Below, in pieces: positions 1-49,851 of a stretch of 49,851 nt of DNA. The position numbers and the translations under genes are program-made. The DNA comes from Acidimicrobiaceae bacterium (GTDB lineage: Bacteria; Actinomycetota; Acidimicrobiia; Acidimicrobiales; Aldehydirespiratoraceae). How positions within the stretch are numbered: position 1 is the stretch's first letter; every line of letters begins with the position of its first letter. The stretch is from positions 1 through 49,851 of the forward strand of contig VXWX01000160.1 in NCBI GenBank assembly GCA_009835735.1. Direction: 5' to 3'. The notes below the pieces were generated by a model. That model was not told where the DNA came from and did no database searches. It saw only the letters and a list, made by a program, of their open reading frames with translations.

Positions 1-2063
1 GGGCCAAGGTGCTGGTGGCCGCGCCGGGCCTCATCGAGAGGCCCTACGTGTTCTCAGGCAACGACCGTCCTGGCGTGATCACCTCGGGTGCGGCCCGGCG
101 CTTGATCAACCTGTGGGGGGTCAAGCCTGGCGAGCGGGCGGTGGTGTTCACCGCCAACTCCGACGGCGATGCCGCCGCCGCCGACCTCGACCGGGTCGGG
201 GTCGAGATCGCTGCGGTCATCGACGGTCGCGAAGGCAAACGTGTCAGCTCGGCCCAGGGTTCGTCGAGAGCGCTGGGAGCCGTGGTGGCCGGCGGCAACC
301 GTATCGAGGCCGACTTGCTCGTGGTGGCCGCGGGCTGGACCGCACCCACTTCGTTGCTCAACATGGCCGGTGACCGGCCGGTTCACGATCCGGCTGCAGC
401 CCGCTTCTTCCCGTCGGATCCTCCCGGCAACGTCCTGGCCACCGGCGGGCTGGCCGGCGACGGCACCCTCGACGAGCTGCGCGCACACGGCGCAGCCACG
501 GGGCGCCTGGCGGCACAGCGAGCCGCCGCCGTGGCTCATCGCCTGCAGGCGATGACCGCCCGGGCCCGGCCGGTCGATGGCGACGAACCCGCCTGGGCGC
601 CCGACGAGCGCACTCCACTGGGCCGAGATCCGCATCCCGAGCTGTACCGCTCGGACACCCATGGCATGGTCGACTTCTCCGAGGACGTCGGATCCAAGGA
701 TCTGGTGGCGGCGGCCCACGAGGGCTACGACTCGGTGGAGCTGGCCAAGCGCTACACCACCTCCACCATGGGACCCTCGCAGGGCAAGCTCGAGACGGTC
801 AACACCGTCGCTGCCATCGCTGAGGCCCGGGGCGAGACCATCGCCCAGGTGGGCACCACCGTGTGGCGCCCGCCCTACGCGCCGCTCACTCTGGGCGCGC
901 TGGCCGGCCGGGTGTTCGAGCCGGTGAGGGTGTCGTCGATCCACCCGTGGCACGAGGCCAACGGCGTGAGCACGATCATCGCCGGCCAGTGGATGCGCCC
1001 CGACCACTACGGCGACCCGGCCGCAGAGGTGCGCAACGTGCGCACCAACGTCGGGCTGATCGATGTCACGCCGCTGGGCAAGCTCGACCTGCGCGGGCCC
1101 GACATCCCGAAGCTCCTCAACCTGCTCTACACCAACAAGTGGTCGAAGCTGCCGGTGGGCAAGGTGCGCTACGGAATGATGTGCGCCGAGGACGGCGTGG
1201 TGCTCGACGACGGCGTCACGGGCCGCCTTGGGGAGGACCACTACCTAATGACCACGACCAGTTCGGGCGCGGGCAGCGTGTGGGAGTGGGTCGAGAACTG
1301 GTTGCAGACCGAACGCCCCGACTGGCAGGTGCATGTCACCCCGGTTACCACCGCCTACGTCAGCATCAACGTGGCCGGCCCCAAGGCGCGGGACCTGGTC
1401 GGTCGGGTGACCGAGGGTGTGGACCTGTCGCCCGAGGCATTCCCCTACATGGAGGTCCGGCTGGCCACCGTCGCAGGGGTGGACGGATGCTTCATGTGGC
1501 GCATCGGCTTCACCGGTGAGCTGTCCTTCGAGATCCACGCCCCCTCGGGCCACGGCCTCCACGTATGGGAGGCGCTCATGGACGCGGGGCAGGACCTCGG
1601 CGTCGGGCCCTTCGGGCTCGAGGGTCAGCGCATCATGCGCCTGGAGAAGGGCCATTTCATCGTGGGCCAGGACACCGACGGCCTGACTCTGGGCCCGAGC
1701 ACCGGTCTGAGCCCGTTGATCAAGCTCGACAAGGACGACTTCGCGGGCCTGCCCGAGCTGGCCTGGGCGGCCGACCGCAGCCTGCCCATGATCGTGGCCA
1801 TACAACCCGACGACCCCAATGTGGTGCCCGACGAGGCCAGCCAGATCGTGCGGGGCAACACCAACGAGATACTGGGCCGCATCACCTCGGCCCGGATGTC
1901 GCCCACTCTGGGACGGTCGATCTGCCTGGGCCAGGTGGAGCCCGAGCTGGCCGCCGGCGGCACCAAGGTGACCGTGCTGCTGACCTCCGGCGAGCGCGTC
2001 GGCGCCACCGTTATGGACCACCACGCCCATTTCGATCCGGCGGGGGAGCGTCTCCGTGGCTGA
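1..2063 (+). CDS. soxA: Sarcosine oxidase / N-methylglutamate dehydrogenase-type alpha subunit, 5' end outside window
   Basis: The reading frame is open from the first bases of the window (codons from base 3), so this is the C-terminal ~687 residues of a protein that is usually about 950-1000 residues long. The visible part starts in the pyridine-nucleotide-disulfide-type FAD/NAD domain (ERPYVFSGNDRPGVITSGA). It continues through the family linker (VDFSEDVGSKDL, then YTTSTMGPSQGK) and ends with a GcvT-like folate domain (VGKVRYGMMCAEDGVVLDDG, GFTGELSFEI, MRLEKGHFIVGQD). The family demethylates sarcosine or N-methylglutamate in a complex of alpha, beta, gamma and delta subunits, passing the C1 unit to tetrahydrofolate. 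Its stop overlaps the GTG of the gamma-subunit gene, the normal soxBDAG/mgdABCD order. Because gmaS and mgsABC lie in the same window, it could equally be mgdC; sequence alone does not separate the two. Confidence 0.9.
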   Translation, partial: AKVLVAAPGLIERPYVFSGNDRPGVITSGAARRLINLWGVKPGERAVVFTANSDGDAAAADLDRVGVEIAAVIDGREGKRVSSAQGSSRALGAVVAGGNRIEADLLVVAAGWTAPTSLLNMAGDRPVHDPAAARFFPSDPPGNVLATGGLAGDGTLDELRAHGAATGRLAAQRAAAVAHRLQAMTARARPVDGDEPAWAPDERTPLGRDPHPELYRSDTHGMVDFSEDVGSKDLVAAAHEGYDSVELAKRYTTSTMGPSQGKLETVNTVAAIAEARGETIAQVGTTVWRPPYAPLTLGALAGRVFEPVRVSSIHPWHEANGVSTIIAGQWMRPDHYGDPAAEVRNVRTNVGLIDVTPLGKLDLRGPDIPKLLNLLYTNKWSKLPVGKVRYGMMCAEDGVVLDDGVTGRLGEDHYLMTTTSSGAGSVWEWVENWLQTERPDWQVHVTPVTTAYVSINVAGPKARDLVGRVTEGVDLSPEAFPYMEVRLATVAGVDGCFMWRIGFTGELSFEIHAPSGHGLHVWEALMDAGQDLGVGPFGLEGQRIMRLEKGHFIVGQDTDGLTLGPSTGLSPLIKLDKDDFAGLPELAWAADRSLPMIVAIQPDDPNVVPDEASQIVRGNTNEILGRITSARMSPTLGRSICLGQVEPELAAGGTKVTVLLTSGERVGATVMDHHAHFDPAGERLRG

Positions 2064-2637
2064 GTCGCCTGCCTTCGAGAGCCCGGTTGTCCGGAGCTAC
2101 GAGTTCTCCTCTGGTGGCCCCCTCATGCTGACCGACGCCAGCCCCACCACCAAGTGGCTGGTGAGGGGCGAGGCTGGGGGCGCAGTCGCCGCCCGGATGG
2201 ACGCGCCGTTCGGGTCGTCCCGGGCCGCAGAGGGCGGCGCGTTCGTGATGGGCTCCAGGCCCGGAGAGTGGATCGTTACGGGTCCCGCCGACGCGGTGGC
2301 CGAGGTTGTGGCCGGCCTCGACGGGTTGGACTCGTCCGAGTTCGTGACCGCTCTCGACTGGACTCACGGTCGGGCCCTCTTCCTGGTCACCGGGACGGAC
2401 GCGTCCCGGATGCTCGAGAAGGTGTGCAGCCTCGACTGGTCCGACGCCATGACGCCCGACGGCGCGGTGGCCTCCGCCTCGGTGGCCAAGGTCACCTGCG
2501 ACATCGCCCGCTACGACGGTGACAGCGCACCCACGTACATGATCTTCTGCGACCGTTCCTTCGGCCAGTACCTGTTCGACGCTCTCATCGACGCAGGTGA
2601 CGAGTTCGGCCTCGCTGTCGGCCTCCCCAACGGCTAA
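2056..2637 (+). CDS. soxG: Sarcosine oxidase / N-methylglutamate dehydrogenase-type gamma subunit
   Basis: 193 residues from GTG at 2056, overlapping the end of the alpha-subunit gene by 8 bases, which implies translational coupling. The protein is a small GcvT-fold relative with the SoxG pattern: an N-terminal strand region (PLMLTDASPTTKWLVRG), GSRPGEWIVTGP in the middle, then the LDWTHGRALFLVTG and MLEKVCSLDW segments. Length and position after the alpha gene match SoxG/MgdD, a structural subunit that helps form the folate and flavin site of the heterotetramer. The soxB and soxD equivalents would lie upstream of the window. A gap of 130 bases follows before the cytochrome gene; a TATCCT (2696-2701) there could be a -10 element but has no convincing -35. 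Confidence 0.88.
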   Translation: MAESPAFESPVVRSYEFSSGGPLMLTDASPTTKWLVRGEAGGAVAARMDAPFGSSRAAEGGAFVMGSRPGEWIVTGPADAVAEVVAGLDGLDSSEFVTALDWTHGRALFLVTGTDASRMLEKVCSLDWSDAMTPDGAVASASVAKVTCDIARYDGDSAPTYMIFCDRSFGQYLFDALIDAGDEFGLAVGLPNG

Positions 2638-2767
2638 CCGGCTCCCGGCCGCAAGTCGCCTTTCGCCGAGGGCAGCCAAGCGCGGCGAGACCGCCTATCC
2701 TCATGTCGCCGGGGCTCGCCGCTCCGGCGTCGTCCGGTCCGCCCCCCACCGCCGATGGAGACGCTAA

Positions 2768-3595
2768 GTGGTCGAGGTACCTGAGTATCTGCTCCAGCGC
2801 TCGCGTGAGCGACGAGCCGAGCTGACCGGTACCGAACCCGCAGACGCCGGCGACGCCGCGCCCGGCGCCGAAACCCCGTCTCCCGCTGCTCCGGCAGCCG
2901 CCGCCGCGGTGCCGGCGCCGGCTGCTCCCGTTCCCATTCCTGAGGCCGCTCCGCCGCCTCCCCCCGAACCGGACCCGGCCTACGTCCAGGCCGCCCGCGC
3001 CCGCAAGCGGATGCCCTACTGGGCAGCGTCGGTGATGGTGTTCCTGCCGATCTGGGCCATCTTCTACGTGGGAATGCTTGAACCGCCCGATTCCGAGGAG
3101 CTGGTGCTGGTCGACAACGGTGCCACCGTGTACAGCACGTGTGCCTCGTGCCACGGCGCCGACGGCTCGGGCACGGCCACGGGCCGCCAGCTCAACAACG
3201 GCGAGCTGCTGCTCACCTTCGGCCCGGCGCCCGGGTTCGACGGTCTGGCCCACCACCTGTCCTGGGTGTATCTGGGCACGGCCGACACCAAGCGCCTGGG
3301 ACTCGACTTCTACGGCAACCCGGACCGGCCCGACGGCCAGCGCGAGGTGGACAGCTTCGCCAGCGGCATGAGTGGCTTCTCCAATCTGAGCCTGGAGGAC
3401 CTGGTCTCGGTGGTGTACTACGAGCGGGTCGTCCACGGCGGTCTGGACGCCGACACGGCCGCGCTCGAAGAAGAGATGCTGCTCGCTCTGGTGGCCGATG
3501 CACCAACCTTCGAAACCGGCTCGCCCGACGAGATCAGCGCCCTGCTAACCGAGTCCGCTGTGGGTCACGGCATCGATCTCGCCGCCGGCGAGTAG
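2768..3595 (+). CDS. Membrane-anchored monohaem cytochrome c
   Basis: 275 residues from GTG at 2768, preceded by GGAGACG. The N-terminus is a long Ala/Pro-rich, low-complexity stretch (about residues 20-75), followed by one membrane span (YWAASVMVFLPIWAIFYVGM). The exported domain carries a single CASCH haem-binding motif (CxxCH) with GADGSG just after it; a likely axial Met lies in FASGMSGF. This fold belongs to class I cytochromes c anchored outside the membrane, acting as electron carriers between quinol-oxidising complexes or dehydrogenases and terminal oxidases. It follows the sarcosine-oxidase-type genes by 130 bases and precedes pgi by 28, so a role as electron acceptor for the flavoproteins is possible but unproven. 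The last ~70 residues are acidic and have no recognised domain. Confidence 0.85.
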   Translation: MVEVPEYLLQRSRERRAELTGTEPADAGDAAPGAETPSPAAPAAAAAVPAPAAPVPIPEAAPPPPPEPDPAYVQAARARKRMPYWAASVMVFLPIWAIFYVGMLEPPDSEELVLVDNGATVYSTCASCHGADGSGTATGRQLNNGELLLTFGPAPGFDGLAHHLSWVYLGTADTKRLGLDFYGNPDRPDGQREVDSFASGMSGFSNLSLEDLVSVVYYERVVHGGLDADTAALEEEMLLALVADAPTFETGSPDEISALLTESAVGHGIDLAAGE

Positions 3596-3623
3596 CGGGT
3601 CGGGCCACCGGAGGCCCACCCCA

Positions 3624-5270
3624 ATGCTCCCCAGCGACGCCGCCGCCAGCGACATCACGGCCACCTCCGAGTGGGCCGCGCTGGCCCGTCACGCCCGTGA
3701 GCTGCAAGCCGGAGGCGTCGATCTGGCGGCGCTGTCCGAGGCCGACCCGGACCGGCCGGGGCGCTGCACCTCGACCGCGGGCCAACTGGTGATCGACTGG
3801 TCCCGGCATCTGGTCACCGATACCACTGTCGAGCTGCTGCTGGCCCTGGCCGAGCGGGCCGGCGTGGCAGCGCGGATCGAGGCGATGCTGGGGGGCGAGC
3901 CGGTCAACGTCACGGACGGCCGAGCCGTTCTTCACACCGCCCTGCGGGCTCCGGCTGGCGAGGCCGTTGTGACCGGAGGGGTTGACGTGGCGCCGGCCAT
4001 CGCCGCCGAGCATGAACGGATGGGGGCCTTCGTTCGGGCGCTGCGCTCCGGGGAGAGGCGAGGGGCCACGGATCTGCCGATCCGCACGGTCGTGAACATC
4101 GGGATCGGCGGTTCGCAGCTGGGGCCGGCCATGGCCCACGAGGCGCTGGCCGCCTTTCGTTCGGGTGGCATCGAGTGCCGGTTCGTGTCGAACATCGACC
4201 CGGCCGCGCTGGCTGCTGGCCTGGACGGCCTCGACCCGGCCGAGACGCTATTCATCGTGGTGTCGAAGGGTTTCGCCACCGCCGAGACGCTGGCCAATGC
4301 CCGCGCCGCCCGGACCTGGGCCGCGTCGGTGCTCGGTCTTAAGGCCGCGGGCCAGCACTTCGTGGCGGTGACCGCGAGCCGGGACGAGGCGGTTGAGTTC
4401 GGCATCGAGCCTGACAATGTCTTCGCGACGTGGGACTGGGTCGGCGGCCGCTTCTCGATGGGGTCCGCGGCGGGTCTGGCCGTGATGACAGCCATCGGCG
4501 AGGAGAACTTCGCGGCGATGCTGGCCGGGATGCGAACCATCGACGAGCACGTGGCTGCGGGGCCGGCGGCCAGCATCCCCATGCTGCTGGGCCTGCTGTC
4601 GGTGTGGTACCGCAACTTCTGGGGATTCCAGACGCGGGCAGTGGTGCCGTACTCGGAGAGGCTGCGATTGTTCCCGGTCTGGTTGCAGCAGGTGATCATG
4701 GAGTCCAACGGCAAGAGGATCCGTCTCGACGGCAGCCCCGTGGGCTGCGAGACCGCCGAGATCGTGTGGGGCGGCGTGGGCACTGATAGCCAGCACTCCT
4801 TCCACCAGCTGCTGCACCAGGGCACCACGGTCGTGCCGGCCGACTTCATCGTGCTGGCCCGCGCCGATGCGGATGTAGCCGGTCTTCCCGGCGCGGCCGA
4901 GCGCCACGAGGCGCTGGTGGCCAACTGTTTCGCCCAGGCCGCCGCGCTGGCCTTCGGCACCCCGGCGGCGGAGGACGACCCCCATCGCGAACTGCCCGGG
5001 AACCGCCCGTCCACTGTCGTGATGGCGCCCGAACTCACCCCGTCGGTGCTCGGCCAGCTAGTGGCGCTCTACGAGCATCAAACGGTGATGCAAGGAGCCG
5101 TCTGGGGCATCAACAGCTTCGACCAGTTCGGCGTGGAACTCGGCAAGACCCTGGCCGACGCCATAGTCGACGACTTACAGGCCGGCACCGCTCCAACCGA
5201 CACCGACACCGACCACGACCCATCCACTAAGTCGCTGCTCGCTCACTACGAGCGCTTGCGTGAGGGTTAA
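3624..5270 (+). CDS. pgi: Glucose-6-phosphate isomerase
   Basis: 548 residues, interconverting glucose-6-phosphate and fructose-6-phosphate in the cytoplasm. Diagnostic segments in order: NIGIGGSQLGP (substrate loop), DWVGGRFSMGSAAGL (PGI signature), MESNGK (catalytic Glu), HSFHQ (ring-opening His) and GINSFDQFGVELGK (catalytic Lys). Length fits the bacterial family. One deviation: the phosphate-binding SKTFTTxET-type loop reads SKGFATAET, with Gly216 in place of Thr. The start ATG has GGAGG 10 bases upstream. The C-terminus carries a Thr/Asp-rich run (TDTDTDHD) before the final helix. It converges with the YceI gene, leaving 16 bases between the stops. Confidence 0.95.
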   Translation: MLPSDAAASDITATSEWAALARHARELQAGGVDLAALSEADPDRPGRCTSTAGQLVIDWSRHLVTDTTVELLLALAERAGVAARIEAMLGGEPVNVTDGRAVLHTALRAPAGEAVVTGGVDVAPAIAAEHERMGAFVRALRSGERRGATDLPIRTVVNIGIGGSQLGPAMAHEALAAFRSGGIECRFVSNIDPAALAAGLDGLDPAETLFIVVSKGFATAETLANARAARTWAASVLGLKAAGQHFVAVTASRDEAVEFGIEPDNVFATWDWVGGRFSMGSAAGLAVMTAIGEENFAAMLAGMRTIDEHVAAGPAASIPMLLGLLSVWYRNFWGFQTRAVVPYSERLRLFPVWLQQVIMESNGKRIRLDGSPVGCETAEIVWGGVGTDSQHSFHQLLHQGTTVVPADFIVLARADADVAGLPGAAERHEALVANCFAQAAALAFGTPAAEDDPHRELPGNRPSTVVMAPELTPSVLGQLVALYEHQTVMQGAVWGINSFDQFGVELGKTLADAIVDDLQAGTAPTDTDTDHDPSTKSLLAHYERLREG

Positions 5271-5286
5271 CCGCTGCAACGAGGCG

Positions 5287-6219
5287 TCAGCGGGTGAAGA
5301 GCAGTTGGAACTCCATGATTCCGTGGTCCTCGACCGATACGACTACGGGTGCGGTCGGTGCGGTCACGCCGTAGTCGCTGAAGACCACGTCGCTGGAACC
5401 GACGGCCACGATGATGTCGCCCACGAGCTGGGCCTGCAGGTCGAAGGCGACCCGGTTGGTGACGCCCTTGATGGTCAGGTCGCCCTCGGCTGATCCTGAG
5501 AACGGCTCGCCGTCGGCCATGCCGGCCGGCAGCGCCACCGGCTCCACCAGGGTGAAGATCGCCTGGGGGTACTCGCTGGTGTTCAGGGCCCCGTAGATCC
5601 TGCCGTCGCGGAAGCTGTTGTCGGTCCGCAGCGTCGACATGGTCACCTCCACGGTTGCCGCCACCAGCGCCGTGTTGCTCAGCTCGATCGAGCCCGCAAC
5701 GTCTGCGGTGCGCCCCACTGCGGTGAAGTCGCCGATGTTGTTCAGCACCTCGTCCACCCGGAACCCGGCGAAGCTCACGGTCGGCTCGCCCTGGAGGTCG
5801 CCGGCGTCGTCGGCCACCTGCACGGTCCACACTCCGTCCAGGTCACCGGATGAGCCCGCCGTCTGATCCTCCGACATGGCATCAGCGTCGATGTCGGTGT
5901 CAGCGGCGCTTTCGACGGCAGTGTTCGTTGTGGAGACGGTCTCGTCCAGCGCATCATCCGATGTGCTGCCGGCATCTTGGCCCTCCGCGGTGGATGTGCC
6001 TGTCGAGGATGCGTCAGCGCTGTCATCGGTTGATGTGTCTGCTGAGGGCGTGTCCGGGCTGTCACCGGTTGTGTCGGCTGCCTCGATCCGAGCCACCGTC
6101 GTCTCCAGGTCGACCGCCTCGGGGGCTTCGTCCCGGGTCAGGAGATACACGGCCACCACGGCGACGATCAGTACGACAACGGCCACAACCGCAGCAATGA
6201 CGATCTTGATGCGCTTCAT
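5287..6219 (-). CDS. YceI-family lipid-binding-type protein with N-terminal membrane anchor
   Basis: 310 residues. Residues ~5-27 form one hydrophobic segment (VIAAVVAVVVLIVAVVAVYL), then about 100 residues of Ser/Thr/Asp-rich linker, then a YceI domain (about residues 130-310) with the family's WTVQ start, the TVEVTMSTLRTDNSFRDGR core, and GDLTIKGVTNRVAFDL. YceI proteins are beta-barrel lipocalin-like carriers of isoprenoid or amide lipids. This one would sit outside the membrane on a flexible tether. Its ATG overlaps the TGA of hemL by ATGA, so it is translated from the heme operon's 3' end. The functional link to heme synthesis is unknown. Confidence 0.87.
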   Translation of the reverse strand: MKRIKIVIAAVVAVVVLIVAVVAVYLLTRDEAPEAVDLETTVARIEAADTTGDSPDTPSADTSTDDSADASSTGTSTAEGQDAGSTSDDALDETVSTTNTAVESAADTDIDADAMSEDQTAGSSGDLDGVWTVQVADDAGDLQGEPTVSFAGFRVDEVLNNIGDFTAVGRTADVAGSIELSNTALVAATVEVTMSTLRTDNSFRDGRIYGALNTSEYPQAIFTLVEPVALPAGMADGEPFSGSAEGDLTIKGVTNRVAFDLQAQLVGDIIVAVGSSDVVFSDYGVTAPTAPVVVSVEDHGIMEFQLLFTR

Positions 6220-7505
6220 CCCTCCGGACCCCTCTCCATCTCGCTGGCCGTAGCAGCGGCGGCGGCCACGGTTGCCTCGATCTCGGCATCGGTGTGGGCT
6301 AGCGACGGGAAGATGGCCTCGTAGGCCCCCGGCGCGAAGGCCACACCCCGCCGCAGCATCCCGTGGAAGAACGGCGGATAACGGCCGTTATCGGCCGCTT
6401 TGCGGGCCTCGTCGAAGTCACGCGGAGCGTCCTCGGTGAAGAACAGGCCGAGCAGGGGACCCACCCGCGGCACCACCGCAGTCACCCCGGCCGACGCGAA
6501 GGCGCTCTCAAGGCCCTCCTGCAACGCGGCCGCAGTCGACTCCAGCCGCACGTACGCGTCGTCGTCGAGCAAGCCCAGCACGGCCAGCCCAGCCGCGGTG
6601 GCCAGGGGGTTACCCGACAGTGTCCCCGCCTGGTACACGCCGCCCAGGGGCGCCAGCCCGGACATGATCTCCGTCGAGGCTCCGAAGGCACCCACCGGCA
6701 GCCCGCCTCCGATGACCTTGCCGAAGCACCAGATGTCGGGCCGCACTCCGAACCACTCGGCGGCGCCACCCCGGCAGAGCCGGAACCCGGTGATCACCTC
6801 GTCGAAGAGCAGCAGCGCACCGACCGCGTCGCAGGCGTCGCGCAGTCCCTGAAGGAAGCCGGGCTCCGGGGCCACCAGACCCATGTTGGCCGCCACCGGC
6901 TCCACGCACACCACCGCCACCGTCTCGTCGAGCTCGGGCACCACGTTGTAGGGCGCCACGATGGTGTCGGCCACCGCGCCGGCGGTCACTCCCTCCGATC
7001 CGGCCAAGCCCTGCTGGGCAACGCCCGATCCGCCCGCCACCAGCAGAGAATCGCTGTGGCCGTGGTAGCAGCCCGCGAACTTCACCACTGTCGGGCGGCC
7101 GGTCACGCCCCGTGCGAGCCGCACCGCCGACATCACCGCCTCGGTTCCGCTGTTGGTCAGCCGCACCATCTCCAGGCCCGCCACCCGGGCACACATCTCC
7201 TCGGCCATCAAGACTTCGTCGCGGGTGGGCGCGCCGTAGCTGGTGCCCCGCCCGGCCGCCCGCCGCACGGCTTCGACCACCGCCGGGTGAGCGTGGCCGC
7301 AGATGCCCGGCCCGTAGCTCTGCACGTAGTCGATGTAGCGGCGGCCCTCCACGTCATAGGTGAACGGACCGGAGGCCTCTGCCACGAAATAGGGGGTGCC
7401 CCCCACGGAGCGGAAGGCCCGCACCGGCGAGTTGACCCCGCCGGGGATGACCCGCTGGGCCCGCTCGAACAGCGCCTCGTTGGTGAGGGACTGGTCGCTG
7501 CTCAC
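6216..7505 (-). CDS. hemL: Glutamate-1-semialdehyde 2,1-aminomutase
   Basis: About 429 residues; PLP enzyme converting glutamate-1-semialdehyde to 5-aminolevulinate in the C5 heme pathway. Seen: NEALFERAQRVIPGGVNSPVRAF at the start (given here as a location marker), VRLTNSGTEAVMSAVRLAR (phosphate-binding), LLLFDEVITGFR (PLP Asp), and FGKVIGGGLPVGAFGAS with the Schiff-base Lys. The open frame continues 40 codons upstream to 7625, but that would overlap hemB and adds arginine-rich sequence absent from the family; the GTG at 7505, followed by SSDQSLTNEAL, gives the usual N-terminus. It is the last heme gene of the cluster and overlaps the YceI gene by ATGA. Confidence 0.95.
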   Translation of the reverse strand: MSSDQSLTNEALFERAQRVIPGGVNSPVRAFRSVGGTPYFVAEASGPFTYDVEGRRYIDYVQSYGPGICGHAHPAVVEAVRRAAGRGTSYGAPTRDEVLMAEEMCARVAGLEMVRLTNSGTEAVMSAVRLARGVTGRPTVVKFAGCYHGHSDSLLVAGGSGVAQQGLAGSEGVTAGAVADTIVAPYNVVPELDETVAVVCVEPVAANMGLVAPEPGFLQGLRDACDAVGALLLFDEVITGFRLCRGGAAEWFGVRPDIWCFGKVIGGGLPVGAFGASTEIMSGLAPLGGVYQAGTLSGNPLATAAGLAVLGLLDDDAYVRLESTAAALQEGLESAFASAGVTAVVPRVGPLLGLFFTEDAPRDFDEARKAADNGRYPPFFHGMLRRGVAFAPGAYEAIFPSLAHTDAEIEATVAAAAATASEMERGPEG

Positions 7506-7545
7506 GGCCGTGCTTCGTTGGTGTCGGCGTCGCGTTCCGCGTCGC

Positions 7546-8526
7546 TCATTGCAGGGCCTCGGCCAGGCGGCGGGCGAAGTAGGTGAGCACCACGTCGGCG
7601 CCGGCCCGGCGGATGGCGAGGACATGCTCGTGGGCCACCGCGTCGAGGTCGAGCCAGCCCCGCTCGGCGGCGGCGCACACCATGGAGTACTCGCCCGACA
7701 CGTGGTAGGCGGCCAGCGGCACGTCGAAGGTGCGCCGTGCGGCCGAGATCACATCCAAGAAGGCCAGCGCGGGCTTGACCATCACCATGTCGGCGCCCTC
7801 GGCCAGATCCAGGCGGATCTCCTCGATGGCCTCCCGGGCACCGGCCACGTCCTGCTGGTAGGTGCGGCGGTCGCCCCCGCCAGCGATGGTCACGTCCACC
7901 GCGTCGCGGAACGGCCCGTACAGCGCGGTGGCGTACTTGGCCGAGTAGGCGAGGATGGCCGTCTGCTCGAAGCCCGAGTCGTCGAGGGCGCCCCTGATCG
8001 CACCGACCTGGCCGTCCATCATCCCCGACGGGGCCACGATGTCGGCCCCCGCGGTGGCCTGGGCCAGCGCGATGCGGGCGTAGATCTCCAGGGTGGCGTC
8101 GTTATCCACGTCGCCGCGGCCGTCGAGCACGCCGCAGTGGCCGTGGTCGGTGTACTCGTCCATGCACAGATCGGCGATCAACACGATGTCATCGCCGAGA
8201 TCGGAGCGCAGGTCGGCCAGAGCCACCTGCACGATCCCATCGGGATTCCAGGCCTCCGACCCGGTGGGATCCTTGTGCTCGGGCACGCCGAACAGCACCA
8301 CCGCTCCGATCCCTAGGGAATGCAACTCCTTGACCTCGGTCTGCAGCGACGCGCGGGTGTGTTGGAACTGTCCCGGCATCGAGACGATGGGCTGGGGTTC
8401 GTCGATCCCTTCCCGCACGAACAGCGGCGCGATGAAGTCCGCCGGATCGAGCCGGTGCTCGGCCACCAGCCGGCGGAGGGCCGGGGTCCGGCGCAGCCGA
8501 CGCATGCGCCGCTGCGGGAAACTCAC
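7546..8526 (-). CDS. hemB: Delta-aminolevulinic acid dehydratase (porphobilinogen synthase)
   Basis: 326 residues; condenses two 5-aminolevulinate molecules to porphobilinogen. Both active-site lysines are visible, in YSAKYATALYGPFRDAV and in DMVMVKPALAFLDVI. The metal loop reads CMDEYTDHGHC: the first and third cysteines of the zinc-type loop are present but the middle one is Asp, an intermediate between zinc and magnesium types that I associate with actinobacteria. Start ATG at 8526 gives MSFPQRRMRRLRRTPALRR, the usual N-terminus. It follows hemD with 9 bases between and precedes hemL by 40. Confidence 0.96.
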   Translation of the reverse strand: MSFPQRRMRRLRRTPALRRLVAEHRLDPADFIAPLFVREGIDEPQPIVSMPGQFQHTRASLQTEVKELHSLGIGAVVLFGVPEHKDPTGSEAWNPDGIVQVALADLRSDLGDDIVLIADLCMDEYTDHGHCGVLDGRGDVDNDATLEIYARIALAQATAGADIVAPSGMMDGQVGAIRGALDDSGFEQTAILAYSAKYATALYGPFRDAVDVTIAGGGDRRTYQQDVAGAREAIEEIRLDLAEGADMVMVKPALAFLDVISAARRTFDVPLAAYHVSGEYSMVCAAAERGWLDLDAVAHEHVLAIRRAGADVVLTYFARRLAEALQ

Positions 8527-8535
8527 CCTGCGAGG

Positions 8536-9330
8536 CTACCCAGCGTCGTCGGGCGCCGACCACGGGCGGGCGTGGCCGACCAGGGCGGCCACCACGCCGT
8601 CGATGGTGTGCTCGGGTGCCTCCACGGTGACTTCGAGGCCGTGGGAGGCTGCCGTGGCCGACGTCGCCGGGCCGATAGAGGCCACCAGGGGCGGGATTGC
8701 GTCGGCGCCGACCTCGGCCACCAGACGGGTGACCGTGGACGACGAGGTGAACACCACACCGTCGGAGGCAGCTACCGCCCGGCGCTGGTCGTCGGTCAGG
8801 CGGGCGGCCACGTTTCGGTAGGCGGCCACGTCCAGCACCTCCCAGCCGGCGTCTCGCAGGCTGTCGGGCAGCACCGGGCGTGCGACCGCGGCCCGGGCCA
8901 GCACCACGAGGCTGCCGCTGCGCCCGGAGCCGGGTGCCGGGAACGCTTGCACCAGACCCTCAGCGATCGATCGGTCGGGCACCAGCCGCACGGTCAGCCC
9001 CACCGCGGCGGCCCGGGCTGCAGTGCCCGGACCGATGGCCGCGACGTTGACGCCGGTGGCCAGCGGCCCGGCGGCGGCCGCTCGCTCGGCCCCGTTCGGG
9101 CTGGTGACCACCAGCCAGTCTCCCCGCTGAAGCCGGGCCAGCGCCGCCTGCAGTCCGGCTCCCCCGTCGGCAGGATCGGTGATGGCGATGACCGGGGCGC
9201 TGACCACCTCGGCACCGGCCGCGGCCAGCCCGTCGGTCAAGGGCTGGGCCTGGTGGCGCGGCCGGCAAACCACGATCTTCAGCCCGGCGAGCGGCTTGGG
9301 TGCATGAGGCCGGGGCCGCGCCGGGCTCAT
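8536..9330 (-). CDS. hemD: Uroporphyrinogen-III synthase
   Basis: 264 residues from the ATG at 9330, which overlaps the TGA of hemC (ATGA). A start 33 bases upstream is possible but would run further into hemC. The two-lobed HemD fold is recognisable from LAGLKIVVCRPRHQAQPL, LARLQRGDWLVVTSPNGAE, NVAAIGPGTAARAAAVGL and DGVVFTSSSTVTRLV; sequence conservation in this family is low, so position between hemC and hemB is also important evidence. It closes hydroxymethylbilane with inversion of ring D. No methyltransferase (CobA) domain is fused, unlike many actinobacterial HemD proteins. Confidence 0.9.
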   Translation of the reverse strand: MSPARPRPHAPKPLAGLKIVVCRPRHQAQPLTDGLAAAGAEVVSAPVIAITDPADGGAGLQAALARLQRGDWLVVTSPNGAERAAAAGPLATGVNVAAIGPGTAARAAAVGLTVRLVPDRSIAEGLVQAFPAPGSGRSGSLVVLARAAVARPVLPDSLRDAGWEVLDVAAYRNVAARLTDDQRRAVAASDGVVFTSSSTVTRLVAEVGADAIPPLVASIGPATSATAASHGLEVTVEAPEHTIDGVVAALVGHARPWSAPDDAG

Positions 9331-10232
9331 CCGATCGCTCCCATCAGCTCCCGGCCGCCGCATTCGTCCAGCAGGTGTCGGGCTACAGACCGGCCCAGCA
9401 TCTCGGGATCACGGCCCCGCCGAGTGTCGCGGATGAGCTCCCGGCCGTCCAGCGACGCCACCAGCCCGGTCAGCTCCAGGCCGCCGCCTCCAGCGTCGCC
9501 GGCGTGGGCGCCGGCCGGCAGGTTGCAGTCGCCTCCCAGTTCCGCCAGAAAGGCCCGCTCCGCGTCGACCGCCCGCCGGCTCGGCCCGTGCTCGGTGGCG
9601 AGCAGTGTCTCGAGCACGGCCCGATCATCGGCCCGGCACTCCACTGCGATGGCTCCCTGCGCGACCTGGGGCACGAAAACGTCCGGCTCGAGCACGTCGA
9701 CCACGTCCGGTTCGAGCCCAAGGCGTTGCAAGGCCGCCGCGGCCATGACGATGGCGTCGAAGGCGGCGGCCTTGTTGAGCCGGGTGGCGATGTTGCCCCG
9801 CAGCTCGGCAAAGACCAGGTCGGACCGCATCCAAGCCAGTTGGGCCTTGCGCCTGACCGAGCCCGTGGCCACCGTCGCGCCGGCAGGCAACTCATCCAGC
9901 CGGCAGCCCACCAGAGCGTCCCGCGGGTCACCGCGCCTCGGCACCGCGGCCAGTACCAGGCCCTCGGGAGTCGACGACGGCAAGTCCTTGGCCGAGTGCA
10001 CCGCGATGTCTGCTCGTCCGTCGAGCACCGCGGCCTGCACTTCCTTCACGAACACTCCCTTGCCGCCCATGGCATGGATCGGGTCGTCGGGTTGCCGGTC
10101 ACCGGTGGTGGACACCACGACCGGATCGATTGCCACCCCGCCGGCCTCGGCCAGCAGCCCGGCCACGATGCTTGTCTGCCGGCGGGCCAAGGCACTGCCC
10201 CGGGTGGCCGCTCTCAGAGGCCTGGGGGCCAT
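9327..10232 (-). CDS. hemC: Porphobilinogen deaminase (hydroxymethylbilane synthase)
   Basis: 301 residues; polymerises four porphobilinogens to hydroxymethylbilane on a covalently bound dipyrromethane. Seen: RAATRGSALARRQT at the start, GGKGVFVKEVQAAVLDGRAD, HSAKDLPSSTPEGL with the catalytic Asp-region, and the cofactor cysteine in GGDCNLPAGAHA. That loop is slightly unusual (GGDCNLP rather than GGCQVP) but keeps the Cys. It follows hemA with 5 bases between the genes and overlaps hemD by 4, a coupled operon. Confidence 0.95.
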   Translation of the reverse strand: MAPRPLRAATRGSALARRQTSIVAGLLAEAGGVAIDPVVVSTTGDRQPDDPIHAMGGKGVFVKEVQAAVLDGRADIAVHSAKDLPSSTPEGLVLAAVPRRGDPRDALVGCRLDELPAGATVATGSVRRKAQLAWMRSDLVFAELRGNIATRLNKAAAFDAIVMAAAALQRLGLEPDVVDVLEPDVFVPQVAQGAIAVECRADDRAVLETLLATEHGPSRRAVDAERAFLAELGGDCNLPAGAHAGDAGGGGLELTGLVASLDGRELIRDTRRGRDPEMLGRSVARHLLDECGGRELMGAIG

Positions 10233-10237
10233 GGCGC

Positions 10238-11497
10238 CTACAGGTCGAACAGGTCGCGCAGTGCTTCGGCGAGCCGGTCGCCCCGTGCGTGGCCGGCCGC
10301 GTCCTTGAGCCGGATGGTCGGCTCGTGGAGCAGCTTGTTCACCACGCCGCGCAGCAGGGACTCCACCGCGGCACGCTGGGCGGGCGAGAGATCGGCGAGG
10401 CGCGCCGCATGGCGTTCCAGCTCACTTGAGCTGAGAAGCTCAGCCCGACCCCTCAGCGCCGCGATGAGCGGGGCGACTTCACGGGCCGATGCCTCGGCCA
10501 GGTAGAACTCGACCTCTTCGTCGATGATGGCCTGCACGGAGTCGATCTCCTGGGTGCGACCGGACCGTTCCCGTTCCACGAACTCGCCCAGGTCGTCCAT
10601 GTCGAGCAGGGTCACGCCGGGCAGTTCCCGAGCGGCCGGGTCGACGTCGCGGGGCACGGCCACATCGACGATCAGCAGCTCCGCGCCCGCGCGTCGGGCC
10701 GTCACCGCGTCGATGTCGCTGTGTTCGAGGACGATCTCGGTGGCCCCGGTCGTGGTGATGGCCACATCGGCGCTCGTCAGGGCAGTGTCCAGCTCGGCCA
10801 GGGCTACTGCCCGCCCGCCGCACAGTTGCGCGGCGGCCACGGCCCGCTCCGGTGTGCGGCTGGCTACTGCTATGTCGTCGGGGTGGGCGTCGGCCAGGGA
10901 CTTGAGCGTTCCCGCGGCCACCTCGCCCGCGCCCAAGACGAGCACCCGGCGGCCGGCCAGGCCTCCGAGCCGCTCGGCGGCCAGGGCGACCGCGGCATGC
11001 GACAGGGAGGAGATGCCGCGGGCGATGCCGGTCTCGGTGCGAGCCCGCTTGCCGGTCTCGACCGCGCGACGGAACAGGGGTTCGAGCACCGCACCGACGG
11101 TGCCCTCCGAACGGGCTGCCTGCCATGCGTCGCGTACCTGGCCCAGCACCTCGTGCTCGCCCACCACCACGGAGTCGAGTCCGGCAGCCACCGCGAAGAG
11201 ATGCCGCACTGCGTCGGCGTCATGGTGGGCGTACAGCTCGTCTCCCACGGTCTCGGGCGGGAGCCCCGAATGGCGGGCGATCAGCTCCCGGACGTCGGCG
11301 TAGCCGCCGTGGAAGCGTTCGGCGTAGGCGTAGACCTCGATGCGATTGCAGGTGGACAGCAGCACCGACTCGCTGAGGTGCTCAGCCGCAGCGAGGTCGT
11401 GTAGGGCCTTGGGGAGGTCATCGGGCGCGACCGTCATCCGCTCGAGCAGGCCGAGCGGTGTGGCGCGGTGATTGCACCCGACCACTACCAGCGACAT
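10238..11497 (-). CDS. hemA: Glutamyl-tRNA reductase
   Basis: 419 residues; NADPH-dependent reduction of glutamyl-tRNA(Glu) to glutamate-1-semialdehyde, the first committed step of the C5 heme pathway. The nucleophilic Cys50 lies in LLSTCNRIEVY at the canonical position; VVGEHEVLGQVRDAW is the substrate-domain signature; RRVLVLGAGEVA begins the NADPH Rossmann domain; a C-terminal dimerisation helix ends at LRDLFDL. On the minus strand a TAGCAT at 11511-11506 lies 8 bases before the ATG, so an internal, possibly leaderless, promoter for the heme genes is conceivable. Confidence 0.96.
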   Translation of the reverse strand: MSLVVVGCNHRATPLGLLERMTVAPDDLPKALHDLAAAEHLSESVLLSTCNRIEVYAYAERFHGGYADVRELIARHSGLPPETVGDELYAHHDADAVRHLFAVAAGLDSVVVGEHEVLGQVRDAWQAARSEGTVGAVLEPLFRRAVETGKRARTETGIARGISSLSHAAVALAAERLGGLAGRRVLVLGAGEVAAGTLKSLADAHPDDIAVASRTPERAVAAAQLCGGRAVALAELDTALTSADVAITTTGATEIVLEHSDIDAVTARRAGAELLIVDVAVPRDVDPAARELPGVTLLDMDDLGEFVERERSGRTQEIDSVQAIIDEEVEFYLAEASAREVAPLIAALRGRAELLSSSELERHAARLADLSPAQRAAVESLLRGVVNKLLHEPTIRLKDAAGHARGDRLAEALRDLFDL

Positions 11498-11548
11498 CGA
11501 ATCGGATGCTATCGCCCCCGACTGGCGTCGGGCGGGGTCGGAGAGGCG

Positions 11549-11638
11549 TCAGCGGGCCAGGAAGAAGAGCTGCAGCACTCCGGCCGCGACGATGATGGCG
11601 AGCAGCGCGACGATGGCGATGGTGGTTCCCGGTCTCAT
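11549..11638 (-). CDS. 29-residue single-span membrane peptide
   Basis: A short gene found by reading the gap between the SAM hydrolase gene and hemA. It starts at ATG 11638, preceded at good distance by GGAAGGAGG, the strongest Shine-Dalgarno sequence in this train, and ends with TGA at 11549-11551. The ATG overlaps the TGA of the upstream gene (ATGA). The product begins MRPGTTIAIVALLAI and is almost wholly hydrophobic from residue 5 to 28, ending in a single Arg, that is, one membrane helix with a short positively charged N-terminus. No family is recognised. Real translation is supported by the ribosome site, the overlap and the clean hydrophobic pattern; function is unknown. Confidence 0.6.
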   Translation of the reverse strand: MRPGTTIAIVALLAIIVAAGVLQLFFLAR

Positions 11639-12576
11639 GGTCGGCCTCCTTCCAGAATGTGCGGGCCGGCAGGCCCACCGGACCGAGGACTGAGCCCGAC
11701 CGGCGTCACCACCGACGGGCTGCCCGTCCGCCGGTCGCCGGCCGCGGCGGTGGTGAGGCGCACCTCGGATCCCTCGTGCAGCCCGAGCTCGTCGGCCGCG
11801 GAGCGTTGCGGCAGGGCCAGCGACACGAGCCCGCTCGAGTCGGTGACGAGACCGACGCGTCCCGGCGCCACGTCCGCATACGTCCGGGCTCGCTCAGCCG
11901 TCCGCAGGTCCTCTCCGGCCGTCACCTGCAGGGCCCCGGCCGTGGCCATCTCGTCCACTTCGGCCGGATCGACGTTGAGCTGGCAGTTGCCGAAGCGGTC
12001 CACCCACAGCACCTCGGCCACTAGGTCATCGCCGTCGCGCTGGCTCACCGGCAGCATCCCGGGAGTCAGCGTGGCCACGTCGACGGCCGGCCCCAGATCG
12101 CTCAACGGAACCCCGCGGCAGAGGTGGGCCGCCGCCGGTGCGAATACGTCACGGCCGTCGAAGGTCGAGCCCAGCTCGCCGACGTTCTCCAGCCGGTAGT
12201 CGGCGTTGGCCAGCTCCACCGCCCGCCCGGCCCCACCGACGAGGGCCACCACGGGGGCCAGCAACCCGTTGTCCGGTCCGACCAGCACCGAGGCACCGTC
12301 GCCCACCTCAACTGCCACCGGTCGGCGGTCGGTGCCCACCCCGGGATCGACCACAGCCAGGACCACGCCCGGCAGCAGGTACTGGGCGGCCCGGGCCAGC
12401 GCCAACCCGCCGGCTCGGACGTTGCAGGGCGCGATGCCGTGGGTGACGTCCACCACCCGCACATGGGGCGCGATGGCCGCGATGACCGAGTGGACCACCC
12501 CGACGAACTCGTCGCCGTGGCCGTAGTCCGACAGGAACGAGATCGTGTCGTAGCCGCGCCCCGCGACGAACTTCAT
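11635..12576 (-). CDS. SAM hydroxide adenosyltransferase (SAM hydrolase, DUF62 family)
   Basis: 313 residues from ATG at 12576, which overlaps the proC stop (ATGA). The open frame upstream of it is an arginine/glycine-rich shadow of proC. Family features: TISFLSDYGHGDEFVGVVHS at the N-terminus, VVDVTHGIAPCNVRAG, AVVDPGVGTDRRPVAV, VGPDNGLLAPV, DGRDVFAPAAAHL and the C-terminal beta domain (VDRFGNCQLNV). The family hydrolyses S-adenosylmethionine to adenosine and methionine and is related to fluorinases and chlorinases. Its natural role is unclear; in this window SAM turnover next to demethylation genes is a suggestive but weak link. It is coupled to proC upstream and to the 29-residue peptide downstream. 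Confidence 0.88.
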   Translation of the reverse strand: MKFVAGRGYDTISFLSDYGHGDEFVGVVHSVIAAIAPHVRVVDVTHGIAPCNVRAGGLALARAAQYLLPGVVLAVVDPGVGTDRRPVAVEVGDGASVLVGPDNGLLAPVVALVGGAGRAVELANADYRLENVGELGSTFDGRDVFAPAAAHLCRGVPLSDLGPAVDVATLTPGMLPVSQRDGDDLVAEVLWVDRFGNCQLNVDPAEVDEMATAGALQVTAGEDLRTAERARTYADVAPGRVGLVTDSSGLVSLALPQRSAADELGLHEGSEVRLTTAAAGDRRTGSPSVVTPVGLSPRSGGPAGPHILEGGRP

Positions 12577-13370
12577 TGGCCCAGCTCGCGGGAGCGGCGG
12601 GTGGCTGCCTCGACGACCCGGTCGATGAGGCCCATGAAGCCGGCTTCGTCGAGCACGGCCAAGCCCGCGGCGGTGGTGCCGCCCGGAGAGGTGACGTTCT
12701 CGCGCAAGCGGCCCGGGTCCTCCCCCGACTCCGCCAACAGCGTGGCGGCCCCCAGCAGGGTCTGGCGTACCAAGGCGTCGGCCACCGCAGGATCGAGGCC
12801 CTGAGCGGTACCGGCGGCCCGGAGCGCCTCGGCCAGCCGGAACAGGTACGCGGGGCCGCTGCCCGACAGGCCCGTCACCGCGTCGAGGTCGGCTTCTGCC
12901 ACTGTCGCCACCGTTCCCACCGCCTCGAGGATGCCGCGGGCCCATTCCAGGTCTTCGGGCCCGGCCGCCAGTCCAGGTGCGATGGCGGCCGCGCCCGCCC
13001 CGACCAGCGCCGGGGTGTTGGGCATGGCCCGCACAACCGGGGTTCCTGCTGGCAGCCCGGCCTCGATGGCCGCCGTGCGTACTCCCGCGGCGATGGACAG
13101 CACCCGCGACGCGCCGGCCGCGGCCAGCCCGGGCAGCACTGCGGCCACCACGTCGGGCTTCACCGCGATGACGGCACCAATCCCGTAAAGGGGTTCAGTG
13201 GAGATCGACACACCGGGTGCTGCGGTCGCGACGGCCCGCTGACGGGTTGGGTCGGGTTCCACCACGTGGAGCTGGTCCGCATCGGCCCAGCCGCGGGACA
13301 CCAGGCCCCCCAGTAGGGCCTCACCCATCTTTCCGCCGCCGATCACTTGCAACCGGGCCATACCGGTCAT
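12573..13370 (-). CDS. proC: Pyrroline-5-carboxylate reductase
   Basis: 265 residues (262 if the second Met at 13361 is used). Last step of proline synthesis, NAD(P)H-dependent. Seen: RLQVIGGGKMGEALLGGL (nucleotide-binding), VIAVKPDVVAAVLPGL, VVRAMPNTPALVGAG, and the C-terminal dimer region DAVTGLSGSGPAYLFRLAEA followed by VTSPGGTTAAGL. It overlaps the SAM hydrolase start by 4 bases and lies 16 bases downstream of the EamA transporter gene. Confidence 0.95.
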   Translation of the reverse strand: MTGMARLQVIGGGKMGEALLGGLVSRGWADADQLHVVEPDPTRQRAVATAAPGVSISTEPLYGIGAVIAVKPDVVAAVLPGLAAAGASRVLSIAAGVRTAAIEAGLPAGTPVVRAMPNTPALVGAGAAAIAPGLAAGPEDLEWARGILEAVGTVATVAEADLDAVTGLSGSGPAYLFRLAEALRAAGTAQGLDPAVADALVRQTLLGAATLLAESGEDPGRLRENVTSPGGTTAAGLAVLDEAGFMGLIDRVVEAATRRSRELGQ

Positions 13371-13386
13371 GTTAAAGGGACTGAGG

Positions 13387-14298
13387 TCAGCCGATGTCGG
13401 TGCGGTAGCGGGCGGTGATCTGGAGGTCGCGACGGATCACGCCGGTCAGCGCCGCAATGACGATCACCCCGCCGACCACTTGGGCGATCTTGATCGGCTC
13501 GTCCAGGAAGGCGGCGGCGAGGACCATCGTCAGCGGGGGAGCGCCGAGAAGGGCCATCGATGAGACGGTGATCCGCACATGCTTGTGGGCCCAGTTCATC
13601 AGCAAGTGGCCCGATCCCGGAACGGCAACGAGCGCGGCCACCCACAGCCAGGCGCTCGTATCGGGCCAAGACAGGCCGTCACCGGTCAGGACGGCCGGCG
13701 GCGTGACCACGACCATCGCGACAATCCACACCACCGCTTGGAACTCCAATGCACCGATCTTCTGGCGGGCCTCCTTGGCCAGCGCCATCTGCGCTGAGAA
13801 GCACAGCAGGGCCAGCACGGCCAGCCCGTCGCCGCGCAGGCTCCAGGTGGGCACCGAGGCCGAACCGAACAGCACCAGCGCAGTGCCGGCCAGGGCGGTC
13901 GCCACCAGCGCCAACAGCTTGAGAGAGACCGGTTCGGCGAACCGGTGTACCGCCGCCCAGATCAACACGATGGGCACCAGCGACACGATCATGGCCACGT
14001 TGGTGACGGTTGTGGACTTGATGCTCTGGTAGAACGCGATGTACCACAGCCCGAGCATCACCGCGGAGGGCAGGCAGGCCCGCACTTGGGGCCACGTCAC
14101 CCGGCCCCGCCGGGCCAGCACGACCCCTCCGTAGACGAGGGAGCTCAGAACCAACCGCCAGAAGGCCAGCTGCACTGCTCCCAGGTCCACCTGGCGCACC
14201 AGAATGTTGCCGAAGCTCCAGCACACCACTGCGCCCGAAACGGCCGTCAGGCCCAGGGGGTGCCACTGCGTGGCCCGTGACGACATGGAGGCAGTCAT
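13387..14298 (-). CDS. EamA/DMT-family transporter
   Basis: 303 residues with about ten hydrophobic helices arranged as two EamA repeats (first about residues 15-150, second about 160-290). Typical features are SFGNILVRQVDLGAVQLAFW in the first helix pair and LGAPPLTMVLAAAFLDEPI in the penultimate region. Members move amino acids, metabolites or drugs across the inner membrane; the substrate cannot be read from sequence. It is in line with the thioesterase and gmaS-type genes upstream and proC downstream, with short spacers (32 and 16 bases). Starts at 14298 or 14286 are both possible. Confidence 0.85.
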   Translation of the reverse strand: MTASMSSRATQWHPLGLTAVSGAVVCWSFGNILVRQVDLGAVQLAFWRLVLSSLVYGGVVLARRGRVTWPQVRACLPSAVMLGLWYIAFYQSIKSTTVTNVAMIVSLVPIVLIWAAVHRFAEPVSLKLLALVATALAGTALVLFGSASVPTWSLRGDGLAVLALLCFSAQMALAKEARQKIGALEFQAVVWIVAMVVVTPPAVLTGDGLSWPDTSAWLWVAALVAVPGSGHLLMNWAHKHVRITVSSMALLGAPPLTMVLAAAFLDEPIKIAQVVGGVIVIAALTGVIRRDLQITARYRTDIG

Positions 14299-14330
14299 GG
14301 GCCGCGGACCTTCCGGTAGGGGCCGGCCGC

Positions 14331-14813
14331 TCAGGCGCCGACGGCTCGGATGGCTCGACCGGTGGTGCCTGCACCGAGCAGGCCGGCATGGGCGTCGGCG
14401 TCGCTTCGCAGGACCGCATACAGCGCTTCGGTCATGGGAGCTACCCGGTCGATGCTGGTGTCGACGTGCAGCATCATCGACTCCTGGGTGGCGGCCAGCG
14501 CGCTGTCGTCAGCGCGGCGCAGCTCATGGAAGAGGTGCACCCGCTTGGGGTCGGCCCCCGCCACAGTTGTGTCCACCGCCAGCGGGGTGGCCGGGGCCAG
14601 CTCGTCAATGAAAGCGATGTGGGTCTCCACCGTGTAGAACGATCCGCCGGTGCTGGCCCGGTATTGCTCGTCGAAGCCCATGCGGATCAGGTACTCGTCG
14701 CTGGCCATGCCGAACACGACGCCGTAGAAGCCCTCGGTCATGTGGCCGTTGTAGTCGATCCACTCGTCGAGGACGGCGCCTCGCCAGATACGCAGCGGCG
14801 CGCCGTCAGCCAT
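14331..14813 (-). CDS. Hot-dog thioesterase resembling betainyl-CoA thioesterase
   Basis: 160 residues from ATG at 14813 (upstream codons in frame are Ser/Thr-rich and were not used). Hot-dog fold with the active-site segment WIDYNGHMTEGFYGVVFG; further on VETHIAFIDEL, GADPKRVHLFHELRRAD and MLHVDT. From memory this DYNGHM, VETHI, GADxKRxHxFH, LHVDT series is the pattern of the thioesterase encoded with, or fused to, L-carnitine dehydrogenase, where it splits betainyl-CoA to glycine betaine. Its place 43 bases downstream of a gmaS-type gene, in a window full of betaine-demethylation genes, supports that reading. No carnitine dehydrogenase is in the window. A generic 4HBT-type acyl-CoA thioesterase remains possible. 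Confidence 0.75.
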   Translation of the reverse strand: MADGAPLRIWRGAVLDEWIDYNGHMTEGFYGVVFGMASDEYLIRMGFDEQYRASTGGSFYTVETHIAFIDELAPATPLAVDTTVAGADPKRVHLFHELRRADDSALAATQESMMLHVDTSIDRVAPMTEALYAVLRSDADAHAGLLGAGTTGRAIRAVGA

Positions 14814-14856
14814 GGACAGCGAGTCTACGAAGACCCGTGACGTCGAGGGGTGCCCG

Positions 14857-16224
14857 TCAGAACAGGGTGAGGTACTGGTCGACCTCTCCTGAGGTGACCA
14901 CATGGTGGTGGGCCAGGAACTCCTCGCGCTTCACCTTCACGTAGTAGTCGCGGTAGGGGCCCTCGGCGGTGTCGCCCAGACCCCGGCCGATCACGTCGTT
15001 GGAGGCGAGCCGATCGGCGGCGTGCAGCAGCGTGGGCGGCAGGGCCTCGATGCCCTTGGCCGCGATCTCCTCCGCCGACAGGGTGTACAGGTTGTCGGTG
15101 TTGGGCTCGCCCGGGTCGAGGTCGCGGTCGATGCCGTCGAGGCCGCAGGCCAGGGTGGCCGCGAACATCAGGTACGGGTTGGCCGCGCCGTCGCCCAGGC
15201 GGATCTCGATGCGGTCGGGCTCGGGCACCCGGATCATCTGGGTGCGGTTGTTGCCCCCGTACACCGCGTAGGCCGGCGCCCAGGTGGCTCCCGAGGTGGG
15301 CGCCCCCACCCCCATGCGCTTGTAGGAGTTCACGATGGGGCACATCACCGCCACCAGCGACGAGGCGTGGTCGATGATCCCTGCGGTGAACTTGTAGGCC
15401 GTGTCGCTCAGGCCCAGGCCCTTGGTGTCGGGCCCGCCGGCGCCCCCGCCGATGAACAGCGGCTCGTCGGTGTCGGCCGACCACAGGCTCGCGTGGATGT
15501 GCAGGCCGTTGCCGGTCTTGTCGGCGAACGGCTTGGGCATGAACGTGGCGTAGCGGCCGTCGCGCTGGGCCAGGGTGTGCACCATCAGCCGGAACAGGAT
15601 GAGCCGGTCAGCGGTGGTGAGCGCGTCGGAGTACTGCCAGTTCTGCTCGTACTGGCCGTTGGCGTCCTCGTGGTCGTTGGCGTAGTTGCCCCAGCCCATG
15701 GCGTCGAGGTTCTTGGACACCGCGGTGAGGTGGGGCAGCATCCGGGTCAGGCCCTTGGCGTCGTAGCAGGGCAGCGACATGGTGTCGCGGTCGTCGGCCA
15801 CCGAGATGGTGCCGTCGTCGTTGCGAACCACAAGCGAGTACTCGGCCTCCACCCCGCACTTGAACACGATGTTGCGCTCGGCGGCCGCCTCCATCGCCCG
15901 GCGCAGGATCACCCTCGGCGCGTACGGCCACAGCTCGCCCTCCACAGTGGGGTCGCACTGCATGGCGGCCACATTGGGCTGCCATGGCAACTGGGTGTAC
16001 GACGCCGGGTCGGGAAGGGCCAGGATGTCGGGGCTGGAGGGATCCTGGCCCATGGGGCCGGCCGCGAAGCCCGCGAAGCCGGCTCCGTCGCTCATCAGTC
16101 CCTCGAGGGCGCCGACGGGCACGAGCTTGGCGCACGGCTTGCCGTGCATCTCCACGAACATGGCGTAGATGAACTCCACGCCGTCGGCCTCCACCCGGCT
16201 CCGGATCTCGTCGAGCGCGCTCAT
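14857..16224 (-). CDS. gmaS: Glutamine-synthetase-family ligase, probable glutamate-methylamine ligase (GMAS)
   Basis: 455 residues from ATG at 16224 with AGGGGGA just upstream. Glutamine synthetase fold, of the GlnT/type III branch: MFVEMHGKPCAKLVPV near the start, VFKCGVEAEYSLV (metal site), NGLHIHASLW, VNSYKRMGVGAPTSGATWAP (ATP site) and RVPEPDRIEIRLGDGAANPY. This branch includes gamma-glutamylmethylamide synthetase, which ligates methylamine to glutamate using ATP, the first step of the N-methylglutamate pathway. The divergently placed mgsABC-like genes encode the next enzyme, the main reason for preferring GMAS over an ammonia-specific ligase. Rhizobial glnT also sits beside glxBCD, so substrate is not certain. 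Confidence 0.85.
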   Translation of the reverse strand: MSALDEIRSRVEADGVEFIYAMFVEMHGKPCAKLVPVGALEGLMSDGAGFAGFAAGPMGQDPSSPDILALPDPASYTQLPWQPNVAAMQCDPTVEGELWPYAPRVILRRAMEAAAERNIVFKCGVEAEYSLVVRNDDGTISVADDRDTMSLPCYDAKGLTRMLPHLTAVSKNLDAMGWGNYANDHEDANGQYEQNWQYSDALTTADRLILFRLMVHTLAQRDGRYATFMPKPFADKTGNGLHIHASLWSADTDEPLFIGGGAGGPDTKGLGLSDTAYKFTAGIIDHASSLVAVMCPIVNSYKRMGVGAPTSGATWAPAYAVYGGNNRTQMIRVPEPDRIEIRLGDGAANPYLMFAATLACGLDGIDRDLDPGEPNTDNLYTLSAEEIAAKGIEALPPTLLHAADRLASNDVIGRGLGDTAEGPYRDYYVKVKREEFLAHHHVVTSGEVDQYLTLF

Positions 16225-16479
16225 GGTTCCCCCTGTGATTGTGCCGTAGTTGGCTGGGTCGCGGCAGCCGAGAGTAGTCAACGATCCCGTTGGGAGGGAA
16301 TTGGCCCTCCTATTGGCGGCGCCGGGCCCAGAGGCCGAGCCTGCGAGGCCGTGGCCCGAGCGGCCCGTGAGCGCAGCGAACAAGAGCGGAAGAGGCTGCC
16401 GGGCTGAGGTCAGGGGCGCGGTGGGCGCTACCGTGCGGGCCGGACTTTGTCAGGTAGAGCACTTCGGGGGACAAGCGGC
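16225..16479 (+). promoter_or_regulatory. Divergent control region between gmaS and mgsABC, with a hairpin/operator candidate
   Basis: 255 bases with no gene on either strand. The clearest structure is a perfect 6-base inverted repeat, GGAGGG at 16293-16298 and CCCTCC at 16305-16310, around an AATTGG centre; it could be an operator serving both directions. TACCGT at 16429-16434 is a possible -10 element for the plus-strand operon. No clear -35 is seen, and no regulator gene is adjacent. On the minus side TTGACT (16281-16276) resembles a -35 but has no -10 at proper distance. Confidence 0.35.
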
Positions 16480-17379
16480 ATGTGCGGGATCGTTGGGTTG
16501 TTCTGCAAGACCGAGACCCACCGCCACGAGCTGGGCCAGCTGACTGCGGTGATGTTGCGCGAGATGCGCGACCGGGGCCCCGACAGCGCCGGGTTCGCGT
16601 CCTACGACGTAGGCCTGCCCGACCGCACCCGCATCACCGTGCTGGCTGAGGGCATCACGGTGGACTGGGGTCCGGTGGCAGCCGCGCTGGAGGGAGTCCT
16701 GGGCGCTGAGGTCACCGTGCGGGCGGTTCATGATCACGCCGTGTTCTCGACCGACGGCGACGGCCGGGCCGCCCGCCAATGGATCATCGACAACGTGGTC
16801 GGGGCCACGGTGCTGAGCTACGGCTCCCAGATCGAGCTGTACAAGGCGGTCGGCGACCCCGACCTGGTGGCCGAGCGCTATGACCTGGCCTCCCGAACCG
16901 GCACTCACGCCTTGGCCCACACCCGCATGGCCACCGAGTCGGCAGTCACCACCAACGGTTCGCACCCGTTCGCCACCGGCGCCGACACCTGCTTGGTGCA
17001 CAACGGGTCACTGTCCAACCACAACCGTCTGCGGCGGTTCCTTGAGGGTCATGGCGAGTCGTTCCAGACGGAGAACGACTCCGAGGTCGCCGCCGGCTAC
17101 CTGGCGTGGCGGATCCGCTCCGGCGACACCATCTCGCAGGCGTTGGAGGGGGCCATCGACGACCTCGACGGCTTCTACACGTTCGCCATCGGCGTGGCCG
17201 ACGGTTTCGCCATCCTGCGTGATCCCATCGCCTGCAAGCCGGCGGTGGTGGCCGAGACTGACGATTGGGTGGCCATGTCGTCGGAGTACCGGGCCATCGC
17301 CCGCCTTCCGGGCGCGGCCGACGCCGAGGTATGGGAGCCCGAGCCGGCCCGCATCTACACCTGGAGCCTGGCCGCATGA
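16480..17379 (+). CDS. mgsA: N-methylglutamate synthase subunit A-like / class II glutamine amidotransferase domain protein
   Basis: 299 residues. The ATG at 16480 places Cys at residue 2 (MCGIVGLFCK), as required for the N-terminal nucleophile amidotransferase family; upstream in-frame codons are therefore not used. Later motifs: EMRDRGPDSAGFASYD, TGTHALAHTRMATES, and DTCLVHNGSLSNH. It corresponds to GlxB/MgsA, the GltB amidotransferase-domain homologue. In N-methylglutamate synthase this subunit would take the methylamine (rather than ammonia) group from gamma-glutamylmethylamide and deliver it to the synthase subunit. Its stop overlaps the next start (ATGA). Divergent from the gmaS-type gene. 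Confidence 0.85.
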   Translation: MCGIVGLFCKTETHRHELGQLTAVMLREMRDRGPDSAGFASYDVGLPDRTRITVLAEGITVDWGPVAAALEGVLGAEVTVRAVHDHAVFSTDGDGRAARQWIIDNVVGATVLSYGSQIELYKAVGDPDLVAERYDLASRTGTHALAHTRMATESAVTTNGSHPFATGADTCLVHNGSLSNHNRLRRFLEGHGESFQTENDSEVAAGYLAWRIRSGDTISQALEGAIDDLDGFYTFAIGVADGFAILRDPIACKPAVVAETDDWVAMSSEYRAIARLPGAADAEVWEPEPARIYTWSLAA

Positions 17380-18098
17380 GCGGTCCGGCGCGGGTGTTCG
17401 ACCTCTCGGAGGTAGGCCGGCGAGACCTAAACCAAGCCCTGCACGACGCCTCCGACGGTGATTCCTTCGAGGTGACCAACCCCCGGGGGGCTCACGCCGT
17501 GGCCTGCGGCATCACCGCCGAGATCGACGTGTTGGTGCGAGGCTCGGTGGGCTACTACTGCGCTGGGATGCACAAGCGGGGCCGGGTGCTGGTGGAGGGC
17601 AACGCCAGCACCGGGCTGGCCGAGAACATCATGTCGGGGCTGGTTCACATCACGGGCAACGCCACCATGTCGGCTGGCGCCACCGGCTGCGGCGGCTTGG
17701 TGGTGGTGGGCGGCAACGCCGGGGCCCGCTGCGGCATCTCCATGAAGGGCGTCGACATCGTCGTCGGGGGCAACGTCGGCCACATGAGCGCGTTCATGGC
17801 CCAGGCCGGGAACCTGGTGGTGTGCGGTGACGCCGCCGCCGACTTGGGTGACTCCATCTACGAGGCGCAGATCTTCGTGCGGGGCGACGTCGAGTCCTTG
17901 GGTGCAGACTGCATCGAGAAGGAGATGCGTCCCACCCACGTCGAGACGCTGTCTCGCCTGCTGGTGGCGGCCGCGGCCGTCCCCGCCGTGAATGGGGCCG
18001 ACCCGGCCGATTTCCGCCGCTACGGATCGGCCCGTCGTCTCTACAACTTCACCATCGACGACGTGGACGCCCTCGAAGCGGCCCAGGAAGCAGCCTGA
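17376..18098 (+). CDS. mgsB: N-methylglutamate synthase subunit B-like (GltB GXGXG-domain protein)
   Basis: 240 residues, almost entirely the right-handed beta-helix GXGXG domain: repeated glycine turns such as VLVRGSVGYYCAGMHKRG, VLVEGNASTGLAENIMSG, VVVGGNAGARCGISMKG and IVVGGNVGHMSAFM. It matches the third GltB domain encoded separately (GlxC/MgsB). It provides structural and channel functions between the amidotransferase and FMN subunits. Starts by ATGA overlap with mgsA, ends by TGATG overlap with mgsC, so the three products are made together. Confidence 0.87.
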   Translation: MSGPARVFDLSEVGRRDLNQALHDASDGDSFEVTNPRGAHAVACGITAEIDVLVRGSVGYYCAGMHKRGRVLVEGNASTGLAENIMSGLVHITGNATMSAGATGCGGLVVVGGNAGARCGISMKGVDIVVGGNVGHMSAFMAQAGNLVVCGDAAADLGDSIYEAQIFVRGDVESLGADCIEKEMRPTHVETLSRLLVAAAAVPAVNGADPADFRRYGSARRLYNFTIDDVDALEAAQEAA

Positions 18099-19462
18099 TG
18101 ACGCCCACGCCATCGCATGACGGCCTTGAGCCCTTGAAGGCCTCGGACCCGGATTTCTGGCACCTGCGGGAGTCGTACACGTTCGACCGCAACGTGATCG
18201 CCGAGATCCGCCGAGCGGCCAACACCGGCATCTATCGCATCCGGGGCTGGGGGGCCAAGCGCCACCTGCCCACCCTCGACGACCTGGTGTTCTTGGGGGC
18301 GTCGATGTCGCGCTATCCCCTGGAGGGCTACCGGGAGGCGTGCGGCACCGATGTGGTGATAGGCGAGGACCGGGCCGAGCGTCCGGTGCACCTGAAGATC
18401 CCGGTGACCATCGCAGGCATGAGCTTCGGGTCGCTGTCGGCCCAGGCCAAGGAGGCCCTCGGCCGGGGCGCGTCGGCGGCGGGGACCTCCACCACCACCG
18501 GCGACGGCGGCATGACCGAGGAGGAGCGCCAGCACTCCGCCACGCTGGTGTACCAGTACCTTCCGTCGCGCTACGGCATGAACCCCGACCATCTGCGGGT
18601 GGCCGACGCCATCGAGGTGGTGGTTGGCCAGGGGGCCAAGCCCGGCGGCGGCGGGATGCTGCTCGGTCAGAAGATCACCGAGCGGGTGGCCGAGATGCGG
18701 ACCCTGCCCGAGGGTATCGACCAGCGTTCAGCGTGCCGCCACCCCGACTGGACCGGCCCAGACGACCTCGAGATCAAGATCGGCGAACTGCGTGAGATCA
18801 CCGACTGGCAGGTGCCGATCTATGTGAAGGTGGGCGCGGCCCGCCCCTACTACGACACTGCGCTAGCGGTGAAGGCCGGCGCCGACGCGGTAGTGGTGGA
18901 CGGCATGCAGGGCGGCACCGCGGCCACCCAGGACGTGTTCATCGAGCATGTCGGCATTCCCACCCTGGCTGCCATAGGCGAGTCGGTGCGGGCCCTGCGG
19001 GAGCTCGGCGTGCACCGCCGGGAGGTGAAGCTCATCGTCGCGGGCGGGATCCGCTCGGGTGCCGACGTGGCCAAGGCGCTGGCCCTGGGCGCCGACGCGG
19101 CCTCCATCGGCACCGCCGCGCTGATCGCCATCGGCGACAACGACCCCGCCTACGAGGCCGAGTACCGGGCCCTGGGAACCTCGGCCGGTTTCTGGGAGGA
19201 CTTCCAGGCGGGCAACGACCCGGTCGGTATCACCACCCAGGATTCTGACCTGTCGGCCCGCCTCGATCCCGTGCTGGCCGGGCGGCGGCTGGCCAACTAC
19301 CTGCAGGTGCTGACCATAGAGACCCAGATCCTGGCCCGGGCCAACGGCAAGTCGCATGTCCTGAACCTGGAGCCCGAGGATCTGGCCGCCCTCACCGTGG
19401 AGGCTGCGGCCATGGCCAAGGTTCCCTTGGCAGGAACCAACTGGGTACCGGGCGTAGACTGA
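18098..19462 (+). CDS. mgsC: N-methylglutamate synthase subunit C-like, FMN glutamate-synthase domain without Fe-S cysteines
   Basis: 454 residues. FMN-binding GltS barrel: PVTIAGMSFGSLSAQAKEAL, TSTTTGDGGMTEEE, GAKPGGGGMLLGQKI, PIYVKVGAARPYYDTAL, VVVDGMQGGTAATQDVF and LIVAGGIRSGADVAKALALG. The reaction expected is reductive transfer of a methylamine group to 2-oxoglutarate. Oddity: in glutamate synthases the segment before PVG(V/I)xTQ carries the cysteines that bind a 3Fe-4S cluster. Here residues 364-375 read AGFWEDFQAGND, with Trp366, Phe369 and Asp374 where Cys would be expected. The whole protein has only two cysteines, both in the N-terminal half. How electrons reach the FMN is therefore unclear. 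Third gene of the mgs operon, 50 bases before the FAD/GcvT dehydrogenase. Confidence 0.85.
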   Translation: MTPTPSHDGLEPLKASDPDFWHLRESYTFDRNVIAEIRRAANTGIYRIRGWGAKRHLPTLDDLVFLGASMSRYPLEGYREACGTDVVIGEDRAERPVHLKIPVTIAGMSFGSLSAQAKEALGRGASAAGTSTTTGDGGMTEEERQHSATLVYQYLPSRYGMNPDHLRVADAIEVVVGQGAKPGGGGMLLGQKITERVAEMRTLPEGIDQRSACRHPDWTGPDDLEIKIGELREITDWQVPIYVKVGAARPYYDTALAVKAGADAVVVDGMQGGTAATQDVFIEHVGIPTLAAIGESVRALRELGVHRREVKLIVAGGIRSGADVAKALALGADAASIGTAALIAIGDNDPAYEAEYRALGTSAGFWEDFQAGNDPVGITTQDSDLSARLDPVLAGRRLANYLQVLTIETQILARANGKSHVLNLEPEDLAALTVEAAAMAKVPLAGTNWVPGVD

Positions 19463-19512
19463 CCCATCTGGGCCGGGCTGTCCGGGCCACGAGATCGACG
19501 GAGGGGAGTTCG

Positions 19513-21972
19513 ATGGTCCAAGGGCTGCCCGACCGAGCCCAGGTTGTGGTGGTGGGCGGCGGCATCGTCGGCTGCAGCGTGGCCTACCACCTGGCCCGCC
19601 GGGGCATCACCGACGTGGTCGTGCTCGAGCAGAACAAGCTCACCGGCGGCACTACCTGGCATGCGGCCGGACTGGTGGCCCAGCTCAAGTCGACCTTCAG
19701 CCTCACCAAGCTGGCCACCTACTCGGCCCGCCTCTACGAGGCGCTCGAGGACGAGACCGGGCAGGCCACCGGCTGCCGCACTCCCGGGTCGATCTCGGTG
19801 GCTGCCGACGACGAGCGCTGGGAGGAGATCAGGCGCGGCGCGGCCATGGCCATGTCGGTCGGGGTCGAGACCCGCGAGATCGACATCGACGAGCTGCGGG
19901 AGCGCTGGCCGCTGATCCGCACCGACGACATCGTGGGCGCGTTGTACATCCCCCGCGATGGCCATACCTCCCCGGTGGACACCACCATGGCGCTGGCCAA
20001 GGGGGCCCGCAGTCGAGGAGTGCGCATCATCGAGGACGTCGCGGTCACCGGCCTGCGCACCCACGACGACGCCATCGCCGGTGTCGACACCGAGCAGGGC
20101 AGCATCGAGACCGAGACCGTTGTGCTGGCCACCGGCATCTGGACCCGCCAGCTCGCGGCCCAGATCGGGGTCAACGTGCCGCTGCAGGCCTGCGAGCACT
20201 TCTACGTCGTCTCCGAGTCGCTGGGGCTCGACGCCGACACGCCGGTGCTGCGCGATCCCGGCAACTACACGTACTTCAAGGAGGAGACGGGCAAGCTCAT
20301 GGCCGGCTTCTTCGAGCCCCGGGGCAAGGTGTGGAGCCTCGGCGGCATCGGTCGCGACTTCTCCTTCGGCACCCTCGGCGAGGACTGGGACCACATCGGC
20401 CCGATCTTCGAGCGGTCGATCCACCGAGTGCCCGCGCTAGGGGAGTGCGGCATCCAGCTGTTCCTCAACGGCCCCGAGGCCTTCACCCCCGACGGGGTGT
20501 ACTACCTGGGCGAGTCACCCGAGGTGGACGGCTGCTTCGTGGCGGCCGGCTTCAACTCGGTGGGCATCCAGTCCGCGGGCGGGGTGGGCTGGGCCCTGGC
20601 CGACTGGATCGCCGACCGCCATCCCCCCATGGACCTGTCGTCGGTGGACATCCGGCGAGCGTTTCCGTTCCAGGCGGAGCCCGCTTACCTCTCCGAACGC
20701 GTCCCCGAGAGCCTGGGGCTGCTGTACGCCATGCACTGGCCCTTCTACCAGTACGAGAGTGCCCGGGGCCAGCGGGTGTCGCCCCTGCACGACCGCCTGG
20801 ATGCAGCCGGCGCGGTGTTCGGCGAGACCGCAGGCTGGGAGCGACCCAACTGGTACGCCACAGGTGGCCAGGCCCGCCGGTACACCTACAGCTACGGCAA
20901 GCAGAACTGGTGGGCCAACGCCGGCGAGGAGTGCCGGGCCGTGCGGGAGCGGGTGGCCCTGTTCGACCAGACCTCGTTCGCCAAGTTCACGGTGGACGGC
21001 CCCGACTCGCTGGCGGTGCTGGACGAGTTGAGCACTGCCCGTATCGACGTGCCGGTGGGCAAGGCGGTGTACACCCAATGGTGCAATGACCGGGGCGGCA
21101 TCGAGGCCGACCTGACCGTGACCCGCCTCGGCCTGGACCGGTTCCTGGTGGTGACCGCGGCCGCAGCCCAGACCCGCGACTGGGCCCGCCTGCGCCGGGT
21201 CAGCCGGGACCGTGACGTGGAGATCTCCGACATCACGGAGCACTGGGCCATGATCGGGCTGATGGGTCCCAAGGCCCGCTTCGTGCTGGCCCCGCTCACC
21301 GACGCGTCGCTCACCAACACCGACTTCCCGTTCGGCACATCCCAGCGCATCGACATTGCCGGCATCGACGTTCTGGCCCTGCGCATGAGCTACGTGGGCG
21401 AGCTCGGCTGGGAGCTGTACCTGCCCAACGAGCACGCGGTGGAGCTCTACGACGCGCTGATGGACGCGGGCGAGCCCCACGGCCTCGCTCTGGCCGGCTA
21501 CCACGCTATGAACACGCTGCGGCTGGAGTCGGGCTACCGGCACTGGGGCCACGACATCACCGACGAGGACACGCCCATAGAGGCCGGGCTCGGTTTCACC
21601 ATCGGCTGGGACAAGCCCAACCCCTGGACGGGCCGGGCCGCCCTGGAGAACCAGCGTGAGCGGCCCCGCAACAAGCGGCTGATCCAGTTCCGTCTGGAGC
21701 ACCCCGACATGCTGTGCTACCACGACGACCCGATCCTGCGGGACGGCGAGCCGGTGGGCAGCACCACGTCGTCGATGTGGAGCTACGTCGAGGACCGCTG
21801 CCTGGCGATGGGCTACTTGCACCGCTCCGGCAACGAGGGCGTGGTCCAGGAGTGGCTCGACGCCGGCACCTTCGAGATCAACATCGGCGGCGAGTTCGTG
21901 CCGGCCACTCCGTCGATCCGCAGCTTCTACGACCCCCGCAACCAGAGAGTCCGCCTGGAAGACGGCCCCTAG
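19513..21972 (+). CDS. FAD/GcvT-type dehydrogenase (dimethylglycine/sarcosine dehydrogenase-like)
   Basis: 819 residues from ATG at 19513, with GGAGGGGAG upstream. Domain order: DAO-type FAD domain (residues 9-370; VVVVGGGIVGCSVAYHLARR), a short FAO-type linker, then GcvT folate-binding domain and its barrel (about 430-815; RMSYVGELGWELYL, LRLESGYRHWG). His50 in TGGTTWHAAG aligns with the His that binds FAD covalently in dimethylglycine dehydrogenase. The family oxidises N-methyl groups and transfers the C1 unit to tetrahydrofolate. It follows mgsC in the same direction, so its substrate may be N-methylglutamate, sarcosine or another methylated amine. Its TAG stop overlaps the P450 stop on the other strand through the palindromic CTAG. 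Confidence 0.9.
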   Translation: MVQGLPDRAQVVVVGGGIVGCSVAYHLARRGITDVVVLEQNKLTGGTTWHAAGLVAQLKSTFSLTKLATYSARLYEALEDETGQATGCRTPGSISVAADDERWEEIRRGAAMAMSVGVETREIDIDELRERWPLIRTDDIVGALYIPRDGHTSPVDTTMALAKGARSRGVRIIEDVAVTGLRTHDDAIAGVDTEQGSIETETVVLATGIWTRQLAAQIGVNVPLQACEHFYVVSESLGLDADTPVLRDPGNYTYFKEETGKLMAGFFEPRGKVWSLGGIGRDFSFGTLGEDWDHIGPIFERSIHRVPALGECGIQLFLNGPEAFTPDGVYYLGESPEVDGCFVAAGFNSVGIQSAGGVGWALADWIADRHPPMDLSSVDIRRAFPFQAEPAYLSERVPESLGLLYAMHWPFYQYESARGQRVSPLHDRLDAAGAVFGETAGWERPNWYATGGQARRYTYSYGKQNWWANAGEECRAVRERVALFDQTSFAKFTVDGPDSLAVLDELSTARIDVPVGKAVYTQWCNDRGGIEADLTVTRLGLDRFLVVTAAAAQTRDWARLRRVSRDRDVEISDITEHWAMIGLMGPKARFVLAPLTDASLTNTDFPFGTSQRIDIAGIDVLALRMSYVGELGWELYLPNEHAVELYDALMDAGEPHGLALAGYHAMNTLRLESGYRHWGHDITDEDTPIEAGLGFTIGWDKPNPWTGRAALENQRERPRNKRLIQFRLEHPDMLCYHDDPILRDGEPVGSTTSSMWSYVEDRCLAMGYLHRSGNEGVVQEWLDAGTFEINIGGEFVPATPSIRSFYDPRNQRVRLEDGP

Positions 21973-23282
21973 AGCACGGTCGACACCTTCGCACGAGACG
22001 TGACCACGACTGTGCATGGCGCGGCGGCCCGGGCGACGCCGCCGATCTGGCCGGGCAGCGGCACGGCGTCGGAGAATCGGCGCTCCAGGTCGTAGGCCCC
22101 GAACAGTCGCTCGATGACGCGCACGATGGCCGTCACCGAGAACGGCCGGGCCGGGCAGGCGTGGGGGCCGTGGCCGAACGTGGTGATCGCCTCGGCCGGC
22201 AGTCCGGCCGGTGAGACGAAGTGGCGGCCCCGCCAGCGGTCGGGGTCGTAGCGGCCGAGTCCGGGCCCGCCGGCCAGGTTGGTGAGGGGCAGGAACGTCG
22301 CCAGGGTGGCTCCAGGCGACACCTCGTAGGCCCGCGAGGCGTCGTCGACGACCACGGGTTCCAGCACGGTGCGCAACATGATGGAGCGCTGGCCGATGCG
22401 GATCGACTCCAGCACGCAGCGTGACGCCAGATCGGCGTCGGCACCGTTGCCCGAGCCCGATCGCAGCCGGGTCAGCACATCGGGATGCTGGACCAGGTGC
22501 ACCAGCGACCAGCCCAGCGCCGCGAACAGGTTCGACATCGACCCGATGTGCACCAGGATCACGTCACGGGCGATGCCGGTCATCCTCTCGGCGCCTGACG
22601 TGTCGTCCCAGCGCTGGATGATCGTGCCCAACAGGTCGTCGCCCGGAACGCTTCGCGCCCCGATCGATGCGGCCAGGATCTCGGTGGCCTGCGCCATGGC
22701 CTGCTGCTCGGTCGCCTTGCCGGTGCGGGCCACCTCGCGCATCCGCGCCGGCGCCACGAACGCCTCGGCCCCGTCGAGCGCGTCCAGCGCGGCGATCAGC
22801 TCGTCGAACCGGGCCGATCCCAGGACCTCCCGGCCGGCCCAACTGGCCAGGCCCAGCCGGTGGCCGAGCCGGCGCGAGAAGTCGAACAGCTCGATCTCGC
22901 ATCCATCGCTCAGCTCGGCTAGTTGCAGCGAGATCGCATCCTCCAGCGCGTCAAGGTAGGAGGCGACCGCTTCCCGGCCGAACAGCTCGTGGGGCAGCGT
23001 GCGCCGCCCTATGAACAGTTCGTCGGGCAGCTTGCGGCGCAGCATCTTCCAATCGGCGATGCCCTTGCTGGCCTGCGTCTCGGGCACCGCGTAGAAGGCG
23101 GCCAGTCCTGCCGGGGTGAACAGGAAGAGGTAACGGTCCTCGCCGCTGTCCACCACGAACGTGTCGCCGCAGTCAGAGCGGGCCCGACCGATGGTCGCAA
23201 CCGTGTCGGCCACCGGCCCGTCCCAGGGCAGGACACAATCTGCCACCGGCGGCATCGGGTCGATCACCGGCAGGGCGGTCAT
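21969..23282 (-). CDS. Cytochrome P450 with CYP7/CYP8-like I-helix
   Basis: 437 residues. Haem-binding loop FGHGPHACPARPF with the thiolate Cys, and the K-helix ExxR in ESIRIGQR. The I-helix, VHIGSMSNLFAALGW, lacks the usual acid-Thr pair: the Thr position is occupied by Asn and the acid by Ser. Asn here is known from the CYP7/CYP8 and CYP74 groups, some of which isomerise peroxides rather than hydroxylate. No signal or membrane anchor is seen. It is 39 bases downstream of the PaaX-like gene and probably on its transcript. The ferredoxin at 29860 could be a redox partner. Substrate unknown. Confidence 0.88.
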   Translation of the reverse strand: MTALPVIDPMPPVADCVLPWDGPVADTVATIGRARSDCGDTFVVDSGEDRYLFLFTPAGLAAFYAVPETQASKGIADWKMLRRKLPDELFIGRRTLPHELFGREAVASYLDALEDAISLQLAELSDGCEIELFDFSRRLGHRLGLASWAGREVLGSARFDELIAALDALDGAEAFVAPARMREVARTGKATEQQAMAQATEILAASIGARSVPGDDLLGTIIQRWDDTSGAERMTGIARDVILVHIGSMSNLFAALGWSLVHLVQHPDVLTRLRSGSGNGADADLASRCVLESIRIGQRSIMLRTVLEPVVVDDASRAYEVSPGATLATFLPLTNLAGGPGLGRYDPDRWRGRHFVSPAGLPAEAITTFGHGPHACPARPFSVTAIVRVIERLFGAYDLERRFSDAVPLPGQIGGVARAAAPCTVVVTSRAKVSTVL

Positions 23283-23321
23283 ACGGAACGTTACCCAACC
23301 TCCCGTCGATCACCCTTTGCC

Positions 23322-24290
23322 TCAGGCGGTTGCGGCCGGGGGCAGTTTGGCCTTGTAGACGTCCATCAGGCGAGGGAACCATCTGGTCCAGAAGGCGGTC
23401 GATGTCTCTTGAAGAGAGCGATGGATCTCGGCGGTGAAGGACTGCATCAGCCGGGAGTTGGCGAACAACTCGCTGTGAGCGCTGACGGCCGAATGGGCCA
23501 CCATGAAGGCTCCGCGGGCCCGCATGCCGGCCCAGTCGTCGGGGAGGAGTTCCGCAGCCAGCAGCGGATCGTTGCGCAACACCGCTTCCGTGTCGACTAT
23601 GGCGCAGAACATGGATGTCGCCAGCCGGTCGCCGTCCGTGAACGGGGCCTGTTCGGCGATAGAGACCAGCCGCTGCTCGACCGCGTCGTAGCGGTCGGCG
23701 AGTGAGGCCAACGGCCAGAGCCGGTTGACGATGTCGGTCTGTCGCTGCTCGTTCCCGACCCGGAGCGATCTGGTGACGAAGCTGGTGATGGCTTCCGACA
23801 CCCCGAGATGGGAGGCGAGTTGGCGTACGAAGTCGGTGAGGTCGTCGGAGTGCACGTAGAGGCCTGCCTGTACGGGAGCGGCCCCTAGTTCGACCAGGAG
23901 GCTGCGGAGAGCGTCTCGGGCTCCCCGGCGCCTCTCGGGGATCTCGAAGCCGATGAGGTGCCAGCAGCCGTCCCAGGGCTCGAGGCCGGCGTCCACGCGA
24001 TGCGCGAGTGCCGTCCACCCGATGTCGGCGTCCAGTTCGGCCTTCCCCAGGCCGGTTGCCACGTACTGCGCAGAGCGCCCGCGGCCTGAGACGCGGGTAA
24101 GGAGCCCGTCCCGCACGACCCGGGCCAGGCAGTCCCTCATGGCCTTGTCGCTGTGTCCTGCTACCCCGGCCACCGCGAAGAGCGGTCCGGCGTCGAGCGT
24201 GCCGTCCGCGCCGATCGCCGACAGCACGAGCGTGCGGGTGGGCAGAACGCCACTCTGGTCTGCTCCCGAGCCGGCCGGCGCCTCACCCAT
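23322..24290 (-). CDS. PaaX-family transcriptional regulator
   Basis: 322 residues from ATG at 24290. An N-terminal winged-helix domain (TRTLVLSAIGADGTLDAGPL, then RDCLARVVRDGLLTRVSGRG) is followed by the PaaX central domain (WDGCWHLIGFEIPERRRGAR, LLVELGAAPVQAGLYVHSDD) and a C-terminal helical domain. PaaX proteins are repressors that respond to a catabolic intermediate, classically phenylacetyl-CoA. Three in-frame ATGs exist (24320, 24299, 24290). The 24290 one is preferred because a consensus TATAAT (24303-24298) lies exactly 7 bases before it, which would make the transcript leaderless; the 24299 ATG overlaps that -10. Divergent from the Rieske gene, with a palindrome between them, so it is the likely regulator of that operon and of itself. 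Confidence 0.82.
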   Translation of the reverse strand: MGEAPAGSGADQSGVLPTRTLVLSAIGADGTLDAGPLFAVAGVAGHSDKAMRDCLARVVRDGLLTRVSGRGRSAQYVATGLGKAELDADIGWTALAHRVDAGLEPWDGCWHLIGFEIPERRRGARDALRSLLVELGAAPVQAGLYVHSDDLTDFVRQLASHLGVSEAITSFVTRSLRVGNEQRQTDIVNRLWPLASLADRYDAVEQRLVSIAEQAPFTDGDRLATSMFCAIVDTEAVLRNDPLLAAELLPDDWAGMRARGAFMVAHSAVSAHSELFANSRLMQSFTAEIHRSLQETSTAFWTRWFPRLMDVYKAKLPPAATA

Positions 24291-24294
24291 ATGG

Positions 24295-24326
24295 CGCATT
24301 ATATCAACGGCCGTTGGCAATATGCG
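24295..24326. promoter_or_regulatory. 32-base palindromic operator between paaX-like and Rieske genes
   Basis: Two 15-base arms, 24295-24309 and 24312-24326, are inverted about a 2-base centre, with 11 of 15 positions complementary; the inner CAACG/CGTTG and outer CGCAT/ATGCG blocks are perfect. It covers the -10 of the PaaX-like gene and the -35 of the Rieske gene, so a bound dimer would block both promoters. Inferred to be the PaaX-like protein's own operator. Confidence 0.65.
24298..24303 (-). promoter_or_regulatory. -10 element of the PaaX-like gene
   Basis: Perfect TATAAT read on the minus strand (24303 to 24298), 7 bases before the ATG at 24290. No good -35 is seen at 16-18 bases. Implies a leaderless transcript. 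Confidence 0.55.
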
Positions 24327-24342
24327 TCATCAGTGGTATGCT
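24314..24342 (+). promoter_or_regulatory. Sigma-70-type promoter of the Rieske operon, leaderless
   Basis: TTGGCA at 24314-24319 and TATGCT at 24337-24342 are separated by 17 bases. Transcription would begin at about 24349-24350, the A of the Rieske gene's ATG, so the mRNA would have no 5' leader; no Shine-Dalgarno sequence is present. The -35 lies inside the palindrome. Confidence 0.65.
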
Positions 24343-24349
24343 GATCGTC

Positions 24350-25441
24350 ATGACCACGTCCGCAGTGACCTTCGATCCGGAGCACGCCCTCCCCAACGCC
24401 TTCTACCGCGACCCGGTTGTCCACGCGGCCGAGATGGCCGGCATCTGGCACGGCGACTGGGTGTTCGTCACTACCGAGGACGCCGTCAGCGCACGCGGTG
24501 ACCAGCTTCCCCTCGTCGTCGGCGATCAGCCGGTTCTGCTGCTGCGCAACCAGGAGGGTGAGCTCCGCGCTCTGTCCAACCTGTGCGCCCACCGCGGCAC
24601 GCTGCTGGTTGAGCGGCCGGCCAAGGCCAAGCGCATCCAGTGCCCCTATCACGCCTGGACCTACAACGACCGCGGCCGGCTGCTGGCGGCGCCGTTCACG
24701 TCGAAGGACGCCGTCGACAAGGCCGCGCATTGCCTGCCGGAGTATCGGGTCGAGTCGTGGCACGGCTTGGTCTTCGTGAGCCTCAATCCAAACGTGGAGC
24801 CCCTCGCCGAGCGCTTCGCGGCGGTGGAGTCACACGTGGTGGAGCGTGGCGTCGACGAACTGCATCACTACTCGGACTACCAGGAGACGCAGCAATGGGA
24901 CTGCAACTGGAAGCTGGCCATCGTCAACGCCATGGAGAGCTACCACCTGTTCCAGGTCCATCCCAAGACGCTCGAGCCGTACACGCCCACCCGGGACGCC
25001 TACTACATCAGGGGCTCGGCCCGGGCCAGCGCGACCGGCGGCCGGGTCGAGGGCGGAGACGACTACCTGCTCATCAGCCTGCCGCCCAGCTTCGTCGGAG
25101 TGCTCACCCCGGGTAGCCTCATCTGGCAGGCGGTGCATCCCATCGGCATCGACCGATGCGCGGTGCGCACCGGGGGTGCCTACAGCTCGGCCCCGCGCGG
25201 TTCCTCCACCGGCCGGTTCACCAGGTGGATCAGCCGGACCATGGGTTCGGGGTACTCGCTTCCTGATTTCCTGCCCGAGGACAAGGCCATCTGCGAACGG
25301 GGCCAGCGGGGCGCCTCCGGTGATTTCTCTCCCGGGCGGCTCGTACCCGCCGAGCGAGTCGTCGTTGACTTCGGCCACTACCTCAACTGGCGGCTCAACC
25401 ACATCGAGCCACCCGAAGTCCACACGGAGGCAAACCCATGA
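24350..25441 (+). CDS. Rieske non-haem iron oxygenase alpha subunit, quaternary-amine type
   Basis: 363 residues from ATG at 24350, which coincides with the predicted transcription start. Rieske cluster ligands C79-x-H81 and C98-x2-H101 (CAHRG, CPYHAW). Mononuclear iron site in NAMESYHLFQVHP: His199, His204, with Glu196 in the place normally held by the bridging Asp. The E-x2-H-x4-H spacing with Glu is the arrangement known in carnitine monooxygenase CntA, and similar Glu residues occur in other quaternary-ammonium Rieske enzymes. A betaine (glycine betaine, carnitine, stachydrine or similar) is thus the likely substrate, demethylated or cleaved with O2. No dedicated flavin reductase is encoded nearby; the ferredoxin at 29860 may help. 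The gene overlaps the small membrane protein gene by ATGA. Confidence 0.88.
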   Translation: MTTSAVTFDPEHALPNAFYRDPVVHAAEMAGIWHGDWVFVTTEDAVSARGDQLPLVVGDQPVLLLRNQEGELRALSNLCAHRGTLLVERPAKAKRIQCPYHAWTYNDRGRLLAAPFTSKDAVDKAAHCLPEYRVESWHGLVFVSLNPNVEPLAERFAAVESHVVERGVDELHHYSDYQETQQWDCNWKLAIVNAMESYHLFQVHPKTLEPYTPTRDAYYIRGSARASATGGRVEGGDDYLLISLPPSFVGVLTPGSLIWQAVHPIGIDRCAVRTGGAYSSAPRGSSTGRFTRWISRTMGSGYSLPDFLPEDKAICERGQRGASGDFSPGRLVPAERVVVDFGHYLNWRLNHIEPPEVHTEANP

Positions 25442-25710
25442 TCCCCACCTGGCAGCACTCGTCGCCCACCCGCACACGGGGAGCGTGGCCCGTATGGGTC
25501 GCGCTGGCGGCGCTCTGGTTGATGACGCTCGCCGAGCAGTACTGGATCTACGCCGTGCTGTTCCTCGCCTGGGCCGTGTACGACCTCGCCACCGGTGAGA
25601 GCCACTTCATCCAGCGCGTCACCCGCCGCCACGAGCCGGTCACCTACTGGCTGGTGGTGTCCACCTGGATCCTGCTCACCGTCCTGTGGCTGATCTACCC
25701 CTACGGATAG
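25438..25710 (+). CDS. Small membrane protein, three predicted spans
   Basis: 90 residues, starting by ATGA overlap with the Rieske gene. Three hydrophobic stretches: AWPVWVALAALWLMTLA (about 16-32), YWIYAVLFLAWAVYDLA (about 35-51) and TYWLVVSTWILLTVLWLIYP (about 69-88), with a charged loop IQRVTRRHEP between the last two. Rich in Trp and Tyr. No family recognised. Tight coupling suggests a role with the Rieske enzyme, for example membrane docking or substrate entry, but this is a guess. Confidence 0.7.
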   Translation: MIPTWQHSSPTRTRGAWPVWVALAALWLMTLAEQYWIYAVLFLAWAVYDLATGESHFIQRVTRRHEPVTYWLVVSTWILLTVLWLIYPYG

Positions 25711-25809
25711 TTCCGCTTCCGGCTACCTGAGGGGCCGCGCCGCAACTACACTCCCGGTTCGCCGCGGCCGACCGACGCGGCTCGAGTGCGCACACCTTCG
25801 GGAGGGGCC

Positions 25810-28275
25810 GTGACACAAGAGGCGCGGTGCGTGATCATCGGCGGCGGGGCCATGGGGGTCGGCCTGCTGTACTACCTGGCCCATGAGGGCTGGACCGACA
25901 CCATCCTGCTGGAGAAGGGGGAGCTGACTTCAGGGTCCACCTGGCACGCGGCCGGGCTGATCCCCAACTTCATCGGCGATCTGAACATGGCCAAGGTCCA
26001 CGAGGAGGCAGTGGCCCTGTATCCCCGTCTCGAGGAGGAGACCGGGCTGTCGGCTGGCTGGCACGGATGCGGAGCCATCCGGTTGGCCCGCACCGACGAC
26101 GAGGTCGACTGGCACCGCTACGTGCACGCCATGCTCACCCAGGTCGGCATCGAGTCGCACCTGATCGGCCCGACCGAGATCCGCGAGCGCCATCCGCTGT
26201 TGGAGGACCTCAGCGACATCCAGCTCGGGTTCTACACCCCCAACGACGGCTGGACCGACCCGTCGGGCTGCACCAACGCCATGGCCCGGGGCGCCCGCAA
26301 CCTCGGCTGCGAGATACGGCGCCACACGCTGGTGACCGACATGAGTCAACTGCCCGACGGGCGCTGGGAGATCATCGCCACCCCCGGCGGTATGAGCGGC
26401 AAGGGCGCTGGCGACAGCTACCGGATCGTGTGCGAGCACGTTGTGAACGCGGCCGGCCACTACGCCCCCCAGCTCGGGGCCATGGTCGGCCTGGACGTGC
26501 CCATCGTCTCGGTGATCCACCAGTACCTGGTCACCGAGCCCCTCCAGGCCATGATCGACCTCGGCTACGAGCCTCCCGTGACCCGCGACCCCCGGTCCTC
26601 GTGCTACTACCGCCGGGAGATCGACGGCCTGCTGGTCGGCCCCTACGAGATGTCCGACTCCAGGGTGTACGGCGTCGAGGGCATCGACTGGGCCCACGAC
26701 TTCCACCTCACCGGCGAGAACGTCGACGTGCTCGAGGAATGCCTGGAGTACACCGTCATGCGCATCCCCGCCTTCGCCGAGGCCGGCATCAAGCAGATCG
26801 TGTCCGGCCCGATCACCCACACCCCCGATTCCGGGTACCTGATGGGACCCGCGCCGGGGCTGCGCAACTACTGGCACTGCAACGGCGCCTCCATCGGCAT
26901 CACCCAGGGTCCCGGCGCGGGCAAGTACCTGGCCCAGTGGATGATCCACGGTCAGACCGAGATCAACGTCCGGGGCATGGATCCCCGCCGCTTCGGGGAC
27001 CACAGCGGGCCCAAGTCGGTCTTCGCCATAGCCAAGGCCCACGACGAGTACCACGAGATGTACCAGGTGCGCCTGCCGGGCGAGTTCCGGGCCGCGGGGC
27101 GACCCCAGAAGACCGACCCCATCTACGACCGCCTCGACCGTCTGGGCGCCCAGTGGCAGGAGGTGTACGGCTGGGAGCGGCCCCAGTACTACTCGCCCAA
27201 CGGGACGGGCGAGCGGCACTCGTTCCGCCGCTCCAACGCCTTCGATCCGGTCGGGGCCGAGGTGCGGGGAGTGCGCGAGCGGGTCGGGATCGCCGACATC
27301 ACCGCCTTCGCCTCCTTCGAAGTGACCGGTGCCGACGCGGCCGCATTGCTCGATCGCCTGTCGGCCAACCGCCTTCCGGCCCGCGACGGAGGCATCCGGC
27401 TGACGCACATGCTCACCGACTTGGGCGGCATCGAGTGCGAGATGACCATCGCCCGCCTGGCGGCCGACCGCTTCTATCTGACCTCGGCCATCATGGGCCA
27501 GAGCCACGACCTCGACTGGCTGGAGCAGCACATCGGAGATGGCGAAGATGTGACCGCGGTCGACGTCACCGACTCCACCGGGATCCTGGCGGTGACCGGA
27601 CCCCGGGCCCGCGACGTGTTGGCGGAGCTGACCGACGCCGACCTGGGCAACGAGGCGTTCCGGTGGCTGACCGCGGCCGAGATCGGCGTCGCGGGCGTGC
27701 CGTGCCTGGCCCTGCGGGTGTCGTACGTGGGGGAGCTGGGCTGGGAGCTGCACTGCGACATGGATCGGCTGGCCGAGCTGTACGACGCGGTGGTGGCCGC
27801 CGGCGAGCCCCACGGCATGGTCCACTTCGGCAGCTACGCCATGAACGTCATGCGCATCGAGAAGGGCTACAAGGCGTGGGGCTCGGAGCTCACCACTGAG
27901 ATCACCCCGATCGAGGCTCGCCTCGAGCGCTTCATCGACCTCAACCGGCCGTTCATCGGCCGCGACGCCACCGTGGCCCGGCGCGACCAGGCCGAGCCGC
28001 TGTCGATGGTGCTGGTGTACTGCGAGGTGGACGCCACCGACAACGACGTGCGCGGCAATGAGCCGGCTTTCGACGCGGACGGCAACGTCATGGGCATCGC
28101 CACCAGCGGCACCTGGGGCCACACCGTGGGTCGCAGCCTGGCCTTCGTGTATGTGGCCCCGGACTTCGAGGCGCCCGGATCGACATTCGAGCTCGACTTG
28201 CTGGGGGAGCGCCGGGTATGCACCGTGCTGGCCGAGCCGGCCTACGACCCGGCCAACATGGCCCCCCGCGCATGA
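25810..28275 (+). CDS. FAD/GcvT-type dehydrogenase (dimethylglycine dehydrogenase-like), second copy
   Basis: 821 residues from GTG at 25810, chosen because GGGAGGGG precedes it; an ATG-type start 24 bases upstream lacks a ribosome site. Domains: FAD/DAO (residues 5-390; RCVIIGGGAMGVGLLYYLAH), FAO-type linker, GcvT and barrel (about 430-815; RVSYVGELGWELH, MRIEKGYKAWGSE). His46 in SGSTWHAAG is the expected covalent FAD attachment. It is clearly a paralogue of the 19513 gene but diverged (WHGCGAIRLA versus CRTPGSISVA at the same place), so different substrates are likely. It is part of the operon Rieske, small membrane protein, dehydrogenase, MttB-like, ferredoxin, and could take the dimethylated product onward, placing C1 on folate. 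Confidence 0.9.
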   Translation: MTQEARCVIIGGGAMGVGLLYYLAHEGWTDTILLEKGELTSGSTWHAAGLIPNFIGDLNMAKVHEEAVALYPRLEEETGLSAGWHGCGAIRLARTDDEVDWHRYVHAMLTQVGIESHLIGPTEIRERHPLLEDLSDIQLGFYTPNDGWTDPSGCTNAMARGARNLGCEIRRHTLVTDMSQLPDGRWEIIATPGGMSGKGAGDSYRIVCEHVVNAAGHYAPQLGAMVGLDVPIVSVIHQYLVTEPLQAMIDLGYEPPVTRDPRSSCYYRREIDGLLVGPYEMSDSRVYGVEGIDWAHDFHLTGENVDVLEECLEYTVMRIPAFAEAGIKQIVSGPITHTPDSGYLMGPAPGLRNYWHCNGASIGITQGPGAGKYLAQWMIHGQTEINVRGMDPRRFGDHSGPKSVFAIAKAHDEYHEMYQVRLPGEFRAAGRPQKTDPIYDRLDRLGAQWQEVYGWERPQYYSPNGTGERHSFRRSNAFDPVGAEVRGVRERVGIADITAFASFEVTGADAAALLDRLSANRLPARDGGIRLTHMLTDLGGIECEMTIARLAADRFYLTSAIMGQSHDLDWLEQHIGDGEDVTAVDVTDSTGILAVTGPRARDVLAELTDADLGNEAFRWLTAAEIGVAGVPCLALRVSYVGELGWELHCDMDRLAELYDAVVAAGEPHGMVHFGSYAMNVMRIEKGYKAWGSELTTEITPIEARLERFIDLNRPFIGRDATVARRDQAEPLSMVLVYCEVDATDNDVRGNEPAFDADGNVMGIATSGTWGHTVGRSLAFVYVAPDFEAPGSTFELDLLGERRVCTVLAEPAYDPANMAPRA

Positions 28276-28296
28276 CGGCGCGAGGAGGTGACGTCG

Positions 28297-29835
28297 ATGG
28301 CTGACCAAGAAGGAGGCCGGCGTCGGGGCGGTGGCCGGGCCGGTCGCATCGCGGCTCGCCAAGCACCGCTGGAAGCCGATGCCCGGCCGGTGCGACCAGG
28401 GATGCCCGGCGGCAAGTTCGCCCCCTTGAGGGAGTCCGATATGCAGCAGGTGTACGACACCGCGCTGGCGCTGCTCGAAGACGTCGGCATGGGCTCGCCC
28501 ATCGAGGAGTTCGTCGACGTTGTCACCGCGGCCGGCGGCCATGTCGACGACGCCGAACGCCTGCACTACCCGAAGGGTTTGGTGGAAGGCGCCATCGCCA
28601 CCGCGGCCAAGGAGTGGGTCTGGCACGGCTTCGACGACGACCGGTCGATCACCGTGGGCGGCGACCGGGTCCATTTCGGCACCGCCGGCGCCGCGGTCCT
28701 CATGTACGACCACGTCGACGGGATTTTCCGTCCCTCCACCGCGGTGGACGTCTACGACTGCGCCCGCCTGGTGGACTTCCTCGACAACATCCACTTCTTC
28801 GTCCGCACCGTCGTGGCCCGCGACATGGAGGATGCCCGGCTGCTCGACCTCAACACCGCCTACGCGGCCATGGTGGGCACCACCAAGCCCATCGGCACGT
28901 CGTGGTTCGAGCGCGAGCATGTGTACGAGACGGTGGACATGTTCGACATGGCCCTGGGCGGGCCCGGCGAGTTCCGCAAGCGACCGTTCGTGGCGGCCAA
29001 CAACACGTTCGTGGTGCCGCCGCTGCGCTTCGCCGAGGAGTCGGCGAGGGCCATGGTGGCCCAGGTCGAGACGGGCATGCCCATCAACCTGCTGTCGGCC
29101 GGGCAGGCCGGGGCCACCTCGCCTGCGGCGCTGGCCGGGTCGCTGGCCCAGGCTCTGGCCGAGTGCCTGGCCGCGCTGACCGGGGTGAACCTGCTGAGCC
29201 CGGGCCATCCGTGCGTGATGGGCATGTGGCCGTTCGTGTCGGACCTGCGCACCGGCGCCATGAGCGGCGGCTCGGGCGAGGAGGGCATCCTCAATGCGGC
29301 CGCAGCCCAGTTGCTCAACTGGATCGGCTTGCCTTCGGGGGTGGCCGCCGGCATGGCCGACTCCAAGGTCCCCGACAACCAGACCGGCTACGAGAAGGGC
29401 ATCAACATCACGCTGGCCGGCCACGCCGGGGCCAACCTGGTGTACGAGTCGGCCGGGATGCTGGCCAGCATCCTGAGCTGCTCGCTGGAGGCCCTGGTGA
29501 TCGACAACGACATGCTCGGCTCGATCAACCGCACCGTGAGGGGCATCGAGGTGAACGAGGAGACCCTGTCGGCCGAGCTGATCGCGGAGGTGGTGTCGGG
29601 GCCCGGCCACTTCCTGGGCTCGCCCCAGACGCTGGACCTGATGCAGCGGGAGTACGTCTACCCCGAGATCGGCGACCGCGACACCCCCGACAACTGGCTC
29701 GACGCCGGAGGCAAGGACTCGCGGGACCGGGCCCACGAGTACGTGCAGCGGGTGCTGGCCGAGCACCGCCCGACCCACATCAGCGCCGAGACCGACGCCC
29801 GCATCCGGGCCGCCTTCCCGATCCACCTACCGTAA
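28297..29835 (+). CDS. MttB-family (trimethylamine/glycine betaine:corrinoid-type) methyltransferase without pyrrolysine
   Basis: 512 residues from ATG at 28297, behind GAGGAGGTG. TIM-barrel MttB family: MQQVYDTALALLEDVGMGSP near the start, ANNTFVVPPLRFAEES, LLSAGQAGATSPAALAGSLA, KGINITLAGHAGANLVYESA, and VSGPGHFLGSPQTLDLMQRE near the end. The frame has no internal TAG, so it is the non-pyrrolysine branch, whose studied members (MtgB and relatives) demethylate glycine betaine, proline betaine or carnitine and pass the methyl group to a corrinoid protein. No corrinoid protein or second methyltransferase is in the window. The N-terminal ~30 residues are Arg/Gly-rich. It lies 21 bases after the dehydrogenase gene and 24 before the ferredoxin gene. 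Confidence 0.87.
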   Translation: MADQEGGRRRGGGRAGRIAARQAPLEADARPVRPGMPGGKFAPLRESDMQQVYDTALALLEDVGMGSPIEEFVDVVTAAGGHVDDAERLHYPKGLVEGAIATAAKEWVWHGFDDDRSITVGGDRVHFGTAGAAVLMYDHVDGIFRPSTAVDVYDCARLVDFLDNIHFFVRTVVARDMEDARLLDLNTAYAAMVGTTKPIGTSWFEREHVYETVDMFDMALGGPGEFRKRPFVAANNTFVVPPLRFAEESARAMVAQVETGMPINLLSAGQAGATSPAALAGSLAQALAECLAALTGVNLLSPGHPCVMGMWPFVSDLRTGAMSGGSGEEGILNAAAAQLLNWIGLPSGVAAGMADSKVPDNQTGYEKGINITLAGHAGANLVYESAGMLASILSCSLEALVIDNDMLGSINRTVRGIEVNEETLSAELIAEVVSGPGHFLGSPQTLDLMQREYVYPEIGDRDTPDNWLDAGGKDSRDRAHEYVQRVLAEHRPTHISAETDARIRAAFPIHLP

Positions 29836-29859
29836 GCTGCACACAGAAGGGGAGGTGCC

Positions 29860-30057
29860 GTGAGAGTTCGCATCGATCAGGAGGCCTGCCAGGGCCACAA
29901 CCGCTGCTACATGCTGGCGCCCGAGCTGTTCGATGTGGACGACGAGGGCACCGCCTTCGAGATCGGCGACGGTGAGGTGGCTCCCGAGTTGGAGGAGAAG
30001 GCCCGTCTGGCCTTCGACAACTGCCCCGAGTACGCGGTCGAGCTGATCGAAGACTGA
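29860..30057 (+). CDS. Small 3Fe-4S-type ferredoxin
   Basis: 65 residues from GTG at 29860 with AGGGGAGG upstream. Cluster ligands Cys10, Cys16 and Cys55 in CQGHNRC and NCPE, with His13 where a second Cys would sit in a 4Fe-4S ferredoxin. This CxxHxxC...CP type supplies electrons to actinobacterial P450s and some Rieske enzymes. It ends the Rieske operon, so it probably serves the Rieske oxygenase, the P450 at 21969, or both. Confidence 0.9.
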   Translation: MRVRIDQEACQGHNRCYMLAPELFDVDDEGTAFEIGDGEVAPELEEKARLAFDNCPEYAVELIED

Positions 30058-30161
30058 TCGCGGCGCGGCCAGCCCTGTTCGCGCTAGCCGTTCAGAGCCG
30101 ACCCGGTTAGTGTCGGCGTCCCTATGCGTGCGCAGGTCTACCAACGGGAGGGATAGTCAGC

Positions 30162-32207
30162 GTGTCGTCGCAATCCATCAGAAACGTCGTCCTCGTCGGC
30201 CACAACGGCAACGGCAAGACCACCCTCGCCGAGGCAATGCTGTACCGGGCCGGTGTGTTGAGCCGGATGGGCCGCGTGGACGACGGCACCGCCCACTGCG
30301 ACCACGACCCCGAGGAGAAGGCCCGCCACCAGAGCCTGGGTGTAGCGGTGGCGTCGTTCGACTGGCGCGACCACAGGGTCAACATCATCGACACCCCGGG
30401 CTACACCGACTTCGTGAGCGAGGCTGTCAACGGCATGCACGCAGCCGATCTGGCGGTCTTCGTTGTGGATGCCGTGTCGGGGGTACAGGCCCAGGACCAG
30501 GTCATGTGGCGCCACGCCGAGCGGTTGGGCCTGCCCCGGATGGTGTTCGTGAACGGGCTCGACCGGGAGCGCTCGTCGTTCGAGCGCACCATGGGCGACT
30601 TGCAGTCGCACTTCGGTTCCCATGTCGAAGCGGTCGAGCTCCCGCTGGGAGTGGAGGCGTCCTTCCACGGCATCGCCGATCTGGTGGGCGACGGCGCTCT
30701 CGACTACAGCAGCGGGCAGTCGGCGGCCGCGCCCGTTCCCGACGATGTGGCCTCAGCAGCCTCCGACGGCCACATCCAACTGGTGGAGGAGGTCGTCGAG
30801 GGCGATGACGAGCTGCTCGAGCAGTACCTGGAAGGGGAGGAGCCCACCCAGGAGCAGCTGGAGCAGCTCATCAGGGACGCGGTCGTGCACCGCAACGTGT
30901 TCCCGGTGCTGTGCGGTTCGGCGGCCAAGCCCATAGGCGTGGACCACCTGCTCGACTTCATCTGCCGGGTCGGCCCCGCGCCGGGCGACACGGGCCCGGT
31001 TGCCGCGGTTCGGGGCGGTGAGTCGGTCACCTTGGAGATCGACGATGCCGGCCCGCCGGTGGTGCTGGTGTTCAAGACCCGTATCGACGATTTCCTGGGG
31101 CAGATCTCGTTCATGAAGGTGCTGTCGGGCACGATCCGCGCCAACGAGACGCTGGTCAACAGCCGCACCGGCGACAAGGAGCGGCTCCACAACCTGATGT
31201 CGTTCACGGGCGCCGACCACCACGGCGTGGATCACCTCGACGCGGGCGACATCGTGGCCGTCACCAAGCTCGGCGATGTGCGGACCGGCGACGCGCTGTC
31301 CAACGATGCGACGCTGACGGTGCCGATCACCCCGCCGCCGGTCCCTGTCTACGGCGTGGCGGTCCATGCCACGGCGCCGGCCCAGGAGGACAAGCTGGCC
31401 TCGGCGTTGCGGCGCTTCGCCACCGAGGATCCCAGCCTCGTGATCCGCCAGGATCCCACCACCCGCCAGACGGTGCTGTCCGGTGCCGGTGAGGCCCATA
31501 TCCGGGTGGTGCGTTCCCGGTTGGAGCGCATGGGGATCGACTTCGAGGTCGAGAACATGCGGGTGGCCTACCTGGAGACGCTGGCTCGGCCGGCCGATGT
31601 GGAGGCCAAGCACAAGAAGCAGAGCGGCGGGCACGGGCAGTTCGCGGTGGCCATGGTGCGTTTCGAGCCGCTGCCGCGGGGCGGTGGCTACGAGTTCGAC
31701 ACCGAGGTGACCGGGGGCGCCATACCCCGCAACCTGATCCCTGCCGTGGGTTCTGGCATCGAGGACGCCATGGCCAACGGCGGCCGGCACGGCTTCCCGA
31801 TGGTGGACCTGAGGGCGGTGTGCTACGACGGCAAGCACCACTCGGTGGACTCCTCGGAGATGGCCTTCAAGATCGCGGGATCGCTGGCGCTCAAGCAGGC
31901 CGTGGAGCAGGTGGGCAGCGCGGTGCTCGAACCGATCAGCGAGATCCAGGTAGAGGTTCCCGACGCCTACCAGGGCGACGTGCTGGGCGACTTGAACTCG
32001 CGGAGGGGCCAGGTGTTCGGCACGGAGCCGGGCTCGACTGCGGGCACCAGCGTGATCCGGGCCCACGTCCCGACGTCGGAGATCCTCAGCTACGTGATCG
32101 ACCTGCGGTCGATGACCGGCGGCACCGGCACCTTCAGTGCCGAGCACCACGACTACCAGCCGCTGCCGCACGCACTGCTGGCCAAGCTTGTCGTCGCCGA
32201 CGACTGA
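30162..32207 (+). CDS. Elongation factor G-like GTPase (EF-G2/FusA2 type)
   Basis: 681 residues from GTG at 30162, with GGGAGGGA upstream. Domains as in EF-G: GTPase (residues 8-270) with G1 GHNGNGKT, G3 DTPGYTD, domain II (about 290-370), III-V (about 385-675; KHKKQSGGHGQFAVAMVRFE, GFPMVDLRAVCYDGKHHSVDSSEMAF). G4 is N131-G-L-D134, lacking the usual Lys of NKxD. EF-G2 paralogues often have weak or no translocation activity and are implicated in stress or ribosome recycling. A main fusA would sit in the str operon, not here, so this is the paralogue. TAGTGT at 30108-30113 is a possible -10. Confidence 0.88.
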   Translation: MSSQSIRNVVLVGHNGNGKTTLAEAMLYRAGVLSRMGRVDDGTAHCDHDPEEKARHQSLGVAVASFDWRDHRVNIIDTPGYTDFVSEAVNGMHAADLAVFVVDAVSGVQAQDQVMWRHAERLGLPRMVFVNGLDRERSSFERTMGDLQSHFGSHVEAVELPLGVEASFHGIADLVGDGALDYSSGQSAAAPVPDDVASAASDGHIQLVEEVVEGDDELLEQYLEGEEPTQEQLEQLIRDAVVHRNVFPVLCGSAAKPIGVDHLLDFICRVGPAPGDTGPVAAVRGGESVTLEIDDAGPPVVLVFKTRIDDFLGQISFMKVLSGTIRANETLVNSRTGDKERLHNLMSFTGADHHGVDHLDAGDIVAVTKLGDVRTGDALSNDATLTVPITPPPVPVYGVAVHATAPAQEDKLASALRRFATEDPSLVIRQDPTTRQTVLSGAGEAHIRVVRSRLERMGIDFEVENMRVAYLETLARPADVEAKHKKQSGGHGQFAVAMVRFEPLPRGGGYEFDTEVTGGAIPRNLIPAVGSGIEDAMANGGRHGFPMVDLRAVCYDGKHHSVDSSEMAFKIAGSLALKQAVEQVGSAVLEPISEIQVEVPDAYQGDVLGDLNSRRGQVFGTEPGSTAGTSVIRAHVPTSEILSYVIDLRSMTGGTGTFSAEHHDYQPLPHALLAKLVVADD

Positions 32208-32249
32208 AGCACCATCGGCGGCAGTCCAGCGGCGGGCGGATGGATTCGG

Positions 32250-32324
32250 CGCGCTCGAAGGGACTCGAACCCCCAACCTTCTGATCCGTAGTCAGATGCT
32301 CTATCCAAATTGAGCTACGAGCGC
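32250..32324 (-). tRNA. tRNA-Arg(ACG)
   Basis: Full cloverleaf on the minus strand: acceptor GCGCTCG/CGAGCGC, D arm AGCTC...GAGC, anticodon stem TCTGA/TCAGA around loop CTACGGA (anticodon ACG, read as ICG), T arm GGGGG-TTCGAGT-CCCTT. The three bases after the discriminator are CCG, so CCA is added afterwards. Confidence 0.95.
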
Positions 32325-32458
32325 TGGGGAATCGCCAGTGTACGTCGTGGTCGCGCCAGGAAGCTACGGGTTGGAGCCGGCGTCCTTGGGAGCCTGTGGG
32401 TGACGGTGCTGGTCGCTGCGTCCGCTATACACATACGGTCACCCCGAAGGGAGTCCGA

Positions 32459-33484
32459 GTGACCCGCAAGCCCGACCCGTTCACCGTCCCGTTCGGGACC
32501 GTCCTGTGCGACTGGATGACCATCGCTCGCGCCGACGGCGGGGCTTACGTCTACGGTGGATCACCCGAGCCCTACCAGGACCACTCGATCAGCCCGGCCG
32601 CGCACGCGCTGCACTACGCCAGCGCGATCTTCGAGGGCCTCAAGGCCCATCGCCAGGATGACGGTTCGCTGGCGGTGTTCCGCCTCGACCGTCACATCGA
32701 GCGGATGGCGACCAGTGCGGCACTGCTGCGACTGCCCCAAATCGATCCCGGCACGCTGCGCCGGATGATCGTCGACTCGGTGGAGGCCAACGCGTCGGAG
32801 GTCCCCGATCCGCCGGGCTCGCTGTACATCCGCCCGACCCTGGTCGGCACCGATCCCGACATCGGCGCGGCCGCCCGCCCGTCCCGCAGCGCCCTGCTGT
32901 ACGTGGTGAACAGCCCGGTCGGCGACTACTTCAAGGGCGGAGTGCGGCCGCTCACCCTGCTGTTGGAGACGTCGGTGCCGCGTACCGTGCCCAAGTTCGG
33001 CATGGTCAAGTGCGGTGCCAACTACGCCATGGCTTTGGGTGTGACTCTGGACTCGATGGCCGCCAGCGAAGCAATCGACCAGATCTTGTTCGCCACCAAC
33101 AACGACATCACCGAGACGGGTGCCGCCAATTTCTTCCTCGCCGACGACGAGCGGGTGGTCACCCGGCACTTGGACGAGTCCTTCCTTCACGGGATCACCC
33201 GGGCCTCGGTGATCGAGCTAGCGGATTACCTCGGCTACCAGGTCGAGGAACGCACGATCCATCCCGACGAGCTGGTCGACTGGGCCGAGCGGGGTGAGGC
33301 CTTCCTGACCGGCACGGCCGCGGTTCTGGCGCCGGTGGGCAGCATCGTCCATGACGGCGAGACGCTCACGTTCGGCGGCGGCCAGCCGGGCCGCAACGCC
33401 ATGAGGCTGCGCCAAGCGCTCGTCGACATCCAGGTGGGGGCGGCACCGGACCCGTTCGGCTGGCGCACCCCCGTCCAAGGCTGA
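32459..33484 (+). CDS. ilvE: Branched-chain amino acid aminotransferase
   Basis: 341 residues from GTG at 32459, preceded by AAGGGAG; the in-frame upstream extension has no ribosome site and no family similarity. Fold type IV PLP enzyme: ALHYASAIFEGLKAHR at the substrate pocket, SLYIRPTLVGTDPDIGA, KFGMVKCGANYAMAL with the Schiff-base Lys, and ITETGAANFFLADDERVV. It transfers the amino group between glutamate and leucine, isoleucine or valine. Alone, not in an ilv operon. TATACA at 32426-32431 is a possible -10. Confidence 0.93.
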   Translation: MTRKPDPFTVPFGTVLCDWMTIARADGGAYVYGGSPEPYQDHSISPAAHALHYASAIFEGLKAHRQDDGSLAVFRLDRHIERMATSAALLRLPQIDPGTLRRMIVDSVEANASEVPDPPGSLYIRPTLVGTDPDIGAAARPSRSALLYVVNSPVGDYFKGGVRPLTLLLETSVPRTVPKFGMVKCGANYAMALGVTLDSMAASEAIDQILFATNNDITETGAANFFLADDERVVTRHLDESFLHGITRASVIELADYLGYQVEERTIHPDELVDWAERGEAFLTGTAAVLAPVGSIVHDGETLTFGGGQPGRNAMRLRQALVDIQVGAAPDPFGWRTPVQG

Positions 33485-33523
33485 CCCGACGCCACGAACT
33501 CCCAATCCCGGCCCGGGTCTGCC

Positions 33524-35875
33524 ATGGCCCATCGGGCCGCTCCGCCACCCTATTCTGCTGGCACGACGGCTACGCGTTCTGTGGTGCTGGTGGTGTCGAT
33601 CGACGGGTTGGCCCCGCGCCATGTCACTCGCGCCACCATGCCCGCGCTCACCACCCTCGCTCTTGAGGGGGCTTCCTGCTTCGCTGCTCGCACCGTCACC
33701 CCGCCGACGACCCTGCCGGTTCACACATCGATGCTGCGGGGCGTCGCCCCGTCCACCCACGGGCTGTACAGCAACACACCGGCACCGCTGCGCACCGACG
33801 CCCCCTCGTTCCTTCAAGCGGCCCGCGACGCCGGTCGGTCGACTGCGATCTTCATCAACTGGCTGCCGCTGGACGCGGTGATCGAGCGGGAGGCGGCCGG
33901 GCAGCGGTTCGTTGTCGACGGCGGCTATGACCCGGACGAGGACCGCCGCTGCGTAGACGCCGCCGTCGCGGCCGTGGAAGGCGGCTGCTGCGACGTTGTG
34001 TTCGTCTATCTGGTGCGTCCCGATCTCGCCGGTCACGCCTACGGCTGGGACAGTGCCGAGTACGCGGCTGCGGTCACCCGATCGGACAGGGAGCTGGCCC
34101 GGTTGCTTGACGCGGTGGGCCCGGAGGCGTCCGTGTTGGTGACCACCGATCATGGGGGTCTCGGCACCGGACACGCCGACGAGGTTCCCGATGTTATGGA
34201 GACGTTCGTCGTGGTGCGGGCACCGGGCCGGATTTCGGCCGGTTCGGGCTGGCCGGTTGCGTCGCCACTGGATGTCGCTCCCACGGTTGCCGGCCTGTGC
34301 GGGTTCGGGCCTGATCCTCGCTGGGAGGGGTCGTCGCTGCTGGGCCGGGAGCTTCCGCTGGTAGAGGTCGTGCTGGATCTGCTGGCCGCCATGGCGCAGG
34401 AGACCTACGGCGAGCGGGTGACGATGCTCGACCACGCGCTGCAGTCCGCGGCGCTCGCCGCGTCGGACGGTGCCGGTGACGAGATGGTGCTCGCCTGCCT
34501 CCTGCACGACCTAGGTCACGTCCTCGACCGGGCCGGGCAGTGGGGTCTGCCCGGCCATGCCGAGGTCGGGGCCCGGGCCCTGCAGCCGGTTCTGTCTCCC
34601 GCCATCGTCGAGCCCATCCGGGGCCACGTCACCGCCAAGCGGTACCGCGTGGCCGTCGAGCCGGACTACCACGATCGCCTCAGCCTCGCTTCGAGGATGT
34701 CGTTGACCCAACAGGGAGGCCCTCTGGCGGCGGGCGACGCCGAGGCGTTCGCGGCGGGCGCGTTCGCTGCGGATGCGGTGCGGCTGAGGGGCTACGACGA
34801 CCGAGGCAAGGTCGACGGCTTCGCAGTCCCTGCGCTCGAGACCTACCGCGGCCTGATCACAGCCGCCCTCGCGCCGGAACGCCCGATCGACCCGTCGTGG
34901 GCGAGGGATGCCTGCCGTTGCGCCTCGTGCCGCGATCCGGGCAACGATCAGCACTTGATCGATGCGTCGGTGCTCGACGGGTGGACAGTGGTCCGCACTG
35001 ACCGGACCGGCGACGAATTGACCGTAACCCTGCACCACCGTTCGGGCGAGCGGCACGTCTGCCGCATCCCCACCGCAGAGCCCGGCGACCTGTCCGCCGA
35101 GCCGTGGGTGCCGGCGTTCGCCGAGCAGCTGCGGGCCGGCAGCACGAGCTGGACCGGCGATCATGGTCCGTTCGTCGATCAGCTGGCCCGGTGGGGCATC
35201 GCCCTGCTTCACGACTGCGGGGTCGAGCCGGGAACGGTCCTAGAGGTCGGCAACACGATCGGGTTCGTGCGGGAAACCAACTACGGCTCCCTCTTTGATG
35301 TCGTCGCTGAGCCCGACCCCGTCAATCTCGCCTTCACGCCACTCGCTCTGCCCGCCCACACCGACAACCCCTACCGGGAGCCGTGCCCGACCGCGCAGCT
35401 GCTGCACTGCCTGGCCGCGGCGAACGGCGGCGGCGCGAGCCGGTTCGTCGACGGCTTCGCCGCCGCTGCGCTGCTCCGAGCGGAGGATCCCACCGCGTTC
35501 GAGACGCTCACCACTACCGACGTGACGTTCCGCTATCGCAGCGCCGGCGTGGATCTGCAAGCCCGGCGTCCCCTGATCGAACTCGACTGCGACGGCGCCG
35601 TACGGGCCGTGAGCGTCAACAACCGCTCCATGGAGTCGTTGGGGGCCGACCGGGCCGAGACGGCGACGTTCTACGGCGCCTACCGCGTCCTGGTCGATCT
35701 TCTCGAGCGCGACGACATCGGGATCGAGATCGCCCTGCGGCCCGGTGAGCTGGTGGCGTTCGACAATCGCCGCGTGCTGCACGGTCGGCGGGCCTTCCGG
35801 GTGACCGAGCGCCGGCACCTGCAGGGGTGCTACATCGACATGGACGCCATCCGTTCGGCGGCACGACTGATGTAG
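33524..35875 (+). CDS. Three-enzyme fusion: phosphodiesterase + PhnZ/TmpB-like HD oxygenase + TmpA/GBBH-like dioxygenase
   Basis: 783 residues, three complete domains. (1) Residues ~18-285: alkaline-phosphatase-superfamily nucleotide pyrophosphatase/phosphodiesterase, metal ligands Asp27, Asp167, His171, Asp209, His210, His217 and nucleophile Thr63. (2) Residues ~288-445: HD domain with His304, His328-Asp329, His345, His368, Asp425; spacings match the di-iron oxygenase PhnZ (34, 58/59, 80, 104, 161) apart from one shorter loop and one base step, and Lys372, Ser390 and Arg422 fall at PhnZ phosphonate contacts as I remember them. (3) Residues ~455-525: GBBH N-terminal zinc domain (Cys464, Cys466, Cys469); ~540-775: TauD/GBBH 2-oxoglutarate dioxygenase, iron ligands His612, Asp614, His753. 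TmpA and TmpB, separate proteins of types 3 and 2, turn 2-(trimethylammonio)ethylphosphonate into glycine betaine and phosphate. Methylphosphonate (PhnY*/PhnZ1) is the alternative substrate. A GTG start at 33581 is also possible. Confidence 0.85.
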   Translation: MAHRAAPPPYSAGTTATRSVVLVVSIDGLAPRHVTRATMPALTTLALEGASCFAARTVTPPTTLPVHTSMLRGVAPSTHGLYSNTPAPLRTDAPSFLQAARDAGRSTAIFINWLPLDAVIEREAAGQRFVVDGGYDPDEDRRCVDAAVAAVEGGCCDVVFVYLVRPDLAGHAYGWDSAEYAAAVTRSDRELARLLDAVGPEASVLVTTDHGGLGTGHADEVPDVMETFVVVRAPGRISAGSGWPVASPLDVAPTVAGLCGFGPDPRWEGSSLLGRELPLVEVVLDLLAAMAQETYGERVTMLDHALQSAALAASDGAGDEMVLACLLHDLGHVLDRAGQWGLPGHAEVGARALQPVLSPAIVEPIRGHVTAKRYRVAVEPDYHDRLSLASRMSLTQQGGPLAAGDAEAFAAGAFAADAVRLRGYDDRGKVDGFAVPALETYRGLITAALAPERPIDPSWARDACRCASCRDPGNDQHLIDASVLDGWTVVRTDRTGDELTVTLHHRSGERHVCRIPTAEPGDLSAEPWVPAFAEQLRAGSTSWTGDHGPFVDQLARWGIALLHDCGVEPGTVLEVGNTIGFVRETNYGSLFDVVAEPDPVNLAFTPLALPAHTDNPYREPCPTAQLLHCLAAANGGGASRFVDGFAAAALLRAEDPTAFETLTTTDVTFRYRSAGVDLQARRPLIELDCDGAVRAVSVNNRSMESLGADRAETATFYGAYRVLVDLLERDDIGIEIALRPGELVAFDNRRVLHGRRAFRVTERRHLQGCYIDMDAIRSAARLM

Positions 35876-35926
35876 CATGCGATGCCTGGGAGACGGTCCG
35901 GATCAATGAGGGGAGGTCGGGTTCCC

Positions 35927-36940
35927 ATGACGGAGGCAAGCTCGACTGTTGGCAAGTCGCCGAGTCCCGGGGCGAGGGGTTTCGAGCCGGACGTTCCCAT
36001 CACGGTTTCGCCGATACTGGACTGGCCGCCGCGGCCGGCGGCGACGCTGCGGCACATCTTCTCGATGATGCTGCCCCAGGGGCTGCTCTGGGTGGGCATC
36101 GCCGCGGTGGCGTGGAACTTCTTCACTCCGTCGATGGAGCGCATGGCGACCCTGAGCCCGAGATGGGTTCTCGAGATCTACGCCCGCAACGTCGTGATGT
36201 TCACCTTGGTGGCGGGAACGCTGCATGTGGCGCTGTACGTCCGGCGGGCCCAGCAGCAGCGCTACAAGTACGAGCGCCAGTGGCTGAGCACCACCAACCG
36301 GGAGTTCCTGTGGAACAACCAGACCCGCGACAACATCTTCTGGTGCCTGGTCAGCGGCTGCTCGGTGTGGACCGCCTATGAGGCGCTCACCATGTGGTTC
36401 TACGCCAACGGCTGGATCCCGCAGGTGGATTGGAGCTCGGGGTGGCTCTACCTGTCGGCGCTCACCGTGTTCACGTCGCTGTGGTCGGTGACCCACTTCT
36501 ACTTCATCCACCGGGTGCTGCACACGCGCTGGGTGTACGACCATGTCCACTACCTGCATCACCGCAACGTCAACCCGGGGCCCTGGAGCGGCCTGTCGAT
36601 GCACCCGGTGGAGCACATGATGTACCTCAGCATGTTCGTGCTGTGGTGGGTGGTGCCTGCGCACCCGTTCATCCTGATCCTCACCCTGTCGTCCAACAGC
36701 ATCGCCACCGCGGTGACCCACTCGGGTTTCGAGCGCTACGAGATCGGCCGGCGCGGGGGACGCTCCATGAAGGGCGCCGACTACTTCCACCACCTGCACC
36801 ACCGGTACTTCGAGTGCAACTACGGCAACCGGCCCGTGCCGCTGGACAGGCTGTTCGGCACCTTCCACGACGGCACGCCCGAGGCCCACGCCCGGATGCG
36901 CCAGCGGATGAAGGCCCGCCGCGCCGCCCGAACCCGCTGA
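35927..36940 (+). CDS. Sterol desaturase / fatty acid hydroxylase superfamily protein
   Basis: 337 residues from ATG at 35927, preceded by GGGGAGGT; an upstream ATG at 35882 lacks one. Integral membrane di-iron enzyme with several hydrophobic spans (about residues 45-65, 85-105, 140-165, 185-205, 235-260) and the His clusters of the family: HFYFIHRVLH, HYLHHRN, HPVEH and HHLHHRYFECNYG. These enzymes hydroxylate or desaturate lipid C-H bonds using O2. It begins 51 bases after the fusion gene, same strand, so a lipid-related role next to a phosphonate/phosphodiester enzyme is plausible, for instance phosphonolipid processing. Substrate cannot be read from sequence. Confidence 0.85.
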   Translation: MTEASSTVGKSPSPGARGFEPDVPITVSPILDWPPRPAATLRHIFSMMLPQGLLWVGIAAVAWNFFTPSMERMATLSPRWVLEIYARNVVMFTLVAGTLHVALYVRRAQQQRYKYERQWLSTTNREFLWNNQTRDNIFWCLVSGCSVWTAYEALTMWFYANGWIPQVDWSSGWLYLSALTVFTSLWSVTHFYFIHRVLHTRWVYDHVHYLHHRNVNPGPWSGLSMHPVEHMMYLSMFVLWWVVPAHPFILILTLSSNSIATAVTHSGFERYEIGRRGGRSMKGADYFHHLHHRYFECNYGNRPVPLDRLFGTFHDGTPEAHARMRQRMKARRAARTR

Positions 36941-36950
36941 GGCATTGGCT

Positions 36951-38033
36951 CTACTCCAAGACAGGATCGTCGCAGGGGGTTGAGGCTGACCGAGGGTTGA
37001 ATGTGCGCGGCTGTTGGACGAATCCGGCGCCTGGCCGGTCCGAGTGCAAGTAGGCGTCGATGGCGTCGGCGGTGGCGCCGGCCGCGACGCGGATGTACTC
37101 GTCGGTGACGAACAGTCGAGCTTCTGAGGGATTTGAGAGGTACCCGTACTCGACTAGGGCGGTCACCACGGACGGGCGGCGGATCATCCCGTAGGCGTCG
37201 TCGCCCTCGGAGCGCAGGACTCGCAGCACGCCGGCATCGGGCAGGCCGCTCCATGCAATGTCGTCGAAGGCGGCGAGCGCAGCGGTGATCTCCTCATAGA
37301 GCAGCCCGCCGAGGCGAGCGGAGTCGGCGCGGACCTGTTCGGCTGTGCGGGACTGCACGTACACCTCGCTGCCCGGGACGCTGCTGGGGCTCCAGGTGGG
37401 GGCGTTGTGGTGGATCGACACCAGCGCGTCGGCCCCCAGAGCGTCGGCGAAAGCGGCGCGGACAGAGTGCAGGATCGAGTAGTCGCCGGTGCGGGTGGTG
37501 GCGGCGGAGATGCCGCGTTCGGCTAACTCATCCAGGACCGCGCGGCTGAGTGTGAGGTTCAAGTCGCGCTCCACCAGGCCATTGGGTCCTACGGCGCCGG
37601 TGTCCCACCTCCCCCCATGGCCGGGATCCAGCACGACCTGGGCGCTCTCGATCGGCACACCGGCGGACACTTCGGCCGTGCCGCCGCACGGAGTCCGCAC
37701 TAGGTAGCCCGCAGCGGTGCGGTCAAGGACCGCCAGCGGGATCCCCGACGGGGTGAGTACCGCCGGTGGGTAGCCGCTGCCTGTGCTTGCTCCTGTCCCG
37801 TCCCCTGCGAGAGGCGGTACTGGCTCAACGGCTGGTGGGTCTGACGGCGAGCCTGCCGCCGCGGCTTCAGCCGTCTGGGCCGGATCCGGGTCATCGGTGT
37901 CGTTGGAACACGCGAAGACGGCGAGGACGAGGAAGACGGCACCTCCCCCGAGCATTACTGCTCGGCGGAGGTGCCGCTCCAGGCTGGCTTCGGGTGAGCG
38001 TGACCGGGCAGGTTGCCCAGCCATCAGGGTCAC
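36951..38033 (-). CDS. N-acetylmuramoyl-L-alanine amidase (Amidase_3), exported
   Basis: 360 residues. Hydrophobic export signal at residues ~27-42 (MLGGGAVFLVLAVFAC), possibly ending in a lipid-modified Cys though Phe at -2 is atypical; then a Pro/Ala-rich linker; catalytic domain about residues 128-330. Zinc ligands in VLDPGHGGRWDTGA (His), GLVERDLN (Glu) and SIHHNAP (His); the catalytic Glu lies in TALVEYGYLSNPSEA. It cleaves the bond between N-acetylmuramic acid and L-Ala of peptidoglycan outside the membrane. Converges with the sterol-desaturase-family gene (10 bases between stops). Start at 38033 or 38024. Confidence 0.9.
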   Translation of the reverse strand: MTLMAGQPARSRSPEASLERHLRRAVMLGGGAVFLVLAVFACSNDTDDPDPAQTAEAAAAGSPSDPPAVEPVPPLAGDGTGASTGSGYPPAVLTPSGIPLAVLDRTAAGYLVRTPCGGTAEVSAGVPIESAQVVLDPGHGGRWDTGAVGPNGLVERDLNLTLSRAVLDELAERGISAATTRTGDYSILHSVRAAFADALGADALVSIHHNAPTWSPSSVPGSEVYVQSRTAEQVRADSARLGGLLYEEITAALAAFDDIAWSGLPDAGVLRVLRSEGDDAYGMIRRPSVVTALVEYGYLSNPSEARLFVTDEYIRVAAGATADAIDAYLHSDRPGAGFVQQPRTFNPRSASTPCDDPVLE

Positions 38034-38073
38034 GTCACTGATCTGTCGGGCGCGCTCTCAATGGGTTGGCGGC

Positions 38074-38730
38074 TCACTGCTGGTCGGTGCCGTCGCTGGT
38101 GGCGCAGTCGGAGTGGTGGTCGGAGCCCTCGTTGCTGTGGTTGGCGGCGCAGTCGGCGTCGTGGTCTGCGCCTTCAGCGTGCTCGTGGTCCGAGCCGTCG
38201 GCGTGGTCCGAATGTTCGGCGTCGTCGTGGCCCGAACAGTCGTTGTCGTGGTCGGAGCCTCCGGTGCCGTGGTTGGCGGCGCAGTCGGCCGCGTGGGCTG
38301 AGGCGTCGTCGTGGTTGTCGGTGCACTCGGTGTTGTGGTCCGGGTCGTCGTTGCTGTGCTCCTGGATGCAGTGCGCCGTGGTCTCGGTCTCCGTTGGTGC
38401 GGTGGTCGCCACCGTCTTGGTCCCTGTTGGTGCGGTGGTCGCTGCCGTCTTCGTCTGGGCACTGCCGGATGTGGTTGCCAGCGCCGTGGTCTGGGCCTTT
38501 GTCGCCGTGGGCGCTGCGGTGGAGATCGTGTTGCTCTGCTCCGTCATCCCGGAGGTCTCAGCTGCTTGGCCGCTGGCCTGGCTGAGCGGGTACAGGACGA
38601 ATGCGGCCAGCGCGAAGGCCGCCGCGCTGACCGACAGCCACTTCTTCGGGTCCCGTGGACTCTTGGCGGCCGGCCCGAAGTCGATCTCTCGGGCGTGTTG
38701 TGGGTGGTTCCGGGCATGTTCAACGCTCAT
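38074..38730 (-). CDS. Membrane-anchored Cys/His/Asp-rich repeat protein, putative metal binder
   Basis: 218 residues. A short cytoplasmic N-terminus, one hydrophobic segment (about residues 32-50, VSAAAFALAAFVLYPLS), a Thr/Ala-rich linker (~65-118) and a C-terminal ~100 residues made almost only of Asp, His, Cys, Ala, Ser and Glu. Six Cys alternate with His/Asp; the unit DCAANHxxxGSDHxxDC occurs twice, and SDH/ADH triplets recur. The pattern resembles metal-chelating tails, but no family is recognised. DNA repeats of about 38 bases underlie the repeats. Downstream of the histidine kinase gene on the same strand; a 10-base element shared with the response-regulator promoter lies 55 bases upstream. 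Opposite-strand open frames here are shadows. Confidence 0.7.
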   Translation of the reverse strand: MSVEHARNHPQHAREIDFGPAAKSPRDPKKWLSVSAAAFALAAFVLYPLSQASGQAAETSGMTEQSNTISTAAPTATKAQTTALATTSGSAQTKTAATTAPTGTKTVATTAPTETETTAHCIQEHSNDDPDHNTECTDNHDDASAHAADCAANHGTGGSDHDNDCSGHDDAEHSDHADGSDHEHAEGADHDADCAANHSNEGSDHHSDCATSDGTDQQ

Positions 38731-38784
38731 TTCCTCTGCCTTTCGGGGGAGTTGTCCGGTTCTGAGCGTTGCCAGTATCCGAAG

Positions 38785-38794
38785 GGAATATGAG
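38785..38794 (-). promoter_or_regulatory. Copy of the response-regulator box upstream of the Cys/His-rich gene
   Basis: CTCATATTCC on the minus strand, identical to the centre of the element in front of the response regulator gene (40928-40937). A flanking CATAACCG half-site (38805-38798) matches CTTAGCCG of the other copy at 6 of 8 positions. Candidate binding site of the encoded regulator; CATATT may double as a -10. Confidence 0.45.
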
Positions 38795-38823
38795 CGGTCG
38801 GTTATGCCCGGATCAGGGTCGCG

Positions 38824-40188
38824 CTAGGGCTCGCGGGCGGGGAGTTCCACCGTGAAGCGGGTGCCGGTGGGCTGACGGGCGGCCACGCTGACCTTGCCTC
38901 CCATGGCCTCGGTCAGCTGGGCCACGATGGTCAACCCCAGGCCTGAGCCGGCCTCCTTGAGCCGGGGCGTGTGCCGAGCCACGTACAGGCGCTCGAACAC
39001 GTGGGGCCAGTCTTCCTCGCTGATGCCGGGACCGTCGTCGTCCACGGTGATGACGGCCCGGGCCTCTTCGCCCCGGCCGTTGGACCGGTACTCCACTTGT
39101 ACCATCGAGTCGGCGAACTTGAGGGCGTTCTGAACCAGGTTGGCCACCACTTGTGCTACCCGGATGGGGTCGCACCAGGCGTTGACGGGTTCCTCGTTGA
39201 TCACCCGCATCTGGACGTTCCGGTCGGCCGCGTTCCGCGCGAATCCGGCGCAGACCTCTCGTCCCACCGCGACCACATCCGTCAGGTGGTATTCCAGCGT
39301 GAACTCGCGGGCGTCCAGTCGGGCCAGGTCCAGTAGGTCGCCCACCAGGCGTTCCAGGCGGATCGCCTCTGAGACGATGACCTCGGCCGCCTGCCCCCGG
39401 TTGTCCGCGGTGCCGTCGGCGATGGCTTCTCCGTATCCCCGGATGGAGGTGAGCGGGGTGCGCAGGTCGTGGGATATGGACATCAGGAACCGGCGCTCCA
39501 GACTCTGGGACCGTTCCAGCGATTCGGCCATCTCGTTGATCGACGCCGACAGGTCGGTGATCTCATCCGGGCGACCCTCGCTCGCCGGTACCCGAGCGCT
39601 CAGGTCGCCGCCCGCGATCAGCTGGGTGGCGTCGCGGGCCTGGCGGAGAGGCCGGGCCAGTCGGCGGCTCAACATCACAGCCACCGCGGCTCCCAATGCC
39701 AGCGATATCGCCGCCGACACCCCGAACCATCTCAGGACCGCTCCGAGGAACTGGTCGGCCGGGTCGGTCAGGACCACGGCGATTGTCACGGGGCCGGTCT
39801 GCTCGGCCGCAGCCGCCCACGCACTGGAGCCCCGGATCCCGCTGATCGTTTCTTCGGTTCCCGAGGCCAGAGGCTGCAGGTCAGCGGGCAACACGCTCTC
39901 CGGCAAATCGCCCACGAACGCTCCATTCCGGAGGAGCAGGACGGCTACATCCATGCGATTGAGATTCTCGGCCGCCCGGACCAGGTGTGAGTTCAGGTGT
40001 GCGCTGTCTCCATCCTCGTCGAAGTGGACCGTCGCCATCAGGCTGGCCAGCACGTCGGCCTCCTGCTCGAGCACCTGTTGAATCGCATTGCGATCGGCTC
40101 GGCGCACAAGCGCCAGCGTCACCGTGCTGGCTAGCAGCAGGGCCACAGCCACCGTTCCCACTACGGCGATGAACAGCCGCCGTTGCAC
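38824..40188 (-). CDS. Sensor histidine kinase
   Basis: 454 residues. Membrane spans at ~6-28 and ~154-175 flank an extracellular sensor region of about 125 residues; then HAMP (~176-228), HisKA with phosphorylated His240 (SISHDLRTPLTSIRGYG), and HATPase with NLVQNALKFA (N box), DDDGPGISEEDW (G1) and GSGLGLTIVAQL (G2). It would autophosphorylate in response to an unknown extracellular signal and pass phosphate to the OmpR-type regulator encoded 12 bases upstream. The Cys/His-rich exported protein encoded next hints at metal or envelope stress as signal. Confidence 0.94.
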   Translation of the reverse strand: MQRRLFIAVVGTVAVALLLASTVTLALVRRADRNAIQQVLEQEADVLASLMATVHFDEDGDSAHLNSHLVRAAENLNRMDVAVLLLRNGAFVGDLPESVLPADLQPLASGTEETISGIRGSSAWAAAAEQTGPVTIAVVLTDPADQFLGAVLRWFGVSAAISLALGAAVAVMLSRRLARPLRQARDATQLIAGGDLSARVPASEGRPDEITDLSASINEMAESLERSQSLERRFLMSISHDLRTPLTSIRGYGEAIADGTADNRGQAAEVIVSEAIRLERLVGDLLDLARLDAREFTLEYHLTDVVAVGREVCAGFARNAADRNVQMRVINEEPVNAWCDPIRVAQVVANLVQNALKFADSMVQVEYRSNGRGEEARAVITVDDDGPGISEEDWPHVFERLYVARHTPRLKEAGSGLGLTIVAQLTEAMGGKVSVAARQPTGTRFTVELPAREP

Positions 40189-40200
40189 TCTCGTTTCCCT

Positions 40201-40911
40201 TCAGTCCAGCCGGTAGCCCACGCCGCGCACGGTGGTGACCCGCAGGGTCTCGCCCAGCTTCTTGCGGAGTTGGAGCACATGGACGTCCACGGTTCGTTCG
40301 TCGCCCACCCAGTCGTATCCCCAAACGCCGTCCAGCAGTTGCCGACGGCTGAGGGCCAGCCCCAGGTTCTCGGCCAGGTACTGCAGCAGGTCGAACTCCC
40401 GAGCGGTGAGCGACACCGGGTCGCCTTTCAACCGCACCTCACGGCGGGCAGTATCCACCTCGACCTCTCCGACTTCCAGGATCGGGGGAAGGGTGGCCCG
40501 GGACCCGCCGTCGCTGCGTCGCAGCACGGCCCGAACCCTCGCGACCAGCTCGCGAGGGGAGAACGGCTTGGTCACGTAGTCGTCGGCGCCGAGCTCCAGC
40601 CCGACGATCCGATCGATCTCGCCGTCGCGGGCCGTGAGCATGATGACGGGCACATCCGAGAAAGCCCGCAGCTCACGGCAGAGCTGGATGCCGTCGACAT
40701 CGCCGGGCAGCCCGATGTCGAGGATGATGATCGTGGGCCTGTGCTGCTTGATGATGTCCAAGCCTGTCGCGCCATCAGATGCCTGAAACACCCGGTAGCC
40801 GTCCTGGCGCAGGTACATGTCCACCAGGCTGGCGATGTTGGGATCGTCCTCTACCAGCACCACGACCGGTTCTTCCTCTCTCCTCACAGCTGGCCATGCT
40901 CCCACAGTCAT
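40201..40911 (-). CDS. OmpR/PhoB-family response regulator
   Basis: 236 residues from ATG at 40911; a shorter form starting at one of the Val codons near residue 9-17 is possible, since AGGAGAGAGGAAG lies inside the first codons. Receiver domain with EDD (21-23), phosphorylated Asp65 (IIILDIGLPG), TxxK region ADDYVTKPFSPREL; C-terminal winged helix (about 135-236) with SLTAREFDLLQYLAENLG and GYDWVGDERTVDVHVLQLRK. Tandem repeats 40918-40949 directly upstream suggest autoregulation. Confidence 0.94.
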   Translation of the reverse strand: MTVGAWPAVRREEEPVVVLVEDDPNIASLVDMYLRQDGYRVFQASDGATGLDIIKQHRPTIIILDIGLPGDVDGIQLCRELRAFSDVPVIMLTARDGEIDRIVGLELGADDYVTKPFSPRELVARVRAVLRRSDGGSRATLPPILEVGEVEVDTARREVRLKGDPVSLTAREFDLLQYLAENLGLALSRRQLLDGVWGYDWVGDERTVDVHVLQLRKKLGETLRVTTVRGVGYRLD

Positions 40912-40917
40912 GTGATC

Positions 40918-40949
40918 AAACGGTTAAGGAATATGAGGAAACGGCTAAG
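40918..40949 (-). promoter_or_regulatory. Tandem direct-repeat box in front of the response regulator gene
   Basis: Two 11-base direct repeats, AAACGGTTAAG at 40918-40928 and AAACGGCTAAG at 40939-40949 (plus-strand reading), 21 bases apart, two helical turns. OmpR/PhoB-type dimers bind such tandem repeats on one face of DNA. The centre, CTCATATTCC on the minus strand, recurs before the Cys/His-rich gene. The rest of the 155-base gap to the substrate-binding-protein gene shows only a weak TACGCT (41006-41011). Confidence 0.55.
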
Positions 40950-41066
40950 CGCACGCCGGTTCGCGGCTCACGAAGCCTCAATTCTCGTGGATCCAGCTAC
41001 CCGGGTACGCTTCGCCGCCGTGAGGCGTCTCGCGTGCTGGGCTCCACCAGAGTGGACGACGACTCC

Positions 41067-42119
41067 ATGAAGCGACTGATCGCTGTGGTCTCGGTGCTGG
41101 CGCTCGTGCTGGGGTCCTGCACCTCCGGCGAAAGGCCGTCCACGGTTGTGGACGGCGGTCTATTGGACGGGGTCAGGGCCAGGGGCGAGCTGGCGTGTGG
41201 GGTGTCGGGCACATCGGTGGGGTTCTCTGAGCGTCAACCCGACGGCTCCTATGCGGGCTTTGACGTCGACTACTGCCGGGCGGTTGCCGCCGCCATGTTG
41301 GGTGACGCCGATGCGGTGATGTTCGTGCCGTTGGCGTCCTCTGAGCGGTTCGGCGCGGTGCGGAGCGGGCAGGTGGACGTGCTGTTTCGCAACACCACCG
41401 TCACCCAGAGCCGTGACACCGGCGAGGGCGTGGACTTCGGGCCGGTGGTCTTCTACGACGGGCAGCAGTTCATGGCCAGGGCTGCGGACGGCTACACCGA
41501 GTCCTCGACGGTGGCTGACCTGGCTGGGGCGGTGGTGTGCGTCAACGCTGGCTCGACCACTGAGTTGAACCTCACCGACGCGGCGGCCAACGCCGGGGTG
41601 CAGGTCACCGTCAGGAGTCTCGAGGGTCGTGACCTGGTGGTGGAGGACTTCGTCTCCGGTGCCTGTGACGTGATGACCAGCGACGGCTCCGGCCTGGTGG
41701 GCCGCCGGTCCACCCAGCAGCCCGGGGGTCAACGCTGGGTGATCTTCCCGTCGACCCCGATCTCGAAGGAGCCACTGGCGCCGGCCTATGCGCACGGCGA
41801 CCCGCAGTTCGGCGACGTGGTCGACTGGGTGGTGTACGCCACCATCATCGCCGACGAGAAGGGGATCACGCGGGCCAACGTCGAGTCGGCGGCTGCCGAT
41901 CCCCCCGACGTCGAGGTCGCCCGTCTGTTGGGGTTGGACGGCGAGTTGCAGACTGCGATGGGCCTGGCCCCTGACGCGTTCTACCAGGTCATCAAGCAGG
42001 TCGGGAACTACAGCGACATCTTCGACCGGCACCTGGCACCGGTCGGGTTGAGTCGCCAAGGCACCGTCAACGCAAGCTGGCTAGACGGCGGCCTCATCTA
42101 CGCCCCCCCTGCCCGTTAG
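41067..42119 (+). CDS. Amino-acid ABC transporter substrate-binding lipoprotein (family 3)
   Basis: 350 residues from ATG at 41067. Signal peptide MKRLIAVVSVLALVLGSC, with a lipobox-like LGSC, so the mature protein is probably tethered to the membrane by its Cys. SBP_bac_3 fold of the AapJ/BztA general L-amino-acid type: VRARGELACGVSGTSVGFSE at the start of the domain, YAGFDVDYCRAVAAAM, VDVLFRNTTVTQSRD and a C-terminal ASWLDGGLIYAPP. No permease or ATPase gene is in the window, so it is an orphan or serves a transporter encoded elsewhere. The in-frame region upstream of 41067 is shadow of the regulator gene. Confidence 0.88.
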   Translation: MKRLIAVVSVLALVLGSCTSGERPSTVVDGGLLDGVRARGELACGVSGTSVGFSERQPDGSYAGFDVDYCRAVAAAMLGDADAVMFVPLASSERFGAVRSGQVDVLFRNTTVTQSRDTGEGVDFGPVVFYDGQQFMARAADGYTESSTVADLAGAVVCVNAGSTTELNLTDAAANAGVQVTVRSLEGRDLVVEDFVSGACDVMTSDGSGLVGRRSTQQPGGQRWVIFPSTPISKEPLAPAYAHGDPQFGDVVDWVVYATIIADEKGITRANVESAAADPPDVEVARLLGLDGELQTAMGLAPDAFYQVIKQVGNYSDIFDRHLAPVGLSRQGTVNASWLDGGLIYAPPAR

Positions 42120-42193
42120 GTTCCGGTTCACTTCGCGAAGCCTCAGATGCCGGAGAGGCTCCTCGAGGCCCGTGCGGCTCGCCGATCAGGGGG

Positions 42194-43384
42194 CTACGAG
42201 GATGGACGATGGAGCAGGGCTAGCACGTCTGTAGCTGCGTAGACCCTGGCGTACGGCTTGCCGGTGATCTCCTGCACGATGCCCATCTCGAGCAGCCGCT
42301 TCAGTGCATGGTTGGCAGCACTTGCACTCACGCCGTGGTGGTCGCTTATGGCGCGCGCCGTGGTCATGGGCTGGCTGATGAACTGGTCGATCACGTTGTG
42401 TGCCGTTCCTCGCACTCCGGCGTCGCGCAAACTCGCCAGCGTGCTGTCTCGCCAATCGAGCAGTTCCCGAATCCGTTGAACCCCATCTGCTGCCTGTGAC
42501 GCGAGCGCGTCACAGAAGAAGGCGATCCATTCGTCCCACGCCCCGGTGGCACTGACCTGCTCGAGCAGTCCGATGTACTGGTCGCGACGGGCTTCGAAGT
42601 AGGGCGACAAGTTGACAACCGGCGTGTCGAGGATGCCAGCTTGGATCAACTGGAGGATTGCGAGCAGTCGCCCGATGCGGCCGTTGCCGTCGGTGAAGGG
42701 ATGCAATGCCTCGAACTGGTAGTGCGAGACTGCGACCCGTACCAACGGATGCATGACGGCCGTGTTCGACCACCGCTCCCATTGGCTCAGGCCGTCGATC
42801 AGGACACGTCCCGGTGGCGGTGGCACGAACCTGGCGTTGCGCAGTCGCTCAGCGGGGGTCACGGTGACGCTGGCTCCGACGGCTACTTGCGTCTCGCGGA
42901 CTTGACCCCTCTGGTAGTCCTCGCTTGGTGTGCCTTCAACCAGGATCGCGTGCAACTCGCAGGCCAGACGCATGCATACGGGCAGCTCTGCTAGTCGCTC
43001 CACGCCATGATCGGCTGCATGCACGAAGTTCAACACCTCGGTGATGGCTGTCGTGCGGGGCGATAGCGGTGATGCTTCACTGGCGAGCACGTCGACGACC
43101 GGCGCATAGGTTCCTTCGAGAGCAGATGTGCTGAGCGCTTCGCGGCGCACCGTCAGGCCGGCCAGCAGCGTGGGCTCGACCTGCAGGCTCCGAGTCATTC
43201 CCGCGAGCTGCCCCAGTTCGACGGCAGCGTTCATCGCCGCTGACCAGGTTGCTTGTGAGAGGGTCAATTCATCGGGCAGAGGAGATGGCACGAACGCCAG
43301 TTGCCGCACCATTTCGTCGCCGACGGGCACCTCGACCGGCACCAACTGGCCGACGGGAGAGTCGGTGAAACGCTCCATTCCCAC
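42194..43384 (-). CDS. Fic-family AMP-transferase with N-terminal inhibitory helix and C-terminal helix-turn-helix
   Basis: 396 residues (ATG at 43384 or 43378). Fic core motif HPFTDGNGRIGR with catalytic His228. The inhibitory motif (S/T)xxxE(G/N) appears as T86-SAL-E90-G, N-terminal to the Fic domain, so this is a self-inhibited (class II) Fic protein. C-terminal ~60 residues form a winged helix (RAISDHHGVSASAANHALKR). The domain order matches the common DUF4172-like/Fic/HTH proteins. Fic domains attach AMP or related groups to target proteins. Target unknown; no separate antitoxin gene is needed or seen. Paired hairpin repeats at 43408-43510 are a candidate operator for its own winged helix. 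Confidence 0.92.
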   Translation of the reverse strand: MGMERFTDSPVGQLVPVEVPVGDEMVRQLAFVPSPLPDELTLSQATWSAAMNAAVELGQLAGMTRSLQVEPTLLAGLTVRREALSTSALEGTYAPVVDVLASEASPLSPRTTAITEVLNFVHAADHGVERLAELPVCMRLACELHAILVEGTPSEDYQRGQVRETQVAVGASVTVTPAERLRNARFVPPPPGRVLIDGLSQWERWSNTAVMHPLVRVAVSHYQFEALHPFTDGNGRIGRLLAILQLIQAGILDTPVVNLSPYFEARRDQYIGLLEQVSATGAWDEWIAFFCDALASQAADGVQRIRELLDWRDSTLASLRDAGVRGTAHNVIDQFISQPMTTARAISDHHGVSASAANHALKRLLEMGIVQEITGKPYARVYAATDVLALLHRPSS

Positions 43385-43407
43385 ATCCGGAGCCTAGCGT
43401 CAGCGTC

Positions 43408-43510
43408 CGAAGTTTTGCAGGTTACATCTTAAACCCAAAATTTGAAGGCTGTAATTCACTGCCTATAACATTCTGCGACGAAGTTTTGCAGGTTATAGCC
43501 GAAACCCAAA
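43408..43510. repeat. Two direct copies of a ~32-base hairpin element upstream of the Fic gene
   Basis: Copies at 43408-43439 and 43479-43510 share the first 17 bases exactly (CGAAGTTTTGCAGGTTA) and the later AAACCCAAA. Each folds: TTTTG pairs with CAAAA and GGTT with AACC, leaving a CA bulge and an 8-base loop (43424-43431; 43495-43502). Period 71 bases, in a strikingly AT-rich stretch between the Fic gene (start 43384) and the exported repeat protein gene. Likely a two-site operator. Confidence 0.6.
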
Positions 43511-43673
43511 TTTCTTGCTTCATCTACGGGCCAACAAGATGGGTGCTCAGGGCATAGCGAGGTGCAGTCTCGAAAACCCTTGGAGGGAGCCGGTCATGAC
43601 ATAGGCGATGAGAGGTTGGATCGTTCCTGAACCGGCCCGTCCGAGGGAGGCGCGTTCTCGCCGCGGAACGGCA

Positions 43674-45224
43674 ATGGCGGCGATGGCTCGCTTTGCCTCG
43701 GTTGCTGTGCTCGTGCTCCTGTCGGCGGCCGTTGTCTCGGTCGTCGAGCCCAGCCGGGCCCGCGCCGGCCACGTAGACCTGACTTGTCCCGATCCCGTGA
43801 CGGAAGGCGACACCGCGCGGATGGGGGTTCGCACTGCGGGCTGGCTGCGAGGACCAAAGGTCTACACGTTCCTCATCGGCCACACCGCGAGCCCCGATGA
43901 CTTCACCCGGTACTTCGGCACCAGGTTCGAACCAGCGGACACAACGCTGTGGATCCCGATCGAGACCACAGAGGACGCCCGGCCCGAGCATGATGAGACC
44001 TTCTCCATCGGCTTCTTCTCCCACGGGAGCTTGCACGAATGCGTGGTGACCATCGTTGACGACGACCGGCCGAGGATCATCGGCGTGGACTTCGCATCGA
44101 GTCCCCCCGACGGTGCTGCCTACCGCGCCGGCGACGCCATCGACGTCGCCGTGAGACTGGACCGCAACGTGGAGGTCGAGGGATCCCCCCTGCTTGCCCT
44201 GGACCTCGGTGACAGCGGCTCCAGCACCTGGCGGGGCGCTGGCTATCACCTCGGCTCGGGCAGCAGGGAGCTCGTCTTCAGATATCTCGTCTAGCCCGAG
44301 GATCTCGACCTCGACGGCCTCAGCGTGGCCGCGGCCGCCACCGCCGAGGACCGCACGCCCGCCTACGGCTTCATCGGCACCATCAACGCCGCGGGCACCG
44401 ACGTCCCCATCGACTACACCCATCGTGGCATTGCACCCTCATGGCATCAGAAGGTTGACGGGCGGCCCTATGTCCGGAGCAGCCGGGTCATCTCGGTGCC
44501 CGGTGCCGGACAGGGCGTCTATCGAGCCAACGAGGTCATCGAGGTCGCCTTCACGTTCAACACCCGCGTGGTGGTGGAAGGCGATGTCTGTGTGGAGCTG
44601 TACGTCGGATATGACGGGAACCACTCGAACTCAGCGCGAGAGGCCAACTACCGCAGCGGCTCCGGTACCGACACGCTCGTGTTCGGCTACACCGTCCGTC
44701 CCGGAGACATGGACTCCAGGGGCATCATGCTGGCCCGTGGAACCGAGATCACGGGCTTCTGTGGGAGCGGCACCATCAAGGCTCACGGCACCGATGTGCA
44801 ACGCAATCCCTGGTACCCGGACATGAACGTCCAGCGCGACCACAGGGTCGACACCGAACCGCCGGCCGTTTCGGCAGTCTCCATCGTGTCACGGCCTGCT
44901 GACGGCGACGCCTACACCGCCGGCGAGACCATCACCGTCGAAGCCGCCTTCAGTGAGGAAGTGATGTTGGGCGGGCTGCCCTACATCGAGTTGGACATCG
45001 GCGGCGAGACCCGGCACGCGACGATAGCTGCGAGCCAGGAGGCCAGCAGCCGGATCCCCTTCGCATACCAGGTGCAGAGCGGCGACACCGACCGCGACGG
45101 TGTCAGCATCAACGCCAACAGCCTGCGCCTCAACGGCGGCGGCGCCCACGACCGCGCCGGCAATCCGGCAGACCTGTCCTTCAACGCCGTCGCGGCCCAC
45201 CCGGACCAGCGGGTCTCGACCTGA
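43674..45224 (+). pseudogene. Exported Calx-beta-like / repeat-domain surface protein interrupted by an in-frame TAG
   Basis: Start taken at ATG 43674 (43608 also possible). Signal peptide MAAMARFASVAVLVLLSAA, cut near ARAG. First a Calx-beta-like domain (about 100 residues, ending CVVTIVDDDRP), then three copies of a ~100-residue extracellular domain with the pattern PxxGxAYxAGxxIxVxVxF and LVFxYxVxxGDxDxDG. The reading frame is interrupted once, at TAG 44292-44294, in the first copy; the same frame resumes at once with PEDLDLDGLSVAAAA. At this point the other copies have Arg (FGYTVRPGDMD) or Gln (FAYQVQSGDTD), so a single C-to-T change of CAG would explain it. Either a recent nonsense mutation, a truncated 206-residue product, or readthrough. 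A sequencing error cannot be excluded. Confidence 0.75.
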
Positions 45225-45282
45225 GCTGAAGGGGCCGGATCACGAGCAGGTCGCCCTGGCTAGCTGCTGGCTGGCTGGCTGG

Positions 45283-45371
45283 CGGAGACGGTGGGATTCG
45301 AACCCACGAACGACTTGCATCGTTACTTCCTTAGCAGGGAAGCGCCTTCAACCGGACTCGGCCACGTCTCC
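45283..45371 (-). tRNA. tRNA-Ser(GCT)
   Basis: Minus strand: acceptor GGAGACG/CGTCTCC, long variable arm typical of Ser, anticodon loop CTGCTAA (GCT), T arm GTGGG-TTCGAAT-CCCAC. The bases beyond the discriminator (45282-45280) read CCA on the minus strand, so CCA is encoded here, unlike the other two tRNAs. A short CTGG-type repeat follows at 45267-45282. Confidence 0.95.
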
Positions 45372-45399
45372 GGAAGATCTGAGCGTACCGGCGTGCCGG

Positions 45400-46698
45400 C
45401 TATGAGCAGTCCACGCAGGTCACGTCGTCGACGTCCTCGCCTGCCACCAGTGCCGTCAGCCAGGCCAGGAAGGGCACTCCCTCCACCTCCAGGGTGTACA
45501 TGCGGTCCAGCGGCAGGATGCCGTGGTCCGTCCCGGGTGCCGTGTAGCTCGCCTGGTTGACGCCGGCGGCCTCGATGTTGGCCTCGTTGAGCGCCATCAG
45601 CTGGTCGATCCGGCTGGCGTCGAAGCCGGCTAGACCGGCGAAGAACTCCTGGGTGCTGTCGAAGGCGTTGTCGAAGCGGGCGAAGCGAATGCGGGGCGCG
45701 TGCAGCCCAGCCTGGATGAACAGTTCGGGCAGGCCCCACTCCTGGGCGGTCATTCCCTCGTTGACCGGCCAGTCGGGCACGACGCTGGTTGTGCCCCATA
45801 GACCGCCGATAAAGGAGTTGATGCCCGGAACACTGGGGTAGGCACCCGACGCGTCGGCCACCACGGTGATAGCCGCTTCACCGAAGGCGTCCGCGGCCAG
45901 ACCTCCGTACAGCGCCGCCGAGGCCGACCCGGCGCTCGTACCCGCCACCACCACCTCGGTGGCGTCGCCGAATCGCTTCACGGCCTCGGCCAGGGCGGTG
46001 TTGGCGTTGACGAAGCCATTGTGGTGCACGAACAGACCGCCGCCGTAGTCGTTGGTCCGGTTGCCCAGGTGCACATCGCCGGTGCAGTAGGGAGCCCCCA
46101 CGAACGAGTAGTCCCGTAGTGGGTTGAGCGGGTTGTCGAAGTCGAAGATTCCCCCGGCATTGTCAGGGTTCTCCGCAGGATCGTTCGGATCGACATCGGG
46201 GTCATAGTTGCCGTTCGTGAACGAGCAACTTGCTCCCGTGAAGCAGGCCCCTCCGCCCTCTAGATAGAAGACGACTTTGGTGGGGTCGGCCTCCCGGACC
46301 CAGTAGTAGTACGGGCTGCCGTCGGCGCAGACACAGTCCTCGCCACCAAGGATCGCCACCCACTCAGATTCCGGAAACGAGATCGTGGTGGGGACAGTGG
46401 TGGTGGTCGTAGTGGGTGCTGCGGTGGTCGTGGGGGCCGCAGTTGTGGTGGGCGCGGCGGTCGTGGTCGGGGCTGCAGTGGTTGTGGGGGCCGCAGTCGT
46501 GGTCGGTGCAGCGGTGGTTGTTGCGGGCGCGGCCGTGGTAGTAGGCGGCGCGGCCGTGGTGGCAGGCGCCTCGGTGGTGGGGGCCGCGGTCGTCGGCGCG
46601 GCTGCCGGCGCGGCTGCCTCCCCGCCGTCGTCGGAGCCGCAGGCCGCGGCGACGAGAGCCATGGCTGCTAGAGCGGCCAGCATGCGGATGCGGATCAT
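45400..46698 (-). CDS. Pectinacetylesterase-family lipoprotein with Thr/Ala/Pro-rich stalk
   Basis: 432 residues from ATG at 46698, behind AGGAG. Lipoprotein signal MIRIRMLAALAAMALVAAAC, lipid Cys20. Residues ~27-106 are a low-complexity stalk of TTTAAP-type repeats. The catalytic part (about 107-430) has the pectinacetylesterase/NOTUM pattern: VVFYLEGGGACFTGASCSF (oxyanion loop), the nucleophile in VVAGTSAGSASAAL, and a late His in TAPGTDHGILPL. The family is an alpha/beta hydrolase removing acyl groups from polysaccharides or proteins. Four Cys in the loop and tail suggest disulfides. Surface-attached; substrate unknown. Confidence 0.85.
   Translation of the reverse strand: MIRIRMLAALAAMALVAAACGSDDGGEAAAPAAAPTTAAPTTEAPATTAAPPTTTAAPATTTAAPTTTAAPTTTAAPTTTAAPTTTAAPTTTAAPTTTTTTVPTTISFPESEWVAILGGEDCVCADGSPYYYWVREADPTKVVFYLEGGGACFTGASCSFTNGNYDPDVDPNDPAENPDNAGGIFDFDNPLNPLRDYSFVGAPYCTGDVHLGNRTNDYGGGLFVHHNGFVNANTALAEAVKRFGDATEVVVAGTSAGSASAALYGGLAADAFGEAAITVVADASGAYPSVPGINSFIGGLWGTTSVVPDWPVNEGMTAQEWGLPELFIQAGLHAPRIRFARFDNAFDSTQEFFAGLAGFDASRIDQLMALNEANIEAAGVNQASYTAPGTDHGILPLDRMYTLEVEGVPFLAWLTALVAGEDVDDVTCVDCS
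46390..46560. repeat. 18-base tandem repeat coding the TTTAAP stalk
   Basis: About eight to nine imperfect 18-base units inside the pectinacetylesterase-like gene, each coding TTTAAP. Third-position differences between units show purifying selection at protein level or age. Such arrays can vary in copy number by slippage. Confidence 0.75.
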
Positions 46699-46763
46699 GG
46701 GTGGCTCCTCCAAGTGATCGTGTCGGCAGGCTAGGCCCTGCCGGCCCAACCGGACGCTGCACG

Positions 46764-46850
46764 CGGAGGGAGGGGGATTCGAACCCCCGGGACCCGTGAA
46801 GGCCCAACGGTTTTCAAGACCGTCGCAATCGTCCGCTCTGCCATCCCTCC
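46764..46850 (-). tRNA. tRNA-Ser(TGA)
   Basis: Minus strand: acceptor GGAGGGA/TCCCTCC, D arm GGCAGAGC, anticodon stem ACGGT/ACCGT around CTTGAAA (anticodon TGA), long variable arm, T arm GGGGG-TTCGAAT-CCCCC. No CCA encoded. It precedes the pectinacetylesterase-like gene by 65 bases on the same strand. Confidence 0.95.
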
Positions 46851-46873
46851 GCAGCCAAGGATAGGCGGGACTC

Positions 46874-47818
46874 TCAGCGGAGGATGCGGCCCCTCAGGTC
46901 GTCTACCCAGGCGGCCGCCTTGCGCATCTCGACCTGGTTCATCACGTGATCGTGGTGGTCGGCGGAGGCCGACGGGTAGGAGCCGAGGAACTTCACCCGG
47001 CTGGTCTTCATGTTGAGGTTGCGCAGGGCGTCGGCCACCACCTCGTCGGCGATGTGGCCCTCGCAGTCCAGCAGAAAACAGTACTGGCCGAGGCTGGCCT
47101 TGGTGGGCCGGCTCTGGAGGCTGGTCAGGTTGATGGCCCGGGCCGCGAACTCGCCCAGGATGCCGATGAGCGAGCCCGGCACGTCGGTGCGCTGGTAGAC
47201 GACCATGCTCGTCTTGTCGTGGCCGGTCGGCGCGGCGATGAAGTCCTTGGCGACAAGCACGAAGCGGGTCTGGTTGTCGGCGTGGTCGGCGATGTCGGCG
47301 GCCAGCACGTCCAGCCCATACACCTCCGCCGAGCGCAGCGGCGCGATGGCCGCGGCGGTGCGGTCACCGGCCTCGGCCAGGCTGCGGGCCGCGTCGGCGG
47401 TCGAGTTGGCCGCCTCGAACACCGCGCCGGGGAGATGGGTGGCCAGGTACTCGCGGCACTGGGCGTGGGCCACCGGATAGGACCGGACCCGCTCCACCGA
47501 CTCCAGCGCCATGCCCGGAGGGCCCAGCAGGTTCAGGTTGACGTCGATGATGACCTCGCGCTGGATGAACAGGTCGGTGTCGAAGGCCAGCGCGTCGAGG
47601 GTGGCCGTTACCGACCCCTCGATCATGTTCTCGATGGCCACCAGGCCCAAGTCGACCTCTCCGCTGCTGACCGCCTTCAGCACGTCGATGATCGAGTTGA
47701 TGGGGCGGTGGTTCATGGCGGCCAGGTCGGGCTGGGAATAAATGGCCTGCTCGGTGAACGTCCCCGGCGGACCCAGGTAACCGACTGTCAGATTGCGCGA
47801 CTCGCCGAGCTGCCCCAT
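46874..47818 (-). CDS. pheA: Prephenate dehydratase
   Basis: 314 residues; decarboxylates and dehydrates prephenate to phenylpyruvate for phenylalanine synthesis. Catalytic domain residues 10-190: VGYLGPPGTFTEQAIYSQ, VDLGLVAIENMIEGSVTATL, and DNQTRFVLVAKDF with the catalytic Thr. ACT regulatory domain about 200-280: KTSMVVYQRTDVPGSLIGIL, INLTSLQSRPTKASLGQYCF, where Phe would bind as feedback inhibitor (the ESRP motif is QSRP here). No chorismate mutase domain. A TACCCT lies 7 bases before the ATG on the minus strand, suggesting a leaderless message. Confidence 0.95.
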   Translation of the reverse strand: MGQLGESRNLTVGYLGPPGTFTEQAIYSQPDLAAMNHRPINSIIDVLKAVSSGEVDLGLVAIENMIEGSVTATLDALAFDTDLFIQREVIIDVNLNLLGPPGMALESVERVRSYPVAHAQCREYLATHLPGAVFEAANSTADAARSLAEAGDRTAAAIAPLRSAEVYGLDVLAADIADHADNQTRFVLVAKDFIAAPTGHDKTSMVVYQRTDVPGSLIGILGEFAARAINLTSLQSRPTKASLGQYCFLLDCEGHIADEVVADALRNLNMKTSRVKFLGSYPSASADHHDHVMNQVEMRKAAAWVDDLRGRILR

Positions 47819-47883
47819 CTACCGCAGGGTACGGCCCGACGAACCGATCAGCGCCATTTGAGTCCCTTGTTAGGGTGACGGGC
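47819..47883. promoter_or_regulatory. Compact divergent promoter region, both starts possibly leaderless
   Basis: 65 bases between pheA and the MBL-fold gene. On the minus strand TACCCT (47831-47826) is 7 bases before the pheA ATG. On the plus strand TAGGGT (47871-47876) is 7 bases before the GTG at 47884. Both fit the TAnnnT -10 pattern; -35 elements are weak. No Shine-Dalgarno sequence on either side. Confidence 0.45.
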
Positions 47884-48594
47884 GTGGACGACCGGCTCTA
47901 CTTCCGCCAGCTGCTGTCGGGGCGCGACTTCGCAACCGACGACGGGGTGGCCCGCCAGATGGTGAACTTCGTCTACGCCATCGGCGACCGTGCGACCGGC
48001 CAGGCCGTGCTCGTCGACCCGGCCTACGACACCTACGGGCTCATCGACCTGCTGGAGGCCGACGGCATGACCTGCACCGGCGTGCTGGCCACCCACTACC
48101 ACCCCGACCACGTGGGGGGCGAGATGATGGGCTTCAGCATCGAGGGCGTCACCCGTCTGCTGGAGCGGGTGTCGGTGCCGATCCACGTGCAGGCCGAGGA
48201 GGCCGACCTCGTCAAGAAGGTGACCGGCGTGGACGACGACTGCCTGGTCAGCCACGCCTCCGGCGACGTGGTGACGGTGGGGGACATAGCCATCGAGCTG
48301 ATCGCCACGCCGGGGCACACCCCCGGCAGCCAGTGCTTCCTGGTGGACGGGCGCCTGGTGGCCGGCGACACCCTCTTCCTGGAGGGATGCGGCCGCATGG
48401 ACCTACCGGGCTCGGACCCGGCCCAGATGTACGAGAGCCTCACCACCCGGCTGGCCCGGGTGCCCGACGAAGCGGTGCTATACCCCGGGCACCGCTACTC
48501 GGTGGAGTCGTCGGCCACCATGGGCATCACCCGAGAGCGCAACTACGTGTTCCGGCCCGCCAGCCGCGAGCAGTGGCTGGCCGCCTTCGCCTGA
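47884..48594 (+). CDS. Metallo-beta-lactamase-fold hydrolase (glyoxalase II-like)
   Basis: 236 residues from GTG at 47884 (a GTG at 47875 would add three). Metal-binding motif ATHYHPDHVGG (HxHxDH), His in TPGHTPGSQCFLVDG, Asp in VAGDTLFLEGCGR, final His in YPGHRY. The LEGCGRMDLPGSDP segment matches the branch containing glyoxalase II and persulfide dioxygenases. Possible substrates are thioesters such as S-lactoyl or S-formyl thiols, relevant if demethylation releases formaldehyde, but unproven. Converges with the FAD oxidoreductase gene. Confidence 0.87.
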   Translation: MDDRLYFRQLLSGRDFATDDGVARQMVNFVYAIGDRATGQAVLVDPAYDTYGLIDLLEADGMTCTGVLATHYHPDHVGGEMMGFSIEGVTRLLERVSVPIHVQAEEADLVKKVTGVDDDCLVSHASGDVVTVGDIAIELIATPGHTPGSQCFLVDGRLVAGDTLFLEGCGRMDLPGSDPAQMYESLTTRLARVPDEAVLYPGHRYSVESSATMGITRERNYVFRPASREQWLAAFA

Positions 48595-48602
48595 CCGGCC
48601 CC

Positions 48603-48657
48603 AGAAATCTCGGTGTGATTTTGGGGAGTAGATACACAAAACCAACCCGAGATTTCT
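48603..48657. terminator. Long-looped inverted repeat between convergent genes
   Basis: AGAAATCTCGG at 48603-48613 and CCGAGATTTCT at 48647-48657 form a perfect 11-base stem with a 33-base loop, in an AT-richer stretch just after the MBL gene stop and before the stop of the FAD oxidoreductase on the other strand. Position suits a bidirectional terminator; the large loop and lack of a T-run are unusual, so a small repeat element is an alternative. Confidence 0.4.
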
Positions 48658-48673
48658 TGATAGCGCAGGCGAG

Positions 48674-49851
48674 CTAGACCCAGGGGCAGTTCGAGTTGCG
48701 GTCGCCGAAGGTCGCGCCGGTGCGGTAGCGGTCGAGGGTGAACGGCTTGAGCTCGTCGGGCTTGTCGCCGTGCACCATCATCTGGGCGGTCAGCTTGCCC
48801 ACGCCGATCATCTTGAACCCGTGGTTGGAGTCGGCGATCACCCAGGCGTTGTCGCCCAGGTAGTCGAACACGGGCACGTTGTCGGGAGTGAACGCTCCGA
48901 TCCCGCCGTTGCGGCGCTCCTTGAAGAACGGCCGTAGGTTCTCCAGGCGCTTGAAGAGCATGCCCAACGTCGCGCAGTAGTAGTCGGCGAACCACTCCTC
49001 GGCCTGGTACTGGTCGTTCAGGTGGCCGTACGGCTCGACCGCCGCCCTCGGTCCGATCTTCACCGGGATCGTCCCGCCCTGAAGGCCGGGCGCGCCGACC
49101 CGCTCCGCCGCGTAGCGGACATAGGAGTAGAAGTGGTCCTTGAGGAACCGGCCGTCCTCGGAGTACACGGGCGTGTTCATCAACTCGACGTGCAGCACCG
49201 GCGAGTCGCGGTGCTGGGCGGTGCGGAAGTCGACGCCCTCCGGCAGCATCACCTCGCCCTCCAGCAGGCGCCAGTAGGTCCACATGTCCATCTGCTCGGC
49301 GACATGGCCGTCGGGGTAGACCACGTCGAGGTGCGACGGGCCGCCCAGCCACTCCCAGTGCTCGGGCGTCCAGGCTCCCGCGCCCACCACCACCTGCTCG
49401 CAGGAGATGGAGCCCTGGTCGGTCTCGACCGCGGTCACCGAGCCCGAGGCGTCGAGGGTGTAGCCGGTCACGGTGGCGCCGTACACCCGCTGCACGCCCC
49501 ACTGGCGGCACTTCTGGTCCAGTCCCCACACCGCCATGTGGGTGCCCGCATACCCGGAGCGGTGCTCGTGCAGCACCACGTCGCAGTTCTCGGTCTTGAA
49601 GTCGGGCCACAGGTTGGTGAGGAAGGCGTGCGCCTCGGTGCCGGTGTACACGTCGGACGGGTAGCCGCTGGCCGCCTGCGACGCCTGGAGCTTGAGGTAG
49701 TCGTCGGTCTGGTTCGACTCGCCCACCGACACGTAGCCGACCTGCTGGAAGCCGAAGTTCACGGGATCGGACTCCCACACCTCCACGCTGGCCCGCAGGA
49801 TGGCGTGCAGCGGGCCGGTCATGTACAGGTTGCGGATGCAGCCGCAGGCCA
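48674..49851 (-). CDS. FAD-dependent oxidoreductase (DAO/SoxB-like), 5' end outside window
   Basis: The minus-strand frame stays open to the window edge, so the N-terminal FAD fingerprint is missing and about 392 residues are seen. Visible: GCIRNLYMTGPLHAILRASV, WESDPVNFGFQQVGYVSVG, CEQVVVGAGAWTPEHWEWLG, and the C-terminal FAD-binding segment NGGIGAFTPDNVPVFDYLG then VIADSNHGFKMIGVGKLTAQ. This places it with D-amino-acid oxidase/sarcosine oxidase beta relatives. No GcvT domain follows, so it is the single-domain type. The family oxidises secondary or tertiary amines; together with the alpha/gamma genes at the other end of the window it shows methylated-amine flavoproteins on both flanks. Confidence 0.85.
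   Translation of the reverse strand, partial: ACGCIRNLYMTGPLHAILRASVEVWESDPVNFGFQQVGYVSVGESNQTDDYLKLQASQAASGYPSDVYTGTEAHAFLTNLWPDFKTENCDVVLHEHRSGYAGTHMAVWGLDQKCRQWGVQRVYGATVTGYTLDASGSVTAVETDQGSISCEQVVVGAGAWTPEHWEWLGGPSHLDVVYPDGHVAEQMDMWTYWRLLEGEVMLPEGVDFRTAQHRDSPVLHVELMNTPVYSEDGRFLKDHFYSYVRYAAERVGAPGLQGGTIPVKIGPRAAVEPYGHLNDQYQAEEWFADYYCATLGMLFKRLENLRPFFKERRNGGIGAFTPDNVPVFDYLGDNAWVIADSNHGFKMIGVGKLTAQMMVHGDKPDELKPFTLDRYRTGATFGDRNSNCPWV

Follow-up and report, generated by a model that had tools for sequence, protein, structure and literature searches.

A single gene in the window, the whole 49,851-nucleotide stretch of DNA from an uncultured actinobacterium (Acidimicrobiaceae) that we analysed, encodes a protein with three domains in a row: an NPP-like domain of the alkaline phosphatase superfamily, an HD domain resembling PhnZ and TmpB, and a TauD domain resembling TmpA and GBBH. 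On balance, we favour the view that this protein is a cytosolic trifunctional enzyme, which would free 2-trimethylaminoethylphosphonate (TMAEP), a phosphonate counterpart to phosphocholine, from an ester and then convert it to phosphate and glycine betaine. More tentatively, we propose that it may represent a dedicated one-protein pathway, spread through uncultured Acidimicrobiales, for mineralising ester-bound choline-type phosphonates, by which we mean the head group found in phosphatidylcholine analogues of the phosphonate kind, or glyceryl esters thereof.

Results

The gene reads as one frame with zero internal stops. Its parts, with the evidence for each, are as follows.

33524..35875, + strand: whole fusion gene, NPP-HD-TauD, 783 aa (ORF, Pfam, relatives)
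33575..34348, + strand: NPP-like domain, residues 18-275 (Pfam, alignment, model with pLDDT 95.3, Foldseek match to Xac NPP)
34361..34873, + strand: HD di-iron oxygenase-like domain, residues 280-450 (profile scores, folds, tree, alignment)
34889..35872, + strand: TauD/GBBH-type Fe(II)/2-oxoglutarate oxygenase domain, residues 456-783 (profiles, folds, tree, alignment)
34913..34930, + strand: C464-x-C466-xx-C469, zinc-knuckle-like motif (alignment)
35624..35626, + strand: codon of R701, counterpart of the phosphonate-binding R288 of TmpA (alignment)

The initial annotation had described an uninterrupted three-domain frame of 783 residues, and both the open reading frame and Pfam bore this out. 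Phosphodiest (PF01663) matched residues 21-215 with 82.9 bits against a cut-off of 23, TauD (PF02668) matched residues 552-770 with 144.8 bits against 27, and HD (PF01966) matched residues 303-368 barely above its cut-off (23.2 versus 22 bits). Every catalytic or metal-binding residue named earlier was found at its position in the translation, and these residues were conserved across the fusions in a 15-row alignment, in which one row (L008) stops before H753. Residues 1-17 were not conserved, so the real start may lie slightly downstream of the annotated one. The predicted model of the whole protein (pTM 0.73) did not settle how the domains are arranged relative to one another.

A search for the same architecture in other genomes, called for at the outset, recovered the full-length single-frame fusion in 13 of the 51 genomes of the family, its own genome counted. 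Among the 15 loci returned as relatives, 10 were full-length in one frame (L002-L007 and L009-L012). The distribution within the genus was patchy (6/16 genomes). A class-wide sample contained the fusion in at least 5 of 296 genomes, its own included and with one copy (G008) reaching only residue 762, and some match, mostly to one domain, in at least 94; these counts are lower bounds, with three candidates scored per genome. Identity between fusions falls to 41-47% per domain, and simple dN/dS estimates, with the window copy compared to six relatives, were 0.13-0.35 for NPP, 0.11-0.29 for HD and 0.16-0.31 for TauD. The fusion is therefore no chance joining, given its recurrence, its wide divergence and dN/dS well below 1. 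The window's own genome shows one copy. An assembly chimera or a decaying, functionless gene might be suspected from the state of this genome, a draft of 167 contigs at 84% completeness; we give this reading virtually no credence, as recurrence of the frame and purifying selection on each of the three domains rule out an artefact.

The TauD domain scored best, among NCBIfam models, with TmpA (NF049936; 308.7 bits versus 252.3 for gamma-butyrobetaine dioxygenase), below the curated TmpA cut-off of 400. TmpA was also its best PDB match (6npb, 5.6e-57; BBOX, 8.6e-36) and ranked first in Foldseek (6npb, 1.3e-27). In a midpoint-rooted tree the domain fell within a 30-row clade including TmpA (support 97/96), inside which the fusions formed a separate clade (100/100). 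The facial triad HxD...H for Fe is present as H612, D614 and H753. According to the available text of PMC9296572, TmpA contacts the phosphonate through N187, N287 and R288, and hBBOX through two Asn. The window protein has N601, N700 and R701 at these TmpA positions. An Arg equivalent to R701 occurred in TmpA and in 16/16 fusion or fusion-fragment rows covering that stretch and was missing in BBOX; among unfused TauD proteins it was present in 13 of 15 with an adjacent HD gene versus one of eight without a detected HD neighbour. N700 was replaced by H, K or P in several divergent fusions. An aromatic cage, at positions that we take from BBOX, reads Y587, F591, F604 and Y770 in the window and Y, F, Y, Y in TmpA, as judged by alignment. 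The pocket for a quaternary amine is thus retained, and the domain groups with TmpA, not outside the phosphonate oxygenases. The C464-x-C466-xx-C469 motif resembles that of human GBBH, where it binds zinc, and is not present in Leisingera TmpA. Tree and R701 disfavour a plain gamma-butyrobetaine hydroxylase; tree, residues and model together support the prediction that the domain hydroxylates TMAEP.

The HD domain retains all ligands of the di-iron motif H...HD...H...H...D given in the available text of PMC8177086 (H304, H328, D329, H345, H368 and D425). Foldseek aligned it with PhnZ chains at TMt 0.82-0.91 and with TmpB chains at 0.82-0.83; these searches, which supply the fold comparison with PhnZ, TmpB and TmpA asked for earlier, agree with both oxygenase assignments. 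In the tree, the fusion HD domains, their split counterparts from Acidimicrobiia and TmpB formed a clade with moderate support of 89/92, under the tool's 95/80 mark and with TmpB and PhnZ rows that are partial sequences. In this tree the domain, too, lies among the phosphonate oxygenases. Single-sequence scores were slightly closer to PhnZ than to TmpB, and the best HD model was Phn-HD/PhnZ (TIGR03276), below cut-off at 168.5 versus 214.6 bits; TmpB (NF049941) gave 119.4 versus 300 bits. The tree disfavours a PhnZ (AEP) type. A PhnZ1 (methylphosphonate) type, which has no row in the tree, was set aside on its score alone (128.1 bits against a cut-off of 300). In the fusions, the YxxE substrate loop known from PhnZ and TmpB is shorter by one residue, with Tyr295 and Glu297 retained (YGE; YRE in L004). 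Tree, residues and model support a predicted cleavage of the C-P bond by this domain.

The interpretation in the initial annotation is partly supported. Of the three refuting outcomes named there, the two examined here, oxygenase domains clustering elsewhere and a lost amine pocket, both came out in its favour. It spoke of both TMAEP oxygenases. Tree, residues and folds support the assignment; the wording was too strong, as neither domain reaches its curated TmpA or TmpB cut-off. These scores, together with the deep clade that the fusions form in both trees, the shortened HD loop and the variable N700, might instead indicate that the pair uses dimethyl-AEP, trimethylaminopropylphosphonate, another quaternary or N-methylated phosphonate, or 2-AEP. 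With the cage positions and the phosphonate Arg matching TmpA, we find such a substrate quite improbable.

In the NPP domain, D27, N84, D167, H171, D209, H210 and H217 were invariant in 21/21 aligned rows, and T63 is, by analogy, the putative nucleophile. Xac NPP was the top Foldseek match, and ENPP1 reached a TMq of 0.82. A PhnA-type phosphonoacetate hydrolase was rejected, its match giving 28 bits over residues 20-84 and the family being missing from the 50 best folds listed. The fusion alignment revealed no conserved N-terminal extension and hence no sign of export. One might suppose that a nucleotide conjugate, CMP-TMAEP or CMP-AEP, is the substrate and that the domain is a true nucleotide pyrophosphatase acting ahead of oxidation: the nearest solved structures are nucleotide pyrophosphatases, and phosphonate biosynthesis commonly involves nucleotidyl activation (available text of PMC6697681). 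The listed NPP structures, however, are just 13-18% identical to the domain, and CMP-phosphonates are biosynthetic intermediates. We know of none that serves as an import substrate and hold a nucleotide conjugate to be very improbable.

That the phosphodiesterase part belongs to the same pathway, as had been claimed, gained support from an operon in which the parts are unfused. On a plasmid of Labrenzia sp. THAF187b, three overlapping genes encode TmpA (577.5 bits, cut-off 400), TmpB (351.8 bits, cut-off 300) and an 'alkaline phosphatase family' protein, which is free-standing and related to the NPP domain, with 25% identity over 215 residues. This third gene was not found, however, beside tmpAB at plasmid loci L055, L057, L058, L064 and L065. 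The adjacency amounts to one (L056) of six distinct plasmid loci, with three Labrenzia plasmids taken as one; only L056 was scored with the TmpA and TmpB models, the rest being assigned by identity and tree. Nor was a free NPP gene found beside the unfused TauD-HD pairs of L084-L087.

In another reading, the HD and TauD domains do degrade TMAEP, but the NPP domain acts alongside them and not ahead of them, hydrolysing choline-type phosphate esters (glycerophosphocholine, phosphocholine) or another phosphodiester, and the protein is a general scavenger of choline head groups. The structures closest to the NPP domain include ENPP-type and choline-sulfatase folds. In genome G672 the free NPP gene adjoins a DAO/GCV_T gene, apart from the TauD-HD pair, and because of this the domain may have a separate use of its own; on a P. 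aeruginosa plasmid (L063) TauD-HD lies beside choline genes with no NPP gene within the stretch fetched. We nevertheless consider parallel action unlikely. Free relatives recur beside importers resembling aminoethylphosphonate systems (four adjoin ABC-importer genes, and the three binding proteins scanned matched aminoethylphosphonate models best, far under cut-off), one lies directly behind tmpA-tmpB, and the fusion to the oxygenases has been retained across wide divergence, which suggests consecutive steps. A polyamine-type importer is adjacent at L007, L009 and L013, of which two are fusion loci and one is a fusion fragment.

The neighbouring genes in the window are the following.

16447..19462, + strand: GATase / GXGXG / Glu_synthase trio (domain search)
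25786..28275, + strand: DAO + GCV_T protein, dimethylglycine/sarcosine dehydrogenase-like (domain search)
28288..29835, + strand: MttB-superfamily methyltransferase, possibly for betaine or methylamine demethylation (Pfam/profiles)
32396..33484, + strand: branched-chain aminotransferase-type gene, 39 bp upstream of the fusion (Pfam/profiles)
35882..36940, + strand: fatty-acid-hydroxylase-family protein, 6 bp downstream of the fusion (Pfam)

An aminotransferase-type gene also directly precedes the fusion in L002 and L003; the fatty-acid-hydroxylase-family gene is 3.3 kb off in these loci, so its linkage is loose. We take the trio to be N-methylglutamate-synthase-like, and in L014 relatives of it precede an HD-TauD remnant by 0.6 kb. 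The proposal that glycine betaine feeds the demethylation genes is plausible, but among loci with 10 kb upstream the MttB-side neighbourhood was found only in L002, and not in L004, L005, L008, L009 or L010. A conserved regulator was also considered and dropped, as the 233-aa neighbours found in L002/L003 do not cluster with those of L006/L010/L018.

Discussion

In the pathway that we favour, the NPP domain, with its Thr nucleophile and two metal ions, would cut the P-O-C ester of an imported TMAEP conjugate, for example glyceryl-TMAEP derived from a phosphonolipid. The C-terminal TauD domain would then use Fe(II), O2 and 2-oxoglutarate to hydroxylate TMAEP at C1. From the hydroxylated compound the HD domain, as a mixed-valent di-iron oxygenase, would release phosphate and glycine betaine by splitting the C-P bond, and the glycine betaine would be demethylated. 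Fusion would hold the three activities at a fixed ratio and may hand intermediates on by putative channelling.

With TmpA and TmpB of Leisingera caerulea the fusion shares fold, iron ligands, the TmpA cage positions and phosphonate Arg, and tree placement, whereas those are two separate proteins (available text of PMC10574752) without an NPP domain. The closest precedent is PhoF of the fungus Fonsecaea multimorphosa, a two-part fusion of PhnY and PhnZ. In PhoF the oxygenase, reportedly a PhyH-type PhnY, is followed by HD; our protein places HD before TauD, has a TmpA-type oxygenase and adds the NPP domain. PhoF likewise cleaves C-P bonds with a single chain that combines a 2-oxoglutarate oxygenase with an HD oxygenase, and it acts on AEP and 3-aminopropylphosphonate (same text of PMC10574752). 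PhnY*/PhnZ (AEP) and GmPhnY/GmPhnZ (methylphosphonate) resemble the fusion in HD fold, ligands and kind of C-P cleavage, but the fusion HD domain groups with TmpB, not PhnZ. Their hydroxylase partners PhnY* and GmPhnY belong to another family, PhyH. The NPP family (Xac NPP, ENPPs) and the phosphonate monoester hydrolases share with our domain the superfamily core, the position of the Thr nucleophile, the Asn and the two-metal residues; unlike these enzymes, it is compact (~260 aa), has its third His only 7 residues past the DH pair, is joined to oxygenases and gives no hint of export. The Labrenzia operon, with the order TauD-HD-NPP, is not described as a pathway in the papers that we found, nor did our search find a three-part phosphonate-degrading protein, including in the available portions of PMC8316502, on AEP transporters, where 'phosphatase' and 'TmpA' are unmentioned, and of PMC12263773, which deals with a PhnCDE/PhnA-type phosphonate pathway in Acidimicrobiia of sponges.

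According to the available text of PMC5649143, some of the phosphonate in the dissolved organic matter of the sea occurs as polysaccharide esters of methyl- and hydroxyethylphosphonate, not of TMAEP, and an alkaline-phosphatase-like hydrolase has been postulated to release it. Ester removal before C-P breakage in bacteria is unsettled; this natural fusion supplies a candidate enzyme and would link the step to a single class of substrate, trimethylated aminoethylphosphonate. The fusion would also extend a TmpA/TmpB-like oxidative route to Acidimicrobiales and offers a compact system for studying how a hydroxylated phosphonate is handed over between two different iron oxygenases. If our reading is true, it would name the de-esterification step that precedes oxidative C-P cleavage, the protein would be, so far as our literature search shows, the first three-part phosphonate-degrading fusion, and a stubborn form of phosphorus would be opened to microbes by one protein.

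Architecture and distribution

As the initial annotation held, the 783-residue protein is encoded at 33524-35875 (+) by a single frame with no internal break, and every residue listed for it was found in its place. Pfam ordered the domains Phosphodiest, HD and TauD, all above gathering score, HD barely so. Residues 1-17 were unconserved in the alignment of relatives; thus, no shared export signal was seen at the N-terminus, an absence that, judged from sequence, would fit cytosolic iron enzymes. The whole-protein model (pLDDT 87.8, pTM 0.73) left inter-domain packing unsettled, so the channelling first proposed is at most a possibility.

The same architecture recurs in other Acidimicrobiales genomes and is therefore no accident of this contig. 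A pattern scan of the genome-contig collection, not exhaustive since it required short exact peptide matches, returned 15 loci, ten of them full-length single-frame fusions (45-91% identity) in Acidimicrobiales/Acidimicrobiaceae MAGs. The L008 fusion is truncated by the contig end, L013 holds just the end of TauD at the contig start, and L014 (6436-7526) retains HD and an incomplete TauD, NPP giving no match there; in the gammaproteobacterial loci L015 and L016 the genes are separate. Of the 51 genomes in the window's family, 20 gave a match at E <= 1e-60, and a full-length fusion was present in 13, among them the window's own; with 6 of 16 genomes positive in the genus, the gene is patchy. 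The class sample gave any match in 94 of 296 genomes and a single-frame fusion in at least 5 (the G008 copy reaches residue 762 only), plus one fusion divided over contigs (G271), all counts being lower bounds because three candidates were scored per genome. When the NPP domain alone was the query, 10 of 396 phylum-sampled genomes matched at E <= 1e-15: three through the Acidimicrobiia fusions and seven through other proteins (31-35% identity), around which neither HD nor TauD was matched in the stretch examined. These counts overlap, since one genome may be entered under two identifiers. Identity among fusions fell no lower than 47% (NPP), 47% (HD) and 41% (TauD), and six pairwise comparisons indicated purifying selection on all three domains.

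The oxygenase domains

The best NCBIfam match of the TauD domain was TmpA (308.7 bits, under the cut-off of 400), followed by gamma-butyrobetaine dioxygenase (252.3 bits), and TmpA (6npb) was the nearest solved structure by both sequence and fold. According to PMC9296572, TmpA grips the phosphonate via N187, N287 and R288, and human BBOX has two Asn. These contacts, numbered +6 in the PDB chain, map to N601, N700 and R701 of the fusion. The Arg equivalent to R701 is present in TmpA and is Ala in BBOX. After duplicate or cut rows (L006, L008, L019, L046, L047) were dropped, all 16 rows that span the site, whether fusion or fragment (14 plus L013 and L014), kept R701. Among unfused TauD proteins, Arg occurred in 13 of 15 adjoining an HD gene (exceptions: L029, Lys; L036, Gln) and in one of eight (L027) with no HD gene detected, a class in which such a gene could be missed, as the flanks inspected extended ~1.5 kb at L026-L044 and 3 kb at L072-L075. 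N700 is replaced by H, K or P in L004, L011, L012, L014, L020 and L021. By alignment, the positions of the aromatic cage agree with TmpA, in line with the quaternary-amine pocket initially proposed.

In a midpoint-rooted TauD tree of 39 rows (without L006, L008, L013, L014, L019, L046 and L047), 14 fusions formed a single clade (100/100) nested in a 30-row group (97/96) with TmpA, split Acidimicrobiia pairs and other Arg-bearing proteins; the domain thus falls with TmpA, as anticipated. Arg was present throughout this group except in L029 and in none of the nine rows outside it (GBBH-like proteins and BBOX), six of which were flagged as long branches. The TmpA label needs two changes on the tree because the Embleya row stands apart.

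The HD domain scored 168.5 bits with Phn-HD, 128.1 with PhnZ1 and 119.4 with TmpB, each under its cut-off; its fold matched PhnZ chains at TMt 0.82-0.91 and TmpB chains at 0.82-0.83. Metal ligands were kept in all fusion rows. In the substrate loop YGE (YRE in L004) stands in place of YxGE, a length shared with most stand-alone Acidimicrobiia HDs. In a 45-row tree, which excluded six divergent HD rows as well as L006, L008, L013, L019, L046 and L047 and had PhnZ and TmpB entered as partial sequences, the predicted kinship with phosphonate oxygenases took the form of a clade of fusions, split Acidimicrobiia proteins and TmpB (89/92, under the 95/80 mark of the tool). Outside it fell PhnZ, HD genes adjacent to phnX or C-P lyase, and the Acidimicrobiia HDs that stand alone.

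A divergent HD protein adjoins a TauD protein at six loci:
L063, 6725-7321, on a P. aeruginosa plasmid
L015, L016, L026, L029 and L036
All keep the iron ligands and lack the Lys/Ser/QGG motifs of PhnZ/TmpB; four of the six TauD partners carry Arg, the other two having Lys (L029) and Gln (L036). They possibly represent an undescribed HD-oxygenase branch.

The NPP domain and its free relatives

Modelled alone with AlphaFold, the NPP domain reached pLDDT 95.3 and pTM 0.94, and Foldseek ranked Xac NPP first, then choline sulfatase, other sulfatases and ENPPs. D27, N84, D167, H171, D209, H210 and H217 were unchanged in 21 of 21 rows; T63 was kept in 15 aligned fusion rows and is Thr or Ser in five free relatives.

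In Labrenzia a free NPP relative is the third gene of a tmpA-tmpB operon whose TmpA and TmpB both exceed the curated cut-offs. The best plasmid match (Meiothermus, 35% identity) adjoins an ABC importer, as do relatives in P. aeruginosa and Enterococcus faecium; all three importers' binding proteins best matched aminoethylphosphonate models, far below cut-off. The Pararhizobium relative adjoins a binding-protein gene.

Alkaline-phosphatase-family genes of P. aeruginosa, E. faecium and Meiothermus next to aminoethylphosphonate-like ABC importer genes, and of Pararhizobium next to a binding-protein gene:
L059, 6989-7828
L060, 6989-7798
L061, 6989-7813
L062, 6019-6795

No NPP gene was present in five other tmpAB plasmid loci or beside the unfused TauD-HD pairs of L084-L087, which speaks against a strict NPP-tmpAB link. 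In G672, of the window's family, a free NPP gene (51-52% identity) lies immediately upstream of a DAO/GCV_T gene, 2.6 kb behind cobW; TauD and HD genes stand together on a different contig.

L083 (G672:C154), 5068-5868: free NPP copy ending near the fusion's NPP/HD boundary, active-site residues intact

Gene surroundings

The fusion gene starts 39 bp behind a branched-chain aminotransferase gene, with MttB-family, DAO/GCV_T, Rieske and N-methylglutamate-synthase-like genes ~4-17 kb upstream; the Rieske protein scored 127 bits with the GbcA model (cut-off 670). This MttB-side neighbourhood is shared with L002 and was not found within 10 kb upstream in L004, L005, L008, L009 and L010; the L003 contig begins at the aminotransferase gene. 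At L014, genes 53-87% identical to window 14902-19462, among them relatives of the synthase genes, lie 0.6 kb ahead of the HD-TauD remnant. A polyamine-type ABC importer adjoins two fusions and one fragment (L007, L009, L013), and a relative of its binding protein (50% identity) is encoded elsewhere in the window's own genome. On plasmid L063 the Arg-bearing TauD and divergent HD genes sit beside choline uptake and oxidation genes. These surroundings agree with glycine betaine being the product but fall short of proof.

Further features near the fusions:
L006 444-1397, L007 305-1258, L009 7153-8088, L010 6977-7930: conserved gene family ~2 kb upstream of four fusions
L002 12392-15610 (Pfam), L003 3643-6861 (homology): OmpR/PhoB-like regulator and two glutamine-synthetase-family genes
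Window 25930-29826 (-): open frame of 1298 codons running antisense to DAO/GCV_T and MttB

The L009 member of the upstream family is a CobW/COG0523 GTPase by Pfam, and the free NPP of L083 likewise has a CobW gene nearby; the family is perhaps a metal chaperone. The regulator and glutamine-synthetase-family genes lie between the fusion and a fatty-acid-hydroxylase gene, where the window lacks them. The antisense frame most probably arises from the high G+C content of the coding sequence.

Conclusion

Our computations establish the architecture, conservation, fold, active-site make-up and phylogenetic placement of the fusion. We class it as TmpA-like, TmpB-like and NPP-like and assign it to neither equivalog family, TmpA or TmpB. 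TmpA/TmpB chemistry is already known, as is PhoF, a fungal two-part fusion (PMC10574752). In the literature searched, which took in few subscription papers, neither the three-part protein, as first supposed, nor any NPP-type partner for TmpA/TmpB was described. The NPP domain would first hydrolyse an ester to free TMAEP, the probable substrate of the oxygenase domains; the TauD domain would then hydroxylate it and the HD domain cleave its C-P bond, and the glycine betaine released may be put to use.
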